From Syntrophaceae bacterium (GTDB lineage Bacteria > Desulfobacterota > Syntrophia > Syntrophales > PHBD01), in assembly GCA_013177825.1 (NCBI GenBank), contig JABLXX010000003.1, forward strand, positions 186,001-250,000: a stretch of 64,000 nt of DNA. Direction: 5' to 3'. A model generated the notes under the pieces. It was not told where the DNA came from and searched no databases. It was given only the letters and a program-made list of their open reading frames with translations. The position numbers and the translations under genes were made by a program. Each line of letters opens with the position of its first letter. Within the stretch, counting starts at the first letter, position 1. Shown here piece after piece: positions 1-64,000 of this stretch.

Positions 1-888
1 AAGGGAATTCCCCGACAGGTACCCCGCAAAACGGACTCTCTGATTATTTTCTGCCTGATTTTCCAATTCTTTTCGAATCGGGCCATCGCCGACAACAAGC
101 AGTTCCGCATTCCGGTTCTGCAGTTTTGAAAAAGCTTTAATCAATGTTCTGATTCCTTTTTCTTCAGACAGTCTGCCAAGATAGAGAAAGTATTTACCGG
201 GAGTGTAATTTGGATTAAAGTCAGACAAATTCAAGAAATTTGGGACAAATTCAATTTGATTTTCGGACCAGCCGAAGTCGATTAATTTATGTTTTAAAAA
301 GTGGCTTGGCGATATTAAGTATTTGATGCTTTTCCTGTATTTGTTCAACCGCTCATTAACGTACGATTCCATGGCAATGACGGCCGATGCCCAATAGCTT
401 TCCTTATGACAGCGATTTTTGACGGCTTTATAATATCGTGCCCGCTTGCAATCCTCACAAATGTGACCATTAAACATAAATTTATAGCTTGGGCATACCA
501 GTTTATAGTCGTGCAGTGTCATGACCGCCGGTATTTTTTTCTCCGAAAGAAGGTCAAGGATCGAAGTAGTCAAACGTCCATACATATTATGGACGTGAGC
601 AATATCGGGCTTGAATTCGTCGACCAACTTCTTCAACCTGTCTTTTGCACGGATAGAATAGAATATCTCTTTGATAGTCTTGACTGCCTCCCATGACAGG
701 CTGATCTTGTTTGTCGTAATATCCGGCGGGAAAAAGCGTTCGTATTCCGATGGCATGTCTAGCGAATGCCTGCGGGCAAATCCGGCAACCGGATGGCCAT
801 GCCTTTTCATCATGTCCATCTCGCCGAAAAACACTCTCTCTGACCCGCCGCGCATGTAATAGTAATTATTCAGAAAAATGATTTTCAT
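1..888 (-). CDS. GT-B glycosyltransferase (family 4 type), partial
   Basis: This frame is open for 296 codons from an ATG at 888 to the window edge, so the C-terminal end is missing. The N-terminus (MKIIFLNNYYYMRGGSERVF) has the Gly-rich loop after the first strand that is typical of GT4 enzymes. HVHNMYGR and TLHDYKLVCP follow, and around residue 230 the second domain begins with YLGRLSEEKGIRTLI. The protein should transfer a sugar from a nucleotide-sugar donor to a lipid-linked glycan at the inner face of the inner membrane. It is the last visible gene of the minus-strand polysaccharide cluster. Base composition is AT-rich like its neighbours. Sugar specificity cannot be read from the sequence. 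Confidence 0.85.
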   Translation of the reverse strand, partial: MKIIFLNNYYYMRGGSERVFFGEMDMMKRHGHPVAGFARRHSLDMPSEYERFFPPDITTNKISLSWEAVKTIKEIFYSIRAKDRLKKLVDEFKPDIAHVHNMYGRLTTSILDLLSEKKIPAVMTLHDYKLVCPSYKFMFNGHICEDCKRARYYKAVKNRCHKESYWASAVIAMESYVNERLNKYRKSIKYLISPSHFLKHKLIDFGWSENQIEFVPNFLNLSDFNPNYTPGKYFLYLGRLSEEKGIRTLIKAFSKLQNRNAELLVVGDGPIRKELENQAENNQRVRFAGYLSGNSL

Positions 889-922
889 GAAATATCTTTT
901 TATGGTTATGGGTTAGATGGAA

Positions 923-2230
923 TCAACTCACGGAAGCGGAAACACGCTCCATAACCTGCGGACGCTTTTTCTCACCCTTTCCCTGTTTCGACTCATCGAC
1001 AATATTCGGCTTTCCGGCACTGATCATGTAAAGTGCCAGAAGGCTCATCGCCGGAAAATGGTCATAGTTGTTTTCTGTGAAACAGAAGACGGCTATCGCG
1101 ATAACGATCCAGCGATATTTTATGGCCATGCGGCGATAAAGAACGCCCCAGACGATGAGATTGAGGATCAGGCCGATGAGGCCCGTCTCGAAGAGGATCC
1201 TTATGTAATCATTGTGTGCCTTCTGCTTGAAAAGGATGTCCGTCGTCCCGATACCGTATCCAAACATGATCTTGTCCAGTGAAGAACTGAAAAAAAGTGT
1301 GAGGATGCGGTGCCATTGATATAGCCGCCAAAGGCCCGATGTATTGTCGACGCCTTGTCTCTCAACAATCGAATAAAAGTTGATTTCTTTGCCCGAAAGA
1401 ACACGGCTGTAGTTTTTCTCTATAACTGCGATTTTTCCCCTCGTCATATCAATAGCCTCGAATCTGTCATTCGGCATGGCGGTGAACAATATAATGATCA
1501 AGGATATGGAGACAGCAAGGATAACGCTTCTTTTTATAAGATTTCCTTTTTTGGCAAAGAGGTTCAAATGGATAAACCCGGCAACGTATCCGATTAATGC
1601 ACCACTTGTTCGAGCGAGGAATAAAAGTGTTATTGCGACTAAGTGGCTGGCACGTATGGCAGAAGAACGAGAGGATTCGCCATTGGTCAGAAGCAAAAGC
1701 ATCATGGCAGTTAAGGCAAATGTATTTGGATTTGGTAAAAATCCTTTCATTCGAGGGTCTTTGTATCCATGGGCAATACTCCAGAAGCATCCGATTACAA
1801 GAAAAAGCAGGATCGCGGTATAGAGAATCCATGCTTTTTTTGTACGGCTGAGGGGGGTGAGGGGCAATGAGATACCGAATAGAATGACGATGTGTAACGC
1901 CAGGTATTTCGTCAGCTCTTGCATTGAAGAGATCAGGGTTTTCCCATCATACGACATCATCGGTATGAAGGGTATGAAAAGACAGAGAAATATGCAGAAT
2001 GTCAAAAAGTTTAACCTTATCTTCAAGAGGTAACGCCAATAACGGACGTACAGGAACAGCAGGAACAGGGAGGCTCCATATATCGTTGTCTGCGTGCCTG
2101 TGATTCCTCCCACAAAGATTATACAAATATAAATGGTATAATAATAAAGAATCGAATCCCACCTGAAATCGTTGGTTGATACTGGATTCGGTTTTTGCAG
2201 AACATCTCTTTTGATGGTTTTTTTAGACAT
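923..2230 (-). CDS. O-antigen ligase / polymerase family membrane protein
   Basis: This 435-residue protein is made of many hydrophobic segments. It has one long soluble loop at about residues 245-320 that ends in the family signature KAHNDYIRILFETGLIG (HN-x-Y and E-x-G), diagnostic of the Wzy_C/WaaL superfamily. WaaL enzymes join undecaprenyl-linked glycan to a lipid A-core acceptor in the periplasm, while Wzy enzymes polymerise repeat units. Sequence alone does not separate the two. It lies between a GT4 gene and a beta-helix protein in the polysaccharide cluster, which supports either role. The charged C-terminal tail (KQGKGEKKRPQ) is probably cytoplasmic. Confidence 0.8.
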   Translation of the reverse strand: MSKKTIKRDVLQKPNPVSTNDFRWDSILYYYTIYICIIFVGGITGTQTTIYGASLFLLFLYVRYWRYLLKIRLNFLTFCIFLCLFIPFIPMMSYDGKTLISSMQELTKYLALHIVILFGISLPLTPLSRTKKAWILYTAILLFLVIGCFWSIAHGYKDPRMKGFLPNPNTFALTAMMLLLLTNGESSRSSAIRASHLVAITLLFLARTSGALIGYVAGFIHLNLFAKKGNLIKRSVILAVSISLIIILFTAMPNDRFEAIDMTRGKIAVIEKNYSRVLSGKEINFYSIVERQGVDNTSGLWRLYQWHRILTLFFSSSLDKIMFGYGIGTTDILFKQKAHNDYIRILFETGLIGLILNLIVWGVLYRRMAIKYRWIVIAIAVFCFTENNYDHFPAMSLLALYMISAGKPNIVDESKQGKGEKKRPQVMERVSASVS

Positions 2231-2263
2231 ATATTTGCAGATGCGCGATAAACTTGTGGCATC

Positions 2264-3499
2264 CTATTCTAAAATATTATCCTTTGTTTCGGCGCCTTTG
2301 TTATTAAGAATGCGCACAGGTGCATTGCGGCACCTGTTATGTTTAATGATCATCTTATGATCACCGTCTGCCAATATGCCCGGTTTTGCATCCATGATCT
2401 CGTTGCCGGTTACACGAACAGAACCATGGATATATACGCCGCTGCCCTTCGTATTCGATATCCTGTTTTTTTCTATTCTAATTTCGGATCCGGCGGCAAA
2501 AATTCCATGCCGTCCGATATCACGAATTTCGTTATTTCTTATAAAAACGCCTCTTACCATCGGCAATCCGGATCCTCCCGCATGAATAAAAATGCCGTCT
2601 CCGGCAGTATGAATGATTTTATTGTCAGACGCCGTGATGCTTGTGGCGCCGCCCTTGATACCGATGGCGCCGCGCGTACCGCCGGCGATAATATTTTTAT
2701 GAATGGTGACGTCACTCAGTTTGCCGGTATGACCCAGGGTATCTATCCCAAAAGCGCTGATGCCAAACGACGATCCTTCACATTCAATGTTATTCGCTTG
2801 TATTGTTACGTTTCTGACGGATGCCATCCAGCCGAAGACGGCCAATGGTTCGTCGCAGTGAGATTTCAGCGCGTTGTTTCTTATGATGATATTCCTGGAT
2901 TCCATATTGGTTTGTTGAATTCCGTTACGGACCATTACGGCGCCACCCTGTCCTCTGTTCTCGATCATGTTGTTCTCTATTACGGCATTTTGTATATTGG
3001 CGGACAAATCGATTCCATAATACTTTGTATCCAATGTCATCGATATATTATTAATTTGAAGATCGTTGACATTTTCAAAACGCAATATGCCTGACGAATC
3101 ACCCTTTTGAATTGGAATATTGAAAATTACCCTGAAGGAGCGGAGAAGAATGTTCTTGCCACCATTTCTTTCATTCAAACTCGTTATGAACCGCTGACCG
3201 AAGAAAGGGGACGCTGCTTTCAGGATCGTGTTCGGCCCTGCTCCTTCCAGTATTGTGTTCGATGGTAATACAATTGTCTCGGATATATGATAAAGTCCGG
3301 ACGGTAAACGGATAATATGCTTTCCATTTACAAGCTTGGTTAACTTGGTTAAATCGAATTTTCCCTTTACTTCATCCGTATGTGCAATGGCCGGCATAAA
3401 CAGAATTGCATGTATTAAGGAAATGATTATGAAGTAATTGATGAAATAACTATGATGGCTTGAACTGAGAAACGAGGGTATGCAAGAGGCGTTTATCAA
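2264..3499 (-). CDS. Secreted right-handed beta-helix repeat protein
   Basis: The 411-residue protein begins with a hydrophobic stretch (about residues 18-38, ending near AIAH) that looks like a signal peptide. A pectate-lyase/NosD-like fold follows: LPSGLYHISETIVLPSNTIL, then many PbH1-type coils with N-N-x-I and G-I turns (for example IIIRNNALKS, VTIQANNIECEG, VFIRNNEIRDIG). Such proteins are often polysaccharide lyases, epimerases or binding proteins in exopolysaccharide clusters. No catalytic residues could be assigned. Its start overlaps the stop of the upstream GT2 gene by four bases (ATGA), so the two are translationally coupled. Confidence 0.78.
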   Translation of the reverse strand: MINASCIPSFLSSSHHSYFINYFIIISLIHAILFMPAIAHTDEVKGKFDLTKLTKLVNGKHIIRLPSGLYHISETIVLPSNTILEGAGPNTILKAASPFFGQRFITSLNERNGGKNILLRSFRVIFNIPIQKGDSSGILRFENVNDLQINNISMTLDTKYYGIDLSANIQNAVIENNMIENRGQGGAVMVRNGIQQTNMESRNIIIRNNALKSHCDEPLAVFGWMASVRNVTIQANNIECEGSSFGISAFGIDTLGHTGKLSDVTIHKNIIAGGTRGAIGIKGGATSITASDNKIIHTAGDGIFIHAGGSGLPMVRGVFIRNNEIRDIGRHGIFAAGSEIRIEKNRISNTKGSGVYIHGSVRVTGNEIMDAKPGILADGDHKMIIKHNRCRNAPVRILNNKGAETKDNILE

Positions 3500-4428
3500 A
3501 ATGGTTTATCCTTCAAGCGCCAGGCGTAATACGTAAGCCTGTTCATGCGCGATCCCCATAAGAATTTTCGAATTCTGGAGGGAGTGCAAACGCCGCAGGA
3601 CAGCATTTGACGGGCTATTTGGTAATTTCCGCTAAGTACATGCTGTCTTGCATTTTCAAGCTTCAATCGTCCGATATATAAATTAATATCATTTTCATTG
3701 AGAGCCGTTGGTTGTTTGTTGCAGAATGTTTTATAGGATTCGACAAATGGATGTTCGTCAGCTTCAGTGAATTTTACATTACATGCTCTATTTTCTGCTT
3801 CCTCATGATAAATGGCCCCGATCATCGTTGAATATGCGATTGGGTAGCACAATGCAATTCTGGCCCACAGATCCAGGTCCTCCCCCATTCTTCTTCCAAT
3901 GCGGAACATGCCAACTTTATTGAGAACACTTCTTGGTATGCAGACTGCAGACGAACATACCGGCGGGGTTCCAAAGGCTGCTGCCCTGAAGTAATTCGGC
4001 ATGATGCCTTCCCAAGGTGGTGGAGGTATGAATTTGAAATTCACAGCTTCTATGTTTCCATTTGAGTGCATCTTTTCATATGCTGCCGCATAAAGACCGG
4101 CTTGCGGGTATTTATTGACAAGCATCATGATTCTTCTCAGGAAATCCGGCTTCCATTCGTCGTCGGCGTCAAGAAACGCGATGATCCTGCCCATTGAGTG
4201 CCTGATCCCCGCATTCCGGGCTTCAGACACGCCTTTGTTTTCCTGCCGGATCAGTTTCAATTGTAAATCGTGAATGCTCCTTACGATGTCTGGACCATTG
4301 TCCGTTGATCCGTCATCGACGACAATCAGTTCCATGCCCTGCATTGCCTGAATGGAAACGGAATGTATTGCCCGTAATATATAGGGTGCTTTATTATGGA
4401 GAGGTATGACAACGGAAATATCAATCAT
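3496..4428 (-). CDS. GT2 family glycosyltransferase
   Basis: This is a GT-A fold enzyme of 310 residues. The first strand is ISVVIPLHNKAPYILRAI, the nucleotide-binding segment is LIVVDDGSTDNGPDIV, and the metal-binding DXD-type motif lies in IIAFLDADDEW at about residue 90. A downstream segment MGEDLDLWARI carries the ED pair expected of the catalytic base region. It probably adds one sugar of the surface polysaccharide repeat unit on the cytoplasmic side of the membrane. Its stop overlaps the start of the beta-helix gene by four bases, and a gap of about 100 bases separates it from the pyruvyl-transferase-like gene upstream. Confidence 0.87.
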   Translation of the reverse strand: MIDISVVIPLHNKAPYILRAIHSVSIQAMQGMELIVVDDGSTDNGPDIVRSIHDLQLKLIRQENKGVSEARNAGIRHSMGRIIAFLDADDEWKPDFLRRIMMLVNKYPQAGLYAAAYEKMHSNGNIEAVNFKFIPPPPWEGIMPNYFRAAAFGTPPVCSSAVCIPRSVLNKVGMFRIGRRMGEDLDLWARIALCYPIAYSTMIGAIYHEEAENRACNVKFTEADEHPFVESYKTFCNKQPTALNENDINLYIGRLKLENARQHVLSGNYQIARQMLSCGVCTPSRIRKFLWGSRMNRLTYYAWRLKDKPF

Positions 4429-4535
4429 ATGTTCTTGGCAACTGCTTTATTCGGATCTGTCATCATAAATCAATGCCTGTTTTTGTCGTACGCATAATTA
4501 TATATTTATAGCCGGCATGATTGCTTTCATGTACC

Positions 4536-5690
4536 TCAAGCGAACGAGAAATTAAGCATGGAGAGCTTTTCCGCTTCCGGGTAACTCAATCGGGGATAGT
4601 TGTAATGCCCATCCGAGATCTCAAGAATGAGATCCCTCAGGTAGTCGACGTCCAACGCGGTACTGTCGATCATGTAACGCTCCGCCAATCCGATCTGCGA
4701 CGCCCAGCCCCGGCATTTGGGGTGATAGGTTATCATCATGGTAGGAGTATTCGTAATGAAACCGAAGACGGCCCCATGCAGCCTCATCGCAAGAAGTAAG
4801 CGAAGGTTTCCGATTTCTTTTAACGTCTGGAGAGGATCCGCAAGGTATGGGATGTGCCTGACTTTAACATCGTGTGAAATTTCTTGCTCTATGTCTCGAT
4901 GAATGGATGCATCTCCAAAGTATCGATGACCATTGAAGTCTATGAAAACAACCTCATCCATGATTTCTTTCGAAATTTTTTTAATTACATTGATAATGAC
5001 TTTTCGCCTTGCCATTTCATTTGCTCGGTCGCCTCCTGTGTATCTTTCGTAATCACATAGAGCAATTCCGATCCCTTTGCGCTCCCTGCTGCTTTGCAGG
5101 AATGGCTCAATGGCGGTATTGCATGACCTTGGCAGTAATGGCGCCAAGTCAAATGTCTTTTTATAATAAATATTTTTCGACATGGATTGGGCAATATCGA
5201 CACTTTCTTGATCTCTTAATCCTACAAAAGACAACCGCTTCAGTAATTCTTCACAGCACACTTCCGATGCCTTGTCGCGAAAAGGACCAAGGGAGACACC
5301 GATCGCATAGTGAGGCCCCCTTCCCGATAACTTTAGTAACTCCATCTTGTGCTTTATGTCCCGGGCCGTATGGAAAATTGATCCTCCGCCAAATACAATG
5401 GTTTTTACCCCAAGTGCAGTGATACACTCCGTCAGCCTGTGTTGTCCCGGTAAAAATTGCTTATATCTTAGAATTGGAGTGGCCAGCTTGCAATTCACAA
5501 TACTTGGAACCTTCACGGCAGATGCCAGAAGCTTGTGAGGTTTGATGAATGTTCTGGTGCCCCAGCTGGCAACCGCAAGAAGACAGTCGTCCCCTGTATT
5601 ATCCATTCCATAGTATCCCGATATTAAAGCCATTTTCTTTTCACGGTGATTAATATTATGATTCAAAACGATGCGGTTGAATATTTTCAT
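4536..5690 (-). CDS. Polysaccharide pyruvyl transferase family protein
   Basis: The 384-residue protein has the family's N-terminal loop GYYGMDNTGDDC. It also has a GGGSIFHT segment near residue 100 and a C-terminal AMRLHGAVFGFITNTPTMMI segment, the R-L-H motif shared with CsaB and WcaK/AmsJ enzymes. Family members transfer ketal pyruvate from PEP onto a sugar of a cell-surface polymer. The start at 5690 overlaps the stop of the upstream flippase gene by four bases. A second ATG lies 20 codons in (MALISGYYG) and would start directly at the fold. The donor and acceptor are inferred from the family only. Confidence 0.78.
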   Translation of the reverse strand: MKIFNRIVLNHNINHREKKMALISGYYGMDNTGDDCLLAVASWGTRTFIKPHKLLASAVKVPSIVNCKLATPILRYKQFLPGQHRLTECITALGVKTIVFGGGSIFHTARDIKHKMELLKLSGRGPHYAIGVSLGPFRDKASEVCCEELLKRLSFVGLRDQESVDIAQSMSKNIYYKKTFDLAPLLPRSCNTAIEPFLQSSRERKGIGIALCDYERYTGGDRANEMARRKVIINVIKKISKEIMDEVVFIDFNGHRYFGDASIHRDIEQEISHDVKVRHIPYLADPLQTLKEIGNLRLLLAMRLHGAVFGFITNTPTMMITYHPKCRGWASQIGLAERYMIDSTALDVDYLRDLILEISDGHYNYPRLSYPEAEKLSMLNFSFA

Positions 5691-7018
5691 TTATAGAGAC
5701 TTCGTTGTTTCAATAAATGCCTTGATATACCGAGACTGTAAATTATAATTGCGGTTCCATGGGATATCAGTAACGCCCAGGCTGCACCGATTGTGCCGTT
5801 TGCAGGGATTAGTACATGGCAAAGAAGTATGCTCAGTATGCTGCCTGTAATTACAGCATGGAAATACATTTTTTCCAGTCTCGCCGACAATGCATATTGC
5901 GAAGAAACGATTCCAACGGCAAAAAGAAATAAATAAATACCCATAACAGGAAGTGTGTCTGCTGCCGCATGATATTCAGGCCTGAAAAGTAATTTAAAAA
6001 CAACTTCGGGGGAAAAAATCATGAAAAGCACCACCGGGGTGACCACAACAATCATCACTGAAAAATATTTGATCAGAAATTGTATCTGATCGGACTTTGA
6101 TCTTCCGGATTTTGTGATCCTCGCCACAGCAGGACGCCCAACTCGCGAAACCTGATCCAGGAGGAGGGTGCCCGCGATTACAAACTGCCATGCCGCCGCA
6201 TAGCCACCAAGTTCCGCATAGCCGCAGTATTCTTTTAAGATAACCTGGTTTATCATTGCGGTTACCAGACCAGCGATTGCCGAAAACCAAATGAAAGTGT
6301 TGTTCCGAAATAGCCAAACAATGCCGTTTGCCAGCTCGGAATAGCTTTCTTTTCTACTTTTCATTCGTCTCATTACAAAATTATGCTGTAAAGCAAGGTA
6401 TAGAACCACACTGATCAGTAACGATGAGCCTATGAATAAAATTGAAAAAGAATCTTTTAATATAAAAATGCCGATCCATATAAGTATGAGGTAAAAGAAT
6501 TTTTGAAAAAGAAAGAATATGGCATGCAACTTTATGTTTTGTCGAACATCATATACTGGTTGCAGATCGAGTGATAATATTGCTGTCGCTGTAATAATGA
6601 GGAATACGCCCCAAGAGATGTAATACTGCAGAAATAGAAGCTTCAAGGTCAGCAAAGCGGAAATAGTAATGATAGTTAATATATAGCGCAAAAACAGGCT
6701 TGCCCGTACTAATGCTGAAAAACGATCGGGATAATGAATAAGGTCGCGCACAAGTGTGCGATCCAGACCAAAACGAATGAACACCTGCAGGAATGTGCCG
6801 ATAACTACTGCAAAGGCAAATTGCCCGAATGCATCTTTACCGAGGGTATTTGCAATTTTAATTTGCGTCAGCCAACCCGCGGCGGCAATAATAATATTTA
6901 CAAAAACAAGAAAAGATACGTTCTCTATGCTGGATCTGTAAAAAGTTATCAGTTCATTGACCTGATCATTCATCGAACCGACATCAAAATACTGTTTGAG
7001 TGACATAAAAAACGGCAA
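5687..7018 (-). CDS. Oligosaccharide flippase (Wzx/MOP superfamily)
   Basis: This is a 443-residue polytopic membrane protein with roughly a dozen hydrophobic segments. The N-terminal region (WLTQIKIANTLGKDAFGQFAFA) matches the first helices of polysaccharide_synt/Wzx flippases. It should move undecaprenyl-pyrophosphate-linked repeat units from the inner to the outer leaflet of the cytoplasmic membrane. It is the second gene of the polysaccharide cluster and is coupled by ATGA to the pyruvyl-transferase-like gene. ATG codons occur at 7018 and four codons later (MSLKQYF), and neither has an obvious strong ribosome site. Composition is AT-rich. Confidence 0.82.
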   Translation of the reverse strand: MPFFMSLKQYFDVGSMNDQVNELITFYRSSIENVSFLVFVNIIIAAAGWLTQIKIANTLGKDAFGQFAFAVVIGTFLQVFIRFGLDRTLVRDLIHYPDRFSALVRASLFLRYILTIITISALLTLKLLFLQYYISWGVFLIITATAILSLDLQPVYDVRQNIKLHAIFFLFQKFFYLILIWIGIFILKDSFSILFIGSSLLISVVLYLALQHNFVMRRMKSRKESYSELANGIVWLFRNNTFIWFSAIAGLVTAMINQVILKEYCGYAELGGYAAAWQFVIAGTLLLDQVSRVGRPAVARITKSGRSKSDQIQFLIKYFSVMIVVVTPVVLFMIFSPEVVFKLLFRPEYHAAADTLPVMGIYLFLFAVGIVSSQYALSARLEKMYFHAVITGSILSILLCHVLIPANGTIGAAWALLISHGTAIIIYSLGISRHLLKQRSLYK

Positions 7019-7136
7019 GAGATCCTAAATAAAGTTAAGTTATTGTTTGCTTCCAACCACCAATTGTATGGGGCATGCACAAGTCAATGATTGGAGAAAG
7101 AGACAATGATCGATATTCGCGAGTTGCATATACGAA

Positions 7137-8174
7137 TTACTTTTGCCGGCGTGATTCATGAATCAGATAGTTACGCAAATTCGGAATATGATTTGAACAA
7201 GCCCGCTTTCCCGTCATGGATCTGAGCTTATTTGTGACGATCCAAGGCAGCAGATGAAAAGCATATTTCTTCATCACCGGGGAAGCGGAACCAATCATCC
7301 AGCAGTTCTTGGGACACGTTCTGACTTGTTCCCTTACTTTTTTTGCCTGATCGCTCTCCCAGATTTCCATGAAGTTCTTTGCATTGTTAAGGTTCCCCAT
7401 GGTGGCATACCAGCATTTGACTTCCATGCCGTTGCATGGAAGTACCTCGCCATAGGGATCGATGAAGAAGTTTTCCGAGCCTGCCTCGCAGGGCAGAAGT
7501 CTCGGACAACCCCTGATGTAATGAATCAGGCCGAGGTTGAACAGGGCCCTGAACCATGACTTCGGGTGGTTTTCCTTCAGAAGCCGATTGATGAGTTCTT
7601 CCAAGTCGGCGATGACTTCATCCAGGTTGGTGATGACGTTGTCGTCCTTGTAAAAGTAGAAGGAATTATGAAAGGCCGCCGTGGCGAATTCCAGCTTCAG
7701 GTTTCGAGACAGTTCGTAAAGATGCAGCATGTCGGCGGAATTGCCATTCGAGACGGTAATGCCGAAACCGATGTCCTTAACGCCCATTCTGCGCAGCTCC
7801 AGGAGGGTTCTAAGGCCGCGATCAAAGCCACCTTCCCGGCCCCTGAGCTCATCGTTCTTCTGCGACAGTCCCTCCATGCTTACCCGGAACCCAAGATTGG
7901 GATACTTTTCGGCCATCCGGATGATCCGGTCTTCAAACCAGCCGCTGGTGCTGATAACAACACGATCGGTCTTCGTGAAGATGATCCGGACGATCTCTTC
8001 CAGGTCCCCCCTCACAAAAGGCTCGCCTCCGGTGAGGTTGACCAGGGCCAGTTTCGGGAGCTTGTGCATGAGATCGGGCTTGAATTCATTTTGGGGATCT
8101 GACGGATTGTCCCAGATGTTGCACATCCTGCAGCGCATGGGGCAGCGATATGTGGTGATCACGGAGGCTTCCAT
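7137..8174 (-). CDS. Radical SAM protein with SPASM-like C-terminal domain
   Basis: The 345-residue protein carries the 4Fe-4S/SAM motif CPMRCRMC at residues 11-18, almost at its N-terminus. LVNLTGGEPFVRGDL follows, which is the GGE motif binding the SAM amino group. The C-terminal third holds further cysteines (CPRLLPC, VLPCNGMEVKC, CPKNC) and resembles a SPASM/twitch auxiliary-cluster domain. Such enzymes modify peptides, cofactors or sugars by radical chemistry. It heads the minus-strand polysaccharide cluster, 118 bases upstream of the flippase, but less AT-rich than that block, so it may be a separate unit. The substrate is unknown. Confidence 0.85.
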   Translation of the reverse strand: MEASVITTYRCPMRCRMCNIWDNPSDPQNEFKPDLMHKLPKLALVNLTGGEPFVRGDLEEIVRIIFTKTDRVVISTSGWFEDRIIRMAEKYPNLGFRVSMEGLSQKNDELRGREGGFDRGLRTLLELRRMGVKDIGFGITVSNGNSADMLHLYELSRNLKLEFATAAFHNSFYFYKDDNVITNLDEVIADLEELINRLLKENHPKSWFRALFNLGLIHYIRGCPRLLPCEAGSENFFIDPYGEVLPCNGMEVKCWYATMGNLNNAKNFMEIWESDQAKKVREQVRTCPKNCWMIGSASPVMKKYAFHLLPWIVTNKLRSMTGKRACSNHIPNLRNYLIHESRRQK

Positions 8175-8844
8175 GAATGTTTCCCTATTGAGCCATCATT
8201 CAAGAATTGATTTTCTGATGCATTGGGGGCTTTGCGCCCGCATTTTTCTGGTATCGTGTTTCAGTTTATCGAGGTCGAGAGCGGCGGGCGGCATTGTCTC
8301 CCGACCGCTGCCGTCTTCCCTCGAGCTCATTGCGTGAGAAACGTCTTCTTATCATTTCAACATGCATCGATTGACGATGCATTCCATGCCATGCAGGGAT
8401 GCAGATATGGCTCGGCCCCGTTGGTTGCGCGAGGACATTCGTCCTTGTGACCATGCAGATGAATGTCAGGCTATGGGAGTGTCTTCAATGGCAGGGGTGA
8501 TCTTTATTTCTGGGGAATGCTGTGCTACCATTGCACAAAAGAACATCAATTGCCAGAGGTGAACGGCAGAAAAGTGGAATCCATCTTCAACGGCCACCGA
8601 ACAATCCGTGATTCCCGGCGCAGACAGACTGTTGTGCTCCCTGTTCGTCAAATGTGGGCCGGTCCTTGCGTGAATTCCTGTTGATTCCAGATAAAGGCCA
8701 ACCGGCTCTTCACGACGTCAGGCAGGAGGGCAATAAACGGAAATCCCGTCCCGGGACCCGGAGGGAGGTGGTGCGGTGGGATCGGGTCCACCGATTGACG
8801 CGTCCTTGTAAGAGCGACTTGAGCGGAGCGGGGCAACCGGGACA
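8175..8844. other. Gene-free stretch before the GGDEF gene
   Basis: About 670 bases carry no open frame with recognisable protein features on either strand. Short frames of 60-75 codons exist but have no ribosome sites and no family motifs. The 3' part (about 8700-8844) looks able to fold: it has an ATCGG/CCGAT hairpin near 8781-8795 and a segment with AGCGGGGCAACCGG near 8826-8840. The stretch ends at a strong terminator. It may hold the promoter and leader of the GGDEF gene, the promoter of the radical SAM gene, or a small RNA. None of these was proven. Confidence 0.4.
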
Positions 8845-8886
8845 ACAAGGCCCGTCGCGATTCGTGTCGCGACGGGCCTTGTTTTG
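8845..8886 (+). terminator. Intrinsic terminator upstream of the GGDEF gene
   Basis: A perfect 16-bp inverted repeat (arms 8845-8860 and 8867-8882, loop TTCGTG) is followed by a short T-rich tail (TTTGT). It sits about 70 bases before the start of the GGDEF gene and has no protein gene upstream on the same strand. It is therefore either the end of a small RNA or a transcription attenuator in the GGDEF leader. An upstream CCTTGT (8804-8809) could pair with ACAAGG of the 5' arm as an anti-terminator. Confidence 0.75.
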
Positions 8887-8955
8887 TGATATCCAGATGC
8901 TGTCTCTGTGCCGGCAGAGCCCCGCCGGTGCCCTCTCTTCCGGAGGCTGGTCCTC

Positions 8956-10086
8956 ATGAAAGACGAAGCGAAGACAAAGACGCAGCTCATTGAAGAACTG
9001 GACGCTCTCCGCCGCCAGATCGAGGAAGATCGGCGGCGGGCCGGAGAGGCGTCGGCCGCCCGGATGGCGGAAAAGGCGGGATGGGAGCGCCGGGAAAAAC
9101 TTCTGCGGGAGATGGGGAGGCTGTTGAGGTCCTGCGGCGTTGCGCGCGAAGGGCTGGCGGTGATTCAGCTCTTCGGACCGCAGCTGTTTCCCGGTTCGGC
9201 GGGAGCGTTTTTCCTCCATGGCAATGCGGTCGGGGACATGGAAGCCGCCGTGGCCTGGGGGCCGGACCTTCAGAGCGAGTCGGTGTTTCCCCGGGAGGAT
9301 TGCTGGGCGCTGCGGAGCGGAAGGACGCACCGGGTCGATTTCGGTCCCTCGGCCCTGCGCTGCCGTCACATGAAGGCGAACAGCATGGCCCTCTATTTCG
9401 ACGTCCCGGTTGTGGACGAGGCGGAAGGGCCGTTCCTGCTGCATCTCGAGTATCCCGGCGATCCTTCCGCGGTGGAACCGGATCTCCATGAGCTGGCTGC
9501 GTCGGTGGCGGAGCGCATGGCCCTTTCCCTGTCGGGCCTGAAGATGCGCGAGAAGCTCAAAGCCCTGTTCATCCGCGATCCGCTCACTGGGCTTTTCAAC
9601 CGGGGGTATGGGGAAGAGGCGCTCGGCCTGGAGATTTTCCGCGCCGCGCGAAGGAAGGGTCCTGTCGGGCTCGTGGCTGCAAATCTCGATCACTTCGAGA
9701 AATTCAACCATATGTATGGATACGAGGAAGGGGACGCCCTGCTCCGGGAGCTGGGGGAGGTGATCCGGCACCAGGTGCGCGGCGGAGACATCCCCTGCCG
9801 GTGGGAAGGGGATTCGTTCATCGTCATCATGCCGGAGGCCCCGCTGGAAACGGCGAGGAATCGGGCCGAGCGGATTCGCGAGGCCATCGGATCGCTGGTC
9901 GTCGTGACGGGCCAGAAGAAGAAGCCCTTCGACGCGGTGACAGCGTCCTTCGGCATTGCGGCGTATCCGGACTACGGGAAAAGCGCCGACGATCTCCTGC
10001 GGATGGCCGACAAGGCGGTCTTTCAGGCAAAGCGGGAAGGCGGCAACCGCGTGGCCGTCGCCCGGATGATCCCCCCGCCGGAGTGA
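8956..10086 (+). CDS. GAF-like plus degenerate GGDEF domain protein
   Basis: The start is placed at ATG 8956 because GGAGG lies nine bases before it; an in-frame ATG at 8908 has none. The 376-residue protein has a charged coiled-coil (about 5-50), a GAF-like sensor region (about 55-190) and a GGDEF domain (about 205-370) with RDPLTGLFNR, LDHFEKFN and ASFGIAAYP. The signature loop reads RWEGDSFIVIMP, so the usual G-G-D/E-E-F is E-G-D-S-F. In this family, loss of the first Gly and the Glu usually weakens or abolishes cyclase activity. It is probably a c-di-GMP or GTP-binding regulator, or a weak cyclase. It is cytoplasmic, with no membrane segment. Confidence 0.82.
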   Translation: MKDEAKTKTQLIEELDALRRQIEEDRRRAGEASAARMAEKAGWERREKLLREMGRLLRSCGVAREGLAVIQLFGPQLFPGSAGAFFLHGNAVGDMEAAVAWGPDLQSESVFPREDCWALRSGRTHRVDFGPSALRCRHMKANSMALYFDVPVVDEAEGPFLLHLEYPGDPSAVEPDLHELAASVAERMALSLSGLKMREKLKALFIRDPLTGLFNRGYGEEALGLEIFRAARRKGPVGLVAANLDHFEKFNHMYGYEEGDALLRELGEVIRHQVRGGDIPCRWEGDSFIVIMPEAPLETARNRAERIREAIGSLVVVTGQKKKPFDAVTASFGIAAYPDYGKSADDLLRMADKAVFQAKREGGNRVAVARMIPPPE

Positions 10087-10121
10087 GGGGCGGGTCTGGT
10101 TTTCTCAAGGGAGCCAAGCGG

Positions 10122-10166
10122 AAACGGCGGGGGCGGATTTCAAATCCGCCCCCGCCGTTTGTTTTT
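10122..10166. terminator. Bidirectional intrinsic terminator
   Basis: A perfect GC-rich inverted repeat (AAACGGCGGGGGCGGATTT, one central C, then its complement) is followed by GTTTTT on the plus strand and preceded by A-rich sequence for the minus strand. It lies between the convergent ends of the GGDEF gene and the flavoprotein gene, with only about two bases left to the latter's stop codon. It should end transcription from both sides. Confidence 0.9.
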
Positions 10167-10167
10167 G

Positions 10168-11610
10168 CTATTCCTGCTTCCCGAAGGAGACGACGGCTCG
10201 CAGGATCTTCAGGAAGGGGCTCCGTTCCAGCTTCGTCCGGTAGGCCAGCCTGGAGGGTGCCTTGATCGCGTCGTTGTAGGTCGGATACAGGTGGATCATG
10301 GACTCCGCCCGGTGGAACGGCACGTCCAGGAACCGCAGGAGCTGGATCTCGTGGATCAGCTCCCCCGCCCGCTCGCCCAGGATGTGGGCGCCGACGACGC
10401 GGCCGCGCCGGTCGCAGATCACCTTGACCATCCCCTCCTCGGTGCCGTCCGTCCTGCCGCGGTCGATGGCGCCGTAGCTCCAGCGGTACACGTCGATACC
10501 GTCTCCGAGGGCCTCCCGGGCCTCCTCCTCCGTCAGCCCCAGGTGGGCCAGCTCCGGGTCCGTGTAGGTGCACCACCCGGCCAGCCGGTAATCGGCCTTG
10601 CGCCGGAAGGGGAGCAGGGCGTTGAGTGTGGCAATGCGGGCCTGGTATTCCGCCATGTGGCTGAACTGGAAGGGGCCGACCACATCTCCGCAGGCGTAGA
10701 TGCCGGGGGCCGTCGTCCGGAGTGCTCCGTTCGTCTCGATGCCCTTCGGCCCGAAGGCGACGCCGGCCCGGTCGAGATCCAGGCCCTCCACGTTCGGACG
10801 TCTGCCCACGGCGACGAGGACCGCCTCCGCCTCCAGGTCCGACCGCTGTCCGGCGGCGTCCTCCACGGTGAGGACGATCCCGCCGTCCCGGGAGGCGGCG
10901 GCGACCGCCTTCCGGCCCGTCAGGATCCGCACACCTTCGGCCTCCAGCATTCCCGCCAGCCTGTCCGCGAGCTCCCGATCCTCCCGCATCAGCACCCGAG
11001 GCAGCATCTCCACGACCGTCGTTTCCACCCCCAGCCGGTTCAGGGCAGCCGACAGCTCGATGCCGACGGCGCCGCCTCCGAGGACAAGAAGCGAGGCCGG
11101 CAGCCGCTCCAGCGCAAATACGTTCCGGTTGGTGAGAAAAGGGACGGATTCGAGGCCCGGAACCGGCGGGACCAGGGGGCCGGAACCGGTGGCGATGACG
11201 AAGCGCCGGGCCGAGAGAACCGTCCCGTCCAGATCGATCCTGTGCGGATCCAAAAATCGCGGGCTGCCGAACCGGACATCGATCCCCAGGCCTCGGAAAC
11301 TCTCCGGGGGGTGCCCTTCGTAAACCTTGTTCACCACTGCCCGGACATGGTCCAGGACGCCCGAGGGATCGATCCGGAGGGGACCCTCCACCCGGAGGCC
11401 GAACCGCTCCCCGTCCCGGATCTGCCGGCAGGCCCGGGCCGACCGGATCAGGGTCTTGCTGGGGACGCATCCGTTCCAGGTGCACTCGCCGCCCAGGCGG
11501 TCCCTTTCCACCAGGGCCACTTTCTTGCCGAGGCCCGCGGCCAGCTTCGAGGAGACGAAGCCCGCCGCCCCCCCGCCGATGACGATCAGGTCGAATTCAT
11601 TCCCGTCCAT
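10168..11610 (-). CDS. Mercuric-reductase-like FAD/NAD(P) disulfide oxidoreductase
   Basis: The 480-residue protein begins with the FAD-binding FDLIVIGGGAAGFVSSKLAA. The redox-active disulfide is in GGECTWNGCVPSKTLI (C-x4-C at about residues 42-47). The NAD(P) site is LLVLGGGAVGIELSAAL, and the second FAD motif is GIYACGDVVG. The dimerisation domain ends with HLYPTYNDAIK, where dihydrolipoamide dehydrogenases have HPTxxE. The catalytic His is Tyr here, which points to the MerA-like branch and not to Lpd. No N-terminal HMA domain and no C-terminal Cys pair are present, so mercury reduction is not supported. The start overlaps the upstream transferase gene by 14 bases. It is the last gene of a four-gene operon. 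Confidence 0.85.
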   Translation of the reverse strand: MDGNEFDLIVIGGGAAGFVSSKLAAGLGKKVALVERDRLGGECTWNGCVPSKTLIRSARACRQIRDGERFGLRVEGPLRIDPSGVLDHVRAVVNKVYEGHPPESFRGLGIDVRFGSPRFLDPHRIDLDGTVLSARRFVIATGSGPLVPPVPGLESVPFLTNRNVFALERLPASLLVLGGGAVGIELSAALNRLGVETTVVEMLPRVLMREDRELADRLAGMLEAEGVRILTGRKAVAAASRDGGIVLTVEDAAGQRSDLEAEAVLVAVGRRPNVEGLDLDRAGVAFGPKGIETNGALRTTAPGIYACGDVVGPFQFSHMAEYQARIATLNALLPFRRKADYRLAGWCTYTDPELAHLGLTEEEAREALGDGIDVYRWSYGAIDRGRTDGTEEGMVKVICDRRGRVVGAHILGERAGELIHEIQLLRFLDVPFHRAESMIHLYPTYNDAIKAPSRLAYRTKLERSPFLKILRAVVSFGKQE

Positions 11611-12274
11611 GATCCCGCCTCCTTTTCAAAAGCCACTCCCGGAACGCCGGGCCGAGGCCGGCCGGCGGATCCGCGGCGATGCGCTCCAGGTCCTCCGCCG
11701 TGTCGATGTCGCTGCGGGATGGCATGACGAAGACCCTGCGCCCGTTCTTTTCCAGGATCTCCAGGGTTTTTGAAAATACCTCCCCGGTGCTCCAGGGGAT
11801 TCCCGCAAACGCCTCCGGCGGAAAGGTCTCCCGACGGAAGCCGATCAGGTAATAGCCGCCGTCACGGGCCGGGCCGAGGACGGCGTCGTGGCCGTCGAGA
11901 CCTGTGAGTGCCTGCCGCACAAGGTCTCCGCCCAGGCCCGGGACGTCGCTGCCGACGAGGACCGCCTTCCGGAATCCCCCGGAGAACGCCTCCCGGAACC
12001 CGGCGACCATCCGCACCCCAAGGTCCGCTCCCCGCTGGGGCCGGTAGCCCGGCCCTTGTCCGAGCCAGCTGGCCGTGGCCTCCCTAGCCTCCGGAGGATC
12101 GTAGAGGACGGTCAGGGCATGATCTCCCGATGCCAGGGACCGAACGGCATCGGCCGCCAGGGCCTCGTAGAGGGAGCGGGCCGCCTCCGGGCCGAGGGCG
12201 GCGGCGAGCCGCGATTTGACGGGGACGAAGCCGGGGTGCTTGACCATCAAAAGAACGCAGCGCTCAGGGGCCAT
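11597..12274 (-). CDS. rSAM/selenodomain-associated transferase 1 (TIGR04282 type)
   Basis: This is a 225-residue GT-A-like nucleotidyl/glycosyl transferase. MVKHPGFVPVKSRLAAALG gives the K-x2-P-x2-SRL pattern of the CofC-like family. VLVGSDVPGLGGDLVRQAL and LGPARDGGYYLIGFR follow, and the end contains SDIDTAEDLERI. ATG 12274 is preferred over an in-frame ATG at 12298 because GAGGT lies before it. Family members occur with the type-2 transferase and radical SAM enzymes (for example in arsenosugar-type clusters), and the type-2 partner is two genes upstream here. Its start overlaps the DUF3047 stop by about 11 bases. The actual substrate is unknown. Confidence 0.8.
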   Translation of the reverse strand: MAPERCVLLMVKHPGFVPVKSRLAAALGPEAARSLYEALAADAVRSLASGDHALTVLYDPPEAREATASWLGQGPGYRPQRGADLGVRMVAGFREAFSGGFRKAVLVGSDVPGLGGDLVRQALTGLDGHDAVLGPARDGGYYLIGFRRETFPPEAFAGIPWSTGEVFSKTLEILEKNGRRVFVMPSRSDIDTAEDLERIAADPPAGLGPAFREWLLKRRRDHGRE

Positions 12275-13004
12275 CCCGGAACACCTCGATGAAATCAACC
12301 CAGGAGACGGCGGCCTCTCCCGTGTTGTCCGAGTCGTTCATGATCCCCAGGCTCGCGGCGGCCGGCGGGTCCGTTCCGAAGGCTCGCCGGTAGTCCCGGA
12401 GGATGTCCGCGCTTTCGTCCCGCCACCGGCCGACGAAACGGGGGCCCTTCTCCAGGGCGAGGAGCTTCGCCCGGTCCGTGAAGGGGCTGGTGAAGAGGGA
12501 GGGCGCATCCTCGCGGCCGGCCCAGACGTAGTTCAGGGTGCTGTGGGGCGGGTACTCGCCGTATAGCGCTTTTGCGATCCCGTAGACCGCCCGGTCAAGG
12601 GCGGAGGCCTTCTCCGGATCATACCGGAATACCACGTAGATCCGGATGGGGTAGTCATCACCGGCCTTACCGCCCGTGTCGCCACGGGCGTACACGTTGG
12701 AGATCTTCCAGCGCCAGCGAAGCTTGGGGTAGTCGTAGACGTTGAATTCCCGGCGGTATACGAGGCCGGAGGCGGAGCCGCGGCTCTCGGCCCGAAGGAC
12801 CGTTTCGCCGTCCCGGTTCTCGACGGCGTAACGGGAATGGGCCTTCACTTTCGGGAAGGCGACGGGCCGCCAGGCGTCGAGGCTCCGGAAATCTTCCCGG
12901 AACAGGACGGACCGCTCCGCCGCGAAGACAACCGCGGCCAGGAGGAGGCAGGCGGCCAGGCAGAGGATCGGGACCGGCATGGTGCGGAAGGGCGGCGTTC
13001 TCAT
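12264..13004 (-). CDS. DUF3047 exported protein (first copy)
   Basis: From ATG 13004 the protein has 246 residues and a signal peptide (FRTMPVPILCLAACLLLAAVVFA, cleavage near residue 30). The mature part shows the DUF3047 pattern: LRWRWKISNVYARGD, then DDYPIRIYVVF, LNYVWAG, W-R-D-E and a closing WVDFIEVF. This is a predicted jelly-roll-like periplasmic domain of unknown role. A later ATG at 12980 is possible. It lies between the two TIGR04282/TIGR04283-type transferases with gaps or overlaps of ten bases or fewer, so it should act in the same pathway. A second, diverged copy lies at 41979-42752. Confidence 0.75.
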   Translation of the reverse strand: MRTPPFRTMPVPILCLAACLLLAAVVFAAERSVLFREDFRSLDAWRPVAFPKVKAHSRYAVENRDGETVLRAESRGSASGLVYRREFNVYDYPKLRWRWKISNVYARGDTGGKAGDDYPIRIYVVFRYDPEKASALDRAVYGIAKALYGEYPPHSTLNYVWAGREDAPSLFTSPFTDRAKLLALEKGPRFVGRWRDESADILRDYRRAFGTDPPAAASLGIMNDSDNTGEAAVSWVDFIEVFRDGP

Positions 13005-13008
13005 GGCG

Positions 13009-13701
13009 TCAGGGATAAAACCGGGCGAGCCGCCCGGGGGAGACGCCCAGGAGGTAAAGGCCGATGAGCGTCCAGTTTCGGAGGGTGCAGCGGAGGATCC
13101 CCTCCCTCTCCCAGCGCCGTGCCGAGGTGGACACCCGCGCCTCCAGGAAGACAACCCGGTCTCCGCGCCGCTTGATCCGCCGCATCAGGTCCACGTCTTC
13201 CATGAGGGGGATCTCCCGGTAGCCGCCGATCGCTTGGAAATAGGATCGGCGGAGGAAAATGGCCTGGTCCCCGTAGGGAATCCGGGTGATCCGGGACCGG
13301 CGGGAAGCGGTCCGCTCGATCACCCGGAAGGCCATCCGGGGCGAGCGGATGGACAGGTCGAAGGCCCCCGCCGCGGCCGTTTCGTCCGCCATGGCCCGCC
13401 GGATCATGGAGAAGGCCCTGTCCGGAAGGTCCGTGTCGGCATGGAGAAACAGGAGAATCTCCCCCGAGGCCTGTGCGGCGCCCCGGTTCATCTGGACCGC
13501 CCGGCCCTGCGGCGCCGTCAGGCCGATCACGTCCGGATCCGCGAGGGCCTTCAGGGTGTTTCCTTCGGGGGCGCCGTCCACGATGAGGATCTCCGGAGTC
13601 GCCCCGGCCTCGACGGCCCGGATCCGGCGGATCCGCTCGCCGATGCCCGCCTCTTCTCCGAAAACAGGAACAATGACGGATATGTCAGGCCTTGTCTTCA
13701 T
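13009..13701 (-). CDS. rSAM/selenodomain-associated transferase 2 (TIGR04283-type GT2)
   Basis: This 230-residue GT2 enzyme has ISVIVPVFGEEAGIGERI, EILIVDGAPEGNTL and the hallmark GRAVQMNRGAAQASGEILLF, followed by LHADTDLP (the DXD). YGDQAIFLRR and LMEDVDLMRRIKRRG complete the fold. The ATG at 13701 starts right at the domain; an upstream in-frame TTG at 13737 adds only a non-conserved leader. It is the first gene of the four-gene minus-strand operon, with a four-base gap to the DUF3047 gene. In known clusters the type-2 and type-1 transferases occur together, as here. The acceptor is not known. Confidence 0.82.
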   Translation of the reverse strand: MKTRPDISVIVPVFGEEAGIGERIRRIRAVEAGATPEILIVDGAPEGNTLKALADPDVIGLTAPQGRAVQMNRGAAQASGEILLFLHADTDLPDRAFSMIRRAMADETAAAGAFDLSIRSPRMAFRVIERTASRRSRITRIPYGDQAIFLRRSYFQAIGGYREIPLMEDVDLMRRIKRRGDRVVFLEARVSTSARRWEREGILRCTLRNWTLIGLYLLGVSPGRLARFYP

Positions 13702-13787
13702 GGGATGCCCTGCATTGTAATAGACCCGGACAGGCAATGCAACGCAGAAGGGACGTCGGGCTCCGGAACAATTTTGTCCTTTTCGCC

Positions 13788-13816
13788 TTGAATCAAACCT
13801 TCAAAAACACTATAAG
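13788..13816 (+). promoter_or_regulatory. Sigma-70-like promoter for the PP-loop gene
   Basis: TTGAAT (13788-13793) and TATAAG (13811-13816) are separated by 17 bases. They lie about 40 bases before the start at 13858. Confidence 0.55.
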
Positions 13817-13857
13817 GGGTCGCTCCATCATCAATGCGAAAAGGGAGGGATGAGACC

Positions 13858-14823
13858 ATGAAGGGGAAGGAAATCAAAGCGGAAAAGCTGAATACGGACC
13901 AGTTCATTCAGGAACAGGTGAAGGAGATCCGCAAGGCCGTCGGAAAGGGGTATGCCGTCAACGCGCTGTCCGGCGGGGTCGATTCCTCCGTTGTCACGGC
14001 CCTGGCCCACCGCGCCCTGGGCGACCGGCTCAAGACATACTTCATCGAGAACGGCCTCATGCGCCAGGGCGAAGCGAAGCGGGTGCAGGCGCTCTTCGCG
14101 GCACTGGACATCCCCGTGGAAATAGTCCCCGCCCAGAAGGCCTTCTTCAAGGCCCTGAACGGACTCACCGATCCCGAAGAGAAGCGGGAGGCCATTACCC
14201 AGACGTTCTACAAGGACATTTTCCGCACCCTCGTCGACCGGAGCGGGGCCAAGGTCCTCCTGCAGGGGACGATCCTGACGGACGTCGACGAGACGGTGGC
14301 GGGGATCAAGAGGCAGCACAACGTCTTCGAGCAGCTCGGCATCGACCCGAAGAAGGCCTTCGGCTACAAGATCCTGGAGCCCCTCGTCCAGCTCCGCAAG
14401 GACGGCGTCCGCAAGCTCGGCCGGGCCCTCGGACTCCCCGAGTCCCTCTTCAACCGCATTCCATTCCCGGGGCCGGCCCTGGCGGCGCGGGTCATCGGCG
14501 AGGTGACGCCCGAGAAGATCCGCCTCGTCCGCAAGGCGACGGTCATCGTGGAGAAATTCCTGGGAGACACGGATGCCTTCCAGTACATGGCCATTCTTCA
14601 CGACGACCGGGTGACGGGCATGCGCGAGGGAAAGCGGGAATTCGGGCGGCAGATCGAAGTCCGCTGCTGGGACAGCCTCGACGCCAGGACTGCGAAGCCG
14701 ACCCGCCTGTCCTACGAAACGCTGGAGAAAATGGCCGATAAAATCATCCGGGACATCCCGGAGGTTGTCAGTATCACCTACAACATCGCCACCAAGCCGC
14801 CTTCCACGATCGAGGCGATCTGA
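13858..14823 (+). CDS. Stand-alone GMP synthase-type ATP pyrophosphatase
   Basis: The 321-residue protein has the PP-loop AVNALSGGVDSSVV near residue 40 and the GuaA synthetase landmarks LQGTILTDV, LEPLVQLRKDGVRKLGRALG and FNRIPFPGPALAARVIGE. It ends with the GuaA dimerisation tail NIATKPPSTIE. It matches the C-terminal two thirds of GMP synthase but has no glutaminase domain. Archaeal-type two-subunit GMP synthases use a separate amidotransferase, and none is encoded nearby. ATG 13858 is chosen for GGAGG about ten bases upstream; ATG 13834 has no ribosome site. It may amidate XMP with free ammonia or act on another substrate. Confidence 0.75.
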   Translation: MKGKEIKAEKLNTDQFIQEQVKEIRKAVGKGYAVNALSGGVDSSVVTALAHRALGDRLKTYFIENGLMRQGEAKRVQALFAALDIPVEIVPAQKAFFKALNGLTDPEEKREAITQTFYKDIFRTLVDRSGAKVLLQGTILTDVDETVAGIKRQHNVFEQLGIDPKKAFGYKILEPLVQLRKDGVRKLGRALGLPESLFNRIPFPGPALAARVIGEVTPEKIRLVRKATVIVEKFLGDTDAFQYMAILHDDRVTGMREGKREFGRQIEVRCWDSLDARTAKPTRLSYETLEKMADKIIRDIPEVVSITYNIATKPPSTIEAI

Positions 14824-14847
14824 GCGAAAGGATGACAAAAGCGACAG

Positions 14848-14868
14848 GAGGGGTCTGCCCCCTTTTTC
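14848..14868 (+). terminator. Weak terminator between convergent genes
   Basis: AGGGG-TCTGC-CCCCT followed by TTTTC forms a short stem with a T-run between the PP-loop gene and the phoR stop. The stem is only about five pairs, so efficiency is uncertain. Confidence 0.4.
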
Positions 14869-16618
14869 AGATCTGGAGCGCGGGCGGAAAGCGGAGGGAG
14901 ACCGTCGTGCCCCGGCCCAGGCGGCTGTCGATGAGCATGAAGCCGCCGTGGGCGGCCAGGATGTGCTTGACGATGGACAGCCCCAGGCCGGTGCCGCCCA
15001 TCTCCCGGGAGCGGGTCCGGTCCACCCGGTAGAACCGCTCGCCGATCCGGTTGATCTCACCCTCGGGGATGCCGATCCCGGTGTCGCTGATCCGGATGAT
15101 GGACCATCCGGCGGCGTCGGTCTCCGCGACAATGCCGATTTTCCCGTCTTCGGGCGTGAATTTGACGGCGTTGTCGAGGACGTTGAGAAGGGCCTGGACA
15201 AGCCGGTCCCGGTCGGCACGCAGGGGGGACAGGTCCGGCGGGATTTCCCGCTCCAGGGCGATCCGCTTTTGCCGGATCCGCTCCTCCAGGACGGGCAGCA
15301 CCTGATCGAGGGCTTCGTCGAGGGGAACCTCTTCGAAGGAAAACCGCGTTTCACCCAGCTCGATGTTGGACAGCGTCAGGAGGTCGTCCAGGAGGCGGCT
15401 CAGGCGCCGGGCCTGCTCCTCGATGATCGCCAGGAAGCGATCCGACTGCTCCGGCTCTTCCACCGCTCCGCTCCGGAGCGTCTCCACGAACCCCAGGATG
15501 GCCGTCAGGGGGGTGCGGATCTCGTGGGCCATGTTGGCGACGAAGTCGATCCGCATCTGCTCCAGCCTCTTCATCCGCGTCACGTCATGAAAGACGAAGA
15601 CCGCCTTTTCCTCCCCGGGGTCTCCCGACACGGGGTCGATGCTGACGTCCAGGACAAGGGAACGGGGCTGCCCCAGCATCAGCTCCCCCGTCATGGGCTT
15701 GTTCGTCTTCCGGAATTCGTCGAACAGGTTTTGGAGGTCGACATTCCGGAAGGCTTCCATCAGGGACTGGCCGGTCACGTCTCCGTAGCGGTCCGAGATC
15801 ATGGAACGGAATGCCCGGTTGTATCCTTCGATCCGGCCGGCTGCGTCCAGGAGCATGACCCCCTCGCTCATGCCGGCGAAGGTGGCGATGAGCTTCGCCC
15901 GTTCCTCCCGGAGCTCGGCCACCTGGCCCCGCAACTCCTCCACCAGATGGTTGATGTTTTCACCGAGGAGTCTTACCTCGTCGGGACCCCGGACAATGAG
16001 GGTTCCTGTCGTTTCCCCCCGGCGCAGCCGTTCGGTGAAGATCTCCATCTCCCGGATCGGTGAGGCGAAGCGCCAGGAGAAGACCGCCGCGAACAGCAGA
16101 GACGCCGACAGGGCCAGGAGGCCCGTGATGAGCAGGGATTCCTGGAGGTTCTTCAGGGACGTGCGGACCTCCGTGAGGGGAAGCGCGAGGCGGACGAAGC
16201 CGGACTCCCCGTCGGTGCCCCGAATCGGAAAAGCCACGTAGAGCATGTCCACGCCGAGGGTCTGGCTGTAGCGAACGGCCCGGCCCTTGCCGCGCAGCCT
16301 CGCTTCCTGAAACTCGGGACGGTGGAGGTGGGTCTCCCGGATTTCGGACTGGGTCGCCGATTCCGCGAGCACTTTACCGGCGGCATCCACGACGGTGACC
16401 CGGGCGCCGGTGATTTCGGCGAGCATGCCGACCCGTCGGATGACCTGTTCCCGGGATTCGAGATCGATGATGCGGGCATAGGCCGTCAGCGTCGCCTCGT
16501 TCCGCTCGACGGCGATCTCCCGAATCTGCCGGCTCAGGATCAGGTACACCATCCCGAAGGTCAACAGGACGATGACGAGGTAGGTCGCGAGAATTCGGAG
16601 GAAAAGCCTGTTTTTCAT
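14867..16618 (-). CDS. phoR: Phosphate-regulon sensor histidine kinase PhoR
   Basis: The 583-residue protein has a TM segment near residues 5-27 and a periplasmic/PAS-like sensor part of about 130 residues. A second TM (ITGLLALSASLLFAAVFSW) leads to HAMP, a PAS domain (LIATFAGMSEGVMLLDAAG), HisKA with NMAHEIRTPLTAILGF (phospho-His) and HATPase motifs ([31 protein letters not shown]). It should phosphorylate and dephosphorylate PhoB according to the state of Pst/PhoU. The start at 16618 overlaps the phoU stop by one base (TGATG). The frame stays open upstream, but that part is antisense-like to phoU and is not part of the gene. The sizeable periplasmic domain is unlike the short loop of E. coli PhoR. 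Confidence 0.93.
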   Translation of the reverse strand: MKNRLFLRILATYLVIVLLTFGMVYLILSRQIREIAVERNEATLTAYARIIDLESREQVIRRVGMLAEITGARVTVVDAAGKVLAESATQSEIRETHLHRPEFQEARLRGKGRAVRYSQTLGVDMLYVAFPIRGTDGESGFVRLALPLTEVRTSLKNLQESLLITGLLALSASLLFAAVFSWRFASPIREMEIFTERLRRGETTGTLIVRGPDEVRLLGENINHLVEELRGQVAELREERAKLIATFAGMSEGVMLLDAAGRIEGYNRAFRSMISDRYGDVTGQSLMEAFRNVDLQNLFDEFRKTNKPMTGELMLGQPRSLVLDVSIDPVSGDPGEEKAVFVFHDVTRMKRLEQMRIDFVANMAHEIRTPLTAILGFVETLRSGAVEEPEQSDRFLAIIEEQARRLSRLLDDLLTLSNIELGETRFSFEEVPLDEALDQVLPVLEERIRQKRIALEREIPPDLSPLRADRDRLVQALLNVLDNAVKFTPEDGKIGIVAETDAAGWSIIRISDTGIGIPEGEINRIGERFYRVDRTRSREMGGTGLGLSIVKHILAAHGGFMLIDSRLGRGTTVSLRFPPALQI

Positions 16619-17313
16619 CAGCCGTTCGGGTCCGGGCAGGCGTGGAACTGGTGGCGGACGCTCTCGCCGGTCACCATGTAGATGACCATGTCGGCGACGC
16701 CCTTGGCGTGGTCGGCGATCCGCTCCAGGTTCTTGGATATCTGCATGATCAGGAGCGCCCGGTGGATCGTCCGGGGGTCCTCCATCATGAAGGTCAGGAG
16801 CTCCCGGAAGATCTGGTCGTTGAGGCAGTCTACCGTGTTTTCCTCCTGGCGGACTTCGTCGGCCAGCGGGCAGTCTTCCCGGACGAGGGCGTCCAGGCTC
16901 TTCCGGATCATCCCCCGGGTGATTTCGGCCATTCGGGGCAGATCGATGTACGGCTTGAGCTGGGGCTCGTCGTTGAGAGCGATGGCCTTCTGGGCGATGT
17001 TGACGGCCATGTCGCCGATCCTCTCCAGGTGCCCGTTGATCTTGATGGCCGTCGTGATGAACCGCAGGTCCCGGGCGGCGGGCTGGCGGAGGGCCAGGAG
17101 ACGGATGCACCTCTCCTCCAGCTCCATGTCCAGGGCGTCGATCCGGTCGTCTTCGGCAACGACGCGGCGGGCCAGCAACGAATCGCGGTCCAGGAGCGAT
17201 GCCATGGCCTGCTCGATGGCCTTTTCCGTGAGAGCCCCGATGTACAGCAGACCTTCCTTGACTTCCTGGAGCTCCCGTTCGTAGTGGCTGCTGGTGTGCC
17301 TCTTTTCTTCCAT
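16618..17313 (-). CDS. phoU: Phosphate signalling protein PhoU
   Basis: This 231-residue helical protein shows the two PhoU repeats. Motifs include DDRIDALDMELEERCIRLLALRQPAARDLR (quoted in part: E-R-C-x-x-L-A-L-R-Q-P), LERIGDMAVNIA, and in the second half a closing LERIADHAKGVADMV. It is the peripheral cytoplasmic adaptor that couples PstB to PhoR and restrains both uptake and Pho signalling when phosphate is plentiful. It lies 16 bases after pstB and overlaps phoR by one base, the standard Pst operon order. Confidence 0.95.
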   Translation of the reverse strand: MEEKRHTSSHYERELQEVKEGLLYIGALTEKAIEQAMASLLDRDSLLARRVVAEDDRIDALDMELEERCIRLLALRQPAARDLRFITTAIKINGHLERIGDMAVNIAQKAIALNDEPQLKPYIDLPRMAEITRGMIRKSLDALVREDCPLADEVRQEENTVDCLNDQIFRELLTFMMEDPRTIHRALLIMQISKNLERIADHAKGVADMVIYMVTGESVRHQFHACPDPNG

Positions 17314-17329
17314 GGCCGTGCTCCTTTTT

Positions 17330-18106
17330 TCAGCCGAATCGGCCTGTGATGTAGTCTTCCGTCTGCTTCACGTCGGGTTTCGTGAAGATCTTTTCCGTCG
17401 CGTTGAATTCGATCAGCTTCCCCAGGTAGAAAAACCCCGTGAAGTCCGAGATGCGGGCCGCCTGTTGCATGTTGTGGGTGACGATGATGATGGTATACGT
17501 CTTTTTCAGCTCTTCGATCAACTCCTCGATTCTCGCCGTCGAGATGGGATCCAGGGCCGAGGTCGGCTCGTCCATGAGGAGGATGTCCGGCTTCATTGCC
17601 AGGGCCCGGGCGATGCACAGGCGCTGCTGCTGCCCGCCGGAGAGCATCATGGCCGACTGGCCGAGGATGTCCTTCACCTCGTCCCAAAGGACCGCCTGCC
17701 GGAGGCTCCGCTCCACCAGGGCCTCCAGATCCCCCTTGCCGCTGACCCCTGCCAGGCGGGGTCCGTAGGTGATGTTGTTGAAGATCGACTTCGGGAAAGG
17801 GTTGGGCTTCTGGAAGACCATGCCGATCCGGCGGCGGACCTCCACGGGATCCACGTCGGGGTCGTAGATGTTCCGGCCCTCGAAGAGGATCCGGCCTTCC
17901 ACCCGGGACCCGTCGATCAGGTCGTTCATCCGGTTGAGGAGCCGGAGCAGGGTGGACTTGCCGCATCCCGAGGGGCCGATGAGGGCCGTCACCCGGTTCG
18001 TTTCGAAGGCCATGCTGACGTCCGTCAGGGCCCGGAAGGACCCGTAGTAAAAGTTGACGTCTTCCGCCCGGATGATGATCCGGTCTTCCTGATTCACCAT
18101 TTCCAT
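17330..18106 (-). CDS. pstB: Phosphate ABC transporter ATPase PstB
   Basis: This 258-residue ABC ATPase has Walker [20 protein letters not shown], the Q-loop in VFQKPNPFP, the signature [17 protein letters not shown], Walker [14 protein letters not shown] and the H-loop [15 protein letters not shown]. The NRMND and NPFPKSI segments are specific to PstB. It powers phosphate import through PstCA at the cytoplasmic face. It lies ten bases downstream of pstA. A nearby internal ATG (MVNQEDR) is an alternative start. Confidence 0.96.
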
Positions 18107-18116
18107 CTCCTGTGCG

Positions 18117-18986
18117 CTACCATTTCTTTCTCCTGCGGATCGTCGAGCGGATCAGGATGGCCACAAGGTCGATCCCGAGGACGAGGAGGATGAGCACGAG
18201 CACCGTCCCGTACTGGAGGGGCCGCGTTTCCTCGATGTGGGTTCCCGCCGTCGCCAGCACGTAGATGTGGTAGGGAAGCGCCATGACCTCGTCGAAGACG
18301 GACGTGGGGAGCTTGGCGGTGAAGAATGCCGCCGCCGTGAACATGATGGGCGCCGTCTCTCCGGCTGCCCGGCCGAGGCCGAGGATCGACCCCGTCAGGA
18401 TTCCCGGCAGGGCCGTCGGCAGGACGATGCGCAGGATCGTCTGCCACTTCGACACGCCCAGTGCCAGTGACGCTTCCCGAAACGTCTGGGGGACCGACTT
18501 GAGGGCCTCCTCCGAGGCGCCGATGATGGTCGGCAGGATCAGGAATCCCAGCGTCAGGGCTCCCGCCAGGATGGAAGAGCCGAACTTCAGGAGAACGACG
18601 AAGAAGCCGAGGCCGAAGAGGCCGAAGACTACCGACGGCACCCCCGCCAGGCAGTTGATGCCGATCCGGATGACCCGGATGACCGGTCCCTGTTTTGCGT
18701 ATTCGGTCAGATACACCGCCGAGACGATTCCCAGCGGCAGACCCACCGCGATGGCGCCGACGGTCAGATAGAGAGTCCCTACGATGGCCGGCATGATCCC
18801 ACCCTTCGTCATGGCCTCCCTCGGCGGCTGGGTGATGAATTCCCAGCTCAGCGCTCCGATTCCATGGATGATGATGTAGGCCAGGATGCCCCCCAGGGCG
18901 AGGGCGAGGACGAAGGCCGACAGGCGCACGAGGCCGAAAAAGGCGTGCTGCTTGACGTATCGATAACGGAGGGAGGACGTGGTCAT
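18117..18986 (-). CDS. pstA: Phosphate ABC transporter permease PstA
   Basis: This 289-residue permease has about six TM segments. The conserved cytoplasmic coupling loop contains [20 protein letters not shown] followed by [22 protein letters not shown], typical of PstA. It forms the membrane channel with PstC. Its start overlaps the pstC stop by four bases, and pstB follows ten bases later. Confidence 0.95.
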
Positions 18987-19870
18987 AGCGTTCCCGATCC
19001 GACCTCCTTGAATTTGTTGGAAATATAGTCTGCAACCAGGTTGAAGGCCAGGGTGATGAAAAAGAGCACCATGCCGGTCGCGAACAGGGCCTGGTAATGG
19101 AGGCTCCGGAACGGCGCCTCGCCCATCTCCGCGGCGATGCTGGCGGGCATGGGCCGGACCGAGTCGAAGAGGCTCTCGGGAATGGCGGCGGCGCCGCCGG
19201 CCACCATCAGCACGACCATGGTCTCCCCGATGGCCCGCGACATCCCGAGGATGACCGCTGTCGAGATTCCCGAGAGTGCCGACGGGATGACCACCCGGAG
19301 GATGGTCTCGTGGGTCGTCGCCCCCAGGGCGTAGGACGCCTCCTTGTATTCCCGGGGGACGGCGTAGAGGGCGTCCTCGGATATGCTGGCGATGGTGGGA
19401 ACCGCCATCAGGGCGAGGATCGAGGAGGCGTTGACGATGTTCAGGCCCGTGGGCAGGTCGAAGGTATCCTGGAGCCAGGGGGCCACGACGACCATGCCGA
19501 AGAAGCCGAGGACCACCGAGGGAAGCCCCGCCAGAAGCTCGATGACGGACTTGAAGACGTCCTTGACGGCGCCGGGCGCCACCTCGGCGATGTAGACGGC
19601 CGTCAGGACGCCGACGGGGATGGCGATCAGCGTCGCCAGGACCGTCACAATGACGGACCCCACGATCAGGGGCCAGATCCCGAACGATGGCGGATCATAC
19701 GTCGGATACCACTCCATTCCGAAGAGGAAGTCCTTTACGGACACATGACGGAAGAGGGGCAGTCCCTCCCGGAAGAGGGACACGACGATCAGGCCCAGGA
19801 TCAGGATCGAAACGAGGGCAAAGGAAAAGAAGACCGCCCGGATGGCGGTCTCCTTCTGTCTCCGGTTCAT
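18983..19870 (-). CDS. pstC: Phosphate ABC transporter permease PstC
   Basis: This 295-residue inner-membrane permease starts MNRRQKETAIRAVFFSFAL. It has the PstC features MEWYPTYDPPSFGIWPLIVGS and the coupling loop EDALYAVPREYKEASYALGATTHETI, followed by MSRAIGETMVV. With PstA it forms the phosphate translocation path. It lies 15 bases after pstS and is coupled by ATGA to pstA. Confidence 0.95.
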   Translation of the reverse strand: MNRRQKETAIRAVFFSFALVSILILGLIVVSLFREGLPLFRHVSVKDFLFGMEWYPTYDPPSFGIWPLIVGSVIVTVLATLIAIPVGVLTAVYIAEVAPGAVKDVFKSVIELLAGLPSVVLGFFGMVVVAPWLQDTFDLPTGLNIVNASSILALMAVPTIASISEDALYAVPREYKEASYALGATTHETILRVVIPSALSGISTAVILGMSRAIGETMVVLMVAGGAAAIPESLFDSVRPMPASIAAEMGEAPFRSLHYQALFATGMVLFFITLAFNLVADYISNKFKEVGSGTL

Positions 19871-19885
19871 GATTCGCTCCCTGAG

Positions 19886-20731
19886 TTACTTCTTGCCCTT
19901 CCCGCCGGGGGCGTCGGCCTTGAGGGGCACGAAACCCTCTTTGGCGACGATCTTCTGGCCTGCCGGTCCCTTCACGAAGGCGAGGAACTTCGCCGTCTCT
20001 CCCTTGGGCTCGCCGTTGGTGTACATGTAGAGCTCCCGGGACATGGGGTACTGCCGGGAGAGGGCCGTCTCCGGGGTTGCCTGGACGCCGGCCACCGCAA
20101 GGCCCTTCACGCCCTTCTTCACGTAGCCCATTCCGAGGTAGCCGATGCTGTAGCGGTTCTTCGAAACGGCGGTGTAGACGGCGCCGTTGGAGGCCAGCAT
20201 CTGGGCCCGGGGGGAGACCTTGGTCTTCTTCATTACGAAATGGTCCCAGGATTCGAAGGTTCCCGACGAGGAGTCGCGGGAGATGGCGACGATCTTCATG
20301 TCCTTGCCGCCCACTTCCTTCCAGTTGGTGATCTTTCCCTGGTAGATCAGGCTGAGCTGCTCGACGGTCAGGCCCTGGACCGGATTCGAGGGGTGGACGA
20401 CGGGCACGAGTGCGTCGAAGGCCACGATGTGGGCCACGGGCTTGACTCCCTTCTTCTGTGCCAGGGAAATCTCGTCCTTCTTGATCTCCCGGGAGGAATT
20501 CCCGATGTCGGCGGTCCCGTCGACGATGGCCTTGATGCCTTCGCCGGAGCCGCCGCCGGACAGGGAGATCTGGACCCCCTTGTGGGCCTTCATGTAAGCC
20601 TCCAGGGCCCCCTGGGCGATGGGCAGGACCGTGGTGGATCCCTTGATGACGATGCTCTCAGCCGCAATCGCGGGCGCTACGGTCAGCATGCAGCACAGAA
20701 GCGCCAGGATCGCCTTCTTCCAGATGTTCAT
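19886..20731 (-). CDS. pstS: Periplasmic phosphate-binding protein PstS (short type)
   Basis: The 281-residue protein has a signal peptide (MNIWKKAILALLCCMLTVAP, cleavage after AIA). The mature domain begins ESIVIKGSTTVLPIAQGALE and contains the phosphate-binding segments GGGSGEGIKAIVDGTADIGNSS and SRDSSSGTFE. It belongs to the TIGR02136-like PstS group and not to the longer E. coli type, which occurs separately at 43810-44868. A GGAGG lies before the ATG, and a three-half-site Pho box lies upstream. It delivers phosphate to PstCAB. Confidence 0.94.
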   Translation of the reverse strand: MNIWKKAILALLCCMLTVAPAIAAESIVIKGSTTVLPIAQGALEAYMKAHKGVQISLSGGGSGEGIKAIVDGTADIGNSSREIKKDEISLAQKKGVKPVAHIVAFDALVPVVHPSNPVQGLTVEQLSLIYQGKITNWKEVGGKDMKIVAISRDSSSGTFESWDHFVMKKTKVSPRAQMLASNGAVYTAVSKNRYSIGYLGMGYVKKGVKGLAVAGVQATPETALSRQYPMSRELYMYTNGEPKGETAKFLAFVKGPAGQKIVAKEGFVPLKADAPGGKGKK

Positions 20732-20759
20732 AATGTCCTCCTTCGAGTTTGATGGGGGC

Positions 20760-20804
20760 AGTCTAGGAAAACATTGTTACAGGAGGATGACAGCGCGGTG
20801 AAAG
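20760..20804 (-). promoter_or_regulatory. Pho box and -10 element of the pst operon
   Basis: Read on the minus strand, three PhoB-type half-sites follow at 11-bp steps: CTTTCACCGCG, CTGTCATCCTC and CTGTAACAATG (20772-20804). Ten bases after the last CTGTAAC comes TAGACT (20760-20765), which suits a -10 element; the box replaces the -35. This matches the E. coli Pho box layout of 7-bp repeats spaced by 4 bases. PhoB binding is inferred. Confidence 0.85.
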
Positions 20805-20822
20805 ATAGGTTACGTCTGGACG

Positions 20823-21527
20823 CTATTCCGGCGTGCCGTCGGCAAGCCGGTATCCGATTCCCCGGACGGTCTGGATTAGTCGCGGTTTTTCCGGATTTTC
20901 CTCGACACGGGCGCGAAGGCGCTTGATGTGGACGTCCACGGTGCGCGGCTCGACGTAGACCTCGTCGCCCCAGACCTGCTCCAGGATCTGGTCCCGGGTG
21001 TAGACCCGGCCGGGCCGGCGGGCCAGGAAGGCGAGAAGCCGAAGTTCCTTGGCGCTCAGCTCCACCCGGCGGTCGCCCACGGAAACCTCGCACGTGGAGA
21101 GGTTGATCCTGATTGGGCCTCCATCGATGATCTCTTCCGGCGGCGTTTTCTGCTCCATCCGCCGGCGGAGGACGGCCCGGACCCGGGCGACGAGCTCCCG
21201 GACGCTGAAGGGTTTTGTCACGTAGTCGTCGGCCCCCATCTCGAGACCGAGGACGCGGTCCACTTCATCCCCCCGGGCCGTGACCATGATGATGGGGAGG
21301 GACGTCGTCCGGAGGTCACGACGCAGCATCCGGCATAGATCGAGCCCAGGAATGCCCGGCAGCATCAGGTCCAGGAGCAGCAGGTCGGGGTTGCCGCTCC
21401 GGGCCAGTTCCAGGGCGGCCTCTCCGTCATAGGCCTTGATGACGTCGAACCCCTCCTTCGCCAGGTTGAAGGCGATCAGTTCCACGATGTCTTTCTCGTC
21501 GTCGGCTACGAGGATGCGGGACGCCAT
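20823..21527 (-). CDS. phoB: Phosphate-regulon response regulator PhoB
   Basis: The 234-residue OmpR-type regulator has a receiver domain with acidic pair D9-D10, phospho-acceptor D53 in LLLLDLMLPG and Lys in YVTKPF. The winged-helix domain (about 130-228) contains LSAKELRLLAFLARRPGRVY, YVEPRTVDVHIKRLRARV and RGIGYRL. When phosphorylated by PhoR it should bind the Pho boxes seen in this window. A GGAGG lies before ATG 21527. It is transcribed toward pstS but separated from it by a gap carrying its own Pho box, so pst can be induced independently. Confidence 0.95.
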   Translation of the reverse strand: MASRILVADDEKDIVELIAFNLAKEGFDVIKAYDGEAALELARSGNPDLLLLDLMLPGIPGLDLCRMLRRDLRTTSLPIIMVTARGDEVDRVLGLEMGADDYVTKPFSVRELVARVRAVLRRRMEQKTPPEEIIDGGPIRINLSTCEVSVGDRRVELSAKELRLLAFLARRPGRVYTRDQILEQVWGDEVYVEPRTVDVHIKRLRARVEENPEKPRLIQTVRGIGYRLADGTPE

Positions 21528-21574
21528 CGGGCCCGTCCTCCTTTTCAGAGAGATTCGAATGTTATTCGAAATGC

Positions 21575-21603
21575 ATTATACAGAAGAGAAAGCATTCCCT
21601 CAA
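21575..21603 (-). promoter_or_regulatory. Sigma-70-like promoter of phoB
   Basis: On the minus strand TTGAGG (21598-21603) and TATAAT (21575-21580) are separated by 17 bases, about 50 bases before the phoB ATG. Two ATTCGAA repeats lie between this promoter and the start codon (about 21554-21571). No clear Pho box precedes this promoter. Confidence 0.65.
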
Positions 21604-21742
21604 TCATGTCCTGCTCCCCCAAATGGATCGGAAGCGAACTGCCGGATAACCGTCAAATACAGCAGATCGGCGGGATGGGATAAGGTCCGGCTCCCGACCG
21701 GGCGTGTCGCAGATCAAAATATTTCATGGATCTGACACCCGG

Positions 21743-21793
21743 CTTTCATCGAATTGTCACAATCGATGATCCTTTCACAAAACTTTCACAAGT
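21743..21793 (+). promoter_or_regulatory. Double Pho box upstream of the phosphonate operon
   Basis: Two pairs of PhoB-type half-sites occur: CTTTCATCGAA + TTGTCACAATC (21743-21764) and, after seven bases, CTTTCACAAAA + CTTTCACAAGT (21772-21793). Each pair keeps the 11-bp step. They lie 98-148 bases before phnC. A possible -10 (TAACAT) follows near 21808. The rest of the 363-base gap to phoB holds the phoB promoter and no gene. Confidence 0.8.
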
Positions 21794-21890
21794 CCATCAT
21801 CGTCCCGTAACATGAATGCCCTACAAGGGGACCCGCAACAGACCGGACGGAACCTGCCCCGGCCGCAAATTCTCCTGAAGGAGGTCCTCC

Positions 21891-22709
21891 GTGGTTCAGA
21901 TCGAAGCGCAAGCCCTTGCCCTGGGTTACGGGAAACACGTGGTCCTGCCCGATGTCGACCTGCAGATCCGCAAGGGAGAGTTCATCAGCATCATCGGGCC
22001 CTCCGGAGCGGGCAAGTCGACCTTGCTCATGTCCTTCAATGCCGGCGTCGCCATTTACGGGGGAGAGCTGCACGTCCTGGGCGAACCCGTTCACCGGATT
22101 GCCAATTCCTCCCTGAAGCGTCTCCGCTCGCGGGTCGGGATCATTTTCCAGGGATTCAACCTGGTCAAGCGCCTGACAGTCGTGGACAACATTGCCGGCG
22201 GAATGCTTGGGCGGATGTGCCTGCTGCCCGCGATGATCAAGTACTACACATCGAGCCAGTACGACCGGATCTGGGAATGCATGCGTGTTGTCGGCATCCA
22301 GGACGCGGCACTGCAGCGTTGCGACCGGCTGTCGGGAGGGCAGATGCAGCGGGTGGCCATCGCCCGGGCGCTGGCCCAGGAGCCGGAGATCATTCTCGCG
22401 GACGAGCCCATCTCCTCCCTCGATCCCGTGAGCGCCCGTCGGGTCATGGATACCCTGCGTATCGTCAATGAAACGTACGGCATCACCGTGATCTCCAACC
22501 TGCACCAGCTCGATTATGTCCGCGACTTCTGCACGCGGATCCTCGGAGTCCGGGACGGCCGGATTGTATTCGACGGTTCCCCTTCGTCCCTGACGGACGA
22601 AATCGTGCGGGCCATCTACAGCGGGTCCGACCGGAACGAGGCGTCAGACCCTGGCGAAAGGATGGCTCCCTTCCGGCCCTTTGTCACCGAGGCGGCGCTG
22701 AACGCCTGA
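21891..22709 (+). CDS. phnC: Phosphonate ABC transporter ATPase PhnC
   Basis: This is a 272-residue ABC ATPase. It has Walker A GPSGAGKSTLLMSFN, a Q-loop in IFQGFNLVKRLTVVDNI, signature LSGGQMQRVAIARALAQ, Walker B IILADEPISSLDP and a PhnC-type H-loop region VISNLHQLDYVRDF. The start is GTG 21891 with a strong GGAGG eight bases upstream. It energises uptake of phosphonates (or phosphate/phosphite) captured by PhnD. The first gene after the double Pho box. Confidence 0.93.
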   Translation: MVQIEAQALALGYGKHVVLPDVDLQIRKGEFISIIGPSGAGKSTLLMSFNAGVAIYGGELHVLGEPVHRIANSSLKRLRSRVGIIFQGFNLVKRLTVVDNIAGGMLGRMCLLPAMIKYYTSSQYDRIWECMRVVGIQDAALQRCDRLSGGQMQRVAIARALAQEPEIILADEPISSLDPVSARRVMDTLRIVNETYGITVISNLHQLDYVRDFCTRILGVRDGRIVFDGSPSSLTDEIVRAIYSGSDRNEASDPGERMAPFRPFVTEAALNA

Positions 22710-22749
22710 GTCCAAAACCGAAAAAAAATCCATGAAAAAGGAGAACCCC

Positions 22750-23619
22750 ATGAAGAGAATGCTCACAATCCTGACCGCCACGACCCTTGTCCTGCTTTTC
22801 CTCAACGGACCCGCTCTCGCCGCGCCGGCCGGCTGGCCGAAGAAGCTCGTCTTCGGCATCATCCCGACGGACTCGTCGGCCAACATCACGGAGCGCTTCG
22901 ACAGCCTTGTGAAGCACCTGGAGAAGCAGCTCGGCCTGCCCATCGAGGTCAAGGTGGCCACGGACTATGCCGGCGTGATCACGGGAATGCAGTTCAAGCA
23001 TGTCGATTTCGCCTACTTCGGGCCCAAGTCTTACGTGGAGGCGTCCAAGCGGGCCGGCGCCGAGGCATTCGTCATCGAAGTCAGCAAGGACGGGTCGAAT
23101 GGATACCACGGTCTCATCATCACGAAGAAAGGATCGGGGCTCTTGACCGTGGCCGCGCTGAAGGGGAAGGTCTGGGCCTTCGTGGATCCGAATTCCACGA
23201 GCGGGACCCTCGTTCCGATGGTCCACTTCCTCAACGACCTGAAAATCGATCCGGCGACGTATTTCTCCAAGGTCATCTACTCCGGCAGCCACGAGGCCTC
23301 CATGATTTCCGTGAAGACAGGGAAGATCGACGCCGCCTCGACCAACGATCTCGACATGGCCCGCGGCAACGGCAAGCAGTGGAACTCGGAGAAGGACTTC
23401 GAGATCATCTGGAAGTCGCAGTTGATCCCCGGCTCGCCCATGGCCTACCGGAAGGACCTGCCGGATTCCCTGAAGAAGGCCCTGGCGAAGGCTTTTCTGT
23501 CCTACGGCGACCCGAAGGGCCTTGAGATGCTGAAGATCAAGGGTTACGCCCCCGTTGCGGACGGAACTTATGATCCGGTCCGGGCGCTGATGGATGTGAA
23601 GAACAGGATCAAGAAATAG
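22750..23619 (+). CDS. phnD: Phosphonate-binding protein PhnD
   Basis: ATG 22750 is preferred to the in-frame ATG at 22732 because AAGGAG precedes it. The 289-residue product has a signal peptide (MKRMLTILTATTLVLLFLNG, cleavage after ALA). The mature part LVFGIIPTDSSANITERFD, HVDFAYFGPKSYVEA and DPNSTSGTLVPMVHFLND shows the PhnD/TauT/SsuA-like fold with the ligand Ser/Thr cluster. It is the periplasmic receptor that delivers phosphonates to PhnE/PhnC. Confidence 0.93.
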   Translation: MKRMLTILTATTLVLLFLNGPALAAPAGWPKKLVFGIIPTDSSANITERFDSLVKHLEKQLGLPIEVKVATDYAGVITGMQFKHVDFAYFGPKSYVEASKRAGAEAFVIEVSKDGSNGYHGLIITKKGSGLLTVAALKGKVWAFVDPNSTSGTLVPMVHFLNDLKIDPATYFSKVIYSGSHEASMISVKTGKIDAASTNDLDMARGNGKQWNSEKDFEIIWKSQLIPGSPMAYRKDLPDSLKKALAKAFLSYGDPKGLEMLKIKGYAPVADGTYDPVRALMDVKNRIKK

Positions 23620-23685
23620 CGGTTCTCCTGTCCGCTTCCCTTAAGGGGGTGGGCTCCTGCGTCCGCCCCCTGTTCGGAACAAATC

Positions 23686-24543
23686 ATGCCGCTGGCAACC
23701 ATCAAGAAAAAAACGAATCCGTTCAGCCCCTTCAACCTGGCCATGGTGCTCCTGACCCTGATTGTCGTCGCCTGGAGCTGGCAGTCGACGCTGATGAGCG
23801 TCACCGCCCTGCTCGACGGCTGGCACAACATGGTCGTCTACCTCCGGGGGAATCCCGAAATCGCCGAGAGCGGTTTCTTCCCGCCGAGCCTGAAGAGCGC
23901 GGGCCTGAACCGGTATCTCCTGTCCATGCTGGAAACCGTGCAGATGGCCGTCCTGGCACTCATCCTCTCGGTGGTGATCGCCTTTCCCCTGGCCTTTGCA
24001 GCCTCGCGCAATACGCTGGAGATCCTGTTTCCCGGCGGGCGCATCGCCCCGCTCCTGTTCCGGAAGGTCCTGTACACGACGATCCGTTTTTTCGCGAACC
24101 TCTCTCGCTCCATCAACGAGCTGGTCTGGGCGCTGATCTTCGTTGCGGCCGTCGGGCTCGGTCCCATGCCGGGGATCCTGGCGCTGGGAATCCACACCTC
24201 GGGGGTGCTCATCAAGCTTTTTTCCGAGGGCATCGAAAACGTGCAGCCCGAGCCGGTCACGGCGCTTATGGCCACGGGGGCCGGCCCCCTCAAGGTGATC
24301 CGCTATGCCGTCATCCCGCAGATCACGCCCTACTTCGTCTCCATGACCCTCTACCGGTTCGAGTCGGACGTGCGCTCGGCGACGATCCTGGGATTCACCG
24401 GCGCCGGGGGGATCGGCGTCTACCTTTACGACAAGCTGAGGAGCTACGAAAACCAGGACGTGACCACGATCCTGATCGTCATCGTCGCCACCGTGGCGCT
24501 CGTGGACCGGTTGAGCGCCGTGATCCGCAGGAGGTACACCTGA
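23686..24543 (+). CDS. phnE: Phosphonate ABC transporter permease PhnE
   Basis: The 285-residue permease has several TM segments. Its coupling region FFANLSRSINELVWALIFVA and EGIENVQPEPVTALMATGAG ends in VRSATILGFTGAGGIGVYL, characteristic of PhnE. It forms the homodimeric channel for PhnCDE. Only one phnE is present. A 63-base gap separates it from phnD, and the GNAT gene begins immediately after its stop. Confidence 0.93.
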   Translation: MPLATIKKKTNPFSPFNLAMVLLTLIVVAWSWQSTLMSVTALLDGWHNMVVYLRGNPEIAESGFFPPSLKSAGLNRYLLSMLETVQMAVLALILSVVIAFPLAFAASRNTLEILFPGGRIAPLLFRKVLYTTIRFFANLSRSINELVWALIFVAAVGLGPMPGILALGIHTSGVLIKLFSEGIENVQPEPVTALMATGAGPLKVIRYAVIPQITPYFVSMTLYRFESDVRSATILGFTGAGGIGVYLYDKLRSYENQDVTTILIVIVATVALVDRLSAVIRRRYT

Positions 24544-24545
24544 CC

Positions 24546-25010
24546 GTGGACGAAGGACTCATCCGGAATCTCATGATCCGGGAGGCCGGGGCGGCCGATC
24601 TTCCCCGCGTACTGCCGCTCTTCGGCCAGCTCGGCATGGACGACGGGCGGGTGCTCGACGGCACTGCCGCGCACCAGCTGTTCTTGAAGATGCGAAGCTA
24701 TCCCGACTATCGGCTGTATGCGGCCGTTCGCGACGGGCAGGTCCTGGGCGCCTTCACCCTGCTCACCATGGACAACTTCGCCCACCTCGGGGCGCCCTCG
24801 GGCGTCGTGGAGGACGTCGTGGTCCTCCACGGATGGAGGGGACGGGGGATCGGAGCGGCGATGATGCGCTTTGCCATGGCCCTCTGCAGGGAAAAGGGCT
24901 GTTATAAGATGGTGCTTTCGAGCAACCGCAACCGCAAAGACGCCCACCGGTTCTACCGTTCGCTGGGATTCCGCGAACACGGATACAGCTTTGAAGTGGA
25001 CATGACATGA
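24546..25010 (+). CDS. GNAT acetyltransferase, PhnO-like by context
   Basis: From GTG 24546 (GGAGGT about ten bases upstream) the protein has 154 residues; ATG 24573 is an alternative start. The fold shows MIREAGAADLPRVLPLF at the start and the acetyl-CoA pyrophosphate loop VVLHGWRGRGIGAAMMRFA. SSNRNRKDAHRFYRSLGF follows, a standard GNAT end. E. coli PhnO acetylates aminoalkylphosphonates to detoxify or activate them and has a similar size. Position between phnE and phnG, with an ATGA overlap into phnG, suggests the same role. True orthology to PhnO is not established. Confidence 0.78.
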   Translation: MDEGLIRNLMIREAGAADLPRVLPLFGQLGMDDGRVLDGTAAHQLFLKMRSYPDYRLYAAVRDGQVLGAFTLLTMDNFAHLGAPSGVVEDVVVLHGWRGRGIGAAMMRFAMALCREKGCYKMVLSSNRNRKDAHRFYRSLGFREHGYSFEVDMT

Positions 25011-25447
25011 AACAGATGCCGGTTGCACCGGGAAAACCTCTCCCGGAGTACATCATGCAGATGCCCGAGCGGGCCGTCCGGAAGCTGCTCGGTCTGGTTC
25101 CGGCCGAGGAAATCTCCATCGTGCACGGTCCCCAGACGGGTCTGGTGATGATGTCGGCCCTGGACTCCTTCGAGGAGGAGTTTTACCTGGGCGAGGTCCT
25201 CGTTACCGAGGTCGAAGTGGAATATGCGGGCTGCCGCGGTTACGGAATGGTGGTCGGCGACGACGCGATACGGGCGATGGCCCGGGCTTCGGTGGAGGCA
25301 GTCGGGGCCTCTTCGAACCGGATCCTCCGGGAACGGATGAACCGTTTCCTGAACGCGGAGGCGAAGAAGCTGGAGGCCCGACGAAGAAAGGAAGACTCCC
25401 TTATCGCCCGGACGCGGGTGGATTTCGAGACGATGAAAAGGACCTGA
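25007..25447 (+). CDS. phnG: C-P lyase subunit PhnG
   Basis: The 146-residue protein has the PhnG landmarks PVTR-like core FYLGEVLVTEVEVEYAGCRG, GYGMVVGDDAIRAMARASVEA and a charged C-terminal helix. PhnG is part of the PhnGHIJ core complex, which attaches the phosphonate to the C1 of ribose in ATP and then breaks the C-P bond. It overlaps the GNAT gene by four bases and is one base from phnH. Confidence 0.9.
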   Translation: MKQMPVAPGKPLPEYIMQMPERAVRKLLGLVPAEEISIVHGPQTGLVMMSALDSFEEEFYLGEVLVTEVEVEYAGCRGYGMVVGDDAIRAMARASVEAVGASSNRILRERMNRFLNAEAKKLEARRRKEDSLIARTRVDFETMKRT

Positions 25448-25448
25448 C

Positions 25449-26045
25449 ATGCGGATTTCGAATGCCGAAATGACGGCACAGCGGGTGTTCCGGCAACTTC
25501 TGCTGGCCATGAGCCGCCCGGGCCGGGTCTGCACGCTGCCACCGGCTCCGTCGGCGATGCGCAAGCCCTGGGGAGCGCTGCTGCTGCTTCTGGATGGCCT
25601 GCTCGATCATGAGGTGAGCGTTTCCGTCATCGGGGGCGGAGGGATGGAGGATCTGCCGTCGCAGATTGCCGGCCGGACGAGGTGCCGTGTGGCGGACGTC
25701 AGGCAGGCGGATTTCGTCATCGTCGCTGAAGGGGACAGTGCCGGGGAGGTTCTCCGGGCGAAACGGGGGACGCTGCAATACCCGGATGCGTCGGCCACCA
25801 TCGTCTTCCAGGTGCGCTCGCTGCTATGCGGTGTTGAAGTCCGGCCCCGGGCGGCCCTGAAAGGGCCGGGCATCCGGGAGGAGATCCTGCTGGGTGCCTT
25901 CCAGGGTCTGGAAAAACGGGAACTGCAGTATCTCCGGGAGGCGAACACCGAGTTTCCCCTGGGGGTGGACGCCGTCTTTGTCGACGATGCCGGCCACATC
26001 CTGTGCATCCCCCGCTCGACGGACATCCGGATCATGGAGGGATAG
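25449..26045 (+). CDS. phnH: C-P lyase subunit PhnH
   Basis: This 198-residue protein starts MRISNAEMTAQRVFRQLLLA and has MSRPGRVCTLPPAPSA, GTLQYPDASATIVFQVRSL and LKGPGIREEILLGA, followed by EFPLGVDAVFVDDAGHILCI. These are the conserved segments of PhnH, which dimerises within the core complex and resembles PLP enzymes in fold without binding PLP. It fits exactly between phnG and phnI. Confidence 0.92.
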   Translation: MRISNAEMTAQRVFRQLLLAMSRPGRVCTLPPAPSAMRKPWGALLLLLDGLLDHEVSVSVIGGGGMEDLPSQIAGRTRCRVADVRQADFVIVAEGDSAGEVLRAKRGTLQYPDASATIVFQVRSLLCGVEVRPRAALKGPGIREEILLGAFQGLEKRELQYLREANTEFPLGVDAVFVDDAGHILCIPRSTDIRIMEG

Positions 26046-26046
26046 C

Positions 26047-27153
26047 ATGGGATATGTTGCGGTCAAGGGCGGTACCGAGGCCATCGAAAACGCCTGCCGC
26101 GCCTTTCTCTTCGAGGGCATGAAGGGGGATGCGGCACCTCTGGGCATCGACCAGATCCGGGACCAGCTCTTCCTGCTCGTCGACCGTGTCATGGGAGAGG
26201 GATCCCTCTATGCGCCGGATCTGGCCGCCATGGCTGTACGGCAGGCCGCGGGGGATACCCTGGAGGCGGCCTTCCTGCTCAGGGCCTACCGGACAACGAG
26301 GCCTCGCCTGGGTTATTCGATCGCCCAGCCCTCCACCCGGATGCGGGTTGTCCGAAGGATTTCAGCTGCCTTCAAGGACGTCCCGGGTGGGCAGATTCTG
26401 GGCTCCACGAACGACTACACCCTGAGGCTGCTGAATTTTGAAACGGGCAACAGCTCCAAGATCCGCAGGATGAAACTCGTAAATGAAATCCTGCGCGGCG
26501 CGAAATCGGCGGACCCCCTGCCGGAGGAGTTTCCGAAGGTGGTCGACATCCTGCGCCGGGAAAATCTGATCGTCGAAACAAAGAGGTCCAACCGGGACGG
26601 TGCGGCCTGTGACGTCACGAAAGAGTCCCTTCTTTTTCCCGCCCCCCGGAGCGCCGCCCTGCAGTCCATGGCCCGCGGGGAAACGGGAGGCCTGCTTTTG
26701 CTGGCCTACTCCAACATGCGTGGCTACGGAAACATCCACCCCACCATCGGGGAGTTGCGCGTGGGGTACATGCCGGTCTGTGTCCGCCATCCCTTGAGCG
26801 GGGAGCTGTACACGGCGGGGGAAGTCAGGGTCACGGAGGCGGAGATCCTGGCCAAATTCACGGAAAAGACGGACGGTCCGCGCTTCACCGTCGGATACGG
26901 GCTCTGCTTCGGCCACAACGAGGTCAAGGCCATTTCCATGGCTATCCTGGACAGGTCCATCCAGACCGGGGGCGGCGCGACTCCGTCGGAAGACGGCGAG
27001 TTCGTATTGTCCCATATCGACGGGATCGAATCGATGGGCTTCTGCAATCACTGGAAGCTTCCCCACTACGTGGACTTCCAGTCGGACCTCGACCGCCTAC
27101 GGAGAGCGAAGGAAATCCATGAATCTCAACGAGTGGATCAGCGGAAAAAATAG
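26047..27153 (+). CDS. phnI: C-P lyase subunit PhnI
   Basis: The start is ATG 26047, one base after the phnH stop. The 368-residue protein begins MGYVAVKGGTEAIENACRAF and contains YSIAQPSTRMRVVRRISAAFKD-type (in part) sequence, LLLLAYSNMRGYGNIHPTIGEL (in part), and DGIESMGFCNHWKLPHYVDF. PhnI is the nucleosidase-like subunit that, with G, H and L, forms the ribose-1-phosphonate triphosphate from ATP and methylphosphonate. The 3' end overlaps phnJ by 35 bases. Confidence 0.94.
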   Translation: MGYVAVKGGTEAIENACRAFLFEGMKGDAAPLGIDQIRDQLFLLVDRVMGEGSLYAPDLAAMAVRQAAGDTLEAAFLLRAYRTTRPRLGYSIAQPSTRMRVVRRISAAFKDVPGGQILGSTNDYTLRLLNFETGNSSKIRRMKLVNEILRGAKSADPLPEEFPKVVDILRRENLIVETKRSNRDGAACDVTKESLLFPAPRSAALQSMARGETGGLLLLAYSNMRGYGNIHPTIGELRVGYMPVCVRHPLSGELYTAGEVRVTEAEILAKFTEKTDGPRFTVGYGLCFGHNEVKAISMAILDRSIQTGGGATPSEDGEFVLSHIDGIESMGFCNHWKLPHYVDFQSDLDRLRRAKEIHESQRVDQRKK

Positions 27154-28000
27154 GAACGGCCGCCGGAGCCGGATCGACTACAATTTCGCCTTTCTCGACG
27201 AGGTGTCGAAACGGGAGGTCCGGCGGAAGATCCTGAAGGCCGTCGCCATTCCGGGCTACCAGGTACCCTTCGGGTCGAGGGAGCTGCCCGTAGCCCGCGG
27301 CTGGGGAACCGGCGGCATCCAGGTGACGCTGTCCATCATTGTCCCCGATGACGTCCTCAAGGTCATCGACCAGGGCTGCGACGGAAGCGTGAACGCCGTC
27401 AACATCAAGCGCTTCATGCGGGAGGTGACGGGCGTCCGGACGACGACGGACACCTGCGAGGCAACGCTCATCCAGACGCGCCACCGCATCCCCGAGGAAC
27501 CCATGACGGATGCGCAGATCCTGGTTCTTCAGGTTCCCTATCCCGAGGCGCTGCGCGAGGTGGAGCCGTCGGAACGGGTCACGCGGCGCATGCATGCCGA
27601 GGCGGACTACAGCCGCATGTGGCTCTTCCTTTACGAGGACATTGTGAAGTTCGACGAGATCACGATCGGCTACCGCTACCCCGTCACGGTGAACGGCCGC
27701 TACATCATGGATCCGAGCCCGATCCCGCGCTGGGACATCCCAAAGCTCCACATGGCCGAGACGCTGTTTCTCTTCGGTGCGGGGCGCGAGAAGCGGATCT
27801 ACGCCGTTCCTCCCCACACGCCCGTCGAGCCGCTGGAATTCGAGGATTACCGGTTCCGGGTCGAGGACTTCCGGGGCAGGGCCTGCGAGCGGTGCGGCGC
27901 CACGGACGTTTACCTGGACGAGATCATTGACGATATCTCGGGGAGCCGGCTGTATTTCTGCTCCGATACGGGCTACTGCGACAAGAGGTGCGGGCGATGA
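27119..28000 (+). CDS. phnJ: C-P lyase radical SAM subunit PhnJ
   Basis: The 293-residue protein is highly conserved. IPGYQVPFGSRELPVARGWG holds the glycyl-radical glycine region, and CERCGATDVYLDE...FCSDTGYC supplies the C-x2-C-x21-C cluster-binding motif plus the further Cys five residues on that forms the thiyl radical. It cleaves the C-P bond of ribosyl-phosphonate to give an alkane and a cyclic ribose phosphate, and needs anaerobic or low-oxygen conditions for its cluster. All catalytic residues are present, so the operon looks functional. Confidence 0.96.
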   Translation: MNLNEWISGKNRNGRRSRIDYNFAFLDEVSKREVRRKILKAVAIPGYQVPFGSRELPVARGWGTGGIQVTLSIIVPDDVLKVIDQGCDGSVNAVNIKRFMREVTGVRTTTDTCEATLIQTRHRIPEEPMTDAQILVLQVPYPEALREVEPSERVTRRMHAEADYSRMWLFLYEDIVKFDEITIGYRYPVTVNGRYIMDPSPIPRWDIPKLHMAETLFLFGAGREKRIYAVPPHTPVEPLEFEDYRFRVEDFRGRACERCGATDVYLDEIIDDISGSRLYFCSDTGYCDKRCGR

Positions 28001-28836
28001 AGCCGCTGCTCGAGGTCCGGGGGATTACGAAGCTGTTCGGAGACGGATGCGAACATTGCCTTCCCGGCGGTGTCTCCCCGGAGGAAGGGAACCGATGTAC
28101 CCGCTGCGGAACCGTCGTGGGCTGCGGGGACGTTTCCCTGGAGATCCATCCCGGGGAGGTTCTGGGAGTCGTTGGCGAAAGCGGCTCGGGCAAGAGCACC
28201 CTCGTCCGGCTCATCCATTTCGAACACGAGGCGACGGCGGGAGAGATCTATCTCCACAACGGGGAGGAAATCTCCGCACCGCGGGATCTCCTGCGGCAGA
28301 GTTCCTTCCGGCAGCGACAGGTAAGGAGCCGATTCATGGGCATCGTCTACCAGAATCCCTATCTGGGCCTGCGGATGCAGGTGAGCTCCGGCGGCAACAT
28401 TGCCGAAAAGCTTCTGGCCGCGGGCTGGCGGAACGTTTCGGAGATCCGCAGGCGCGCTTCCGATCTGCTGGAGCGTACGGAAATTCCCCTGGAGCGGATG
28501 GACGAGCCCCCGGCCAATTTCAGCGGCGGGATGCAGCAGCGTGTGCAGATCGCCAAGGCGCTGTCGAACAACCCCCAGGTGCTGTTGCTGGACGAAGTGA
28601 CGACGGGCCTCGACCTCTCGGTGCAGGCCCGCGTGCTGGACCTCATCCGGAGCCTCCAGCGGGAGCTCGGCATCGCGATGATCGTGGTGTCCCATGATCT
28701 GGGGGTGATCCGCCTCCTTTGCCAGCGGACCCTGGTGATGCGCTATGGGCGGGTCGTCGAATCGGGGCTGACGGACCAGATCTTCGAGGATCCGCAGCAC
28801 GGGTACACGCAGCTGCTTGTCAGCTCCCAGCTTTAG
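27997..28836 (+). CDS. phnK: C-P lyase ATPase PhnK with Cys-rich insertion
   Basis: ATG 27997 overlaps the phnJ stop (ATGA). The 279-residue ABC protein has Walker A GESGSGKSTLVRL, signature FSGGMQQRVQIAKALSN, Walker B VLLLDEVTTGLDLSVQ and SHDLGVIRLLCQR. Compared with E. coli PhnK as recalled, about 25 extra residues lie before the first Walker region. They carry C18-x2-C21-x12-C34-x2-C37-x5-C43, a zinc-ribbon-like pattern. PhnK binds PhnJ in the core complex and couples ATP hydrolysis to opening or turnover. The Walker B acid is followed by V and not the usual P. Confidence 0.92.
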   Translation: MKPLLEVRGITKLFGDGCEHCLPGGVSPEEGNRCTRCGTVVGCGDVSLEIHPGEVLGVVGESGSGKSTLVRLIHFEHEATAGEIYLHNGEEISAPRDLLRQSSFRQRQVRSRFMGIVYQNPYLGLRMQVSSGGNIAEKLLAAGWRNVSEIRRRASDLLERTEIPLERMDEPPANFSGGMQQRVQIAKALSNNPQVLLLDEVTTGLDLSVQARVLDLIRSLQRELGIAMIVVSHDLGVIRLLCQRTLVMRYGRVVESGLTDQIFEDPQHGYTQLLVSSQL

Positions 28837-28847
28837 GCGGTGCAAGG

Positions 28848-29540
28848 ATGCTTGAAGTCGACAATCTGTCCAAGACGTTTACCGTCCATATCCTCGGCGG
28901 GAAAGTCATCGAGGGATTCGGCGGCGTGTCCTTCCGGCTTTCGCCGGGAGAATTTCTCGGACTGGCGGGGCGGAGCGGCTCGGGGAAGAGCTCCGTTCTC
29001 AAGTGTATCTACGGGACCTATCTGCCCACGACGGGCGCAGTCTGGTTTGCCTCCAACCGCCACGGGAAGGTCAATCTGGCCGATGGAAGCGAGCAGACGC
29101 TGCTCCGAATCCGCAACCGGGAAATGGGATACGTTTCCCAGTTTCTCCGGGTCGTCCCGCGCGTCGCTGCCGTGGACGTGGTCGCTGAGCCCCTGCTCCG
29201 GCAGGGGGAGGACTCCGATGAGGCCAGGCGCCGGGCCTCTGTGCTCCTGGAGCGGCTGGCCATCCCCGCCGGGCTGCACGACGCCTATCCGGCCACGTTC
29301 AGCGGGGGGGAGCAGCAGCGGATCAACATCGCCAGGGCTGTCATCTGGGAGCCCCGGCTTCTCCTTCTCGACGAACCCACGGCGTCGCTGGACCGGCGCT
29401 CCCGGCGGATCGTCATCGAGTTGCTGAAGGAACTCAAGCGAAAGGGAACCGCCCTGATCGGCGTTTTCCATGACCGGTCCTCCATGAAGGCCGTTGCCGA
29501 TCGGGTTCTCGACCTCGGCAACGGGAACGGCTGTCCATGA
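28848..29540 (+). CDS. phnL: C-P lyase ATPase PhnL
   Basis: From ATG 28848 the protein has 230 residues. It begins MLEVDNLSKTFTVHILGGK, a PhnL signature, then Walker A GRSGSGKSSVLKCIYGTYLP, signature FSGGEQQRINIARAVIWEPR, Walker B LLLLDEPTASLD and H-loop GVFHDRSSM. PhnL is an ABC-type subunit needed in the first phosphonate-activation step. It lies 11 bases after phnK and overlaps phnM by four bases. Confidence 0.94.
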   Translation: MLEVDNLSKTFTVHILGGKVIEGFGGVSFRLSPGEFLGLAGRSGSGKSSVLKCIYGTYLPTTGAVWFASNRHGKVNLADGSEQTLLRIRNREMGYVSQFLRVVPRVAAVDVVAEPLLRQGEDSDEARRRASVLLERLAIPAGLHDAYPATFSGGEQQRINIARAVIWEPRLLLLDEPTASLDRRSRRIVIELLKELKRKGTALIGVFHDRSSMKAVADRVLDLGNGNGCP

Positions 29541-30700
29541 AAGAACATAGAGACTTCATCATCGAAAACGCCCGCATCGTAACGCCGGAAGGAACCCTGG
29601 ACGGTGCCTCCGCTTCCATCCGCCAGGGACGCCTCTACAAGATCCGCGACGGATCCATCGGCAACGGCGGGATGCGCATCGACGCGGGAGGCGGCTGGCT
29701 GTTGCCGGGTTTCATCGATATGCACAGCGACGCCCTGGAAAAGGACCTCGAACCCCGGCCCAATGCGCTCTTCCCCCTGGACATCGTCCTGTACGAGCTC
29801 GACAAGAAGCTTGCCGCCTGTGGGGTGACGACGATTTACCACTCGATCTCCTTTGCGGAGGATGAAATCGGGGTCCGGTCCAACCGCATGGCCGCCGGCA
29901 TCATCTCGAAGATCCGGGACACGGCGGAACGGCTCCATGTGCGGACCCGGGTGCACGCGCGGTTCGAGATCAGCGACGGCGCCGCGATCCCGCAACTGGA
30001 GTCGCTGCTGGAGGAAGGGAAGATCCAGCTCCTGTCCATCATGGATCACTCGCCGGGACAGGGGCAGTTTCGCGAAGTCGTGTCCTTCCGGAATTACTAT
30101 CAGGCCGTCTACCGGAAAACGGACGAGGAGCTCCGCGCCATCATCGATCGGAAGCGGAAGGCCCGCAGGCACATGAAGTCCAACCTTGAACGGATCATTC
30201 AGTCCTGTCGCCGGTCCGGCGTTCCGATGGCCTCCCACGACGACGACTGCCGGGAGAAAATCGAGTGGCTCTGCGAGCAGGGCATCGGGATTACGGAGTT
30301 TCCCGTCAACATGGAGGCCGTCCGCACCGCCAGCGAAAGAGGATTGTTCGTCTGTCTGGGTGCGCCCAACATCGTCCGGGGCAATTCCCAGGCACGGAAC
30401 CTGAGCGCCCGGGACGCCATCGCGGCGGGCTGCGGCGACATCATCTGCTCCGACTACGCCCCCATGAGCATGCTGCACGCCGTCTTCACGCTGGACGGGC
30501 TGGGCATCCTGCCACTGCACCGGGCCGTGAACATGGCGAGCCTCTTTCCGGCAAGGGCCCTCGGGATCGAGGACGAAACGGGTTCCCTCGAGGAAGGCAA
30601 GGCGGCGGACCTGGTCATGGTCCGGAACGGAGGCGGGGTTCACCGGATCTGCAAAACATGCATCGAGGGAAGGGAGATCTTTGCGACATGGTTGAAATAG
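29537..30700 (+). CDS. phnM: C-P lyase amidohydrolase PhnM
   Basis: The 387-residue amidohydrolase contains LLPGFIDMHSDALEKDLEPR (HxD-like metal site), HDDDCREKIEWL and ICSDYAPMSMLHAVFTL. PhnM removes pyrophosphate from 5-triphosphoribosyl-1-phosphonate to give the 5-phosphoribosyl substrate of PhnJ. It overlaps phnL by four bases and the next gene by 13 bases, so the isomerase-like gene is certainly in the same transcript. Confidence 0.94.
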   Translation: MKEHRDFIIENARIVTPEGTLDGASASIRQGRLYKIRDGSIGNGGMRIDAGGGWLLPGFIDMHSDALEKDLEPRPNALFPLDIVLYELDKKLAACGVTTIYHSISFAEDEIGVRSNRMAAGIISKIRDTAERLHVRTRVHARFEISDGAAIPQLESLLEEGKIQLLSIMDHSPGQGQFREVVSFRNYYQAVYRKTDEELRAIIDRKRKARRHMKSNLERIIQSCRRSGVPMASHDDDCREKIEWLCEQGIGITEFPVNMEAVRTASERGLFVCLGAPNIVRGNSQARNLSARDAIAAGCGDIICSDYAPMSMLHAVFTLDGLGILPLHRAVNMASLFPARALGIEDETGSLEEGKAADLVMVRNGGGVHRICKTCIEGREIFATWLK

Positions 30701-31611
30701 GCAGTAAAATTGACGAGGTCCGGATCGACGGGCGGCTGGACCCGCTCCGCCGGGACCTGAATGAATTTAACGGCCTGGAACTGGAGGCGGTGGAACTGCC
30801 CGTCCACGGGCTCGACGCTGTCGTTCACGGCCGCCTTCATCACCGACGGCTCGAGGAGTTGAAGACGCTTCTCTGGGATTACGGATTTGCGTACACCGTT
30901 CATGCGCCGAACCCGCTTAACCTGATGGACGACGACAACCGGACCCTACACGAAAGCGTGTTCCGGGCCAGCCTGGAGTTTGCCTCCGAGATCGGCGCAG
31001 GCGTAGTAGTCTATCATGCCGGCCGTTACGTCTCCGAGGAGCGGTTCGCCGTTCCCGGTTACCTGATGCTGTCGGAGGAGGAGCGGCGAGACCTGCTCGA
31101 CCGGGAGGCCCGGGCTGTCCGCGACCTCGCCGACGAGTATCCCGCCGTCTGCATCTGTATCGAGAACGCGCGTCCCTATCTATACCATTCCCCCTATTGC
31201 TATGCCGAAAATCCCCGGGAGCTGCTGGAGCAGGTCGTCCGCATTGCCAGGCCCAACGTCCGCATCAACCTGGACGTCGGCCATCTCTACCTGGCGGCGG
31301 GGCATTACGGCTTCGATCCCGTGGAAGCGGCCGCGGAGATTCGGGAATTTGTCGCCCACGTGCACGTCCACGATAATTTCGGCCTTCCGGTCTATTACAC
31401 GGAAAAGCAGCAGACCCACCTCGTCCCCTTCGGGCGAGGCGACGCCCACATGCCCGTGGGCTGGGGGGAAGTTCCCATCGGGGCGATTCTGAAGACCTTT
31501 GCCGGCTCCTACGATGGCCTGATGATCACGGAACTGCGAAGCCGCTATTTTGATTACACAAAGGAGTCCGTAGAGAATCTGAAGGCGATCCTGCGAAACC
31601 TGCAGGCATGA
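30688..31611 (+). CDS. TIM-barrel sugar phosphate isomerase/epimerase-like protein
   Basis: The 307-residue protein shows the AP_endonuc_2/xylose isomerase-like fold: YTVHAPNPLNLMDDDN, VVVYHAGRYV, CICIENARPYL, VRINLDVGHLYLAAG, FVAHVHVHDNFG and MITELRSRYF. These supply the His, Glu, Asp and His metal ligands expected of the family. It is fused into the C-P lyase operon by a 13-base overlap with phnM. PhnP and PhnN, which normally process the cyclic ribose phosphate product, are missing, so this gene may act on that sugar phosphate. The exact reaction is unknown. Confidence 0.72.
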   Translation: MVEIGSKIDEVRIDGRLDPLRRDLNEFNGLELEAVELPVHGLDAVVHGRLHHRRLEELKTLLWDYGFAYTVHAPNPLNLMDDDNRTLHESVFRASLEFASEIGAGVVVYHAGRYVSEERFAVPGYLMLSEEERRDLLDREARAVRDLADEYPAVCICIENARPYLYHSPYCYAENPRELLEQVVRIARPNVRINLDVGHLYLAAGHYGFDPVEAAAEIREFVAHVHVHDNFGLPVYYTEKQQTHLVPFGRGDAHMPVGWGEVPIGAILKTFAGSYDGLMITELRSRYFDYTKESVENLKAILRNLQA

Positions 31612-31628
31612 CCGGGCCTCCGCCCGGT
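31611..31628 (+). terminator. Possible stem-loop at the end of the phn operon
   Basis: ACCGGGC-CTCC-GCCCGGT forms a seven-pair stem directly at the stop codon of the last phn gene. No T-run follows, so it may be an RNA stabiliser and not a true intrinsic terminator. The following 130 bases to the PhoH-like stop hold nothing else seen. Confidence 0.3.
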
Positions 31629-31758
31629 ATCGTCGATCTGCCGAGCGGGGAAGGGCCGGGGTTCCGCCATCCTGTTCCGGTCCGCCGGCCGGGGAAGGCT
31701 GTGGGATTCATTGCCCTCCGGACGGATGAATCCCGTCGCCGTTACCCAGTCCCACCCT

Positions 31759-33063
31759 TTACAGGAGCCTCGCCCCCATTTCCGCCACCTGGGACCGTTC
31801 GCCCTTGAGGAGGGTGACGTGGCCGGCGATCTCCTCGTCCTTCAGGTGCTCCACAAGATAACTCAGGCCGTTGCTGCTGGAGTCGAGATAGGGGTGGTCG
31901 ATCTGCTCCGGATCGCCCGTGAAGACGATCTTCGTGCCCTCGCCCACGCGGGTGATCAGCGTTTTGATCATGTGCGGGGTCAGGTTCTGCGCCTCGTCGC
32001 AGATGATGAACTGTCTGGGGATGCTCCTCCCCCGGATATAGGCCAGGGCCTCCATCTCGAGGATGCCGCGGTCCATGATGTGCTCGATGATCCGGTGCGG
32101 CTCCTGGTTGTTACTGAAGATGAACTCCAGGTTGTCATAGATGGGCTGCATCCAGGGCCTGAGCTTCTCTTCCTTGGACCCCGGGAGAAAGCCCAGGTCG
32201 TTGCCGAGCGGAATGACGGGACGGGTGATGAGCAGGCGCGAGTAGGCCTTTTGTTCCATGACTTTTTCCAGACCCACGGCAATGGCCAGAAGCGTCTTGC
32301 CCGTTCCGGCGCGGCCCACGAGGGTCGCCACCCGCACCTGATCGTTGAGCAGCAGCTCCAGAGCAAACCGCTGTTCCTTGTTGCGCGCCTTGATGCCCTG
32401 ATTCGTGCTTTCCCCGTGGACCAGCGGCCTCAGCTCCCCGCGGAAAAAGCGCGACAGCGCCGACCGGGAGGGCAGGGCGCGATTTTTCATCACGAAAAAC
32501 TGGTGGGGCCGGCCGGGGCCGCGGCCGTTCATTTCGAGATGTCCATCCCGGAAGAAAGCGTCTAATTCTTCAGATGTTACGTCTACATTCCCCCATCCCG
32601 TATAGAGCTCGTGGTAGTTGATCCTGTCGCTGAAGAAATCCTGGGCGGGGATGCCCAGCACGTCGGATTTGACGCGCAGGTTGAGATCCTTCGAGACCAG
32701 GAAGACCCGTCCCGGGAAGTCCCGGTTCAGGCTCCAGGCCAGGGAAAGTATCCGGTTGTCCGTCTTGCGGGGATCGAAACCGGGAGGGAATTCGTCGCAG
32801 CATTCCTGATGGTTGAGTTCGATACGCAGCCGCCCTCCCCCGGGAAGAGGCACCCCCGCGGACAGGCATCCCGACTCGCGCATTTTGTCGAGTTCCTGCG
32901 AAACGACGCGGGCGTTCCGCCCAATTTCGTCCTGCCTGCGTTTCTGATTGTCGATCTCCTCGATGACCGCAATGGGAATCACCACATCGTTATCCTCAAA
33001 GGAGAAAATGGCTCCCGGGTTGTGGAGCAGCACATTCGTGTCGAGAACAAACAATTTTACCAT
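31759..33063 (-). CDS. PIN-PhoH family ATPase (PhoH2-type)
   Basis: ATG 33063 is chosen because GGAGGA lies about ten bases before it and the PIN domain starts there (MVKLFVLDTNVLLHNPGAIF). Acidic PIN residues D-T-N, EEID and ILSLAW follow. The C-terminal half is a PhoH ATPase with Walker A LVGRAGTGKTLLAIAVG and Walker B FIICDEAQNLTP. PIN-PhoH proteins are described as RNA helicase/RNase enzymes. In E. coli the unfused PhoH is Pho-regulated. No clear Pho box was found before this gene. It is convergent with the phn operon. Length is 434 residues. Confidence 0.88.
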   Translation of the reverse strand: MVKLFVLDTNVLLHNPGAIFSFEDNDVVIPIAVIEEIDNQKRRQDEIGRNARVVSQELDKMRESGCLSAGVPLPGGGRLRIELNHQECCDEFPPGFDPRKTDNRILSLAWSLNRDFPGRVFLVSKDLNLRVKSDVLGIPAQDFFSDRINYHELYTGWGNVDVTSEELDAFFRDGHLEMNGRGPGRPHQFFVMKNRALPSRSALSRFFRGELRPLVHGESTNQGIKARNKEQRFALELLLNDQVRVATLVGRAGTGKTLLAIAVGLEKVMEQKAYSRLLITRPVIPLGNDLGFLPGSKEEKLRPWMQPIYDNLEFIFSNNQEPHRIIEHIMDRGILEMEALAYIRGRSIPRQFIICDEAQNLTPHMIKTLITRVGEGTKIVFTGDPEQIDHPYLDSSSNGLSYLVEHLKDEEIAGHVTLLKGERSQVAEMGARLL

Positions 33064-33245
33064 GGGATCATGTTCCTCCGTGGTTGAAGCAATGGGACGG
33101 ACTTTCCCCCGGGACCGATACGCCGACTGATTGTCCCGGGCGGACAAAGGCGGTGTGTATCCTCTGAAGTAGCTCGAGTGACGGCCGCAGCCGGGCCGGT
33201 AGGAAGGGTTCGCTGGACGGATCCGCTTTCAGGATGGACATCATG

Positions 33246-34733
33246 TTACAATGCGGGGCCTTCCGGTACGTGGGTGATGGAATATTCGAAATGTCTCTGC
33301 CCGAGTCCGGGACCCCGCCCGTAGTAATGCCACTTCGGGAAGTTGAAATCCGACGTGACGGACCGGGGGAGCAGCACGACCGCCTTGAGGAAGGCTTCGA
33401 GGTCGGGCACGTTGTAGATGTTCAATTCGTATCCCCACTTCTCCAGTTTATTGATGATATCGTGCTTTTCGGACGCCCTCCAGTTGACGGAGAAGCGGTT
33501 GATGCCCCACCCGTGAAGGGTATCCAGGACGGCCAGCGCCCGGGTCGGGGCGCCGATGATGACGGGGACGAGAAAATCGACGGGACACTGGATGATGGCC
33601 CCCGGGAACGCCTCCGTGAGTTTGCGGAAACCTTCCCTCTGCAATACCTCGACGGTCCCGTTGAACCAGAGGCGGCGCTCCGGCATGCCCGCGTTTCTCA
33701 AGATCGTAAGAATGCGGTCGAGCAGGTGCCCGTTTTCCTTCAGATCCAGCTTGAGGGACTTTCCCCCTTCCTGATAAATTACAAGAGCATCCTCGATCCG
33801 GACGAACGGCTCGTCGGGGTCCGGCGGCGTTTCCCGGAAGGAGTCGTTGCGCAGAATGACATGTTCGCCATCCGGATCGAAACGGACATCACATTCGGCC
33901 CACTCGATGCTGGAGGCCATGAACTGCCTCAGGTTGGCCTCGTCGTTCACGCCGTGCCAGACGAACTGAACGTGTCGCGGCAGCGATTTTTCCGGCACCA
34001 GTTCCGTGATGTCGTAGTCCCGGCCCGCCACCGTCCGCACCGGCAACTGCGTACGCTTGGAGCGGAAGATCGTGTGGGCATGCAACAGAAGGATATCGTC
34101 GGCGTCGTCCATTTCCGCGATGGCCTGCAGATTTTCAGGCTCGTTGTCCACAAAAGCGATTACGTGGTAGCCCATGCGGCGGAAATGGCGAATCCCCTCC
34201 GCCTTCTCCTCGAGGATCCCCTCGTTCCAGCCGCGCCGGTTCATGAAGAGATGTTCGCTCAGGAAACTCACTTTGTATTCCCTGCCGATGTTGTTGAGCG
34301 AGAGCAGCGTTTCCCTGCGGATCGGTTCGGGGCGGCCGGTGTTGAGACCCACGTGGGTACGGGGCTGGATCTCGAACCAGCGGATGACGTCCATGACCCC
34401 TGCAAAGGGCCGATGGGAGCGCAGGATATTCTCCTGCGACCAGCACCGCTCCTCGTACCAGGCCAGGACGTCCTCCTGCGGAGCACCGTGGATACCCATC
34501 GATTCCAGAACCTGTTCCACATGGCTCTCGCAGGACGTAACATCCTTGATGGCAAGCTCCGCAAACCAGTCCGTGCCGTGCGCCCGGTCATAGGACTGCA
34601 GGGTGTAATGGATCATGTAACGGGAATCGAGGATCGTGCCGTCGATGTCGAACAGGATCATGAGTTCGTCATCGGGATAACGGCGACGCATCCGGTCATA
34701 GTGCTGAGACAATCTCTGCATCCAGGAACTCAT
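33246..34733 (-). CDS. HAD hydrolase fused to FAM151/GDPD-like domain
   Basis: The N-terminal 220 residues form a HAD domain: MILFDIDGTILDS (nucleophile DxD), GLNTGRP and VIAFVDNEPEN (acidic pair region). After a linker, residues about 255-490 resemble the FAM151/menorin family (PLC-like phosphodiesterase fold): VWHGVNDEANLRQFM, IEWAECDVRF, GKSLKLDLKEN and LWFNGTVEVL. A HAD phosphatase joined to a phosphodiesterase-like barrel suggests stepwise release of phosphate from a diester. There is no signal peptide, so it should be cytoplasmic. AAGGAG precedes ATG 34733, and a Pho box lies about 210-230 bases upstream. Confidence 0.72.
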   Translation of the reverse strand: MSSWMQRLSQHYDRMRRRYPDDELMILFDIDGTILDSRYMIHYTLQSYDRAHGTDWFAELAIKDVTSCESHVEQVLESMGIHGAPQEDVLAWYEERCWSQENILRSHRPFAGVMDVIRWFEIQPRTHVGLNTGRPEPIRRETLLSLNNIGREYKVSFLSEHLFMNRRGWNEGILEEKAEGIRHFRRMGYHVIAFVDNEPENLQAIAEMDDADDILLLHAHTIFRSKRTQLPVRTVAGRDYDITELVPEKSLPRHVQFVWHGVNDEANLRQFMASSIEWAECDVRFDPDGEHVILRNDSFRETPPDPDEPFVRIEDALVIYQEGGKSLKLDLKENGHLLDRILTILRNAGMPERRLWFNGTVEVLQREGFRKLTEAFPGAIIQCPVDFLVPVIIGAPTRALAVLDTLHGWGINRFSVNWRASEKHDIINKLEKWGYELNIYNVPDLEAFLKAVVLLPRSVTSDFNFPKWHYYGRGPGLGQRHFEYSITHVPEGPAL

Positions 34734-34916
34734 TTTTGCCTTGTCTCCTTTTCACTGTTTGGTCTGTGCATGGTCCGGCAGCCCGGGTGCCGTCGGATAT
34801 TTCCTTTACGGAACTCCCAGGCGGCACTGCGGGCGCCTCAGCTGCAAGAGAGCCTGGCAGCGCCGGTCCCCGCTTCCCGGACGTCCATGGTGTCCTGCAG
34901 CGAATTGACCGGACCC

Positions 34917-34961
34917 AGTCTATGGAAGGATTGTCTCGGGAGGATGACAAGGGGATGAAAG
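34917..34961 (-). promoter_or_regulatory. Pho box and -10 of the HAD fusion gene
   Basis: On the minus strand, CTTTCATCCCC and TTGTCATCCTC follow at an 11-bp step (34940-34961). A weaker CCGAGACAATC comes next, and TAGACT (34917-34922) sits at the same distance as in the pst promoter. The leader to the ATG would be about 175 bases. No gene lies in this divergent 346-base gap. Confidence 0.75.
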
Positions 34962-35018
34962 GTTCGTGACGTGTGCGGCCGCGCGGCAACTCATAGATTT
35001 CACAGGAAAGACGCCTGG

Positions 35019-35052
35019 CCTTCATCGGCCTGTCACATTCCCCCTGTAGGGT
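35019..35052 (+). promoter_or_regulatory. Pho box and -10 of the 819-residue gene operon
   Basis: CCTTCATCGGC (35019-35029) and CTGTCACATTC (35030-35040) form a PhoB-type pair. TAGGGT (35047-35052) lies ten bases after CTGTCAC, as expected for the -10. The ATG at 35080 follows with GGGGAGG as ribosome site. Confidence 0.72.
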
Positions 35053-35079
35053 GGCCGCAACCGATGCAGGGGAGGAGCC

Positions 35080-37539
35080 ATGAGCCGCTTTCAGGAAAGC
35101 ACAAGCAGCAGGATTTTTCAGATTGAGCACACGGCGGACACTCTCCCGTCGCAGGGCCGGATGATGGCCATGCTGGGCGTCCGCGCCGGCGCAACCGGCA
35201 CGGACATCGAAACGCTTCCCTTTGCAATGCGCGATACGACGGCGGGAAGCGAGACGGAGCTCCAGGCCGCCGTGCTCGGCCAGAGAAGCAATGTGGATCT
35301 GCCGCTGACTATCGAAGCCTCCAACTACTTCGCCAACATCATCCGCCGCGCCGCTGCCGGGGACACGAAAAAGAGAGTCATCACGGACCTGGAGAGTTAT
35401 CTGGATTCCGGAACGGAGCAGTTGTGGGAAAACAGCTGGGTCCGCTTCCCCCGGTCCTCCCTCGGACCGTTTGCCTGGGAGGTATGGCAGCGGGACCTGC
35501 TGGCGGACAAGAATAATCCCGCCCTGGGGAATCGAAGCGACGCGGACAGGTTCGTCTGTTCGCGCGGGAACCAACTGGAGCTTCGGGTGCCCGTAAGCTA
35601 TCTGCTGAAGCTGTCGCTGGCGGAGGCCCTGGATGCCGGAAGGGGCTTGCCCGATCCGATCCGGGAGACCGGCCTGAAGCTCCTGGAGCATTTTCTGAAC
35701 GACAATACGTCACCGGAGACCTTTTCCTTTTCCATCACCGGCCTGTGCCCGGAAGAGGGCATGGGGCGGGCCGTTGCCGGAGAGATGTCCGAACGGTACC
35801 TCTTCACGCAGCTTCTCATTCAGTATGCCAACGAGAAGTTCGGCCTGACCTCCGGCGGCCAGAGGGCCCTGGTGTTCCACTCCCCTCATCCGCCGATCCG
35901 CCAGAAAATGCTGAATGACTGCATCTCCGATGCCTTCTATCGGGAGTTGTTCATGAGCCCCTGCCTGTCCGGATGGAACCGGGGGGAAGAAAAATACGAG
36001 TACATGCACCTGTGCCACCGGGTGCTCAGCCGCAGCCAGCTCAATGCGGTGGGAAAACTCCGGGAGGCGGGCATCGTGACCAGCAACCTCGTGACGCTTC
36101 CCAATACGTCGAACATCAGCCTCGCCAACAACGGGACCCATGTCAGCTTGGGGAGCCGCCGGATCGGCGCCGCCATGGCGGACCCGTCCTCCAGGTTCAA
36201 CGCGGCCTGCGAAAAATATCTGGGAGACCTGGCGGTCAAGATCGTGGAGCATTTTCTGCCTCTGTTTGTCGGGACGTACAGCGCCGCTCCGTACCGGCTC
36301 GATTTTCTCGATTTTCACGCCGAAAAGGCCCTGGGGTTCCTTCCCCACGAACTCGACTATACCCATCTGCGGATGCTCTGGCGGCGCTGGCAGAAGAAGG
36401 CCGGCATCCGGGTGTTCGGCCGCCCCGTCACCCCCTTCGGCCCCCTGTGGCTGGACCGTTTTCTCCGCGGGCTGTTCTCCCTGAAGGGAGATTACCTCCC
36501 GGATTACCGGCTGATCGATTACCTGGTGGCCATTCTGAGCACCGAGCGGAGCCCGGCCCTGGACGGCCGCCTGCACAACGGCGACCGCCTGAAGCACGAC
36601 CTCCAGGACCTCGGCGTCTTCGACGCCAAGATGTCCCTCTACCTCCTTGAGAAGCTCCGGGAATACGACGTGATGGGGTTCTCCGGGTTCGAGGCCCGCC
36701 ATTACAGCCTGTTCGAGAGCTTCGAGGAGGACGCCGCCCGGGCGGTCAATCTCCAGAACCTGCTGTACTGTCTTGCGTTCAAGTACATCGCCCAGGGTAC
36801 CGTCACCCATGACCGGATTCCCGATTCGCCCGTCATCGAAAGCGAGCGCCGGCAGATCCTGTTCGGGGCCGCCATCGGCATTCCGACGTTCTACGTCCGC
36901 CAGGACAGCGCCAACCGGTTTCTGAAGAGGATTCTGTCCCGTACCGGGAGAACCCGCTCCAGCCGCCGGTATCCCGGATACGTCCGGGTCCATAATCTGG
37001 AATACCGTCGGGCCCTGGTGAAAATTCTCCGGGAAGAGGCGGCGGACCTGATCGAAATGCTCGGCTTCGCGGAAACAATCGAGGATCTGGAAAAACGCCT
37101 GGAGGATCCGGAGAGCCTGAGCGCGGCGGGGAAAATCACCCGAGCCGTCCTGCGCGGGAAGAAGTCCCCCCATCCGCTGGCTTTGCCGGCGGGCGAGTTC
37201 AACCGGGCCGCGGAAGCCTATTACCGGCAGGACCTGCGGATCCTCCATATGAAAGAGGCCTTCCGGTTTCTGGAGGAGAAAGTTGCGATGCTGGGTGCAG
37301 CAAATCGGCGGCTGCGGCCCGGATCCGGGCAGGCCCTGCGGGTTGTGCTGGGAGACCGGGATCCGCTGGAGTTCCTGGATCTGGCGCGGCGGGGCGTTCT
37401 CGAAGAAACGGCAGCCGAGCCCGTTCTGTTGAACCTTCTATTGCTGATGGTGATCGTGATCCATGAAAACAAACTGCATGACCAGCCCCTGGTGGACCCT
37501 TTCGACCCCGAGTCCGTCCGCGTCGCATCAGTATATTGA
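35080..37539 (+). CDS. Unrecognised 819-residue protein, Pho-box controlled
   Basis: I do not recognise this family. The protein is soluble, with no signal peptide and no clear TM except a hydrophobic patch near the C-terminus (LLNLLLLMVIVIHENKLHDQ). Notable segments are QLELRVPVSYLLKLSLAEAL, HSPHPPIRQKMLNDCISDAF, EYMHLCHRVLSRSQLNAVGK, LPNTSNISLANNGTHVSLGS, LDFLDFHAEKALGFLPHELD and a late Arg/Lys-rich part. Many conserved-looking His, Asp and Arg residues suggest an enzyme. It has a good ribosome site, normal codon use for the region and a Pho box. It overlaps the phosphatidylserine decarboxylase gene by 77 bases, so the two are probably functionally tied. Confidence 0.6.
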   Translation: MSRFQESTSSRIFQIEHTADTLPSQGRMMAMLGVRAGATGTDIETLPFAMRDTTAGSETELQAAVLGQRSNVDLPLTIEASNYFANIIRRAAAGDTKKRVITDLESYLDSGTEQLWENSWVRFPRSSLGPFAWEVWQRDLLADKNNPALGNRSDADRFVCSRGNQLELRVPVSYLLKLSLAEALDAGRGLPDPIRETGLKLLEHFLNDNTSPETFSFSITGLCPEEGMGRAVAGEMSERYLFTQLLIQYANEKFGLTSGGQRALVFHSPHPPIRQKMLNDCISDAFYRELFMSPCLSGWNRGEEKYEYMHLCHRVLSRSQLNAVGKLREAGIVTSNLVTLPNTSNISLANNGTHVSLGSRRIGAAMADPSSRFNAACEKYLGDLAVKIVEHFLPLFVGTYSAAPYRLDFLDFHAEKALGFLPHELDYTHLRMLWRRWQKKAGIRVFGRPVTPFGPLWLDRFLRGLFSLKGDYLPDYRLIDYLVAILSTERSPALDGRLHNGDRLKHDLQDLGVFDAKMSLYLLEKLREYDVMGFSGFEARHYSLFESFEEDAARAVNLQNLLYCLAFKYIAQGTVTHDRIPDSPVIESERRQILFGAAIGIPTFYVRQDSANRFLKRILSRTGRTRSSRRYPGYVRVHNLEYRRALVKILREEAADLIEMLGFAETIEDLEKRLEDPESLSAAGKITRAVLRGKKSPHPLALPAGEFNRAAEAYYRQDLRILHMKEAFRFLEEKVAMLGAANRRLRPGSGQALRVVLGDRDPLEFLDLARRGVLEETAAEPVLLNLLLLMVIVIHENKLHDQPLVDPFDPESVRVASVY

Positions 37540-38521
37540 CCGCGGGAGCCGCGCCGTTCACGAAGAGCATCTCTACGGAGACCGGGTCGTCCGCTTTCTC
37601 TATTCGCCCCTGCGGGAGCATGCCCCCCTCCTGTTCCGCGCCCTGACGGGCCGGCGCATATCGTCACTCCTGGGATTCTTTAACTACGAGGGATTCCTGA
37701 GCGGGAGGCTGGCCGATCCGGAGGAATTTATGAAAAAGGCCGGAATTGACCCCCGGGAATGCCTTGATCCGCCTATCCGGCTCGACACGCCGAAAAAAAT
37801 CTTCGAGCGGAAGATCCGCTACTGGGAGTGCCGCCCGATGCCGAATGATCCCGCCGCCGTCGTGTCCCCAGCCGATTCGAGAATGCTGGTGGGATCCCTC
37901 GACGAGACGTCCAGTCTCTTCATCAAGGGAAAATTCTTCGACCTGGGGGAACTGCTGGGAAAGCGGCGATGGCGGGAGGCCTTCGAGGGGGGATCCTTCG
38001 CCGTTTTTCGGCTCACGCCGGACAAGTATCATTACAATCATGTCCCGGCGGCGGGAAAAGTCGCCGATTTTTATCCAATCGACGGGCATTACCACGCCTG
38101 CCATCCGGAGGCGGTTGTCTCTCTGGCGCGTCCCTTCTCGAAAAACAAGCGGGTCGTCACCGTCGTCGACACGGACGTTCCGGGAGGGACCGGGGCGGGC
38201 ATCGTGGCCATGATCGAGGTCGTCGCCCTGATGATCGGAGACATCGTCCAGTGTTACAGCAGGAAACGGTATGATGAATCCCTCGCCGTCGGTAAGAACC
38301 TGTTCCTGAAAAGGGGTTCTCCGAAAAGCCTTTTCCGTCCGGGCAGCAGCACCGTCGTTCTCCTCTTCGAGAGGAACCGGGTTCGCTTCGCCGAGGATAT
38401 CGTCTGGAACATGCGCCGCTCCGGCGTTAAAAGCATCTATACACGGGGATTCGGACAGCCCCTCGCGGAAACGGAGGTTTTTACCCGAAGCAGCATCGGG
38501 ACGTCGTTGGGCAAAACGTGA
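37463..38521 (+). CDS. psd: Phosphatidylserine decarboxylase family protein
   Basis: From ATG 37463 the protein has 352 residues, but the recognisable domain begins near QYIDRGSRAVHEEHLYG at residue 23. It contains VVSPADSRMLVG (SPADG-type motif), FRLTPDKYHYNHVPAAGKV and the self-cleavage site in FRPGSSTVVLLFE, where the Ser becomes the pyruvoyl group. Known enzymes convert phosphatidylserine to phosphatidylethanolamine at the membrane; some homologues act on other substrates. It overlaps the upstream unknown gene by 77 bases. The canonical LGST is GSST here, which is acceptable. No ribosome site is obvious, so expression may depend on coupling. Confidence 0.85.
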   Translation: MKTNCMTSPWWTLSTPSPSASHQYIDRGSRAVHEEHLYGDRVVRFLYSPLREHAPLLFRALTGRRISSLLGFFNYEGFLSGRLADPEEFMKKAGIDPRECLDPPIRLDTPKKIFERKIRYWECRPMPNDPAAVVSPADSRMLVGSLDETSSLFIKGKFFDLGELLGKRRWREAFEGGSFAVFRLTPDKYHYNHVPAAGKVADFYPIDGHYHACHPEAVVSLARPFSKNKRVVTVVDTDVPGGTGAGIVAMIEVVALMIGDIVQCYSRKRYDESLAVGKNLFLKRGSPKSLFRPGSSTVVLLFERNRVRFAEDIVWNMRRSGVKSIYTRGFGQPLAETEVFTRSSIGTSLGKT

Positions 38522-38542
38522 AGTCCGGAAAGGAGAAAACAG

Positions 38543-39046
38543 GTGAATACCGATTTCAGGAACAGGATCCGTCAGACGCTGGCCAGCCGACTCGAGGCGC
38601 TTCAGGGAACCGCCTGCCGCACCGTCTCCGCCATGAAGGACGGCGCGGAACCATGCGCCGATCCGATGGACCATGCAATCCTTGAACACGACCGCCAGGT
38701 CGAGTTGACGATCCGCGGACACGAGCGGAGCGTGATCCGGAACATCCAGGAGGCGCTTCGTAGAATCGACCGGGGATTGTTCGGGATTTGTGTCGTCTGC
38801 GGATCGTCCATCGGAGAGAGGAGGCTGCTCGCCGAGCCGACGACCCGCCTCTGCAGGAGCTGCCGGGAGTTGGAAGAGTCCGGGGAGCGGGATGGCCGGA
38901 ATGGGTCCCGGGGCACGCCCGTCGTCGATGCCTCAAAGGGGTTTCAAAAGGGAGAAGCGGGAGAGGCTCTCCCGTCTCACGAGAAGAGGCGCAAGGGGCC
39001 CCATTCGCATCAGCGCCGCGCCGTTGAGGGAGGAACCGGGCGATGA
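38543..39046 (+). CDS. DksA/TraR-type zinc-finger protein
   Basis: The 167-residue protein has a helical N-terminal coiled-coil region and the C4 zinc finger CVVC-x17-CRSC at about residues 92-114, preceded by IQEALRRIDRGLFGICVVCG, the DksA/TraR signature. The acidic tip DxxDxA of E. coli DksA is not evident. The tail after the finger (about 45 residues) is long, basic and low in complexity. DksA-like proteins bind RNA polymerase's secondary channel and tune transcription during starvation. It follows psd by 21 bases and overlaps the next gene by four bases. Confidence 0.8.
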   Translation: MNTDFRNRIRQTLASRLEALQGTACRTVSAMKDGAEPCADPMDHAILEHDRQVELTIRGHERSVIRNIQEALRRIDRGLFGICVVCGSSIGERRLLAEPTTRLCRSCRELEESGERDGRNGSRGTPVVDASKGFQKGEAGEALPSHEKRRKGPHSHQRRAVEGGTGR

Positions 39047-40101
39047 TCGCCAACATGCTGTTTGTCGTGGTTCTGGGAGGAGCGCTTTATACGCTGCTGT
39101 TCTGGGGATTCCGGACGCTTCCCGGGGAATCCTGGCAGATCGCCGCCTGCATCCCCAGGATTCGAAACGCCGACGGCCGCTGGGACGGCCTGAACCTGAC
39201 CTGGTACGGGTTTTTCACGGCGACAGCCTATGTCCTGGCCGTGGCCGTCCTGCTGGTCCTTCTGTCCTCCATCGGCGTACCGCCACTGCTGACGCTCCTG
39301 ATGGTCCTGGCCGTGCTGGTTCTCTGCGTCCCCGCGTCCCGCCTCATTGCGGGGTGGGTCGAAGGAAAGCGGCACACTCTCACCGTCGGCGGCGCTTCCT
39401 TCGTCGGCCTGCTGGCTGCGCCCTGGGTCGTCCTGCTCGCCGGGGCCGGATCGGAGCGCTTTCTGGGGCGACCGGTCGAAATCATGGCGGTCCTGGCGGC
39501 CATGTCGATTTCCTACGCCCTGGGGGAAGGAATCGGACGGCTCGCCTGTATCAGCTTCGGCTGCTGCTACGGGAAGCCCCTCTCCGACGCATCCCCGTTT
39601 GTCCGGAAGATCCTCGGGCCTTTCCACTTCATCTTCCGGGGGGAGACGAAGAAAATCGCCTACGCCCACGGCTTGGAGGGATGTCCGGTGATCCCCGTCC
39701 AGGGGATGACGGCCCTGCTGTACACCACGGCGGGCCTTATCGGGATCGTTCTTTTCCTGGAGGGCTGCCGGACCGCCGCGTTCATCCTGACCCTTGCGAT
39801 TACCCAGGCCTGGCGGGTTCTGTCCGAGTTTCTGCGAGCCGATTATCGGGGAGAGCAGCCCTTTTCCGCATACCAGGCCATGGCCCTTGCGAGCGTATGT
39901 TACGGCCTGTGCCTGACGTTTCTCTTCCCCGAAGCTTTACCCGTAGGTGGAGCTGACATCAAAGCGGGCCTGGCATCCCTGTTGCAGCAGTCCGTGATCA
40001 TCTTCCTGCAGGTCCTCTGGACGGCCCTGGCGTTTCATACGGGCCGAAGCAGCGTGACAGCCTCCCGCATTTCCATTCATGTCCTGAAGGAGAAAACCTG
40101 A
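39043..40101 (+). CDS. Lgt-like (prolipoprotein diacylglyceryl transferase family) membrane protein
   Basis: This 352-residue polytopic protein carries GEGIGRLACISFGCCYGKPL at about residue 165. This is a version of the Lgt signature in which the GRxGNFxNGE loop is replaced by a Cys-Cys-Tyr-Gly loop. A family-like VPVQ/PVIPVQGMTALLY and RVLSEFLRADYRGEQPFSAY follow. Lgt uses phosphatidylglycerol to lipidate prolipoproteins, but this branch may transfer a lipid or glycerol group to something else. It is a paralogue, not the housekeeping Lgt, judging by the altered motif and the Pho-linked operon. Confidence 0.72.
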   Translation: MIANMLFVVVLGGALYTLLFWGFRTLPGESWQIAACIPRIRNADGRWDGLNLTWYGFFTATAYVLAVAVLLVLLSSIGVPPLLTLLMVLAVLVLCVPASRLIAGWVEGKRHTLTVGGASFVGLLAAPWVVLLAGAGSERFLGRPVEIMAVLAAMSISYALGEGIGRLACISFGCCYGKPLSDASPFVRKILGPFHFIFRGETKKIAYAHGLEGCPVIPVQGMTALLYTTAGLIGIVLFLEGCRTAAFILTLAITQAWRVLSEFLRADYRGEQPFSAYQAMALASVCYGLCLTFLFPEALPVGGADIKAGLASLLQQSVIIFLQVLWTALAFHTGRSSVTASRISIHVLKEKT

Positions 40102-40104
40102 ATC

Positions 40105-41982
40105 ATGGAACCCGTTGTGCGCACCCGCCGGCGTTTCCGGCGCGGCAACTCCCTGGAGTCGCCCGAAGAGAGCTCGATCGATGTATTTGTCGATCACGTC
40201 GATCCCCGCCCTCATTTCCATCCCATTCTCGATCTCCTGACGGGAACCGTCCTGGGCTATGAGGTGCTGTCCCGGGGGAATCCCCCTTTTGTAAGTCCAT
40301 GCGCCATGTTCGGCGAGGCAGGAAAACGGGGGTGCACCTGGGAAATGGAGCGGGCCTGCCGGGTAGCCGCCCTGAAAAAGATCACCTCCCTTCCGGACGG
40401 TTTTCGCACCGCCATCTATTTCATCAACGTGAGCCCCGATATTTTCAGCGACCCCCGCTTCCTCGAGCGTTTCACCCAGACCCGGCTGGGCGAATACGGA
40501 CTCGACCAGGGGCAGATCGTTCTCGAGATCACGGAGGAGAAGGCCTTTGCGGACGTCGAGCACTTTTCCAGCCTCATCAGGCACTATGTGAACCAGGGGT
40601 TCCGGATTTCCCTGGACGATTTCGGCTCCGGCTACTCCGGCTTGATCTCCCTTGTCGCCTCGACGCCCCATTACCTCAAACTGGACATGGCCATCGTGCG
40701 GGACGTCCATCTTCATGAATACAAACAGAAACTCCTGAAATCCATCGCTTCCATCGCTACCAGTGTGAATGCCAAACTCATCGCCGAGGGGGTCGAGTCA
40801 TGGGAGGAACTGGACGTGCTCCTGAAATACGGCGTCCGTTATGCCCAGGGATTCCTGTTCGGCCGGCCCATGGCGGACCCATACCTTCCCGCGGAGGAAA
40901 TGAAGCGAAAGATCGCCTCCCTGGTCAAGCGGTACGACTCAGCCAAGGTGGAGCTGGATGAAGTGATCGGCAGCCTCGCGATCCGGCCGATGACCATTGC
41001 GCAACGAACGGTGGACTGCCGGGCGATGGACGACCTGTTCAAGAATTCCCTTCACCTGGACCATCTGGTGATCCTCGACGGAGAGGAAATCAGCGGGCTC
41101 GTCACCCGGCAGCATTTCTACACCCAGACGGGAGGGGCCTTCGGCTACCAGCTCTTTCAGAAGAAACCGATTGATGCGGTCTGCAAGCGAAATCCCCTGG
41201 TGGTGGAGGACCGGATCACCGTGACCACCCTGGCTAAACTGGCCATGGACCGTTTTCAGGAGGATCTCTACGACCCGGTGCTGGTGGTGGACCGCAACCG
41301 GCGTTTCCTGGGCAGCGTGACGATGAAGCAGATCATCACGAAGGCCGTGGAGCTTGAGGTCCGCTGCGCCATGGGGGCGAATCCCCTGACAAACCTGCCC
41401 GGGAACGAGCTGATCCGGAACTGGATTCACGACGCCCTGTTGCTTCACGCCTACTCCATCCTGTACGCCGATCTGGACAACTTCAAGGGGTTCAACGATG
41501 TTTACGGATTTCTCATGGGCGACGAGATGCTGCGTCTCACCGCGAAGGTCCTGTCGGAGGTGCTCCCCTCCCTCCCGGCAGGGTCCAGGCTCGGGCACAT
41601 CGGCGGGGACGATTTCGTCATCGTCTGCCCCGGGATCGTGGAAGACGGGGCGGTACAAAGCCTGTGCGAGGCATTCGACAGGGAAAAGATCGCGTTGTTT
41701 CGGGACGATCACATCCGGCAGGGATACATGGACATCCGGGATCGCCAGGGGGACTCCGTCCGGGTTCCCCTCGTGACGATCAGCATCGCCATCGTCGACA
41801 GCCGGCGCGTCTGGGTGGATCCCCATCCGGCCCTGTTTTCCGTGGTTGCGGCGTCCCTGAAGAAGAAGGTGAAACAGATGACCCGCGAAACCGGCCGGAG
41901 CGGATTCCTCTTTGAACAGCGGACCTACGGCGGTTCGGATTCCCTGCACTTTGAAGGGTATGGTGGGAGTGAGGCGGGATGA
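40105..41982 (+). CDS. EAL-CBS-GGDEF c-di-GMP regulator
   Basis: The 625-residue protein has an N-terminal EAL domain with YEVLSRG (EVL for EAL), FINVSPD, EITEEKAF, LDDFGSGYSGL, LKLDMAIVRD and LIAEGVES, so the metal and base residues are kept. Next come two CBS-like repeats (about 285-420: LVILDGEEISGLVTRQHF and VLVVDRNRRFLGSVTM). A GGDEF domain ends the protein with YADLDNFKGFNDVYGFLMGD and RLGHIGGDDFVIVCP. Both c-di-GMP phosphodiesterase and cyclase activities are possible. CBS domains commonly bind adenine nucleotides. It is cytoplasmic, three bases after the Lgt-like gene, and overlaps the DUF3047 gene by four. Confidence 0.88.
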   Translation: MEPVVRTRRRFRRGNSLESPEESSIDVFVDHVDPRPHFHPILDLLTGTVLGYEVLSRGNPPFVSPCAMFGEAGKRGCTWEMERACRVAALKKITSLPDGFRTAIYFINVSPDIFSDPRFLERFTQTRLGEYGLDQGQIVLEITEEKAFADVEHFSSLIRHYVNQGFRISLDDFGSGYSGLISLVASTPHYLKLDMAIVRDVHLHEYKQKLLKSIASIATSVNAKLIAEGVESWEELDVLLKYGVRYAQGFLFGRPMADPYLPAEEMKRKIASLVKRYDSAKVELDEVIGSLAIRPMTIAQRTVDCRAMDDLFKNSLHLDHLVILDGEEISGLVTRQHFYTQTGGAFGYQLFQKKPIDAVCKRNPLVVEDRITVTTLAKLAMDRFQEDLYDPVLVVDRNRRFLGSVTMKQIITKAVELEVRCAMGANPLTNLPGNELIRNWIHDALLLHAYSILYADLDNFKGFNDVYGFLMGDEMLRLTAKVLSEVLPSLPAGSRLGHIGGDDFVIVCPGIVEDGAVQSLCEAFDREKIALFRDDHIRQGYMDIRDRQGDSVRVPLVTISIAIVDSRRVWVDPHPALFSVVAASLKKKVKQMTRETGRSGFLFEQRTYGGSDSLHFEGYGGSEAG

Positions 41983-42752
41983 AGCGGAGCCCCCCGTATC
42001 GGAAGCTCCCGGGAAGGTACATGAGACGGGCGCCCGGGAGGGCCTTCTTGATCGCCCTTGCCATCTTTACCCTGGCCATTCCCCGTTCGAGTTCCGCACC
42101 GGCCCTGGCGCAGACACCCCTGGAGGCGAATAGACTGGAGGTCCCATTCGATCCGAATCCGGCCACACCGAAAGGTCTTCCGGCAGGCTGGCGGATGCAG
42201 CGCCATCGGGGAGAACCGGAGCCTGTCCTGGAAAAGCGGGGCGGACGTTTCTATCTACGATTGGTGAGCCGGGGCGACAAGGCTTACGGGATCCGCAAGG
42301 AAATGCGGGTCGATCTCCGGGAGTTTCCCTACCTGCAATGGACCTGGAAGGCTGTTCGCCTCCCGCTGGGAGGAGACGTCCGACGCCGTGATGCCGACGA
42401 TCAGGCTTTGCAAATGTACGTCATTTTCCCCGGAAGTGGCGTCACCGCGAGGCTTTCTCCGACCGCCCTGGCCTATGTGTGGGACAACCGGGCGCCCAAA
42501 GGCTTTGTAGCGCCGAGTCCGCAGCCTTCCATGCGGCGGGTCCGGTACGTCGTCCTGCGCAATGGAACGGACCCGCTTGGAACCTGGGTGACGGAAAGGC
42601 GGAACATCCGGCAGGACGCATCGGCGCTTTTCCGGGATCTGGGCCTCGGCGAGCCGCCGCCAGCGGAGGGAATCCTCCTCTTCATCAATACCCATAAGAC
42701 CGGGACCGAGGCGGAGGGACTCATCGGCGACATTCATTTTTCGTCCCGCTGA
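41979..42752 (+). CDS. DUF3047 exported protein (second copy)
   Basis: The 257-residue protein has an N-terminal hydrophobic segment (AFLIALAIFTLAIP) behind a basic region, ending near ALAQ, which suits a signal peptide. The mature part has the DUF3047 pattern: LQWTWKAVRLPLGGDVRRRD, DDQALQMYVIF, ALAYVWDNRAP, WVTERRNIRQDA and GLIGDIHFSS. Function is unknown. It is coupled by ATGA to the EAL-CBS-GGDEF gene. Similarity to the first copy at 12264-13004 is at the motif level only. Confidence 0.72.
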   Translation: MKRSPPYRKLPGRYMRRAPGRAFLIALAIFTLAIPRSSSAPALAQTPLEANRLEVPFDPNPATPKGLPAGWRMQRHRGEPEPVLEKRGGRFYLRLVSRGDKAYGIRKEMRVDLREFPYLQWTWKAVRLPLGGDVRRRDADDQALQMYVIFPGSGVTARLSPTALAYVWDNRAPKGFVAPSPQPSMRRVRYVVLRNGTDPLGTWVTERRNIRQDASALFRDLGLGEPPPAEGILLFINTHKTGTEAEGLIGDIHFSSR

Positions 42753-42764
42753 ACGGAAATCCGC

Positions 42765-43736
42765 ATGCGCGTGTCCTTTCGCATTCTCCTGACGGCGGTT
42801 GCCCTGCTTACGATTGTTTCCGCCTTGATTTTATGCCGGGAACCGTCACGCGACGGATTGACCGGGCGGATCGCCCCCTCGACCTCGCGGCAGGCATCCG
42901 ATCAGGACCATGCCTTTTCCTGGTTTCCGAAGAAGCGATTTACGACGCGCAAAGGGGTCGCCCTTGTCATTCACGGCCTTAACCTGAAGCCGGAGCGCAT
43001 GGGGTCCATCATCGCGGCTCTCAACCGCGCCGGCGTCGACGTCCTGAACGTCTCCCTCCTCGGCCACGGAGACAATTACCGGCCCTTTGAAAGCCTGACG
43101 CCCGAGGCTGCGCGTCTGGAAACCTTTCGCAACGTAACATACCCGATCTGGCGGCAGGAGGTCCGGAACGCCTGTGAAAAGGCGAAGCGACGGGCTGCCC
43201 GGGAAAAGGTTCCCCTTTTTTTCGTCGGTTATTCCCTCGGCGGGCTTCTGGGGTGCGACCTCGTCCTGACGGACCCGGAGACGGCCTTCCGCCGGATGGT
43301 TCTCTTTGCCCCCGCTTTGAATGTCAAGGTCGAGGCCCACCTCCTGAAGGTACTGTCCCCGTTTCCGAATCTGGTCATAGACAGCCTTTCCCCCCGCTGG
43401 TACCGGGCGAATGACGGCACCCCCATGGCCGCCTACAGGGCCCTGTTCGATGCCATCGGGCATGTGGAGGGCAATGCCGGTCCGGGACTGAATGTTCCGA
43501 CCGTTGTCCTGATCGACAAGGAGGACGAGTTCATCTCGATGGAACGGATCCGGGAGTTCATGACCGAAACCGGACTCAGCCGCTGGCGCATTCTCCCCGT
43601 CAGGAAAGATGAGAATGTTGCGGCATCGACGTCCCATCACCTGGTCATCGACGAGGCGGCCGTGGGAAGGGAGCCCTGGAAAGGGATTGAGAAAGCCATT
43701 GTAAACCACCTTCTGGAAAGGGAGGCCGATTCATGA
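42765..43736 (+). CDS. Membrane-anchored alpha/beta hydrolase (lysophospholipase-like)
   Basis: The 323-residue protein starts with a hydrophobic anchor or signal (ILLTAVALLTIVSALILC). An alpha/beta hydrolase fold follows: ALVIHGLNLKPERMGSIIAA (oxyanion HG), NVSLLGHGDN, the nucleophile elbow FFVGYSLGGLLGCDL, an acid near IDKEDEFIS and a late HH in STSHHLVID. Such serine hydrolases act on lipid esters or related substrates. It follows the DUF3047 gene by 12 bases. Phosphatidylserine decarboxylase and Lgt-like genes in the same run suggest membrane lipid work, but the substrate is inferred only. Confidence 0.75.
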   Translation: MRVSFRILLTAVALLTIVSALILCREPSRDGLTGRIAPSTSRQASDQDHAFSWFPKKRFTTRKGVALVIHGLNLKPERMGSIIAALNRAGVDVLNVSLLGHGDNYRPFESLTPEAARLETFRNVTYPIWRQEVRNACEKAKRRAAREKVPLFFVGYSLGGLLGCDLVLTDPETAFRRMVLFAPALNVKVEAHLLKVLSPFPNLVIDSLSPRWYRANDGTPMAAYRALFDAIGHVEGNAGPGLNVPTVVLIDKEDEFISMERIREFMTETGLSRWRILPVRKDENVAASTSHHLVIDEAAVGREPWKGIEKAIVNHLLEREADS

Positions 43737-43738
43737 AA

Positions 43739-43771
43739 AGTTCACGGCGCTGTCCCGCAGCGGCAACAATT
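43739..43771 (+). promoter_or_regulatory. Possible degenerate Pho box before the second pstS
   Basis: AGTTCACGGCG, CTGTCCCGCAG and CGGCAACAATT follow at 11-bp steps and align with the three half-sites of the pst promoter, though with several mismatches. A clear -10 was not seen. Confidence 0.35.
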
Positions 43772-43809
43772 TGCTGGCAAACGGAACGGAACATACGGGA
43801 GGCAATACG

Positions 43810-44868
43810 ATGAATACTCGAAAAGCATGCGGTTTTCTTCTGTTGCTGGCACTATTCTGTCTGTTCCCGGGAAACGCTTCCGGCGCTTCCGTCACGCTGA
43901 CCGGCGCCGGCGCCACCTTTCCGCTGCCGTTCTATCTGAAGGTCTTCGACCAGTACCACCTCCAGACCGGGGCTGAAATCCGTTATCAGGGCGTCGGCTC
44001 GGGCAAAGGCGTCCAGAAACTGCTGGCCCGGGAGGTGGACTTTGCCGGCACCGACATCGCTTCCTCCCGGGAAGAAGGGACGTCCGGCGACGCCTTCGTC
44101 CGGATTCCAACCTGCATCGGCGCCGTGACCATCGTTTACAATCTTCCGGGAAACCCCCGGCTCCGGTTCACGGCAGAGGTCCTGGCGGACCTGTTTCTCG
44201 GCGGGATTGCGGTCTGGAACGACCCGAGGATCGCCGCCCTCAATCCGAACGTTCCGCTCCCGGGCCTGCCGATCCAGGTGATCCACCGATCCGACGGGAG
44301 CGGGACGACGGACATCCTCAGCGAGTACCTGTCGAAAGCGAGCCGGGCATGGCGGGAGGCCATGGGTGCGGGGAAGGTCCTCCGCTGGCCCGTCGGGAGG
44401 GGTACCCGGGGGAACGCCGGCGTCGCCGGCCTGGTGAAGGAGATCTCCGGTTCCGTCGGATACGTGGAACTGATCTACGCCATGGGAAACGACATGACAT
44501 TCGGACAGCTGGCGAACCGGTCGGGCCGTTTCGTCGCGCCGTCCATGGAAAGCATCGCCATGGCCGCCGAGACGGCAAAGCACACGAACGGAAACCGGTC
44601 CCTGACCGATACACCGGCTTCGGCGGGTTATCCCGTCGTCGGATACACCTGGATCGTGGTCTTCAAGGACCAGTCCAGCCGGGTCGGGATACAAAGGAAA
44701 ACCGCCGAGGAACTCATCCGTCTGCTTTACTGGATAACCCATGAAGGGCAGCGGTATGCGGAGGAACTCCATTATGTTCCCCTTCCCAGAGCGGCGGTTC
44801 TGCAGGCTGAGGCGGACCTCCGGAAAATCACCTTTCAGGGCAGGCCCCTGCTCAAACGAAGACGGTAA
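43810..44868 (+). CDS. Second PstS phosphate-binding protein (E. coli type)
   Basis: ATG 43810 is chosen for GGGAGG eight bases upstream. The 352-residue protein has a signal peptide (ACGFLLLLALFCLFPGNASG) and the PstS ligand loops TGAGATFPLPFYLKVF, YQGVGSGKGVQKLL, VDFAGTDIASS and VIHRSDGSGTTDILSEYLS. These correspond to the phosphate-binding residues of E. coli PstS. Unlike the first PstS it has no cognate pstCAB next to it; a hybrid kinase follows after 69 bases. It could supply the Pst permease or act as a sensor component. It is not close in sequence to the short PstS. Confidence 0.88.
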   Translation: MNTRKACGFLLLLALFCLFPGNASGASVTLTGAGATFPLPFYLKVFDQYHLQTGAEIRYQGVGSGKGVQKLLAREVDFAGTDIASSREEGTSGDAFVRIPTCIGAVTIVYNLPGNPRLRFTAEVLADLFLGGIAVWNDPRIAALNPNVPLPGLPIQVIHRSDGSGTTDILSEYLSKASRAWREAMGAGKVLRWPVGRGTRGNAGVAGLVKEISGSVGYVELIYAMGNDMTFGQLANRSGRFVAPSMESIAMAAETAKHTNGNRSLTDTPASAGYPVVGYTWIVVFKDQSSRVGIQRKTAEELIRLLYWITHEGQRYAEELHYVPLPRAAVLQAEADLRKITFQGRPLLKRRR

Positions 44869-44937
44869 AGCGGCCGGGTGGAGCAACCCCATCCTTCTCT
44901 TTGATCTAATTCTGAAATCTCCTCCGAGGAATGCCTT

Positions 44938-46938
44938 GTGAAACTGAGAAACATCCCCATTGGAATCCGTCTCGGCCTCGGCCTTGGGCTCATCGGCCTC
45001 ATCCTGATCGTGCTCATCCTTCTCAGTGCCTGGATCATCAACCAGGATCACCAAACCATGGATTCGTTCGTGCAGAGGAATCACCGGCAGATCTGGTGCG
45101 CCAGCATCGTCAGCGATTCCGTCCACTCCGTCCGGGAAGCCCTGACTACGTATGTGCATTCGCGGGACGAGGGACAATGGAGCCTTCTGGGCGTTCAGCT
45201 CCTGACCGCCCGGGCTACGGCCGGCAACGCTCTGGAGGAAATCGAGAAGCTGGAAACAGCGGAACGGGGTCGGGAAATCCTTTTGCAGCTCAAGAAAAAC
45301 CTGGCCCTGCTGGACCAGGAGAGCGAGCGGGTCATGAAGCTTCAGCGAAGGGGCGAAGAACGCCGCGCCCAGGCGGAGTTCCTGCGGCAGGTCCATCCGC
45401 TCCTCATTTCTCTCCACCAGCATTGCCGGGAGCTGATCACGCACCAGGAACAGCAGACGCTGCTGCAGCGGCGGGCAGTGGCGGACAAGCATGCCGACAT
45501 AGAGGCTTCATTCCTTCTCTTTGCCTCCATCGCCATCGGAATCGCCGTCCTGCTGGGCGTTCACATGACCCGAAGCGTCACCGTACCGCTCCGGAACGGG
45601 GTTCACATCGCCGACCGCCTGGCGGAGGGCGATCTTTCCCTCGACATCCGGGTCGACCGGAAGGACGAGGCGGGGAAACTCCTGGAGGCCATGAAGAACA
45701 TGGTGGCCCGCCTCCGGGAGACGAAGGACCTGGAGCAGCAGCTCCGCCAGTCTCAGAAACTGGAGACCGTCGGGCGGCTGGCAGGGGGAATCGCCCACGA
45801 TTTCAACAATGTTCTCGGGGTCATCCTGGGAAGCGCCGAACTGATACGAACGAGCCGTCCCCTGGATGAAACCGTTGTGAGGCACAGCCGATCCATCGAA
45901 AACGCCGTCCGGAAGGCCTCGGGCTTCGTAAGGCCGCTACTCGCCTTCAGCCGGCAGCAGACTCTGAATCTGGAGACCGTAGACATTCACTCCGTCCTGG
46001 CGGAGTTTCACCAGATGGCGCAGAGAGTGATCGGCGTTCACATCGAGCTTTCCATGTCCCTCCATCCGGCCCCGCTGATGGTCCATGCCGACGTGTCCCA
46101 GCTGAACCAGGTCCTTCTCAATCTCCTGGTGAACGCCCGGGACGCCATGCCCGATGGCGGTGCGATCGTCTTTGAAACGTTTCCTCTGACCGTGGACGCC
46201 TCGATTCTTTCACCCTTTCCGGACGCCAAAGCGGCGGACTATGTCGTTCTGACCGTTTCCGATACGGGCGTCGGCATTTCCGCCGATATCCGGGAAAGAA
46301 TCTTCGAGCCTTTTTTCACGACCAAGAAGGGCGGAACCGGCCTTGGTCTTTCCATTGTCTATGGAATCGTCAAACAGCATGGCGGGTTCATCGATGCCCG
46401 GAACAATCCGGGCGGCGGGACAAGCTTTCGGGTGTTCCTGCCGGCGATGCCCACCGGGGAGGAAAGCGTACTCGCATGCCCGCGCCAAGCGGCGGCAGAG
46501 CAGGGAAACGAATCCATTCTTCTGGTCGAAGATAACGAGGACCTCCGCAGGACCACAGAGGAGATCCTGACCATGCTGGGATACTCCGTCACCGTCGCCG
46601 CCGACGGGGTGGAAGGAGTGGAGGTCTTCCGCCGGGAGCAGGGGAAAATCGATCTCGTCCTGATGGACGTTATGATGCCCAGAATGGGCGGCCTGGAAGC
46701 GTACACCCGGATGAAGGAACTCCAGCCCGGATTGTCCACCCTCTTCGTGACCGGCTGCGGAGTCAGCGACCTTCCGGTCGATATCCGGGACGGCGGCTCG
46801 CTGGATTGGATCCAGAAGCCTTTCACCGTGGACGACCTTTCCTTCAGGCTCCGGGAAATCCTTCGCAGAAGGCAGATGAACGAGCCCGCGGGATTATTCG
46901 AAGATCGCCGTCAGCAGCAGATACAGGCCGGCGGATAG
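44938..46938 (+). CDS. Hybrid sensor histidine kinase with C-terminal receiver
   Basis: The start is GTG 44938 with GAGGA upstream. The 666-residue protein has TM1 (about 9-34), a periplasmic four-helix-bundle-like region of about 150 residues, TM2 (about 185-205) and HAMP. The kinase core has [16 protein letters not shown] (phospho-His), [23 protein letters not shown] and [12 protein letters not shown]. The receiver domain contains [10 protein letters not shown], the phospho-Asp in [11 protein letters not shown] and Lys in WIQKPF. No DNA-binding output is attached. Its last 45 bases overlap the 3' end of the convergent pit gene. Position after PstS suggests a phosphate-related signal. Confidence 0.88.
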
Positions 46939-47898
46939 GACGCCCGAGATCGGGATCGTCAGAATCCAGGCCCAGATGATGTTTCCGGCGACGCCCCAGC
47001 GGACGGCGGATAATCTTTTCGTCGCTCCGACGCCCATGATTGCGCCGGTGATCGTATGGGTCGTGCTCACGGGAATTCCCGCCAGGGAGGCGCCGATGAT
47101 GGACATGGCCGCGGCGGTTTCCGCACAGAAGCCGCCCATGGGCTGCAGCTTCGTGATTTTGGTCCCCATTGTCTTGACGATCCGCCAACCCCCCGACATG
47201 GTTCCCAGGGCAATGACGGTGTAGCAGGCAATGATCACCCAGTAGGGGATGTGAAACGTCGGACCGAGATAGCCGCCACTGAAAAGAACCAGCGCGATGA
47301 TGCCGATGGTTTTCTGGGCGTCGTTCATGCCGTGGCTGATGCTGTAGACGGCTGCAGATACGAGCTGCAGCCTTCTGAACAGATGGTTGGACGTGCTCAC
47401 GCTGCCGAAACGGGTGAGGTTCAGAACAACGACCATTAAAAAAAGTCCGAGGATCAGACCGATTACCGGAGAAAAAACGATAAAGCTTGCTGTTTTGATG
47501 ATTCCTTTCCAAACAAGAACGTCGAATCCCCCCCTTGTGAGACCGGAACCGATCAGTCCTCCGATCAGGGCGTGGGAGGAACTGCTTGGCAGGCCGAACC
47601 ACCAGGTCAATAAATTCCAGATGATGGCGCCTCCAAGGGCCGATATGATCAGCGTGTTGTTGACGATCGACGTGTTGATGATGCCGGTTCCGATCGTTTT
47701 CGCCACGTGTGCGTCGAACAGGAAAACGGCCACGAAATTGAAGAAGGCGGCCCAGATGACGGCCTGATGGGGCTTCAGGACCTGCGTCGATACGATGGTT
47801 GCGATCGAGTTGGCGGAATCATGAAATCCGTTAATGTAATCGAAGATCAACGCAATGATGATGATGGATATGACGATGGCCAGCGTCGGATCGATCAT
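46894..47898 (-). CDS. pit: Inorganic phosphate transporter, PiT family
   Basis: The 334-residue membrane protein has the PiT signatures DYINGFHDSANSIATIVSTQ near the N-terminus and SHGMNDAQKTIGIIALVLFS in the second half. IPVSTTHTITGAIMGVGATK is also present. These duplicated GANDxAN-like motifs bind phosphate, and transport is coupled to protons or sodium. Its gene is preceded, with a four-base overlap, by a helical-bundle membrane protein gene in place of the usual PhoU-like (DUF47) partner. It converges on and overlaps the hybrid kinase gene. Confidence 0.93.
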   Translation of the reverse strand: MIDPTLAIVISIIIIALIFDYINGFHDSANSIATIVSTQVLKPHQAVIWAAFFNFVAVFLFDAHVAKTIGTGIINTSIVNNTLIISALGGAIIWNLLTWWFGLPSSSSHALIGGLIGSGLTRGGFDVLVWKGIIKTASFIVFSPVIGLILGLFLMVVVLNLTRFGSVSTSNHLFRRLQLVSAAVYSISHGMNDAQKTIGIIALVLFSGGYLGPTFHIPYWVIIACYTVIALGTMSGGWRIVKTMGTKITKLQPMGGFCAETAAAMSIIGASLAGIPVSTTHTITGAIMGVGATKRLSAVRWGVAGNIIWAWILTIPISGVLSAGLYLLLTAIFE

Positions 47899-48635
47899 GT
47901 CGATTCGTTCTCATTGTCGGATTCGGGTTCGACAGGTTCGGGGGGAAGATCGTTGAGGATCGACCGGGCGTTGTAGATCCCGAAGCCGATGCCCGCCAGA
48001 ACCAGGAAAATCAGGAAGGCGGAAAAGCTTTGGTATGCTTCCAGTCGTGTTTTGGCGAGTGTTTCAGCAGCATGCAGGCGGTTGTTCGCCTGAACTTTGA
48101 GCATGCCGACCATGGCATCGATTTTATCCGTCGGCTCGCGATCGATCCCCCGGACCATTTCATCCACAAGGACCGCGCTTTTCAGGTCGGAGTGCCTGTA
48201 GTGCTTCAGGGCGTCCCGATACCTGTGTCCCAGCTGCTGGTGGATGCTGATCGTTTCCGGGATCTCGGGAACGGACAGACCCATCGTTGCTGCCATGTTC
48301 AGCAATGATTGCAGATACTCGCTGACTTTCCTGTCCTCCTCGTCGAAGGCCCGCACGTGAAAGTCATAAAGGTGCGGATCGTTGCCGCGCAGGAGAAGGT
48401 TTTTCCACTCCTGGACCTGTCTTTTGAAGTGAACCTGTGCCTGCCGTCCGGCATCGACGGCTTTGATCAGCTCCTGCCCTTCCAATACGGTCGCATGAAG
48501 GCGCTGGTTGGTTTCCACGACGGCGATGAGGCCATACAAGCCGATCACGATGGTCATGACGACGAATATCCCGATCGCAATGACGACCCGCCGGCGAAGG
48601 GAAATATCCTGAAAAGAAGTATCCGGGACTTTCAT
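47895..48635 (-). CDS. Two-TM four-helix-bundle sensor-like protein coupled to pit
   Basis: From ATG 48635 (AGAGG upstream) the protein has 246 residues. TM1 (VVIAIGIFVVMTIVIGLYGL) is followed by an extended helical periplasmic domain (about 40-195) like chemoreceptor or kinase sensor bundles. TM2 (FSAFLIFLVLAGIGFGIY) leads to a short acidic tail, with no kinase, HAMP or methyl-accepting part. ATGs at 48692 and 48716 are in frame, but 48716 would lie upstream of the predicted transcript start. It shares ATGA coupling with pit. It may modulate the transporter or a separate signalling partner. Confidence 0.7.
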   Translation of the reverse strand: MKVPDTSFQDISLRRRVVIAIGIFVVMTIVIGLYGLIAVVETNQRLHATVLEGQELIKAVDAGRQAQVHFKRQVQEWKNLLLRGNDPHLYDFHVRAFDEEDRKVSEYLQSLLNMAATMGLSVPEIPETISIHQQLGHRYRDALKHYRHSDLKSAVLVDEMVRGIDREPTDKIDAMVGMLKVQANNRLHAAETLAKTRLEAYQSFSAFLIFLVLAGIGFGIYNARSILNDLPPEPVEPESDNENEST

Positions 48636-48705
48636 GGAGATATTGCCTCTGATTTTAACCGGCTCTTGTATTTTATCCACGTTCCTTTTCATGCCTGGCA
48701 GGGGC

Positions 48706-48750
48706 TGTTTAAACAAAATATGTTACAGGAGGATGACAATGCGGTGAAAA
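48706..48750 (-). promoter_or_regulatory. Pho box and -10 of the pit operon
   Basis: On the minus strand TTTTCACCGCA, TTGTCATCCTC and CTGTAACATAT follow at 11-bp steps (48718-48750). Ten bases after CTGTAAC lies TAAACA (48706-48711) as -10. The element is nearly identical to the pst box and places the transcript start near 48699, which argues against the first in-frame ATG at 48716. Confidence 0.83.
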
Positions 48751-48803
48751 AGTGATTACGTCTCCATGCCGCCATGGAATGAAGACCGCCTCTCCGTGTC
48801 CGG

Positions 48804-48833
48804 TTGACATGACGGGGCGTATTTGGATATGAG
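48804..48833 (+). promoter_or_regulatory. Sigma-70-like promoter of the small secreted protein gene
   Basis: TTGACA (48804-48809) and TATGAG (48828-48833) are separated by 18 bases, about 50 bases before the ATG at 48882. Confidence 0.6.
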
Positions 48834-48881
48834 AGAAAACAAACGTTTACATACAAACGGCGAGAAGGAGGAGAGGAGCGG

Positions 48882-49205
48882 ATGAAAAGATTCCTGTCGG
48901 TTGTGATCGTGCTCCTGTTGATCTCGGCGATGTCACTTCCCGTGTTCGCACGGGAAACACCCGATGACAGACCGGCGCCGGAGCCGCAAATGGAGGAGAT
49001 TCCCGCCTTCATCGACGTTGTTTTCCTTCGCCCCGTCGGGCTTGTCGCCTGCGTCGCGGGACTGGCGGCGACCGTCCTGGCCCTCCCGTTCGCCCTGCCG
49101 AGCGGAAGCATGGACAAGGTCACCAAGGCCCTGATCAACGAGCCGTTCTATTTCACGTTCAAGAGACCCATCGGAGAGGGGGTGCGGCCGGCGGTCCTGG
49201 ACTGA
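48882..49205 (+). CDS. Small secreted or membrane protein, unknown function
   Basis: The 107-residue protein has a signal peptide (FLSVVIVLLLISAMSLPVFA). A short Pro/Glu-rich linker is followed by a hydrophobic segment (VGLVACVAGLAATVLALPFA) and a conserved-looking end ALINEPFYFTFKRPIGEG. It has a good ribosome site (GGAGGAGAGG) and its own promoter. No family name is recognised. It could be an outer-membrane-associated or periplasmic small protein. Confidence 0.65.
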   Translation: MKRFLSVVIVLLLISAMSLPVFARETPDDRPAPEPQMEEIPAFIDVVFLRPVGLVACVAGLAATVLALPFALPSGSMDKVTKALINEPFYFTFKRPIGEGVRPAVLD

Positions 49206-49271
49206 AGTAAAGACACGGATGAAATCCTGCAGCGAAGATGCGTTTCCCCTGCGCGGAAACCCGATTTTATC

Positions 49272-49300
49272 TTGTTCTTTTTTTACCCGGAGCTTATAAA
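49272..49300 (+). promoter_or_regulatory. Sigma-70-like promoter of the cyclase gene
   Basis: TTGTTC (49272-49277) and TATAAA (49295-49300) are 17 bases apart and lie about 50 bases before ATG 49352. Confidence 0.5.
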
Positions 49301-49351
49301 AGCGGAAATTGTCGCCCCTATCCCGTACGAAATAATAAAAGAGGAAACCGC

Positions 49352-51934
49352 ATGCGCATGCAGGGCCTGTTCGACTGGTTTTCCATCGAGAACAAGGGCC
49401 TGTATTACAAGCTATACGTCGTATTCGGTCTTTTCTTCCTCGTCCCGGTTTTCGGCTTCCTCTACTTTGCCGTCAAGTACGACATCCTCAACGACGAATT
49501 TATCCCCATCTATTTCATCACGCTCCTGCTCCTGTTCTTCTTCGGCTTTTTCCTGCTTCGGAAACTGGCGGATGACATCATATCCCTGTCACATCACGTG
49601 AACAAGACCCTGGCGGAGGATCTGAAGGGCAAGGCGCCGATGCCCGCTCACACGGACGAAATGAAGGGGATCATCGCCTCCTTTCATACCCTCGAGCAGG
49701 AACTCCGGCACAGCTTCCAGAAACTGGACAAGAAGAGCCAGGACATCACGACGCTGAAGGAACTGGCGGATCTGTGCTACATCACCTTCAATCCGGACGA
49801 CCTGCTGCATATCACCCTCGAGAGGGCCCTCAAGCTCGTGGACGCCGACATTGGTTCCGTCCTGATCCTGGAGAGGCCACGCCGGGACGTTTTCCAGGTG
49901 GTCGCTTCCATCGGCCTCGGCGGCATGGTCAAGAAGGGAGACCGGATCTCCTACGCCGAGAGCGTCGCCAAGTACGCCGTGATCAACAGGACCCCCCTCG
50001 TGGTGGAAGATATCGAGAGCGATACCCGGTTCGGGCGGGTGTCCCGAAGACAATACGCGACGAAGTCGTTCATCTGCATGCCCCTGAAAACCATCCACGA
50101 GGTGATCGGGGTCGTCACGATTTCCCGGAGCCGGGCCGATGTGGCCTTCCGGCCGGAAGACGCGGAGCTCCTGAGTCCCCTCCTGAGCAACGCCGCGTTC
50201 ACTTATGACAACATCCAGCTCATCCAGCGGAACGAAAGGCAGGACGTTCACCTGGCTTCCCTGGAGAACGTGATCAAGGCCATCAATTCCAGCCTGAAGC
50301 CGGCGGAGCTGGTGCAGATGATCCTGCACGAGGTCCACCAGGCCGTTCCGTATGACGTGGCCGTTCTCGTCATCCGGGACCGGTCTGACAAGGGAGGGCT
50401 TCTGATGAACGAAGTCCTTGCCTTTGCACCGACGAACCTCACCCCCGGGCCTCTTCCCGATATGGAGGGGTCCATCCTGGAGCGGACCCTGCGCATGGAA
50501 AACCTGGTGATCCTGCGGGGCGGGGACGTCTCGAACCACCCCCTGGACCGGCTCCTTTTCGGAGACGTCCCGGGAACTTTCTGCATCCTGGCCCCTCTGA
50601 GTGCGGAAGGAGGCTCCACCGGGGCTCTCGTACTCCAGAACGTCGCCGCGGATGCCCTCGCCAAGTTCAAGGATTACCTGGAGGCGATCACACAAGGCCT
50701 GTCCCTGGCCCTGGAGAAGCAACGGCTCATCCTGTCCGCCCTGAAGCGGAACCAGGAGCTCGACGCAATCCGGCAGATCGGCAGCGCCCTCTCCACGGCC
50801 ACCTTCGACATGGAAAAAGTCTTGAACTACACGATGGACATGATCCGGGAGGCGATCAATGTAGAGGCGGGCACCCTGTTCCTCGTCGAGGGGGACGACC
50901 TTCGATTCCAGGCGGCCTTCAATATCGATCTCAAGTCCATCCCGGAGATCCGGATCAAGCTGGGGCAGGGGATCGCCGGCTACTGCGCCTCCCGGGGGGA
51001 GGCGATCATCTCCGAGGATGTCCGGAGCAACCCCCATTTTTATTCCGAGATCGACGGGCGGACGAATTTCAATACGCGGTCGGTTCTCTGCGTGCCCATG
51101 ATCTCCCAGAGCCGCGTCATCGGCGTCATCGAGGTGATCAACAAGATCGGGGCGGCATTCGATGAAAGCGACAAGTCTCTGCTCCAGTCCATCGCCGCAT
51201 CGGTGAGCATTGCCATCGAGAACGCCCACCTGTATCGGGAGACGCGGACCATGGCGGAGAAGGAGCGGAGCATCCGCAGCGTATTCCAGAAATATGTGCC
51301 CAAGGCCGTGGTGGACGAGATTATCCTGAGCACCGAGTCCGGGAGGTCACGCGTCGAGGAATTCAAGACGGTGACGCTGCTCAACATCGACATCCGCAAC
51401 TTCTCCCTCCTCTCCCGGGACATGGGGCCCCAGAAGACGGTCGCCCTGCTGAACGACTTCTTCGCCGTCATGGGGGAGATCGTGTTCCGCCAGGGGGGAA
51501 TCGTGGACAAGTATCTGGGGGACGGCTTCCTGGCCATTTTCGGAGCGCCCGTGTCCGGTCCCGCGGACGCGGAGAATGCGGTTCAGTCGGCCCTGGAGAT
51601 GATGTCCCGGCTGGAAGACCTGAACGGGGAATTCCAGCGGCGCTTCTCGGCCAGCCTGGTCGTGGGCATCGCCGTCCATACGGGGGAGGTTGTCGTCGGC
51701 AACATCGGGTTCGAGAAGAAGATGGATTACACGGTCATCGGCGACGCGGTGAACGTCCTATTCCGGATCCAGGATCTCTGCCATGTCCTGCCGAATTCCA
51801 TTCTTATGAGCGGGAGGACCCGCCGCTCGACCCAGTCCAATTACCAGGTCGAGGAAGTGACTCCGGCCGAGCCGACGGACGCCATGGGAAGCAACCGGGT
51901 ATTCCGCCTCCTGGGGCGGCAGGAAACCGCCTGA
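49352..51934 (+). CDS. Three-GAF membrane adenylate/guanylate cyclase (class III)
   Basis: ATG 49352 follows GAGG by about seven bases; the frame is open further upstream without a ribosome site. The 860-residue protein has two TM segments (about 17-40 and 50-70), a HAMP-like linker and three GAF domains at about 145-300, 305-460 and 480-630. The class III cyclase domain begins near residue 660 with LLNIDIRNFSLLSRDM and includes KYLGDGFLAIFG and MDYTVIGDAVNVLFRIQ. Both metal Asp residues and the Asn/Arg pair are present, so it should make cAMP or cGMP. The signals sensed by the GAF domains are unknown. Confidence 0.88.
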   Translation: MRMQGLFDWFSIENKGLYYKLYVVFGLFFLVPVFGFLYFAVKYDILNDEFIPIYFITLLLLFFFGFFLLRKLADDIISLSHHVNKTLAEDLKGKAPMPAHTDEMKGIIASFHTLEQELRHSFQKLDKKSQDITTLKELADLCYITFNPDDLLHITLERALKLVDADIGSVLILERPRRDVFQVVASIGLGGMVKKGDRISYAESVAKYAVINRTPLVVEDIESDTRFGRVSRRQYATKSFICMPLKTIHEVIGVVTISRSRADVAFRPEDAELLSPLLSNAAFTYDNIQLIQRNERQDVHLASLENVIKAINSSLKPAELVQMILHEVHQAVPYDVAVLVIRDRSDKGGLLMNEVLAFAPTNLTPGPLPDMEGSILERTLRMENLVILRGGDVSNHPLDRLLFGDVPGTFCILAPLSAEGGSTGALVLQNVAADALAKFKDYLEAITQGLSLALEKQRLILSALKRNQELDAIRQIGSALSTATFDMEKVLNYTMDMIREAINVEAGTLFLVEGDDLRFQAAFNIDLKSIPEIRIKLGQGIAGYCASRGEAIISEDVRSNPHFYSEIDGRTNFNTRSVLCVPMISQSRVIGVIEVINKIGAAFDESDKSLLQSIAASVSIAIENAHLYRETRTMAEKERSIRSVFQKYVPKAVVDEIILSTESGRSRVEEFKTVTLLNIDIRNFSLLSRDMGPQKTVALLNDFFAVMGEIVFRQGGIVDKYLGDGFLAIFGAPVSGPADAENAVQSALEMMSRLEDLNGEFQRRFSASLVVGIAVHTGEVVVGNIGFEKKMDYTVIGDAVNVLFRIQDLCHVLPNSILMSGRTRRSTQSNYQVEEVTPAEPTDAMGSNRVFRLLGRQETA

Positions 51935-51941
51935 GGCCGGG

Positions 51942-52847
51942 ATGAAGAAGTTCCGGGGGCTGGCCTTCTCTCTGTTTTCCGCCGTCTGCTTCGCGTCCCT
52001 GGCCATCCTGGCGAAACTGGGCTACCGGGCCGGCCTGACGGACATGGCGCTCCTCCAGTACCGCTTTCTGTTCGGGGCGGCCCTCCTGTTCCTTTTCCTG
52101 CTCCTGAAGGATCCGTCCCTCCTGAAGATCCGTCCCGCGGCACTGGGAAAGGCGGCCTTTCTCGGCCTCGTTCTGTACGGCCTCCAGAGCACCTTCTTCT
52201 TCAAGGCCCTCAAGTACATCCCGGCGTCCACGACGTCACTCATCCTCTACATCTATCCGGTGACGGTGACGATCCTCTCGGCGGCCTTTCTCGGCCAGAA
52301 GGTGGGGCGGATGCTCATCCTGTCGCTTATGATCCTGTCGGCCGGCTCCTGCCTCGTTTTCTACGACGCCTTTCTCCGGGAAATGAATCTCCTGGGGCTT
52401 CTCTTCGCCTTCGGAACGACTCTGACCTTCTCCCTCTACCTGATCCTGGTGCAGGTCTTCATGAAGGGAGAGAGGCCCTTCACCGTGGCCTTCTACGTGA
52501 TCGTCTTTACCGGGCTGGCTTTCCTCTTCTTCAACAACCCCTTCCAGATCCTGCGGATGAACGGAACACAGCTCCTGATCGCCGTTTCGCTCGGCTTGTT
52601 TCCCACGGCGGTGGCCATTGTATTCCAGTACCGGGCCATCGAGATGATCGGCAGCACCTACACGGCCGTCTTTTCGACCCTCGAACCGGCGGCGACGGTC
52701 GCCCTGGCCGCCGCGGTCCTGGGCGAGACGGTCGACGCCCTCCAATGGGCGGGCATGGGTCTCATCGTGGCGGGAATTGCCGCGCCCAACCTGAAGGCGA
52801 TCCTGCGAGAGCGGCGCCTCAAACGGGACGTTCGGGCCGGCGGCTAA
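51942..52847 (+). CDS. EamA/DMT family transporter
   Basis: The 301-residue protein has about ten TM segments in two EamA repeats: SAVCFASLAILAKLGYRAGL in the first, and YRAIEMIGSTYTAVFSTLEP with AAAVLGETVDALQWAGMGLI in the second. Family members export metabolites such as amino acids or drugs across the inner membrane. It starts seven bases after the cyclase stop, and its stop overlaps that of the convergent SRAP gene by four bases. The substrate cannot be predicted. Confidence 0.85.
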   Translation: MKKFRGLAFSLFSAVCFASLAILAKLGYRAGLTDMALLQYRFLFGAALLFLFLLLKDPSLLKIRPAALGKAAFLGLVLYGLQSTFFFKALKYIPASTTSLILYIYPVTVTILSAAFLGQKVGRMLILSLMILSAGSCLVFYDAFLREMNLLGLLFAFGTTLTFSLYLILVQVFMKGERPFTVAFYVIVFTGLAFLFFNNPFQILRMNGTQLLIAVSLGLFPTAVAIVFQYRAIEMIGSTYTAVFSTLEPAATVALAAAVLGETVDALQWAGMGLIVAGIAAPNLKAILRERRLKRDVRAGG

Positions 52848-53452
52848 GGGAAAATCCGCATCTCCGGGGACGGAAACGGCGCGAGCAGGGACTGCAAAGC
52901 GGAGGGGGCCGGGGGAGATGGATCCAGCCAGCGGGCGGCGCCGTCCCGGTCCAGGATGACGGGCATCCGATTGTGGACGGGCCGGATCAGGTCGTTGGCC
53001 TCGGTGGTGAGAATCGTGCAGGTCGCGGCGGAAGGGTCCCCGGGCTCGGTTTTTCTGAATTCGTAGAGCCCCGCCAGGGCCATGGGGTGGTCTGTGCGCA
53101 GGCGGTACTGGACGGGACGTGCCGGCCGCACCGTCCGGTCCCACTCGAAGAACCCGTCTGCCGGGATCAGGCAGCGCCGTTTCCGGAAGGCGTCGCGGAA
53201 GCTCGGCTTGACGGCCGCCGTCTCCGAGCGGGCGTTGAAGAGGCGCCGCCCGACGGAGGGATCCCGGGCCCAGGAGGGAACGAGGCCCCAGTGGAAGAGG
53301 GCCGGCCGGAGGACCGGATCCCGGAGGATCGCCGCGACCGCCTGTCCGGGGAAACGCTCACCCGCGGGCAGGGAAAAATCGGGCGGGACCTCGAAACCGA
53401 AGTCCTCGGCGAGGGCGGCCAGGTCGGTCAGAAGAACGAATCGTCCGCACAT
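52844..53452 (-). CDS. SRAP domain protein (YedK/HMCES family)
   Basis: The 202-residue protein begins MCGRF, where Cys2 becomes the N-terminal catalytic residue. It has WGLVPSWARD, NARSET, RRCLIPADGFFEW (catalytic Glu) and PVHNRMPVIL (catalytic His). SRAP proteins form a thiazolidine crosslink to abasic sites in single-stranded DNA and protect them during replication. The usual proline-rich tail is short. It is convergent with the EamA gene. Confidence 0.92.
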   Translation of the reverse strand: MCGRFVLLTDLAALAEDFGFEVPPDFSLPAGERFPGQAVAAILRDPVLRPALFHWGLVPSWARDPSVGRRLFNARSETAAVKPSFRDAFRKRRCLIPADGFFEWDRTVRPARPVQYRLRTDHPMALAGLYEFRKTEPGDPSAATCTILTTEANDLIRPVHNRMPVILDRDGAARWLDPSPPAPSALQSLLAPFPSPEMRIFP

Positions 53453-53464
53453 GGTTCCGGCGGT

Positions 53465-54472
53465 TCAGACGAGCCTTCGGGCGGCCTCGTCGGGGGATGC
53501 GGCCGCAATCTCCAGCGACCGGGTGGTTGTTCCCGTCCGGATGCTCACCGCGACCGGACGGTCCTTCGGGGCGTCGCTGTAAAGGACGCAGAGGGATGCC
53601 GCCATGCGCAGACCCTCCTCGTTCCAGCCGGGCGACAGGGCCGTCAGGGGGCCCGGATGGCCGGCCATGCGGATGAGCGTGTACCCGTCTCCGGCGGTCC
53701 GCTCGATGGCCAGGTTGTCCCGGTGATTCCTGCCAACGACCGCCTTGATCCGCTCGTCGATCCGGAAGTGGCGCCCGTACTTGAGCATTTCCGCGTCCCG
53801 GACCGTGCAGCCGGGGATGTGCGAGAAAAGGTCCCTGAGGCGTCGGGAGAACATGGCGTCCGTCAGGAGGCATCCGCCGGCGGGGGCTTCGTAGCGGGTG
53901 ATTCCCATGTCGGCGGCCATCTGCATCTGGATCTTTCGTCCCCGCCCCTGGATCGCCAGCAGCCGCTCCCGGTCGATCATGCCCTCCCGCTCCGGTGCCG
54001 TTTCCGGCAGGAGCAGGGCGCTCAGGGGACGGACGACCCGGTCGAGGTATCCCGAGTTCTTGGCCACCACGTACAGCGACTGCTTTCCCTGGGACATGGG
54101 GCGCTGCCCGAGAACCTCCCCGGTCAGGATGAGCGCCGCACCCGTCTCCTCCATGATCTCCCCGGCCTTGCGGAGCATCAGAGCATGGCAGTCGATGCAC
54201 GGATTCATGTTCCTGCCGTACCCGTAACGGGGGGCCTTGACCATCTCGAGGTGTTCGTCGGCGAAGTCCACGACCCTGAGCGGAAGATCGATCTGCCGGG
54301 CCGCCTCCCGGGCCTTTCGGGCGCTGAAGAAGGGGGTTTCGAAGGTCACGCCCAGGACGTCGATGCCCTGGAGGCGGACGACCTGGACGGCCAGGATGCT
54401 GTCCAGGCCGCCGGAAAACAGGGCGACGGCGCGGACGGTCTCGGACTGCGTCAGGGAAGGGGAATAGGTCAT
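53465..54472 (-). CDS. PP-loop ATPase, MnmA/ThiI-like tRNA thiolation type
   Basis: From ATG 54472 the protein has 335 residues. It has the PP-loop AVALFSGGLDSILAVQVVRL, a conserved MNPCIDCHALMLRKA (C-x2-C), LTGEVLGQRPMSQGKQSL and a later APAGGCLLTD. This arrangement resembles the N-terminal domain of 2-thiouridylases (MnmA) and ThiI-like sulfurtransferases in anaerobes. It would adenylate a nucleobase carbonyl before sulfur transfer. The frame stays open upstream, but without family similarity. No strong ribosome site is seen. It starts 12 bases after SRAP, on the same strand. Confidence 0.72.
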   Translation of the reverse strand: MTYSPSLTQSETVRAVALFSGGLDSILAVQVVRLQGIDVLGVTFETPFFSARKAREAARQIDLPLRVVDFADEHLEMVKAPRYGYGRNMNPCIDCHALMLRKAGEIMEETGAALILTGEVLGQRPMSQGKQSLYVVAKNSGYLDRVVRPLSALLLPETAPEREGMIDRERLLAIQGRGRKIQMQMAADMGITRYEAPAGGCLLTDAMFSRRLRDLFSHIPGCTVRDAEMLKYGRHFRIDERIKAVVGRNHRDNLAIERTAGDGYTLIRMAGHPGPLTALSPGWNEEGLRMAASLCVLYSDAPKDRPVAVSIRTGTTTRSLEIAAASPDEAARRLV

Positions 54473-54632
54473 GGGGTATGCCGAAACAGGCGGTCCTTTC
54501 GCTACGGACCTGGGGATCCGTTTGATTCGTGAAATATTCTGAAGGATTGACGTCGTATACCGGAAGCGGGGAAGGATGTCAAACATCCGCTTGGGCCGGG
54601 CCGGGCCGGGTGCGGATCCCGGAATAACGCCA

Positions 54633-54661
54633 TTGACAAAGGGGGTTGCCCGGCTTATGGT
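54633..54661 (+). promoter_or_regulatory. Sigma-70-like promoter
   Basis: TTGACA (54633-54638) and TATGGT (54656-54661) are separated by 17 bases and precede the ATG at 54707 by about 45 bases. Confidence 0.62.
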
Positions 54662-54706
54662 GGCCCCATCACGCCAAGTCCGGCTGCTTTGCCGGCGGGA
54701 GGACCG

Positions 54707-55120
54707 ATGCGGAAGCGAATCCTGTCGATCATGATGGTTCTGCTGGCTGTGCCGCTCCTGATGGGGCTGGGATCCCCGGGGGGCGCACCGGGCAAGATTC
54801 CCAAGCCGGACAAGAAGTTCGCCGCCACGTTCGTGGACCATATGGACGTCGTCACCGACTGCCGCGACGTCAGCATCGAGGGGACCACGTTTTTCGAGGG
54901 AAAACGGGGGGGCGGAATCCTCAACATCCCCTTCGAGAACATTACGTCGGTGCTGTTCCGGCTCAGCGGCGACAAGCTGATCGCCACGGTGCGGCTGACC
55001 GGCGGAAACACGATGGAGCTGACGGTGGAGAAGAAGAACCGTGCCTATGGGACGACGGATTACGGGACGTTCCAGATCCAGCTCATCGACCTGAAGAAGA
55101 TGACCCTCCGCAAATTGTAG
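54707..55120 (+). CDS. Exported hypothetical protein
   Basis: ATG 54707 follows GGGAGG closely. The 137-residue protein has a signal peptide (MRKRILSIMMVLLAVPLLMG). The mature region is beta-rich: FVDHMDVVTDCRDVSIEGTT, FEGKRGGGILNIPFENITSV, MELTVEKKNRAYGTTDYG and IQLIDLKKMTLRKL. This could be a small PH-like or barrel domain, but no family was recognised. It is followed after 16 bases by the next unknown gene and probably shares its transcript. Confidence 0.68.
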   Translation: MRKRILSIMMVLLAVPLLMGLGSPGGAPGKIPKPDKKFAATFVDHMDVVTDCRDVSIEGTTFFEGKRGGGILNIPFENITSVLFRLSGDKLIATVRLTGGNTMELTVEKKNRAYGTTDYGTFQIQLIDLKKMTLRKL

Positions 55121-55136
55121 CCGGGACTTCCCGCCC

Positions 55137-55925
55137 ATGCTGATGCTCACTCACACCTGGGTTCTCCGGGAGCTGTGCCGCCGTCTCGGGAAGTCTCCGC
55201 GGGAGAAGGACGCATATATTTTCAACGTCGCCCCGGATCTCCTGACGATCCACCCGGACATCTCCTCCGCCATGACCCATGCCGTTCCCCGTCTTGTCCC
55301 CATGCCGCCGGAAGACGCGAATGGAGCCTACGTCCAGTTCCATCTCCTGGTGGACGACATGGCCCACTACGGCCGGATCGGACTGGTTTCGCCCGGGGAA
55401 TTCGATCCCGGAGCGGACGGCTATTCATACCGGCAGGGGCGATTCCTGGTCACCCTCCTGGAGGATTTCCACCGGCGGATCGGCCGGGAGGTTCCCCGGT
55501 CCGAGGCCATTTACCAGTCGCACATGATGGTCGAGATGGCCTTCGATCTGAACCTGCATCTCCGGGGAAACGGGGGCCTTCTGGATCTGTTTTTGGATTC
55601 GCTGGAGTACACGGCCGCGGAGGGGCTGGCCGGTTTTGCGGGAACGCTTTCCCGTCTGATGGGAATCGGACAGAATGTGGTCGCCGAGGCGTTGGTTCGC
55701 GGATGGAACACATACGACCGGCCGCGCATGGAAGCGTTTCTGAGCCCCGAGGGCCGGACGGCCGGCTTTATGGATAAATTTCGCCTGGATCGGGAAGATC
55801 GGGACACCTGCGAGGGCGTCTGGGCGCTGATGGAACGCGCGCTGGAGGCTACGAGAGACAGGGAAGGCTTCCTGGGATCCGTCCTGGAAGCCGTCGGGCA
55901 GACGGGGTTCCGCCTGCCCCTGTGA
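55137..55925 (+). CDS. His/Asp-rich hypothetical protein, phospholipase C-like pattern
   Basis: The 262-residue soluble protein has an order of His and Asp residues that suggests a metal enzyme: HTWVLRELCRRLG, YIFNVAPDLLTIHPD, MTHAV, FHLLVDDMAHYG and SHMMVEMAFDLNLHL. This recalls zinc-dependent phospholipase C / S1-P1-like folds, but the match is loose. No signal peptide is present. It ends nine bases before the convergent rpmB stop. The function is unassigned. Confidence 0.6.
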   Translation: MLMLTHTWVLRELCRRLGKSPREKDAYIFNVAPDLLTIHPDISSAMTHAVPRLVPMPPEDANGAYVQFHLLVDDMAHYGRIGLVSPGEFDPGADGYSYRQGRFLVTLLEDFHRRIGREVPRSEAIYQSHMMVEMAFDLNLHLRGNGGLLDLFLDSLEYTAAEGLAGFAGTLSRLMGIGQNVVAEALVRGWNTYDRPRMEAFLSPEGRTAGFMDKFRLDREDRDTCEGVWALMERALEATRDREGFLGSVLEAVGQTGFRLPL

Positions 55926-55934
55926 CAGGAGGCG

Positions 55935-56132
55935 TCAGGAGGCCTTCTGGACGACGCCGGAGCGCAGACAGCGCGTGCAGATCTTCACGTGCTTGACGGC
56001 GCCGGTGCCTTTTTCCACGGCCCGGATCTTCTTCAGATTCGGATACCAGATCCGCTTGGTCTTGTTGTTGGCGTGACTCACGTTGTTTCCCACGACGGGT
56101 CTCTTCCCGCAGATGTCGCATACCCTGGCCAT
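55935..56132 (-). CDS. rpmB: 50S ribosomal protein L28
   Basis: The 65-residue protein has the L28 landmarks [20 protein letters not shown] and [11 protein letters not shown], followed by CTRCLRSG. The C-x2-C pairs make it the zinc-binding form. It is a structural component of the large ribosomal subunit. AGGAGG lies before the ATG. It is monocistronic here. Confidence 0.97.
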
Positions 56133-56212
56133 TTCCGTATTGCCTCCTGAAAGAATGGAACCGCGCTTCTAAACTATCCGCCCCGAAATAGCAAGGAAAA
56201 ACTGGCGGCCCT

Positions 56213-56530
56213 GGAAAATGGCCGGATGCTTCGTTGCGCCGCGGCCTCGTCGGTGCGGCGTACCGGGAGTACGCCTCCCTCCTCGGTCTTTGCGCGCCTC
56301 GCCTGCGGCCATTTTGCAGGGTCGCCCGTGGGGTATTTGCCGTCGACCTCGGGAAAATGGCCGGATGCTTCGTTGCGCCGCGGCCTCGTCGGTGCGGCGT
56401 ACCGGGAGTACGCCTCCCTCCTCGGTCTTTGCGCGCCTCGCCTGCGGCCATTTTGCAGGGCCGCCCGGGGGTATTGCCGTCGACCTCGGGGGAATGACGG
56501 GATGCTTCGTTGCGCTGCGGCCAGCGACGC
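56213..56530. repeat. Tandem 139-bp palindromic repeat, two copies plus a fragment
   Basis: Copies start at 56213 and 56352 and a third, broken one near 56490, giving a period of 138-139 bp. Each full copy contains a roughly 100-bp inverted unit bounded by AAAATGGCC and GGCCATTTT (56215-56315 and 56354-56454). Inside is a smaller perfect hairpin GGCGTAC-CGGGA-GTACGCC. The two copies differ by only a few bases. The array sits between the rpmB start and the phosphofructokinase stop, and nothing else is seen in this 429-base gap apart from the rpmB leader. Confidence 0.88.
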
Positions 56531-56561
56531 ATCAAGTGGCGGACAGATTTATGGTCCTCTA

Positions 56562-57878
56562 TCAGGCCGGGACGTTCTTCATGGACGGCGGCTGGCCCGT
56601 GGATTCCAGGACGCGCATCCAGAGGTTCCCCGCCGGATCCACCCGCTTGCCCGATGTGACGGCCTTCAGGGGCAGGTGGACGAATTCGTCTTTCATGAGC
56701 CCCACGAGCATGCCCGTCTTGCCGGCCATGCCGGCATGGACGGCGTACTGGCCCAGGGCACCGCAGTAGATGCTGTCGCTGGCGCTGGCGGGAACGCTCC
56801 GCAGGGTATAGCTGGGGTCGATGTACTTCAGGTTGATTTCCAGGCCGGTGCTCTGGAAGTATTTCTCGATCCGTTCCTTCAGGAACAGGCCGATATCCAG
56901 GAGGCGGATGTTTCCCGAAGCGTCCGTTTCATGTTTTTCCCCGCTGTGGGGCACCAGGTCCTGACCGGCCCCCTCGGCCACGAGGATGACGCAGTGCTGC
57001 CGTTCCCGGAGGCGATGCTCGAGGGTCTTCAGAAAACCCCTTTCCCCGTCGAGGTCGAACGGAACTTCCGGGATCAGGACAAAATTGGCGTCGTTCTGGG
57101 CCAGAGCGGCCCCGACGGCGATGTGGCCCGAGAGGCGCCCCATGAGCTTCACCAGGCCGATGCCGAGGGGCGCTCCCTTGGCCTCCGCGTGGGCGCACTG
57201 GATGACCCGGACCGCCTCCGAAATGGCCGTGTCGTAACCGAAGGTCTTCTGGATCAGGTTGAGGTCGTTGTCGATCGTTTTGGGAATGCCGATGACCCCG
57301 ATGTTCAGCCTCCGGCTCAGGATCTCGCACGTAATCTGTTCCGTGGCCCTCATGGTCCCGTCGCCGCCGATGCAGAACAGGATGTCCACGTTCATCCGCT
57401 TGAGGGCGTTCACCATCTCGCCCACGTCCTGGCGACCCCGGGACGACGACAGGAAGCTCCCGCCCATGGAGTGGATGTCCTTGACCACGTCCGGAGTCAG
57501 GTCCACCATGGCATGCCCGTACTTCGGGATCAGGCCCTGGAATCCGTAGCGGATCCCCTGAATGTTCCGGACGCCGTACCGGTGATGGAGTTCCATCACG
57601 ACGGCGCGGATGACGTCGTTGATGCCTGGGCAGAGCCCTCCGCAGGTGACGATGGCGGCTTTCGTTTTCGACGGGTCGAAAAAGATCTGTTCCCGGGGGC
57701 CGGCGACTTCCACGGAGAGGGGCGATCCGTCCGGGGCCTTCCAGTCGGAGAATCTCACCGGATCGATATTGAAGAGGATCCGCCGGTCGTCCGGGGTGTA
57801 GTAGTTGACGATGACCGGGGAGGGAATCGTGCGTTCACCGAGGTTTTCAATGCTGAAGTTGTAGCCCGTCTCGTTCAT
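56562..57878 (-). CDS. ATP-type 6-phosphofructokinase (PKTIDND group)
   Basis: ATG 57878 follows a GAGGG-type ribosome site; the frame is open for 52 more codons upstream without similarity. The 438-residue protein has TCGGLCPGINDVIRAVV, GGSFLSSSRG, ILFCIGGDGTMRA and GIPKTIDNDL, then MGRLSGHIAVGAALA and EVPFDLDGERG. GGDGT (not GGDDS) points to ATP as phosphate donor, while the Lys in PKTIDND is shared with PPi-type and with plant/trypanosome ATP-type enzymes. It converts fructose 6-phosphate to the 1,6-bisphosphate. Donor choice should be treated as probable only. Confidence 0.88.
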   Translation of the reverse strand: MNETGYNFSIENLGERTIPSPVIVNYYTPDDRRILFNIDPVRFSDWKAPDGSPLSVEVAGPREQIFFDPSKTKAAIVTCGGLCPGINDVIRAVVMELHHRYGVRNIQGIRYGFQGLIPKYGHAMVDLTPDVVKDIHSMGGSFLSSSRGRQDVGEMVNALKRMNVDILFCIGGDGTMRATEQITCEILSRRLNIGVIGIPKTIDNDLNLIQKTFGYDTAISEAVRVIQCAHAEAKGAPLGIGLVKLMGRLSGHIAVGAALAQNDANFVLIPEVPFDLDGERGFLKTLEHRLRERQHCVILVAEGAGQDLVPHSGEKHETDASGNIRLLDIGLFLKERIEKYFQSTGLEINLKYIDPSYTLRSVPASASDSIYCGALGQYAVHAGMAGKTGMLVGLMKDEFVHLPLKAVTSGKRVDPAGNLWMRVLESTGQPPSMKNVPA

Positions 57879-57930
57879 GGAACCCTCTTCCTTCCGGATA
57901 TTTCGGATGCCGCTGTCCCGGCATCGGCGT

Positions 57931-58593
57931 TCAGAAATTCGTGACGGGAGGATTGTGAAGAGACTCTTTCCCGCTCGCCGGATTGTCGACGACGACGACC
58001 CGCCGCCCCGCAATCCGGAGCCTGCCTTCGGCATACAGCTGAACGGCCTGCGGGTAGATTCGATGCTCCTGTCTGAGGATCCGTTCGGCCAGGCTGTCTT
58101 CCGTGTCGTCGTCCAGAACGGGGACGACCGCCTGGATGATGATGGGGCCGGTGTCGACGCCCTCGTCGGCGAAGTGGACCGTGCAGCCGGAGAACTTGAC
58201 GCCGTGCAGGACCGCCTGCCGCTGGACGTGGAGCCCCGGAAAGGCCGGGAGCAGCGCCGGGTGGATGTTCATGATCCGGAAGGGGAATTCCCGGAGAAAC
58301 CAGGAGGAGAGGATTCTCATGAAGCCGGCCATGACCACCAGGTCCACTTCGTTGTCATGAAGGAACGCCGCCATTTTCCGGTCGAAGGATTCCCGGTCCG
58401 GATAATCCTCGTGGCGGATCACCAGGAACGGAATCCCGTGTTTCTCGCAGCGTTTGAGCGCGAAGGCGTCCGGGTTGTTGCTGATGACGATGCGGATCCG
58501 GGCGTCCAGGGATCCCTCCTCGATGCGGTCGATGAGGGACTGCAGGTTGGAGCCGCTTCCGGAAACCAGGACGCCGATGGGCACTTTATTCAT
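57931..58593 (-). CDS. purN: Phosphoribosylglycinamide formyltransferase PurN
   Basis: The 220-residue enzyme has IGVLVSGSGSNLQSLIDRIE (phosphate loop), VVMAGFMRILSSWFL, RIMNIHPALLPAFPGLH (catalytic Asn-x-His) and GCTVHFADEGVDTGPIIIQA (catalytic Asp). It transfers a formyl group from 10-formyl-THF to GAR, the third step of purine synthesis. It lies about 85 bases downstream of purM on the same strand, and the PFK gene follows 52 bases later. Confidence 0.96.
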   Translation of the reverse strand: MNKVPIGVLVSGSGSNLQSLIDRIEEGSLDARIRIVISNNPDAFALKRCEKHGIPFLVIRHEDYPDRESFDRKMAAFLHDNEVDLVVMAGFMRILSSWFLREFPFRIMNIHPALLPAFPGLHVQRQAVLHGVKFSGCTVHFADEGVDTGPIIIQAVVPVLDDDTEDSLAERILRQEHRIYPQAVQLYAEGRLRIAGRRVVVVDNPASGKESLHNPPVTNF

Positions 58594-58677
58594 CTGGATT
58601 CACCGCCGGGTTTTCCCGCGGCGCCGGGAGGCCGGAACGGCGGCCCGGATTTCCCGGCGGAGCGTGCAAGGAGTGGG

Positions 58678-59727
58678 TCAGGGGGAGACCATCTCCAGCG
58701 GGGGCTGGTCGCCTTCCCGCCGGTCGATATGGCCGATCTGCCAGGCCGTCTCGCCGAGCTGCTGGAACCGGTTGAGAATCTCCGGAGCGTCCTGCCCCGG
58801 CACCACGAGGATCATGCCGATGCCCATGTTGAAGACCCGGAACATCTCCTGCTCCTCGATCCGGCCCGCTTCCTGGAGAACCCGGAACACCGGGGGGATG
58901 ACCCAGGAATCCCGCCGGATCACCGCCCGGGTGGCTCCCCGGACAATGCGAGGGATGTTGTCGTAGAACCCCCCGCCGGTTACATGGACGAGTCCGTGGA
59001 CGGAAAAGCTCTTGAGGACGTTCAGCACCGACTTGACATAGATCCGCGTTGGTTTCAGGAGCTCTTCGCCAACGGTTCCGTCGAGGCCCTCCAGCCGGTC
59101 GTGAACCGAAAGCCCGAGGCGGTCGAAGAAAACCTTCCGGGCCAGGGAATACCCGTTGCTGTGCAGGCCGGTCGAGGCGAGCCCCACCAGGACGTCGCCC
59201 ACGCGGACGTCCGAGCCGTCGATCAGGCGGTCCTCCTCGACGGCGCCGATGCAGAACCCGGCCAAGTCATACTCTCCGTCGCCATAAAACCCGGGCATCT
59301 CGGCGGTCTCACCGCCGATGAGGGCGCATCCCGCGTCCTGGCATCCCCGGGCGATTCCTTCGACGACCTGGACGCTCACGGCCACGTCGATCCGGCCCGT
59401 GGCCAGGTAATCCAGAAAGAAGAGGGGCTCCGCGCCCTGAACGAGAACGTCGTTGACGGACATGGCCACCAGGTCGATGCCGATGGTGTCGTGCCGGTTC
59501 ATCCAATGGGCGACCCGGAGCTTCGTCCCGACTCCGTCGGTGGAAGACACGAGAATCGGCTTCCGCCAGCGGGTCAGGTCCATCCGGAAGAGCGCCCCGA
59601 ACCCCCCGATGCTGCTCATGACTTCCTTCCGGAACGTGTTCCGGACGATGGGCTTGATCTGTTCGACGAAAAGGTTGGCCTTGTCGATATCGACGCCGGC
59701 CTCCCGGTATGTTGCTGGATCGGTCAT
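58678..59727 (-). CDS. purM: Phosphoribosylformylglycinamidine cyclo-ligase PurM
   Basis: ATG 59727 is preferred because AGGGGG precedes it; a GTG two codons earlier (59733) is possible. The 349-residue protein has TYREAGVDIDKANLFVEQIK, the ATP site VSSTDGVGTKLRVA, CALIGGETAEMPGFY, GLHSNGYSLAR and HVTGGGFYDNIPRI. It makes AIR from FGAM in purine synthesis. It is the first gene of the purM-purN pair. Confidence 0.96.
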   Translation of the reverse strand: MTDPATYREAGVDIDKANLFVEQIKPIVRNTFRKEVMSSIGGFGALFRMDLTRWRKPILVSSTDGVGTKLRVAHWMNRHDTIGIDLVAMSVNDVLVQGAEPLFFLDYLATGRIDVAVSVQVVEGIARGCQDAGCALIGGETAEMPGFYGDGEYDLAGFCIGAVEEDRLIDGSDVRVGDVLVGLASTGLHSNGYSLARKVFFDRLGLSVHDRLEGLDGTVGEELLKPTRIYVKSVLNVLKSFSVHGLVHVTGGGFYDNIPRIVRGATRAVIRRDSWVIPPVFRVLQEAGRIEEQEMFRVFNMGIGMILVVPGQDAPEILNRFQQLGETAWQIGHIDRREGDQPPLEMVSP

Positions 59728-59835
59728 GTACACCCCCTGGAAATGGCGTCCTGTGTAACGTGAAACCGATGAAAAGTCAATCGGCCTGCATTCCCGCTTG
59801 TGATGGGGCCGCTCTTTTTGTTATCCACAAAAATC

Positions 59836-62298
59836 ATGGAATCCGTGGAAGAAATTCTCAAGCGCATGGAAAGCCCGCTCCGGTTCGCCTCCCGGGAGGG
59901 GTACCGGCATCTGGCCCTCCTGCGCGACGTGGAGCCGCTCATGGCAGGCCACGTAGCGGCCCTGAAGGGGAAGGACTGGGAGGCCATATCTCCCGGACCG
60001 CCGCCGCCGCTCGATCTGCTGGATGCGTTCGGGGAGATATTCCTGGGATTCGACGTCCTGCCGGAGGAACAGAAAAAAGACCGCATGGCCCGAGCCATCC
60101 AGCTCTTCGATGAAATCCGGCGCTGGATCCCCCGGCGCACGACCGCGGTTCCCGACACGGCGCCCGCCTTGCCGGGGACGGAGGACGTCCGGGTCTCCCT
60201 GTACCAGCTGGCCACCCCCGCCCGCTATGTCCGGGGTGTCGGCCCACGGATTTCAGCCCTCCTCGAAAAAAAAGGGCTGGCGACGGTGGAAGACCTGCTT
60301 TACTTTCTGCCCCGGCGGTACGAAGACCGCCGGGAGATCCGCAAAATCGCCGCGGCGATCTTCGGACGCCGGGAGACCGTGGTGGGGAAAGTCGCCGCCG
60401 CAGGCTTCCGCCAGTACGGCCGCCGGCGGATCTTCGAGGCCGCCGTGGACGACGGGACGGGGACGCTCCTGTGCAAGTGGTTCAAAGGCGGAACGGCCTA
60501 TCTCAAGCGGGTGTTTCAGGAGGGGAGCACGATCATCCTCACGGGAGAAGTCAGGGGGTTTCTGGGGGGCAAGGAGATGATCCACCCCGATTACGAGGTC
60601 CTCGATGACGAGGAGGGGGGAAACAGCCTCCACTTCCGGCGGATCGTGCCCGTTTATTCCGAGACGGAGGGGCTCTACCAGAAGGTTCTCCGGCGGATTC
60701 TCGCGGAGGTTTTGGATGAGTATGCGGCCAACCTGGTCAGCCCGATCCCGCCGTTCATTCTGCAGAGCCGCCGCCTTCCGGCGATGGCCGAAGCCGTCCG
60801 GGAAGTTCATTTTCCCGGGCCGGAGGCCGACCCGGAGGCCCTCAACAAGTTTTCCTCTCCGGCCCATCGGCGCCTGATCTATGACGAGTTCTTTTTTCTG
60901 CAGCTCGGCATGGCCCTCCGTCGGCGCGGCCAGGCTATCGAAGAAGGCATCGCCTTCCGGACCGGCGGGCCGCTTGTAAAGCGGTTTCTGACCTCGCTGC
61001 CGTTCCGGTTGACCGCCGCCCAGAAGAAGGTCCTGGGCGAGATTGCGGGGGACATGGGAAAGCCGCACCGGATGAACCGCCTGCTCCAGGGAGACGTCGG
61101 CTCCGGAAAGACCGTGGTGGCCTTCGCGGCGATCGTGGCGGCCTGCGAGAACGGCTGCCAGGCGGCCTTCATGGCCCCGACGGAAATCCTCGCCCGGCAG
61201 CACTTCCGGAACATCCTGAACTGGGCGGAGGAACTCGGCCTCAAGGTGGGGTTTCTGTCGGGCGGCCGGAAAGGAAACGAGCGGAAGGAGACCCTGGACG
61301 CGGTTGCCCGGGGAGAGGTGCAGGTCGTCGTCGGGACCCATGCACTGATCCAGGAAGGCGTAGAATACCGGCAGCTGGGGCTGGTCGTGATCGACGAGCA
61401 GCACCGGTTCGGTGTCCTCCAGCGGGCCACCCTGCGGGAGAAGGGGAGCAATCCCGACGTTCTGGTGATGACGGCCACGCCGATTCCCCGGACCCTGGCC
61501 ATGACGGTCTACGGCGATCTCGACGTGTCGATCCTGGACGAGATGCCGCCGGGGAAGAAGCCCGTCGACACCCTCGTGGTGTACGAGCATCACCGGTCCC
61601 GGGTCTACGACACGATCCGCCGGGAGGTCCGCAAGGGGAACCAGGCCTTCATCGTCTACCCCCTCGTGGAGGAGTCGGAGGCCCTGGACCTCAAGGACGC
61701 CACCCGCATGGCCGAGCATCTGCAGAAGGAGATCTTTCCGGAGTTGCAGGTGGGACTCGTCACGGGCCGGATGAAGGGTTCCGAGAAGGACGCCGTCATG
61801 GCGGATTTCGCCGCCGGGAAAGTCCACATCCTGGTTTCCACGACGGTCATCGAGGTGGGGATCGACATCCCGGAGGCGTCGGTGATGGTCATCGAGCATG
61901 CCGAGCGCTTCGGCCTCTCCCAGCTCCATCAGCTTCGCGGCAGGGTTGGCCGCGGGGAGGCGGCGTCGATCTGCATCCTCCTGACGGGACACACCGGGTC
62001 CGCCGACGCCCGCCGCCGGCTCAGGGTGATGGAGGAGACCCAGGACGGATTCCGGATCGCCGAGGAAGACCTGGCGATCCGCGGCCCCGGCGAGTTTCTG
62101 GGAACCCGCCAGTCGGGCCTGCCGGACTTCCGGGTGGCCGACATCGTCCGGGACGGGAGGATCCTCGCCGAGGCCCGCGCCGACGCATTTGCAACGGCCG
62201 AGCGGGATCCCGGCCTGGAGAAGCCGGAGCATGCCCTCCTGAAGGAGGTGCTCCTGAAGCGGTGGCACGGCCGGCTCGAGCTGGCCCGGGTCGGATAA
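59836..62298 (+). CDS. recG: ATP-dependent DNA helicase RecG
   Basis: The 820-residue helicase has an N-terminal extension of about 115 residues, then the RecG wedge/OB domain (YVRGVGPRISALLEKKGLAT, YFLPRRYEDRR). The helicase motifs are LLQGDVGSGKTVVAFAA (I), MAPTEILARQH (Ia), VIDEQHRFGVLQR (II, DEQH), MTATPIPRTLA (III), VSTTVIEVGIDIP (V) and QLRGRVGRGE (VI). It remodels stalled forks and branched DNA. The start is uncertain: ATG 59836 has no clear ribosome site, and upstream GTG/ATG codons exist at 59800-59803. Confidence 0.95.
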   Translation: MESVEEILKRMESPLRFASREGYRHLALLRDVEPLMAGHVAALKGKDWEAISPGPPPPLDLLDAFGEIFLGFDVLPEEQKKDRMARAIQLFDEIRRWIPRRTTAVPDTAPALPGTEDVRVSLYQLATPARYVRGVGPRISALLEKKGLATVEDLLYFLPRRYEDRREIRKIAAAIFGRRETVVGKVAAAGFRQYGRRRIFEAAVDDGTGTLLCKWFKGGTAYLKRVFQEGSTIILTGEVRGFLGGKEMIHPDYEVLDDEEGGNSLHFRRIVPVYSETEGLYQKVLRRILAEVLDEYAANLVSPIPPFILQSRRLPAMAEAVREVHFPGPEADPEALNKFSSPAHRRLIYDEFFFLQLGMALRRRGQAIEEGIAFRTGGPLVKRFLTSLPFRLTAAQKKVLGEIAGDMGKPHRMNRLLQGDVGSGKTVVAFAAIVAACENGCQAAFMAPTEILARQHFRNILNWAEELGLKVGFLSGGRKGNERKETLDAVARGEVQVVVGTHALIQEGVEYRQLGLVVIDEQHRFGVLQRATLREKGSNPDVLVMTATPIPRTLAMTVYGDLDVSILDEMPPGKKPVDTLVVYEHHRSRVYDTIRREVRKGNQAFIVYPLVEESEALDLKDATRMAEHLQKEIFPELQVGLVTGRMKGSEKDAVMADFAAGKVHILVSTTVIEVGIDIPEASVMVIEHAERFGLSQLHQLRGRVGRGEAASICILLTGHTGSADARRRLRVMEETQDGFRIAEEDLAIRGPGEFLGTRQSGLPDFRVADIVRDGRILAEARADAFATAERDPGLEKPEHALLKEVLLKRWHGRLELARVG

Positions 62299-62370
62299 AA
62301 CGGGAAGGGGACGGATTATTGTCTGTCCCCTCAGGCACGACTTTGAACAACCTGAAGGTGAGGATTGCAG

Positions 62371-63015
62371 ATGATGGAAGCAGACTTGTTGATCTTTGAC
62401 CTCGACGGCACGCTCGTGTCCTCCGGGGGAGACATCGCCGCCTCGGTGAACGCCACCCTCCGGCGCCTGGGCCTGCCGGAGAGGCCCGCCGGGGAGATTC
62501 TCCGGTTCGTCGGCGACGGGGTGCGCCTGTTGATCGAACGCAGCCTGGGCGGACTGGACGGCGGGCGTTTCGACGAGGCACTGGAGATTTTCGGCGCCCA
62601 TTATAGGGAGCACATGCTGGACACGACCCGCCCGTACCCCGGCATCGAGGAGGCACTCCGCCACTTCGCGGGCAAGCGCAAGGTGATCCTGACGAACAAG
62701 CGACACGCCTTCGCCCGTCCCATCGCGGACGCCCTGGGGCTTGCGGAACATTTCGACGAGGTGATCGGTGCCGACAGTACCCCCTACACGAAGCCCGATC
62801 TCCGCCTGCTGGACCTGGTGACCCGGCGTTTCGGCGTCCTGCCGGGACGGACGGCGGTCATCGGGGACGGCGTCAACGACGTTCTCCTGGCCAGGAACGG
62901 CGGGGCCTTGAGCTGCGCTTACCTGAACGGCCTGACCCCCCGGGACTCGCTCCTGGCCCTGAATCCCGACTGTACTTACGAGGATCCGGCGGAGCTCGTG
63001 ACACTGCTCCGCTGA
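62371..63015 (+). CDS. HAD phosphatase, phosphoglycolate phosphatase-like
   Basis: ATG 62371 follows GAGG by about eight bases. The 214-residue protein has HAD motif I LLIFDLDGTLVSSGGDI, motif II VILTNKRHA, Lys in YTKPDLRLLDL and motif IV AVIGDGVNDVLLARNGG. The cap is of the small helical C1 type, as in Gph and PPi-phosphatases PpaX. It may clear 2-phosphoglycolate or another sugar phosphate. It lies between recG and tilS and may share their transcript. Confidence 0.85.
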   Translation: MMEADLLIFDLDGTLVSSGGDIAASVNATLRRLGLPERPAGEILRFVGDGVRLLIERSLGGLDGGRFDEALEIFGAHYREHMLDTTRPYPGIEEALRHFAGKRKVILTNKRHAFARPIADALGLAEHFDEVIGADSTPYTKPDLRLLDLVTRRFGVLPGRTAVIGDGVNDVLLARNGGALSCAYLNGLTPRDSLLALNPDCTYEDPAELVTLLR

Positions 63016-63049
63016 GCACGCCGGCGGCCGATGCCGGCAAGGATGAGAG

Positions 63050-64000
63050 ATGGACCCGTTCCTGCGCAGGATTTCCCGGACCATCGACCGCCATGCCATG
63101 ATCGGGGATGGTGAGCGGGTTCTGGTGGCCGTCTCCGGCGGTGCCGACTCGGTGGCCCTCCTGGAGGCGCTCTGCCGTCTCGCCGGCCGCCGGAAATGGA
63201 CGCTGTCGGCGGCCCACCTCAATCACGGCCTTCGAGGCATGGAGGCGGACCGGGACGAATCGTTCGTGAGGACCCTGGCGCACCGGACGGGGGTGCCCCT
63301 GGCCTGCCGGCGCCTGGAGCCGGGGAGCCTGCGGGAACGCCAGGGGCGGTCCCTCGAGGAAGCGGCCCGGGACGCCCGCTACGGTTTTCTCCGGGATGCC
63401 GCCGAATCGTCGGGCGCCGGCCGGATCGCCCTGGGCCATCACCGCGGGGACCAGGCGGAGACGGTCCTCATGAACCTGATCGGGGGAGCCGGCATCGACG
63501 GCCTGAAGGGCATGCTGCCCGTCCGGGACGGCCTTTATGTGCGCCCGCTCCTGTTCACTCCCCGGAGGGAGATCGACGAATTCCTGGAGAGGGAAGGACT
63601 CCCCTTCCGGGAGGACGCGACAAACCGGGACCAGCGGTTTCTCAGGAACCGGATCCGGCGGGACCTCCTGCCGCATCTTGCCGCCCGTTACAACCGCCGG
63701 ACCGAGGAGGGGCTGGCCCGGCTGGCGGACATCGCCCGCCGGGAGAACGATTTCCTGGAGCGGGCCGTCCGGGAGGCTCTGGAGCGGCTCGGCCTGGAGC
63801 GAACCGGGTCGCCTGTCGAAATGGTCCTGGACGACCTGGCGGGCCTGCACCCGGCGCTACGGTACCGGATCGTGAAGACTCTCCTGGACGGCCTGGCTGC
63901 GGGTCGGAGGGTGGGCCACGGGCACGCGGAGGCGGTGCTGGCCCTGGCGGAAGGCCTCCGGCCCCAGGGGGTGCTCCATCTTCCAGGCGGCGTCACGGCC
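63050..64000 (+). CDS. tilS: tRNA(Ile)-lysidine synthase TilS, 5' part
   Basis: The frame is open for 317 codons from ATG 63050 to the window edge. It has the PP-loop RVLVAVSGGADSVALLEAL, AAHLNHGLRG, LEEAARDARYGFL, LGHHRGDQAETVLMNLIGG, VRPLLFTPRREID and NRDQRFLRNRIRRDLLP. These are typical of TilS, which converts C34 of tRNA-Ile(CAU) to lysidine so that it reads AUA. The C-terminal substrate-binding region lies outside the window. Confidence 0.95.
   Translation, partial: MDPFLRRISRTIDRHAMIGDGERVLVAVSGGADSVALLEALCRLAGRRKWTLSAAHLNHGLRGMEADRDESFVRTLAHRTGVPLACRRLEPGSLRERQGRSLEEAARDARYGFLRDAAESSGAGRIALGHHRGDQAETVLMNLIGGAGIDGLKGMLPVRDGLYVRPLLFTPRREIDEFLEREGLPFREDATNRDQRFLRNRIRRDLLPHLAARYNRRTEEGLARLADIARRENDFLERAVREALERLGLERTGSPVEMVLDDLAGLHPALRYRIVKTLLDGLAAGRRVGHGHAEAVLALAEGLRPQGVLHLPGGVTA

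Follow-up and report, generated by a model that had tools for sequence, protein, structure and literature searches.

The analysed window was a stretch of 64,000 nucleotides on contig JABLXX010000003.1 of a Syntrophaceae bacterium, in which an open reading frame of 819 codons, here named gene X, was followed on the same strand by a paralogue of psd, a DksA-like gene and a gene for an Lgt-fold membrane protein, LgtL. Two Pho boxes separated gene X from a divergently transcribed HAD-type gene. The features at the locus, in window coordinates, were as follows.

33246-34733, minus strand: divergent HAD-type phosphatase-like protein of 495 amino acids, with sub-threshold HAD matches.
34944-34961, minus strand: Pho box CTTTCAT-CCCC-TTGTCAT, facing the divergent HAD gene.
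35019-35036, plus strand: Pho box CCTTCAT-CGGC-CTGTCAC, 43 bases upstream of gene X.
35080-37539, plus strand: gene X, 819 amino acids, ATG start, with a predicted GCS/GS (carboxylate-amine ligase) fold of a putative new family.
35251-35259, plus strand: codons of E58-x-E60 in gene X (motif GSETELQ), predicted metal ligands, invariant in 51/51 homologues, in predicted strand 53-67.
36139-36141, plus strand: codon of H354 in gene X (NNGTHVSLGS), invariant in 51/51, in predicted strand 353-359.
36691-36699, plus strand: codons of E538-x-R540 in gene X (SGFEARHYSLF), invariant in 51/51, in predicted strand 536-542.
37463-37539, plus strand: 77-base overlap of gene X and psd, a possible translational coupling, recurrent in relatives.
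37463-38521, plus strand: Psd paralogue of 352 amino acids, a pyruvoyl-type decarboxylase (PF02666, E 6e-38), the dedicated partner of gene X.
38342-38350, plus strand: predicted self-cleavage and pyruvoyl site G-S-S of the Psd paralogue, from alignment with E. coli LGST.
38543-39046, plus strand: DksA-like C4 zinc-finger protein (PF21157/PF01258).
39043-40101, plus strand: LgtL, Lgt-fold membrane protein (PF01790, E 1e-9), third gene of the cassette.

The frame at 35080-37539 is a real, strongly conserved gene, with a ribosome site GGGGAGGAG upstream of its ATG, a codon-position GC content (0.64/0.43/0.80) in the pattern of the adjoining genes, and homologues that are full-length open frames of 52-62% identity. 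No match to the encoded protein was obtained in Pfam or NCBIfam at E≤1, the profiles PF04262 and PF04107 included, nor in PHROGs, nor among PDB sequences in phmmer and profile searches, and the description in the earlier note of an 819-residue protein unrecognised by sequence thus stood. For all 51 aligned homologues, PF04262 and PF04107 were likewise absent among the Pfam matches at E≤5. A weak match to NifB at the motif LSRSQL (E 0.8) was dismissed as chance.

A pattern scan of a collection of 84,980 species, with one genome per species, returned 339 stretches encoding gene X, from which 80 loci were kept as the locus set. These belonged mostly to Syntrophales, Geobacteraceae and Desulfuromonadales, with single loci labelled Brocadia, Acidobacteria and Desulfomonile. 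The family is compact (pairwise identity median 57%, minimum 49%), and bridging homologues sought by an alignment search in 297 genomes of the phylum amounted to the same compact family and one 41-residue fragment. The distribution was patchy, gene X being missing from the one same-genus genome searched. The fold and each of the partner families are already known; it was for the putative ligase family of gene X and the three-gene cassette that no description turned up in the literature searched, which consisted of openly readable papers.

The AlphaFold model of gene X, built from 51 homologues, had a mean pLDDT of 84.9 and a pTM of 0.89. Its top 14 Foldseek matches against the PDB were GshF, GshA, yeast GCL and PafA, with a modest best E-value of 0.0066 and probabilities of 0.84-1.0, or 0.51 in the case of yeast GCL. 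By VIA-align, E. coli GshA (1v4g) matched with Z 17.2 and an rmsd of 4.2 over 416 aligned residues, YbdK with Z 15.3-15.7, PafA/Dop with Z 11-14, plant GCL with Z 11, yeast GCL with Z 8.7 and type III glutamine synthetase with Z of about 6.4; every row with Z of at least 5.8 belonged to the GCS/GS superfamily, and the first unrelated row had Z 4.0. Rather than a transferase or hydrolase fold, a match to which the earlier note had named as a guide for assays, the model by both methods shows the fold of the carboxylate-amine ligases.

The catalytic motifs of the superfamily, G-x-E58-x-E60, G-x-H354 and E538-x-R540, were invariant in the 51 homologues of gene X. Their counterparts are E27 and E29 (GLERET), H150 (GVHYNF) and E328/R330 (YIEVRSL) in GshA, and E17 and E19 (GIELEMQ), H136 (GQHVHVG) and E237/R239 (TVEVRVMD) in YbdK, the residues being matched by motif, strand and alignment range and not by superposed coordinates. 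Residue 51 of gene X aligned on residue 10 of YbdK, so that E58 and E60 fall onto E17 and E19. In GshA, the Glu, His and Arg residues of these motifs bind metal and substrates. Near the expected place of the third metal ligand of GshA, E67, gene X has E79, conserved in only 39 of the 51 homologues. With hhalign, the gene X profile matched neither the GshA nor the YbdK single sequence significantly, and since the sequence searches were also without match, the superfamily placement rests on structure and motifs. Because no profile of a known family matches the protein and hhalign was not significant, gene X is placed on its model as a putative new family within the GCS/GS fold superfamily, neither GshA nor YbdK, and most likely encodes an ATP-dependent carboxylate-amine ligase.

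The 77-base overlap of gene X with psd, reported in the earlier note, is real, the exact figure depending on which psd start codon is chosen. The start of Psd (conserved HQYI) precedes the end of the gene X stop codon in 56 of the 77 relatives with psd on the locus, and translational coupling of the two genes is possibly a recurrent trait. Coupling of this kind is also what would speak for gene X as a catalytically dead scaffold or regulator, stabilising the Psd paralogue by co-translation; such a role is very unlikely in view of about 145 invariant columns in the alignment of 51 divergent homologues, all three superfamily catalytic motifs among them. In the Psd paralogue, the catalytic Asp, the His and the GSST cleavage site are kept in the alignment of 73 orthologues. 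A canonical psd is present elsewhere in the same genome, and the cassette gene is for that reason regarded as a dedicated paralogue; it reached no NCBIfam equivalog cut-off (142 bits against 371 at best). Members of the Psd family can use free amino acids, as fungal PsiD acts on tryptophan (PMC6121855), and phosphatidylserine thus need not be the substrate of the paralogue.

In 76 of the 80 loci, psd lay directly downstream of gene X, and in one further locus about 5 kb downstream (L038). The three others (L021, L024 and L036) carried the same psd paralogue, 64-65% identical, elsewhere in the genome, and were accordingly rejected as counter-examples. These counts, which answer the earlier question whether homologues always neighbour psd, support the joint function with psd that had been proposed with it. 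In L021, L024 and L036, which are related MAGs, gene X was found near an alpha/beta hydrolase, an EAL-GGDEF gene or PhoB.

At 39043-40101 lies a third cassette partner that the earlier note missed, the Lgt paralogue LgtL. Of the 80 gene X loci, 70 contained LgtL, several of the others being cut by contig ends. Among the 297 genomes of the phylum, gene X was detected in 31 and as the 41-residue fragment in one more, the Psd paralogue and LgtL each in 32, these being the same genomes, so that the three genes coincide in 32/32 genomes with adequate sequence. One genome with psd and lgtL and apparently without gene X (G156) was rejected as an exception, as its contig ends 146 bases beyond psd, and this end, read by eye, corresponds to the C-terminus of gene X. 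The patchy distribution of gene X suggests horizontal transfer or loss, and might be taken to mean that the three genes are neighbours by chance or co-transfer, inherited together with no functional coupling; we consider this extremely unlikely, since the three are retained or lost as a set in about 30 genera from many families, even in genomes where they no longer adjoin.

The model of LgtL (pTM 0.92) matched E. coli Lgt (5azb) with Z 13.6 over 238 residues, the next row having Z 4.6. Against TIGR00544 the protein scored 26.6 bits, the cut-off being 118.9, and a canonical lgt is present elsewhere in the genome. According to the alignment, LgtL keeps the equivalents of Lgt R143, R239, E243 and R246, and in the protein of this window V, C and T stand at the positions aligned with H103, N146 and Y235. 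In E. coli Lgt, enzymes substituted at H103 or N146 are inactive, substitution of H103, N146 and Y235 inactivates the enzyme or cuts its activity, and H103 has been proposed to act as the base towards the cysteine of the lipoprotein (PMC4728403, PMC8689077). Because the arginines of the phosphatidylglycerol site are kept and H103, N146 and Y235 are lost, LgtL probably retains phosphatidylglycerol as the donor of diacylglyceryl and passes this group to an acceptor that is not a lipoprotein. An invariant FGCCYG with a cysteine pair lies at the N-G-E part of the Lgt signature.

As Lgt normally modifies a peptide cysteine, and PafA and Dop share the fold of gene X and are among its structural matches (Z 11-14), gene X could be pictured as a PafA/Dop-type protein or peptide ligase, or deamidase, that attaches a tag to a lipoprotein or membrane protein, LgtL lipidating the peptide. 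This is quite improbable: LgtL is without H103, N146 and Y235, no small tag protein occurs among the recurrent neighbours (ORFs of at least about 100 amino acids), and the Psd partner would have no obvious role.

Other genes were also encountered within the cassettes. The DksA-like gene is included in many Syntrophales, either between psd and lgtL or just before gene X (for example L018, L031, L044 and L046). Orthologues of the divergent HAD-like protein sit between psd and lgtL in three loci (L083, L088 and L094), and this protein, which has its own Pho box in the window and a C-terminal half without family assignment, is possibly a fourth partner. In another locus, a protein of about 820 amino acids with PHP and GT4 glycosyltransferase parts, resembling lipid glycosyltransferases, was located between psd and lgtL (L138:5011-7473, minus strand), and its orthologues were near 18 of the 80 gene X loci.

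Pho boxes were sought in the window and the homologous loci. For the window, a matrix was derived solely from the sites that precede pstS, phnC and the PHO4-transporter operon. The best two non-training sites in the window, 34961(-) with 20.1 bits and 35019(+) with 18.2 bits, were both in the gap between gene X and its divergent HAD neighbour, and the Pho box earlier assigned to gene X was thereby confirmed by an independently trained matrix. The best window site not upstream of a phosphate gene reached 13.7 bits, and the background rate of such scores was 0.0014-0.0045 per kb of strand. Upstream of gene X in relatives, a site of at least 11/14 was present in only 4 of 66, and the Pho box was rejected as a general feature of the family; judged from these upstream regions, it is a property of this genome, and phosphate control is not general. 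PhoB-class regulators were near gene X in 17 of the 80 relatives, and most Geobacteraceae loci showed no Pho box or PhoB neighbour.

The window itself constitutes a phosphate island, with a PhoB-class regulator, PstS and permease, a histidine kinase, phn genes, PhoH, a second PstS-like protein and a PHO4 transporter. Strong tandem Pho boxes at 48739 and 48750 on the minus strand lie before the gene at 47898-48722 (275 amino acids, no Pfam match), which precedes the PHO4 transporter. Immediately behind the amidohydrolase gene that closes the phn cluster, 30190-31611 encodes a TIM-barrel protein with weak similarity to the cobamide phosphodiesterase CbiR. Third-position GC was about 0.40-0.52 in window positions 1-7024, against about 0.8 over most of the remaining window, and this part is likely a foreign stretch.

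Taken together, we consider it somewhat probable that a new ligase family acts with dedicated Psd and Lgt paralogues in making or modifying the head group of an amino-lipid, a pathway that in this organism would be controlled by PhoB. This reading draws directly on the predicted fold, the invariant motifs, the three-gene association, the residues kept or lost in the partners, the Pho box and the phosphate neighbourhood, and from these we infer the ligase activity, the lipid product and the order of the steps. Gene X, with metal ions held by E58, E60 and E538, would activate a carboxylate by phosphorylation and couple it to an amine; the Psd paralogue would serve the same pathway as a dedicated pyruvoyl decarboxylase, and LgtL would take diacylglyceryl from phosphatidylglycerol and attach it to an acceptor that is not the cysteine of a lipoprotein. 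The three proteins together would build or decorate the head group, and PhoB may turn the pathway on at phosphate starvation as part of the phosphate-scavenging island.

The product could tentatively be specified as a phosphorus-free mimic of phosphatidylethanolamine (PE), though we hold this to be unlikely in its particulars. An amino acid of the cysteine or serine type would receive diacylglyceryl from phosphatidylglycerol through LgtL, its decarboxylation by the Psd paralogue would then leave an aminoethyl thioether or ether lipid, and gene X would cap or extend the amine by amide formation. Such a lipid would suit Pho control, and if true, it would add a third way of making phosphorus-free amino lipids to those that lead to betaine and ornithine lipids. 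Under phosphate limitation, a sulfate-reducing anaerobe makes phosphorus-free glyco- and aminolipids (PMC5193443).

In another arrangement of the steps, to which we likewise assign a low probability, the Psd paralogue supplies PE, whose amine gene X links to an amino acid such as glutamate to yield an N-aminoacyl phospholipid, and LgtL acts separately in envelope repair. The Psd active site kept in the paralogue, a gene X fold suited to amide formation on an amine, and the link of gene X to psd, which is the tightest of the three, would agree with this arrangement; however, extra PE would need no second enzyme when a canonical psd is present, LgtL is as obligate as the Psd paralogue, and a phosphate-containing product fits the Pho box poorly.

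In the favoured reading of an amino-lipid pathway, a testable enzyme class is assigned to a large and strictly conserved family that is unnamed in the databases searched, and proteins likely annotated as plain Psd and Lgt in Geobacteraceae and Syntrophales would belong to a different pathway. In anaerobic sediments, phosphorus-free lipids are read as a sign of phosphate limitation. Should the product be a phosphate-sparing aminolipid, it would be a new lipid class in these environments.

Among known systems, the BtaAB pathway of betaine lipids and the OlsBA/OlsF pathways of ornithine lipids are comparable in their Pho-controlled synthesis of a phosphorus-free amino lipid, but the cassette showed no enzyme recognisable as one of theirs. 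The pupylation enzymes PafA and Dop have the fold in common with gene X, whereas no tag protein or proteasome genes were seen near gene X, which has other partners. Canonical Psd of E. coli shares PF02666, the Asp, the His and the G-S cleavage site with the cassette enzyme, which nevertheless is a separate paralogue, far below the equivalog cut-offs and always with gene X and LgtL. Lgt and LgtL have the fold and the arginines R143, R239 and R246 in common, yet LgtL differs in being without H103, N146 and Y235 and in having the invariant FGCCYG. With YbdK/GCS2 (PF04107), of which no member was found in the genome carrying gene X, gene X shares the fold and a similar first strand (GIELEMQVV against GSETELQAAV in gene X) and His strand (GQHVHVG against GTHVSLG); gene X is about twice as long, without a profile match, and has other neighbours. 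GshA of E. coli (1v4g) and the GCL domain of GshF agree with gene X in overall fold (Z 17 over about 410 residues), with E-x-E, G-x-H and E-x-R in the same order and a His-to-Glu spacing of 184 in gene X against 178 in GshA. Unlike GshA, to which it is 12% identical, gene X is without a Pfam match, is longer by about 170 residues in the segment that separates the first strand from the His strand and that carries the family-specific motifs NDNTSPE, FYRELFM, CLSGW and LSRSQLNAV, and is linked to paralogues of psd and lgt.
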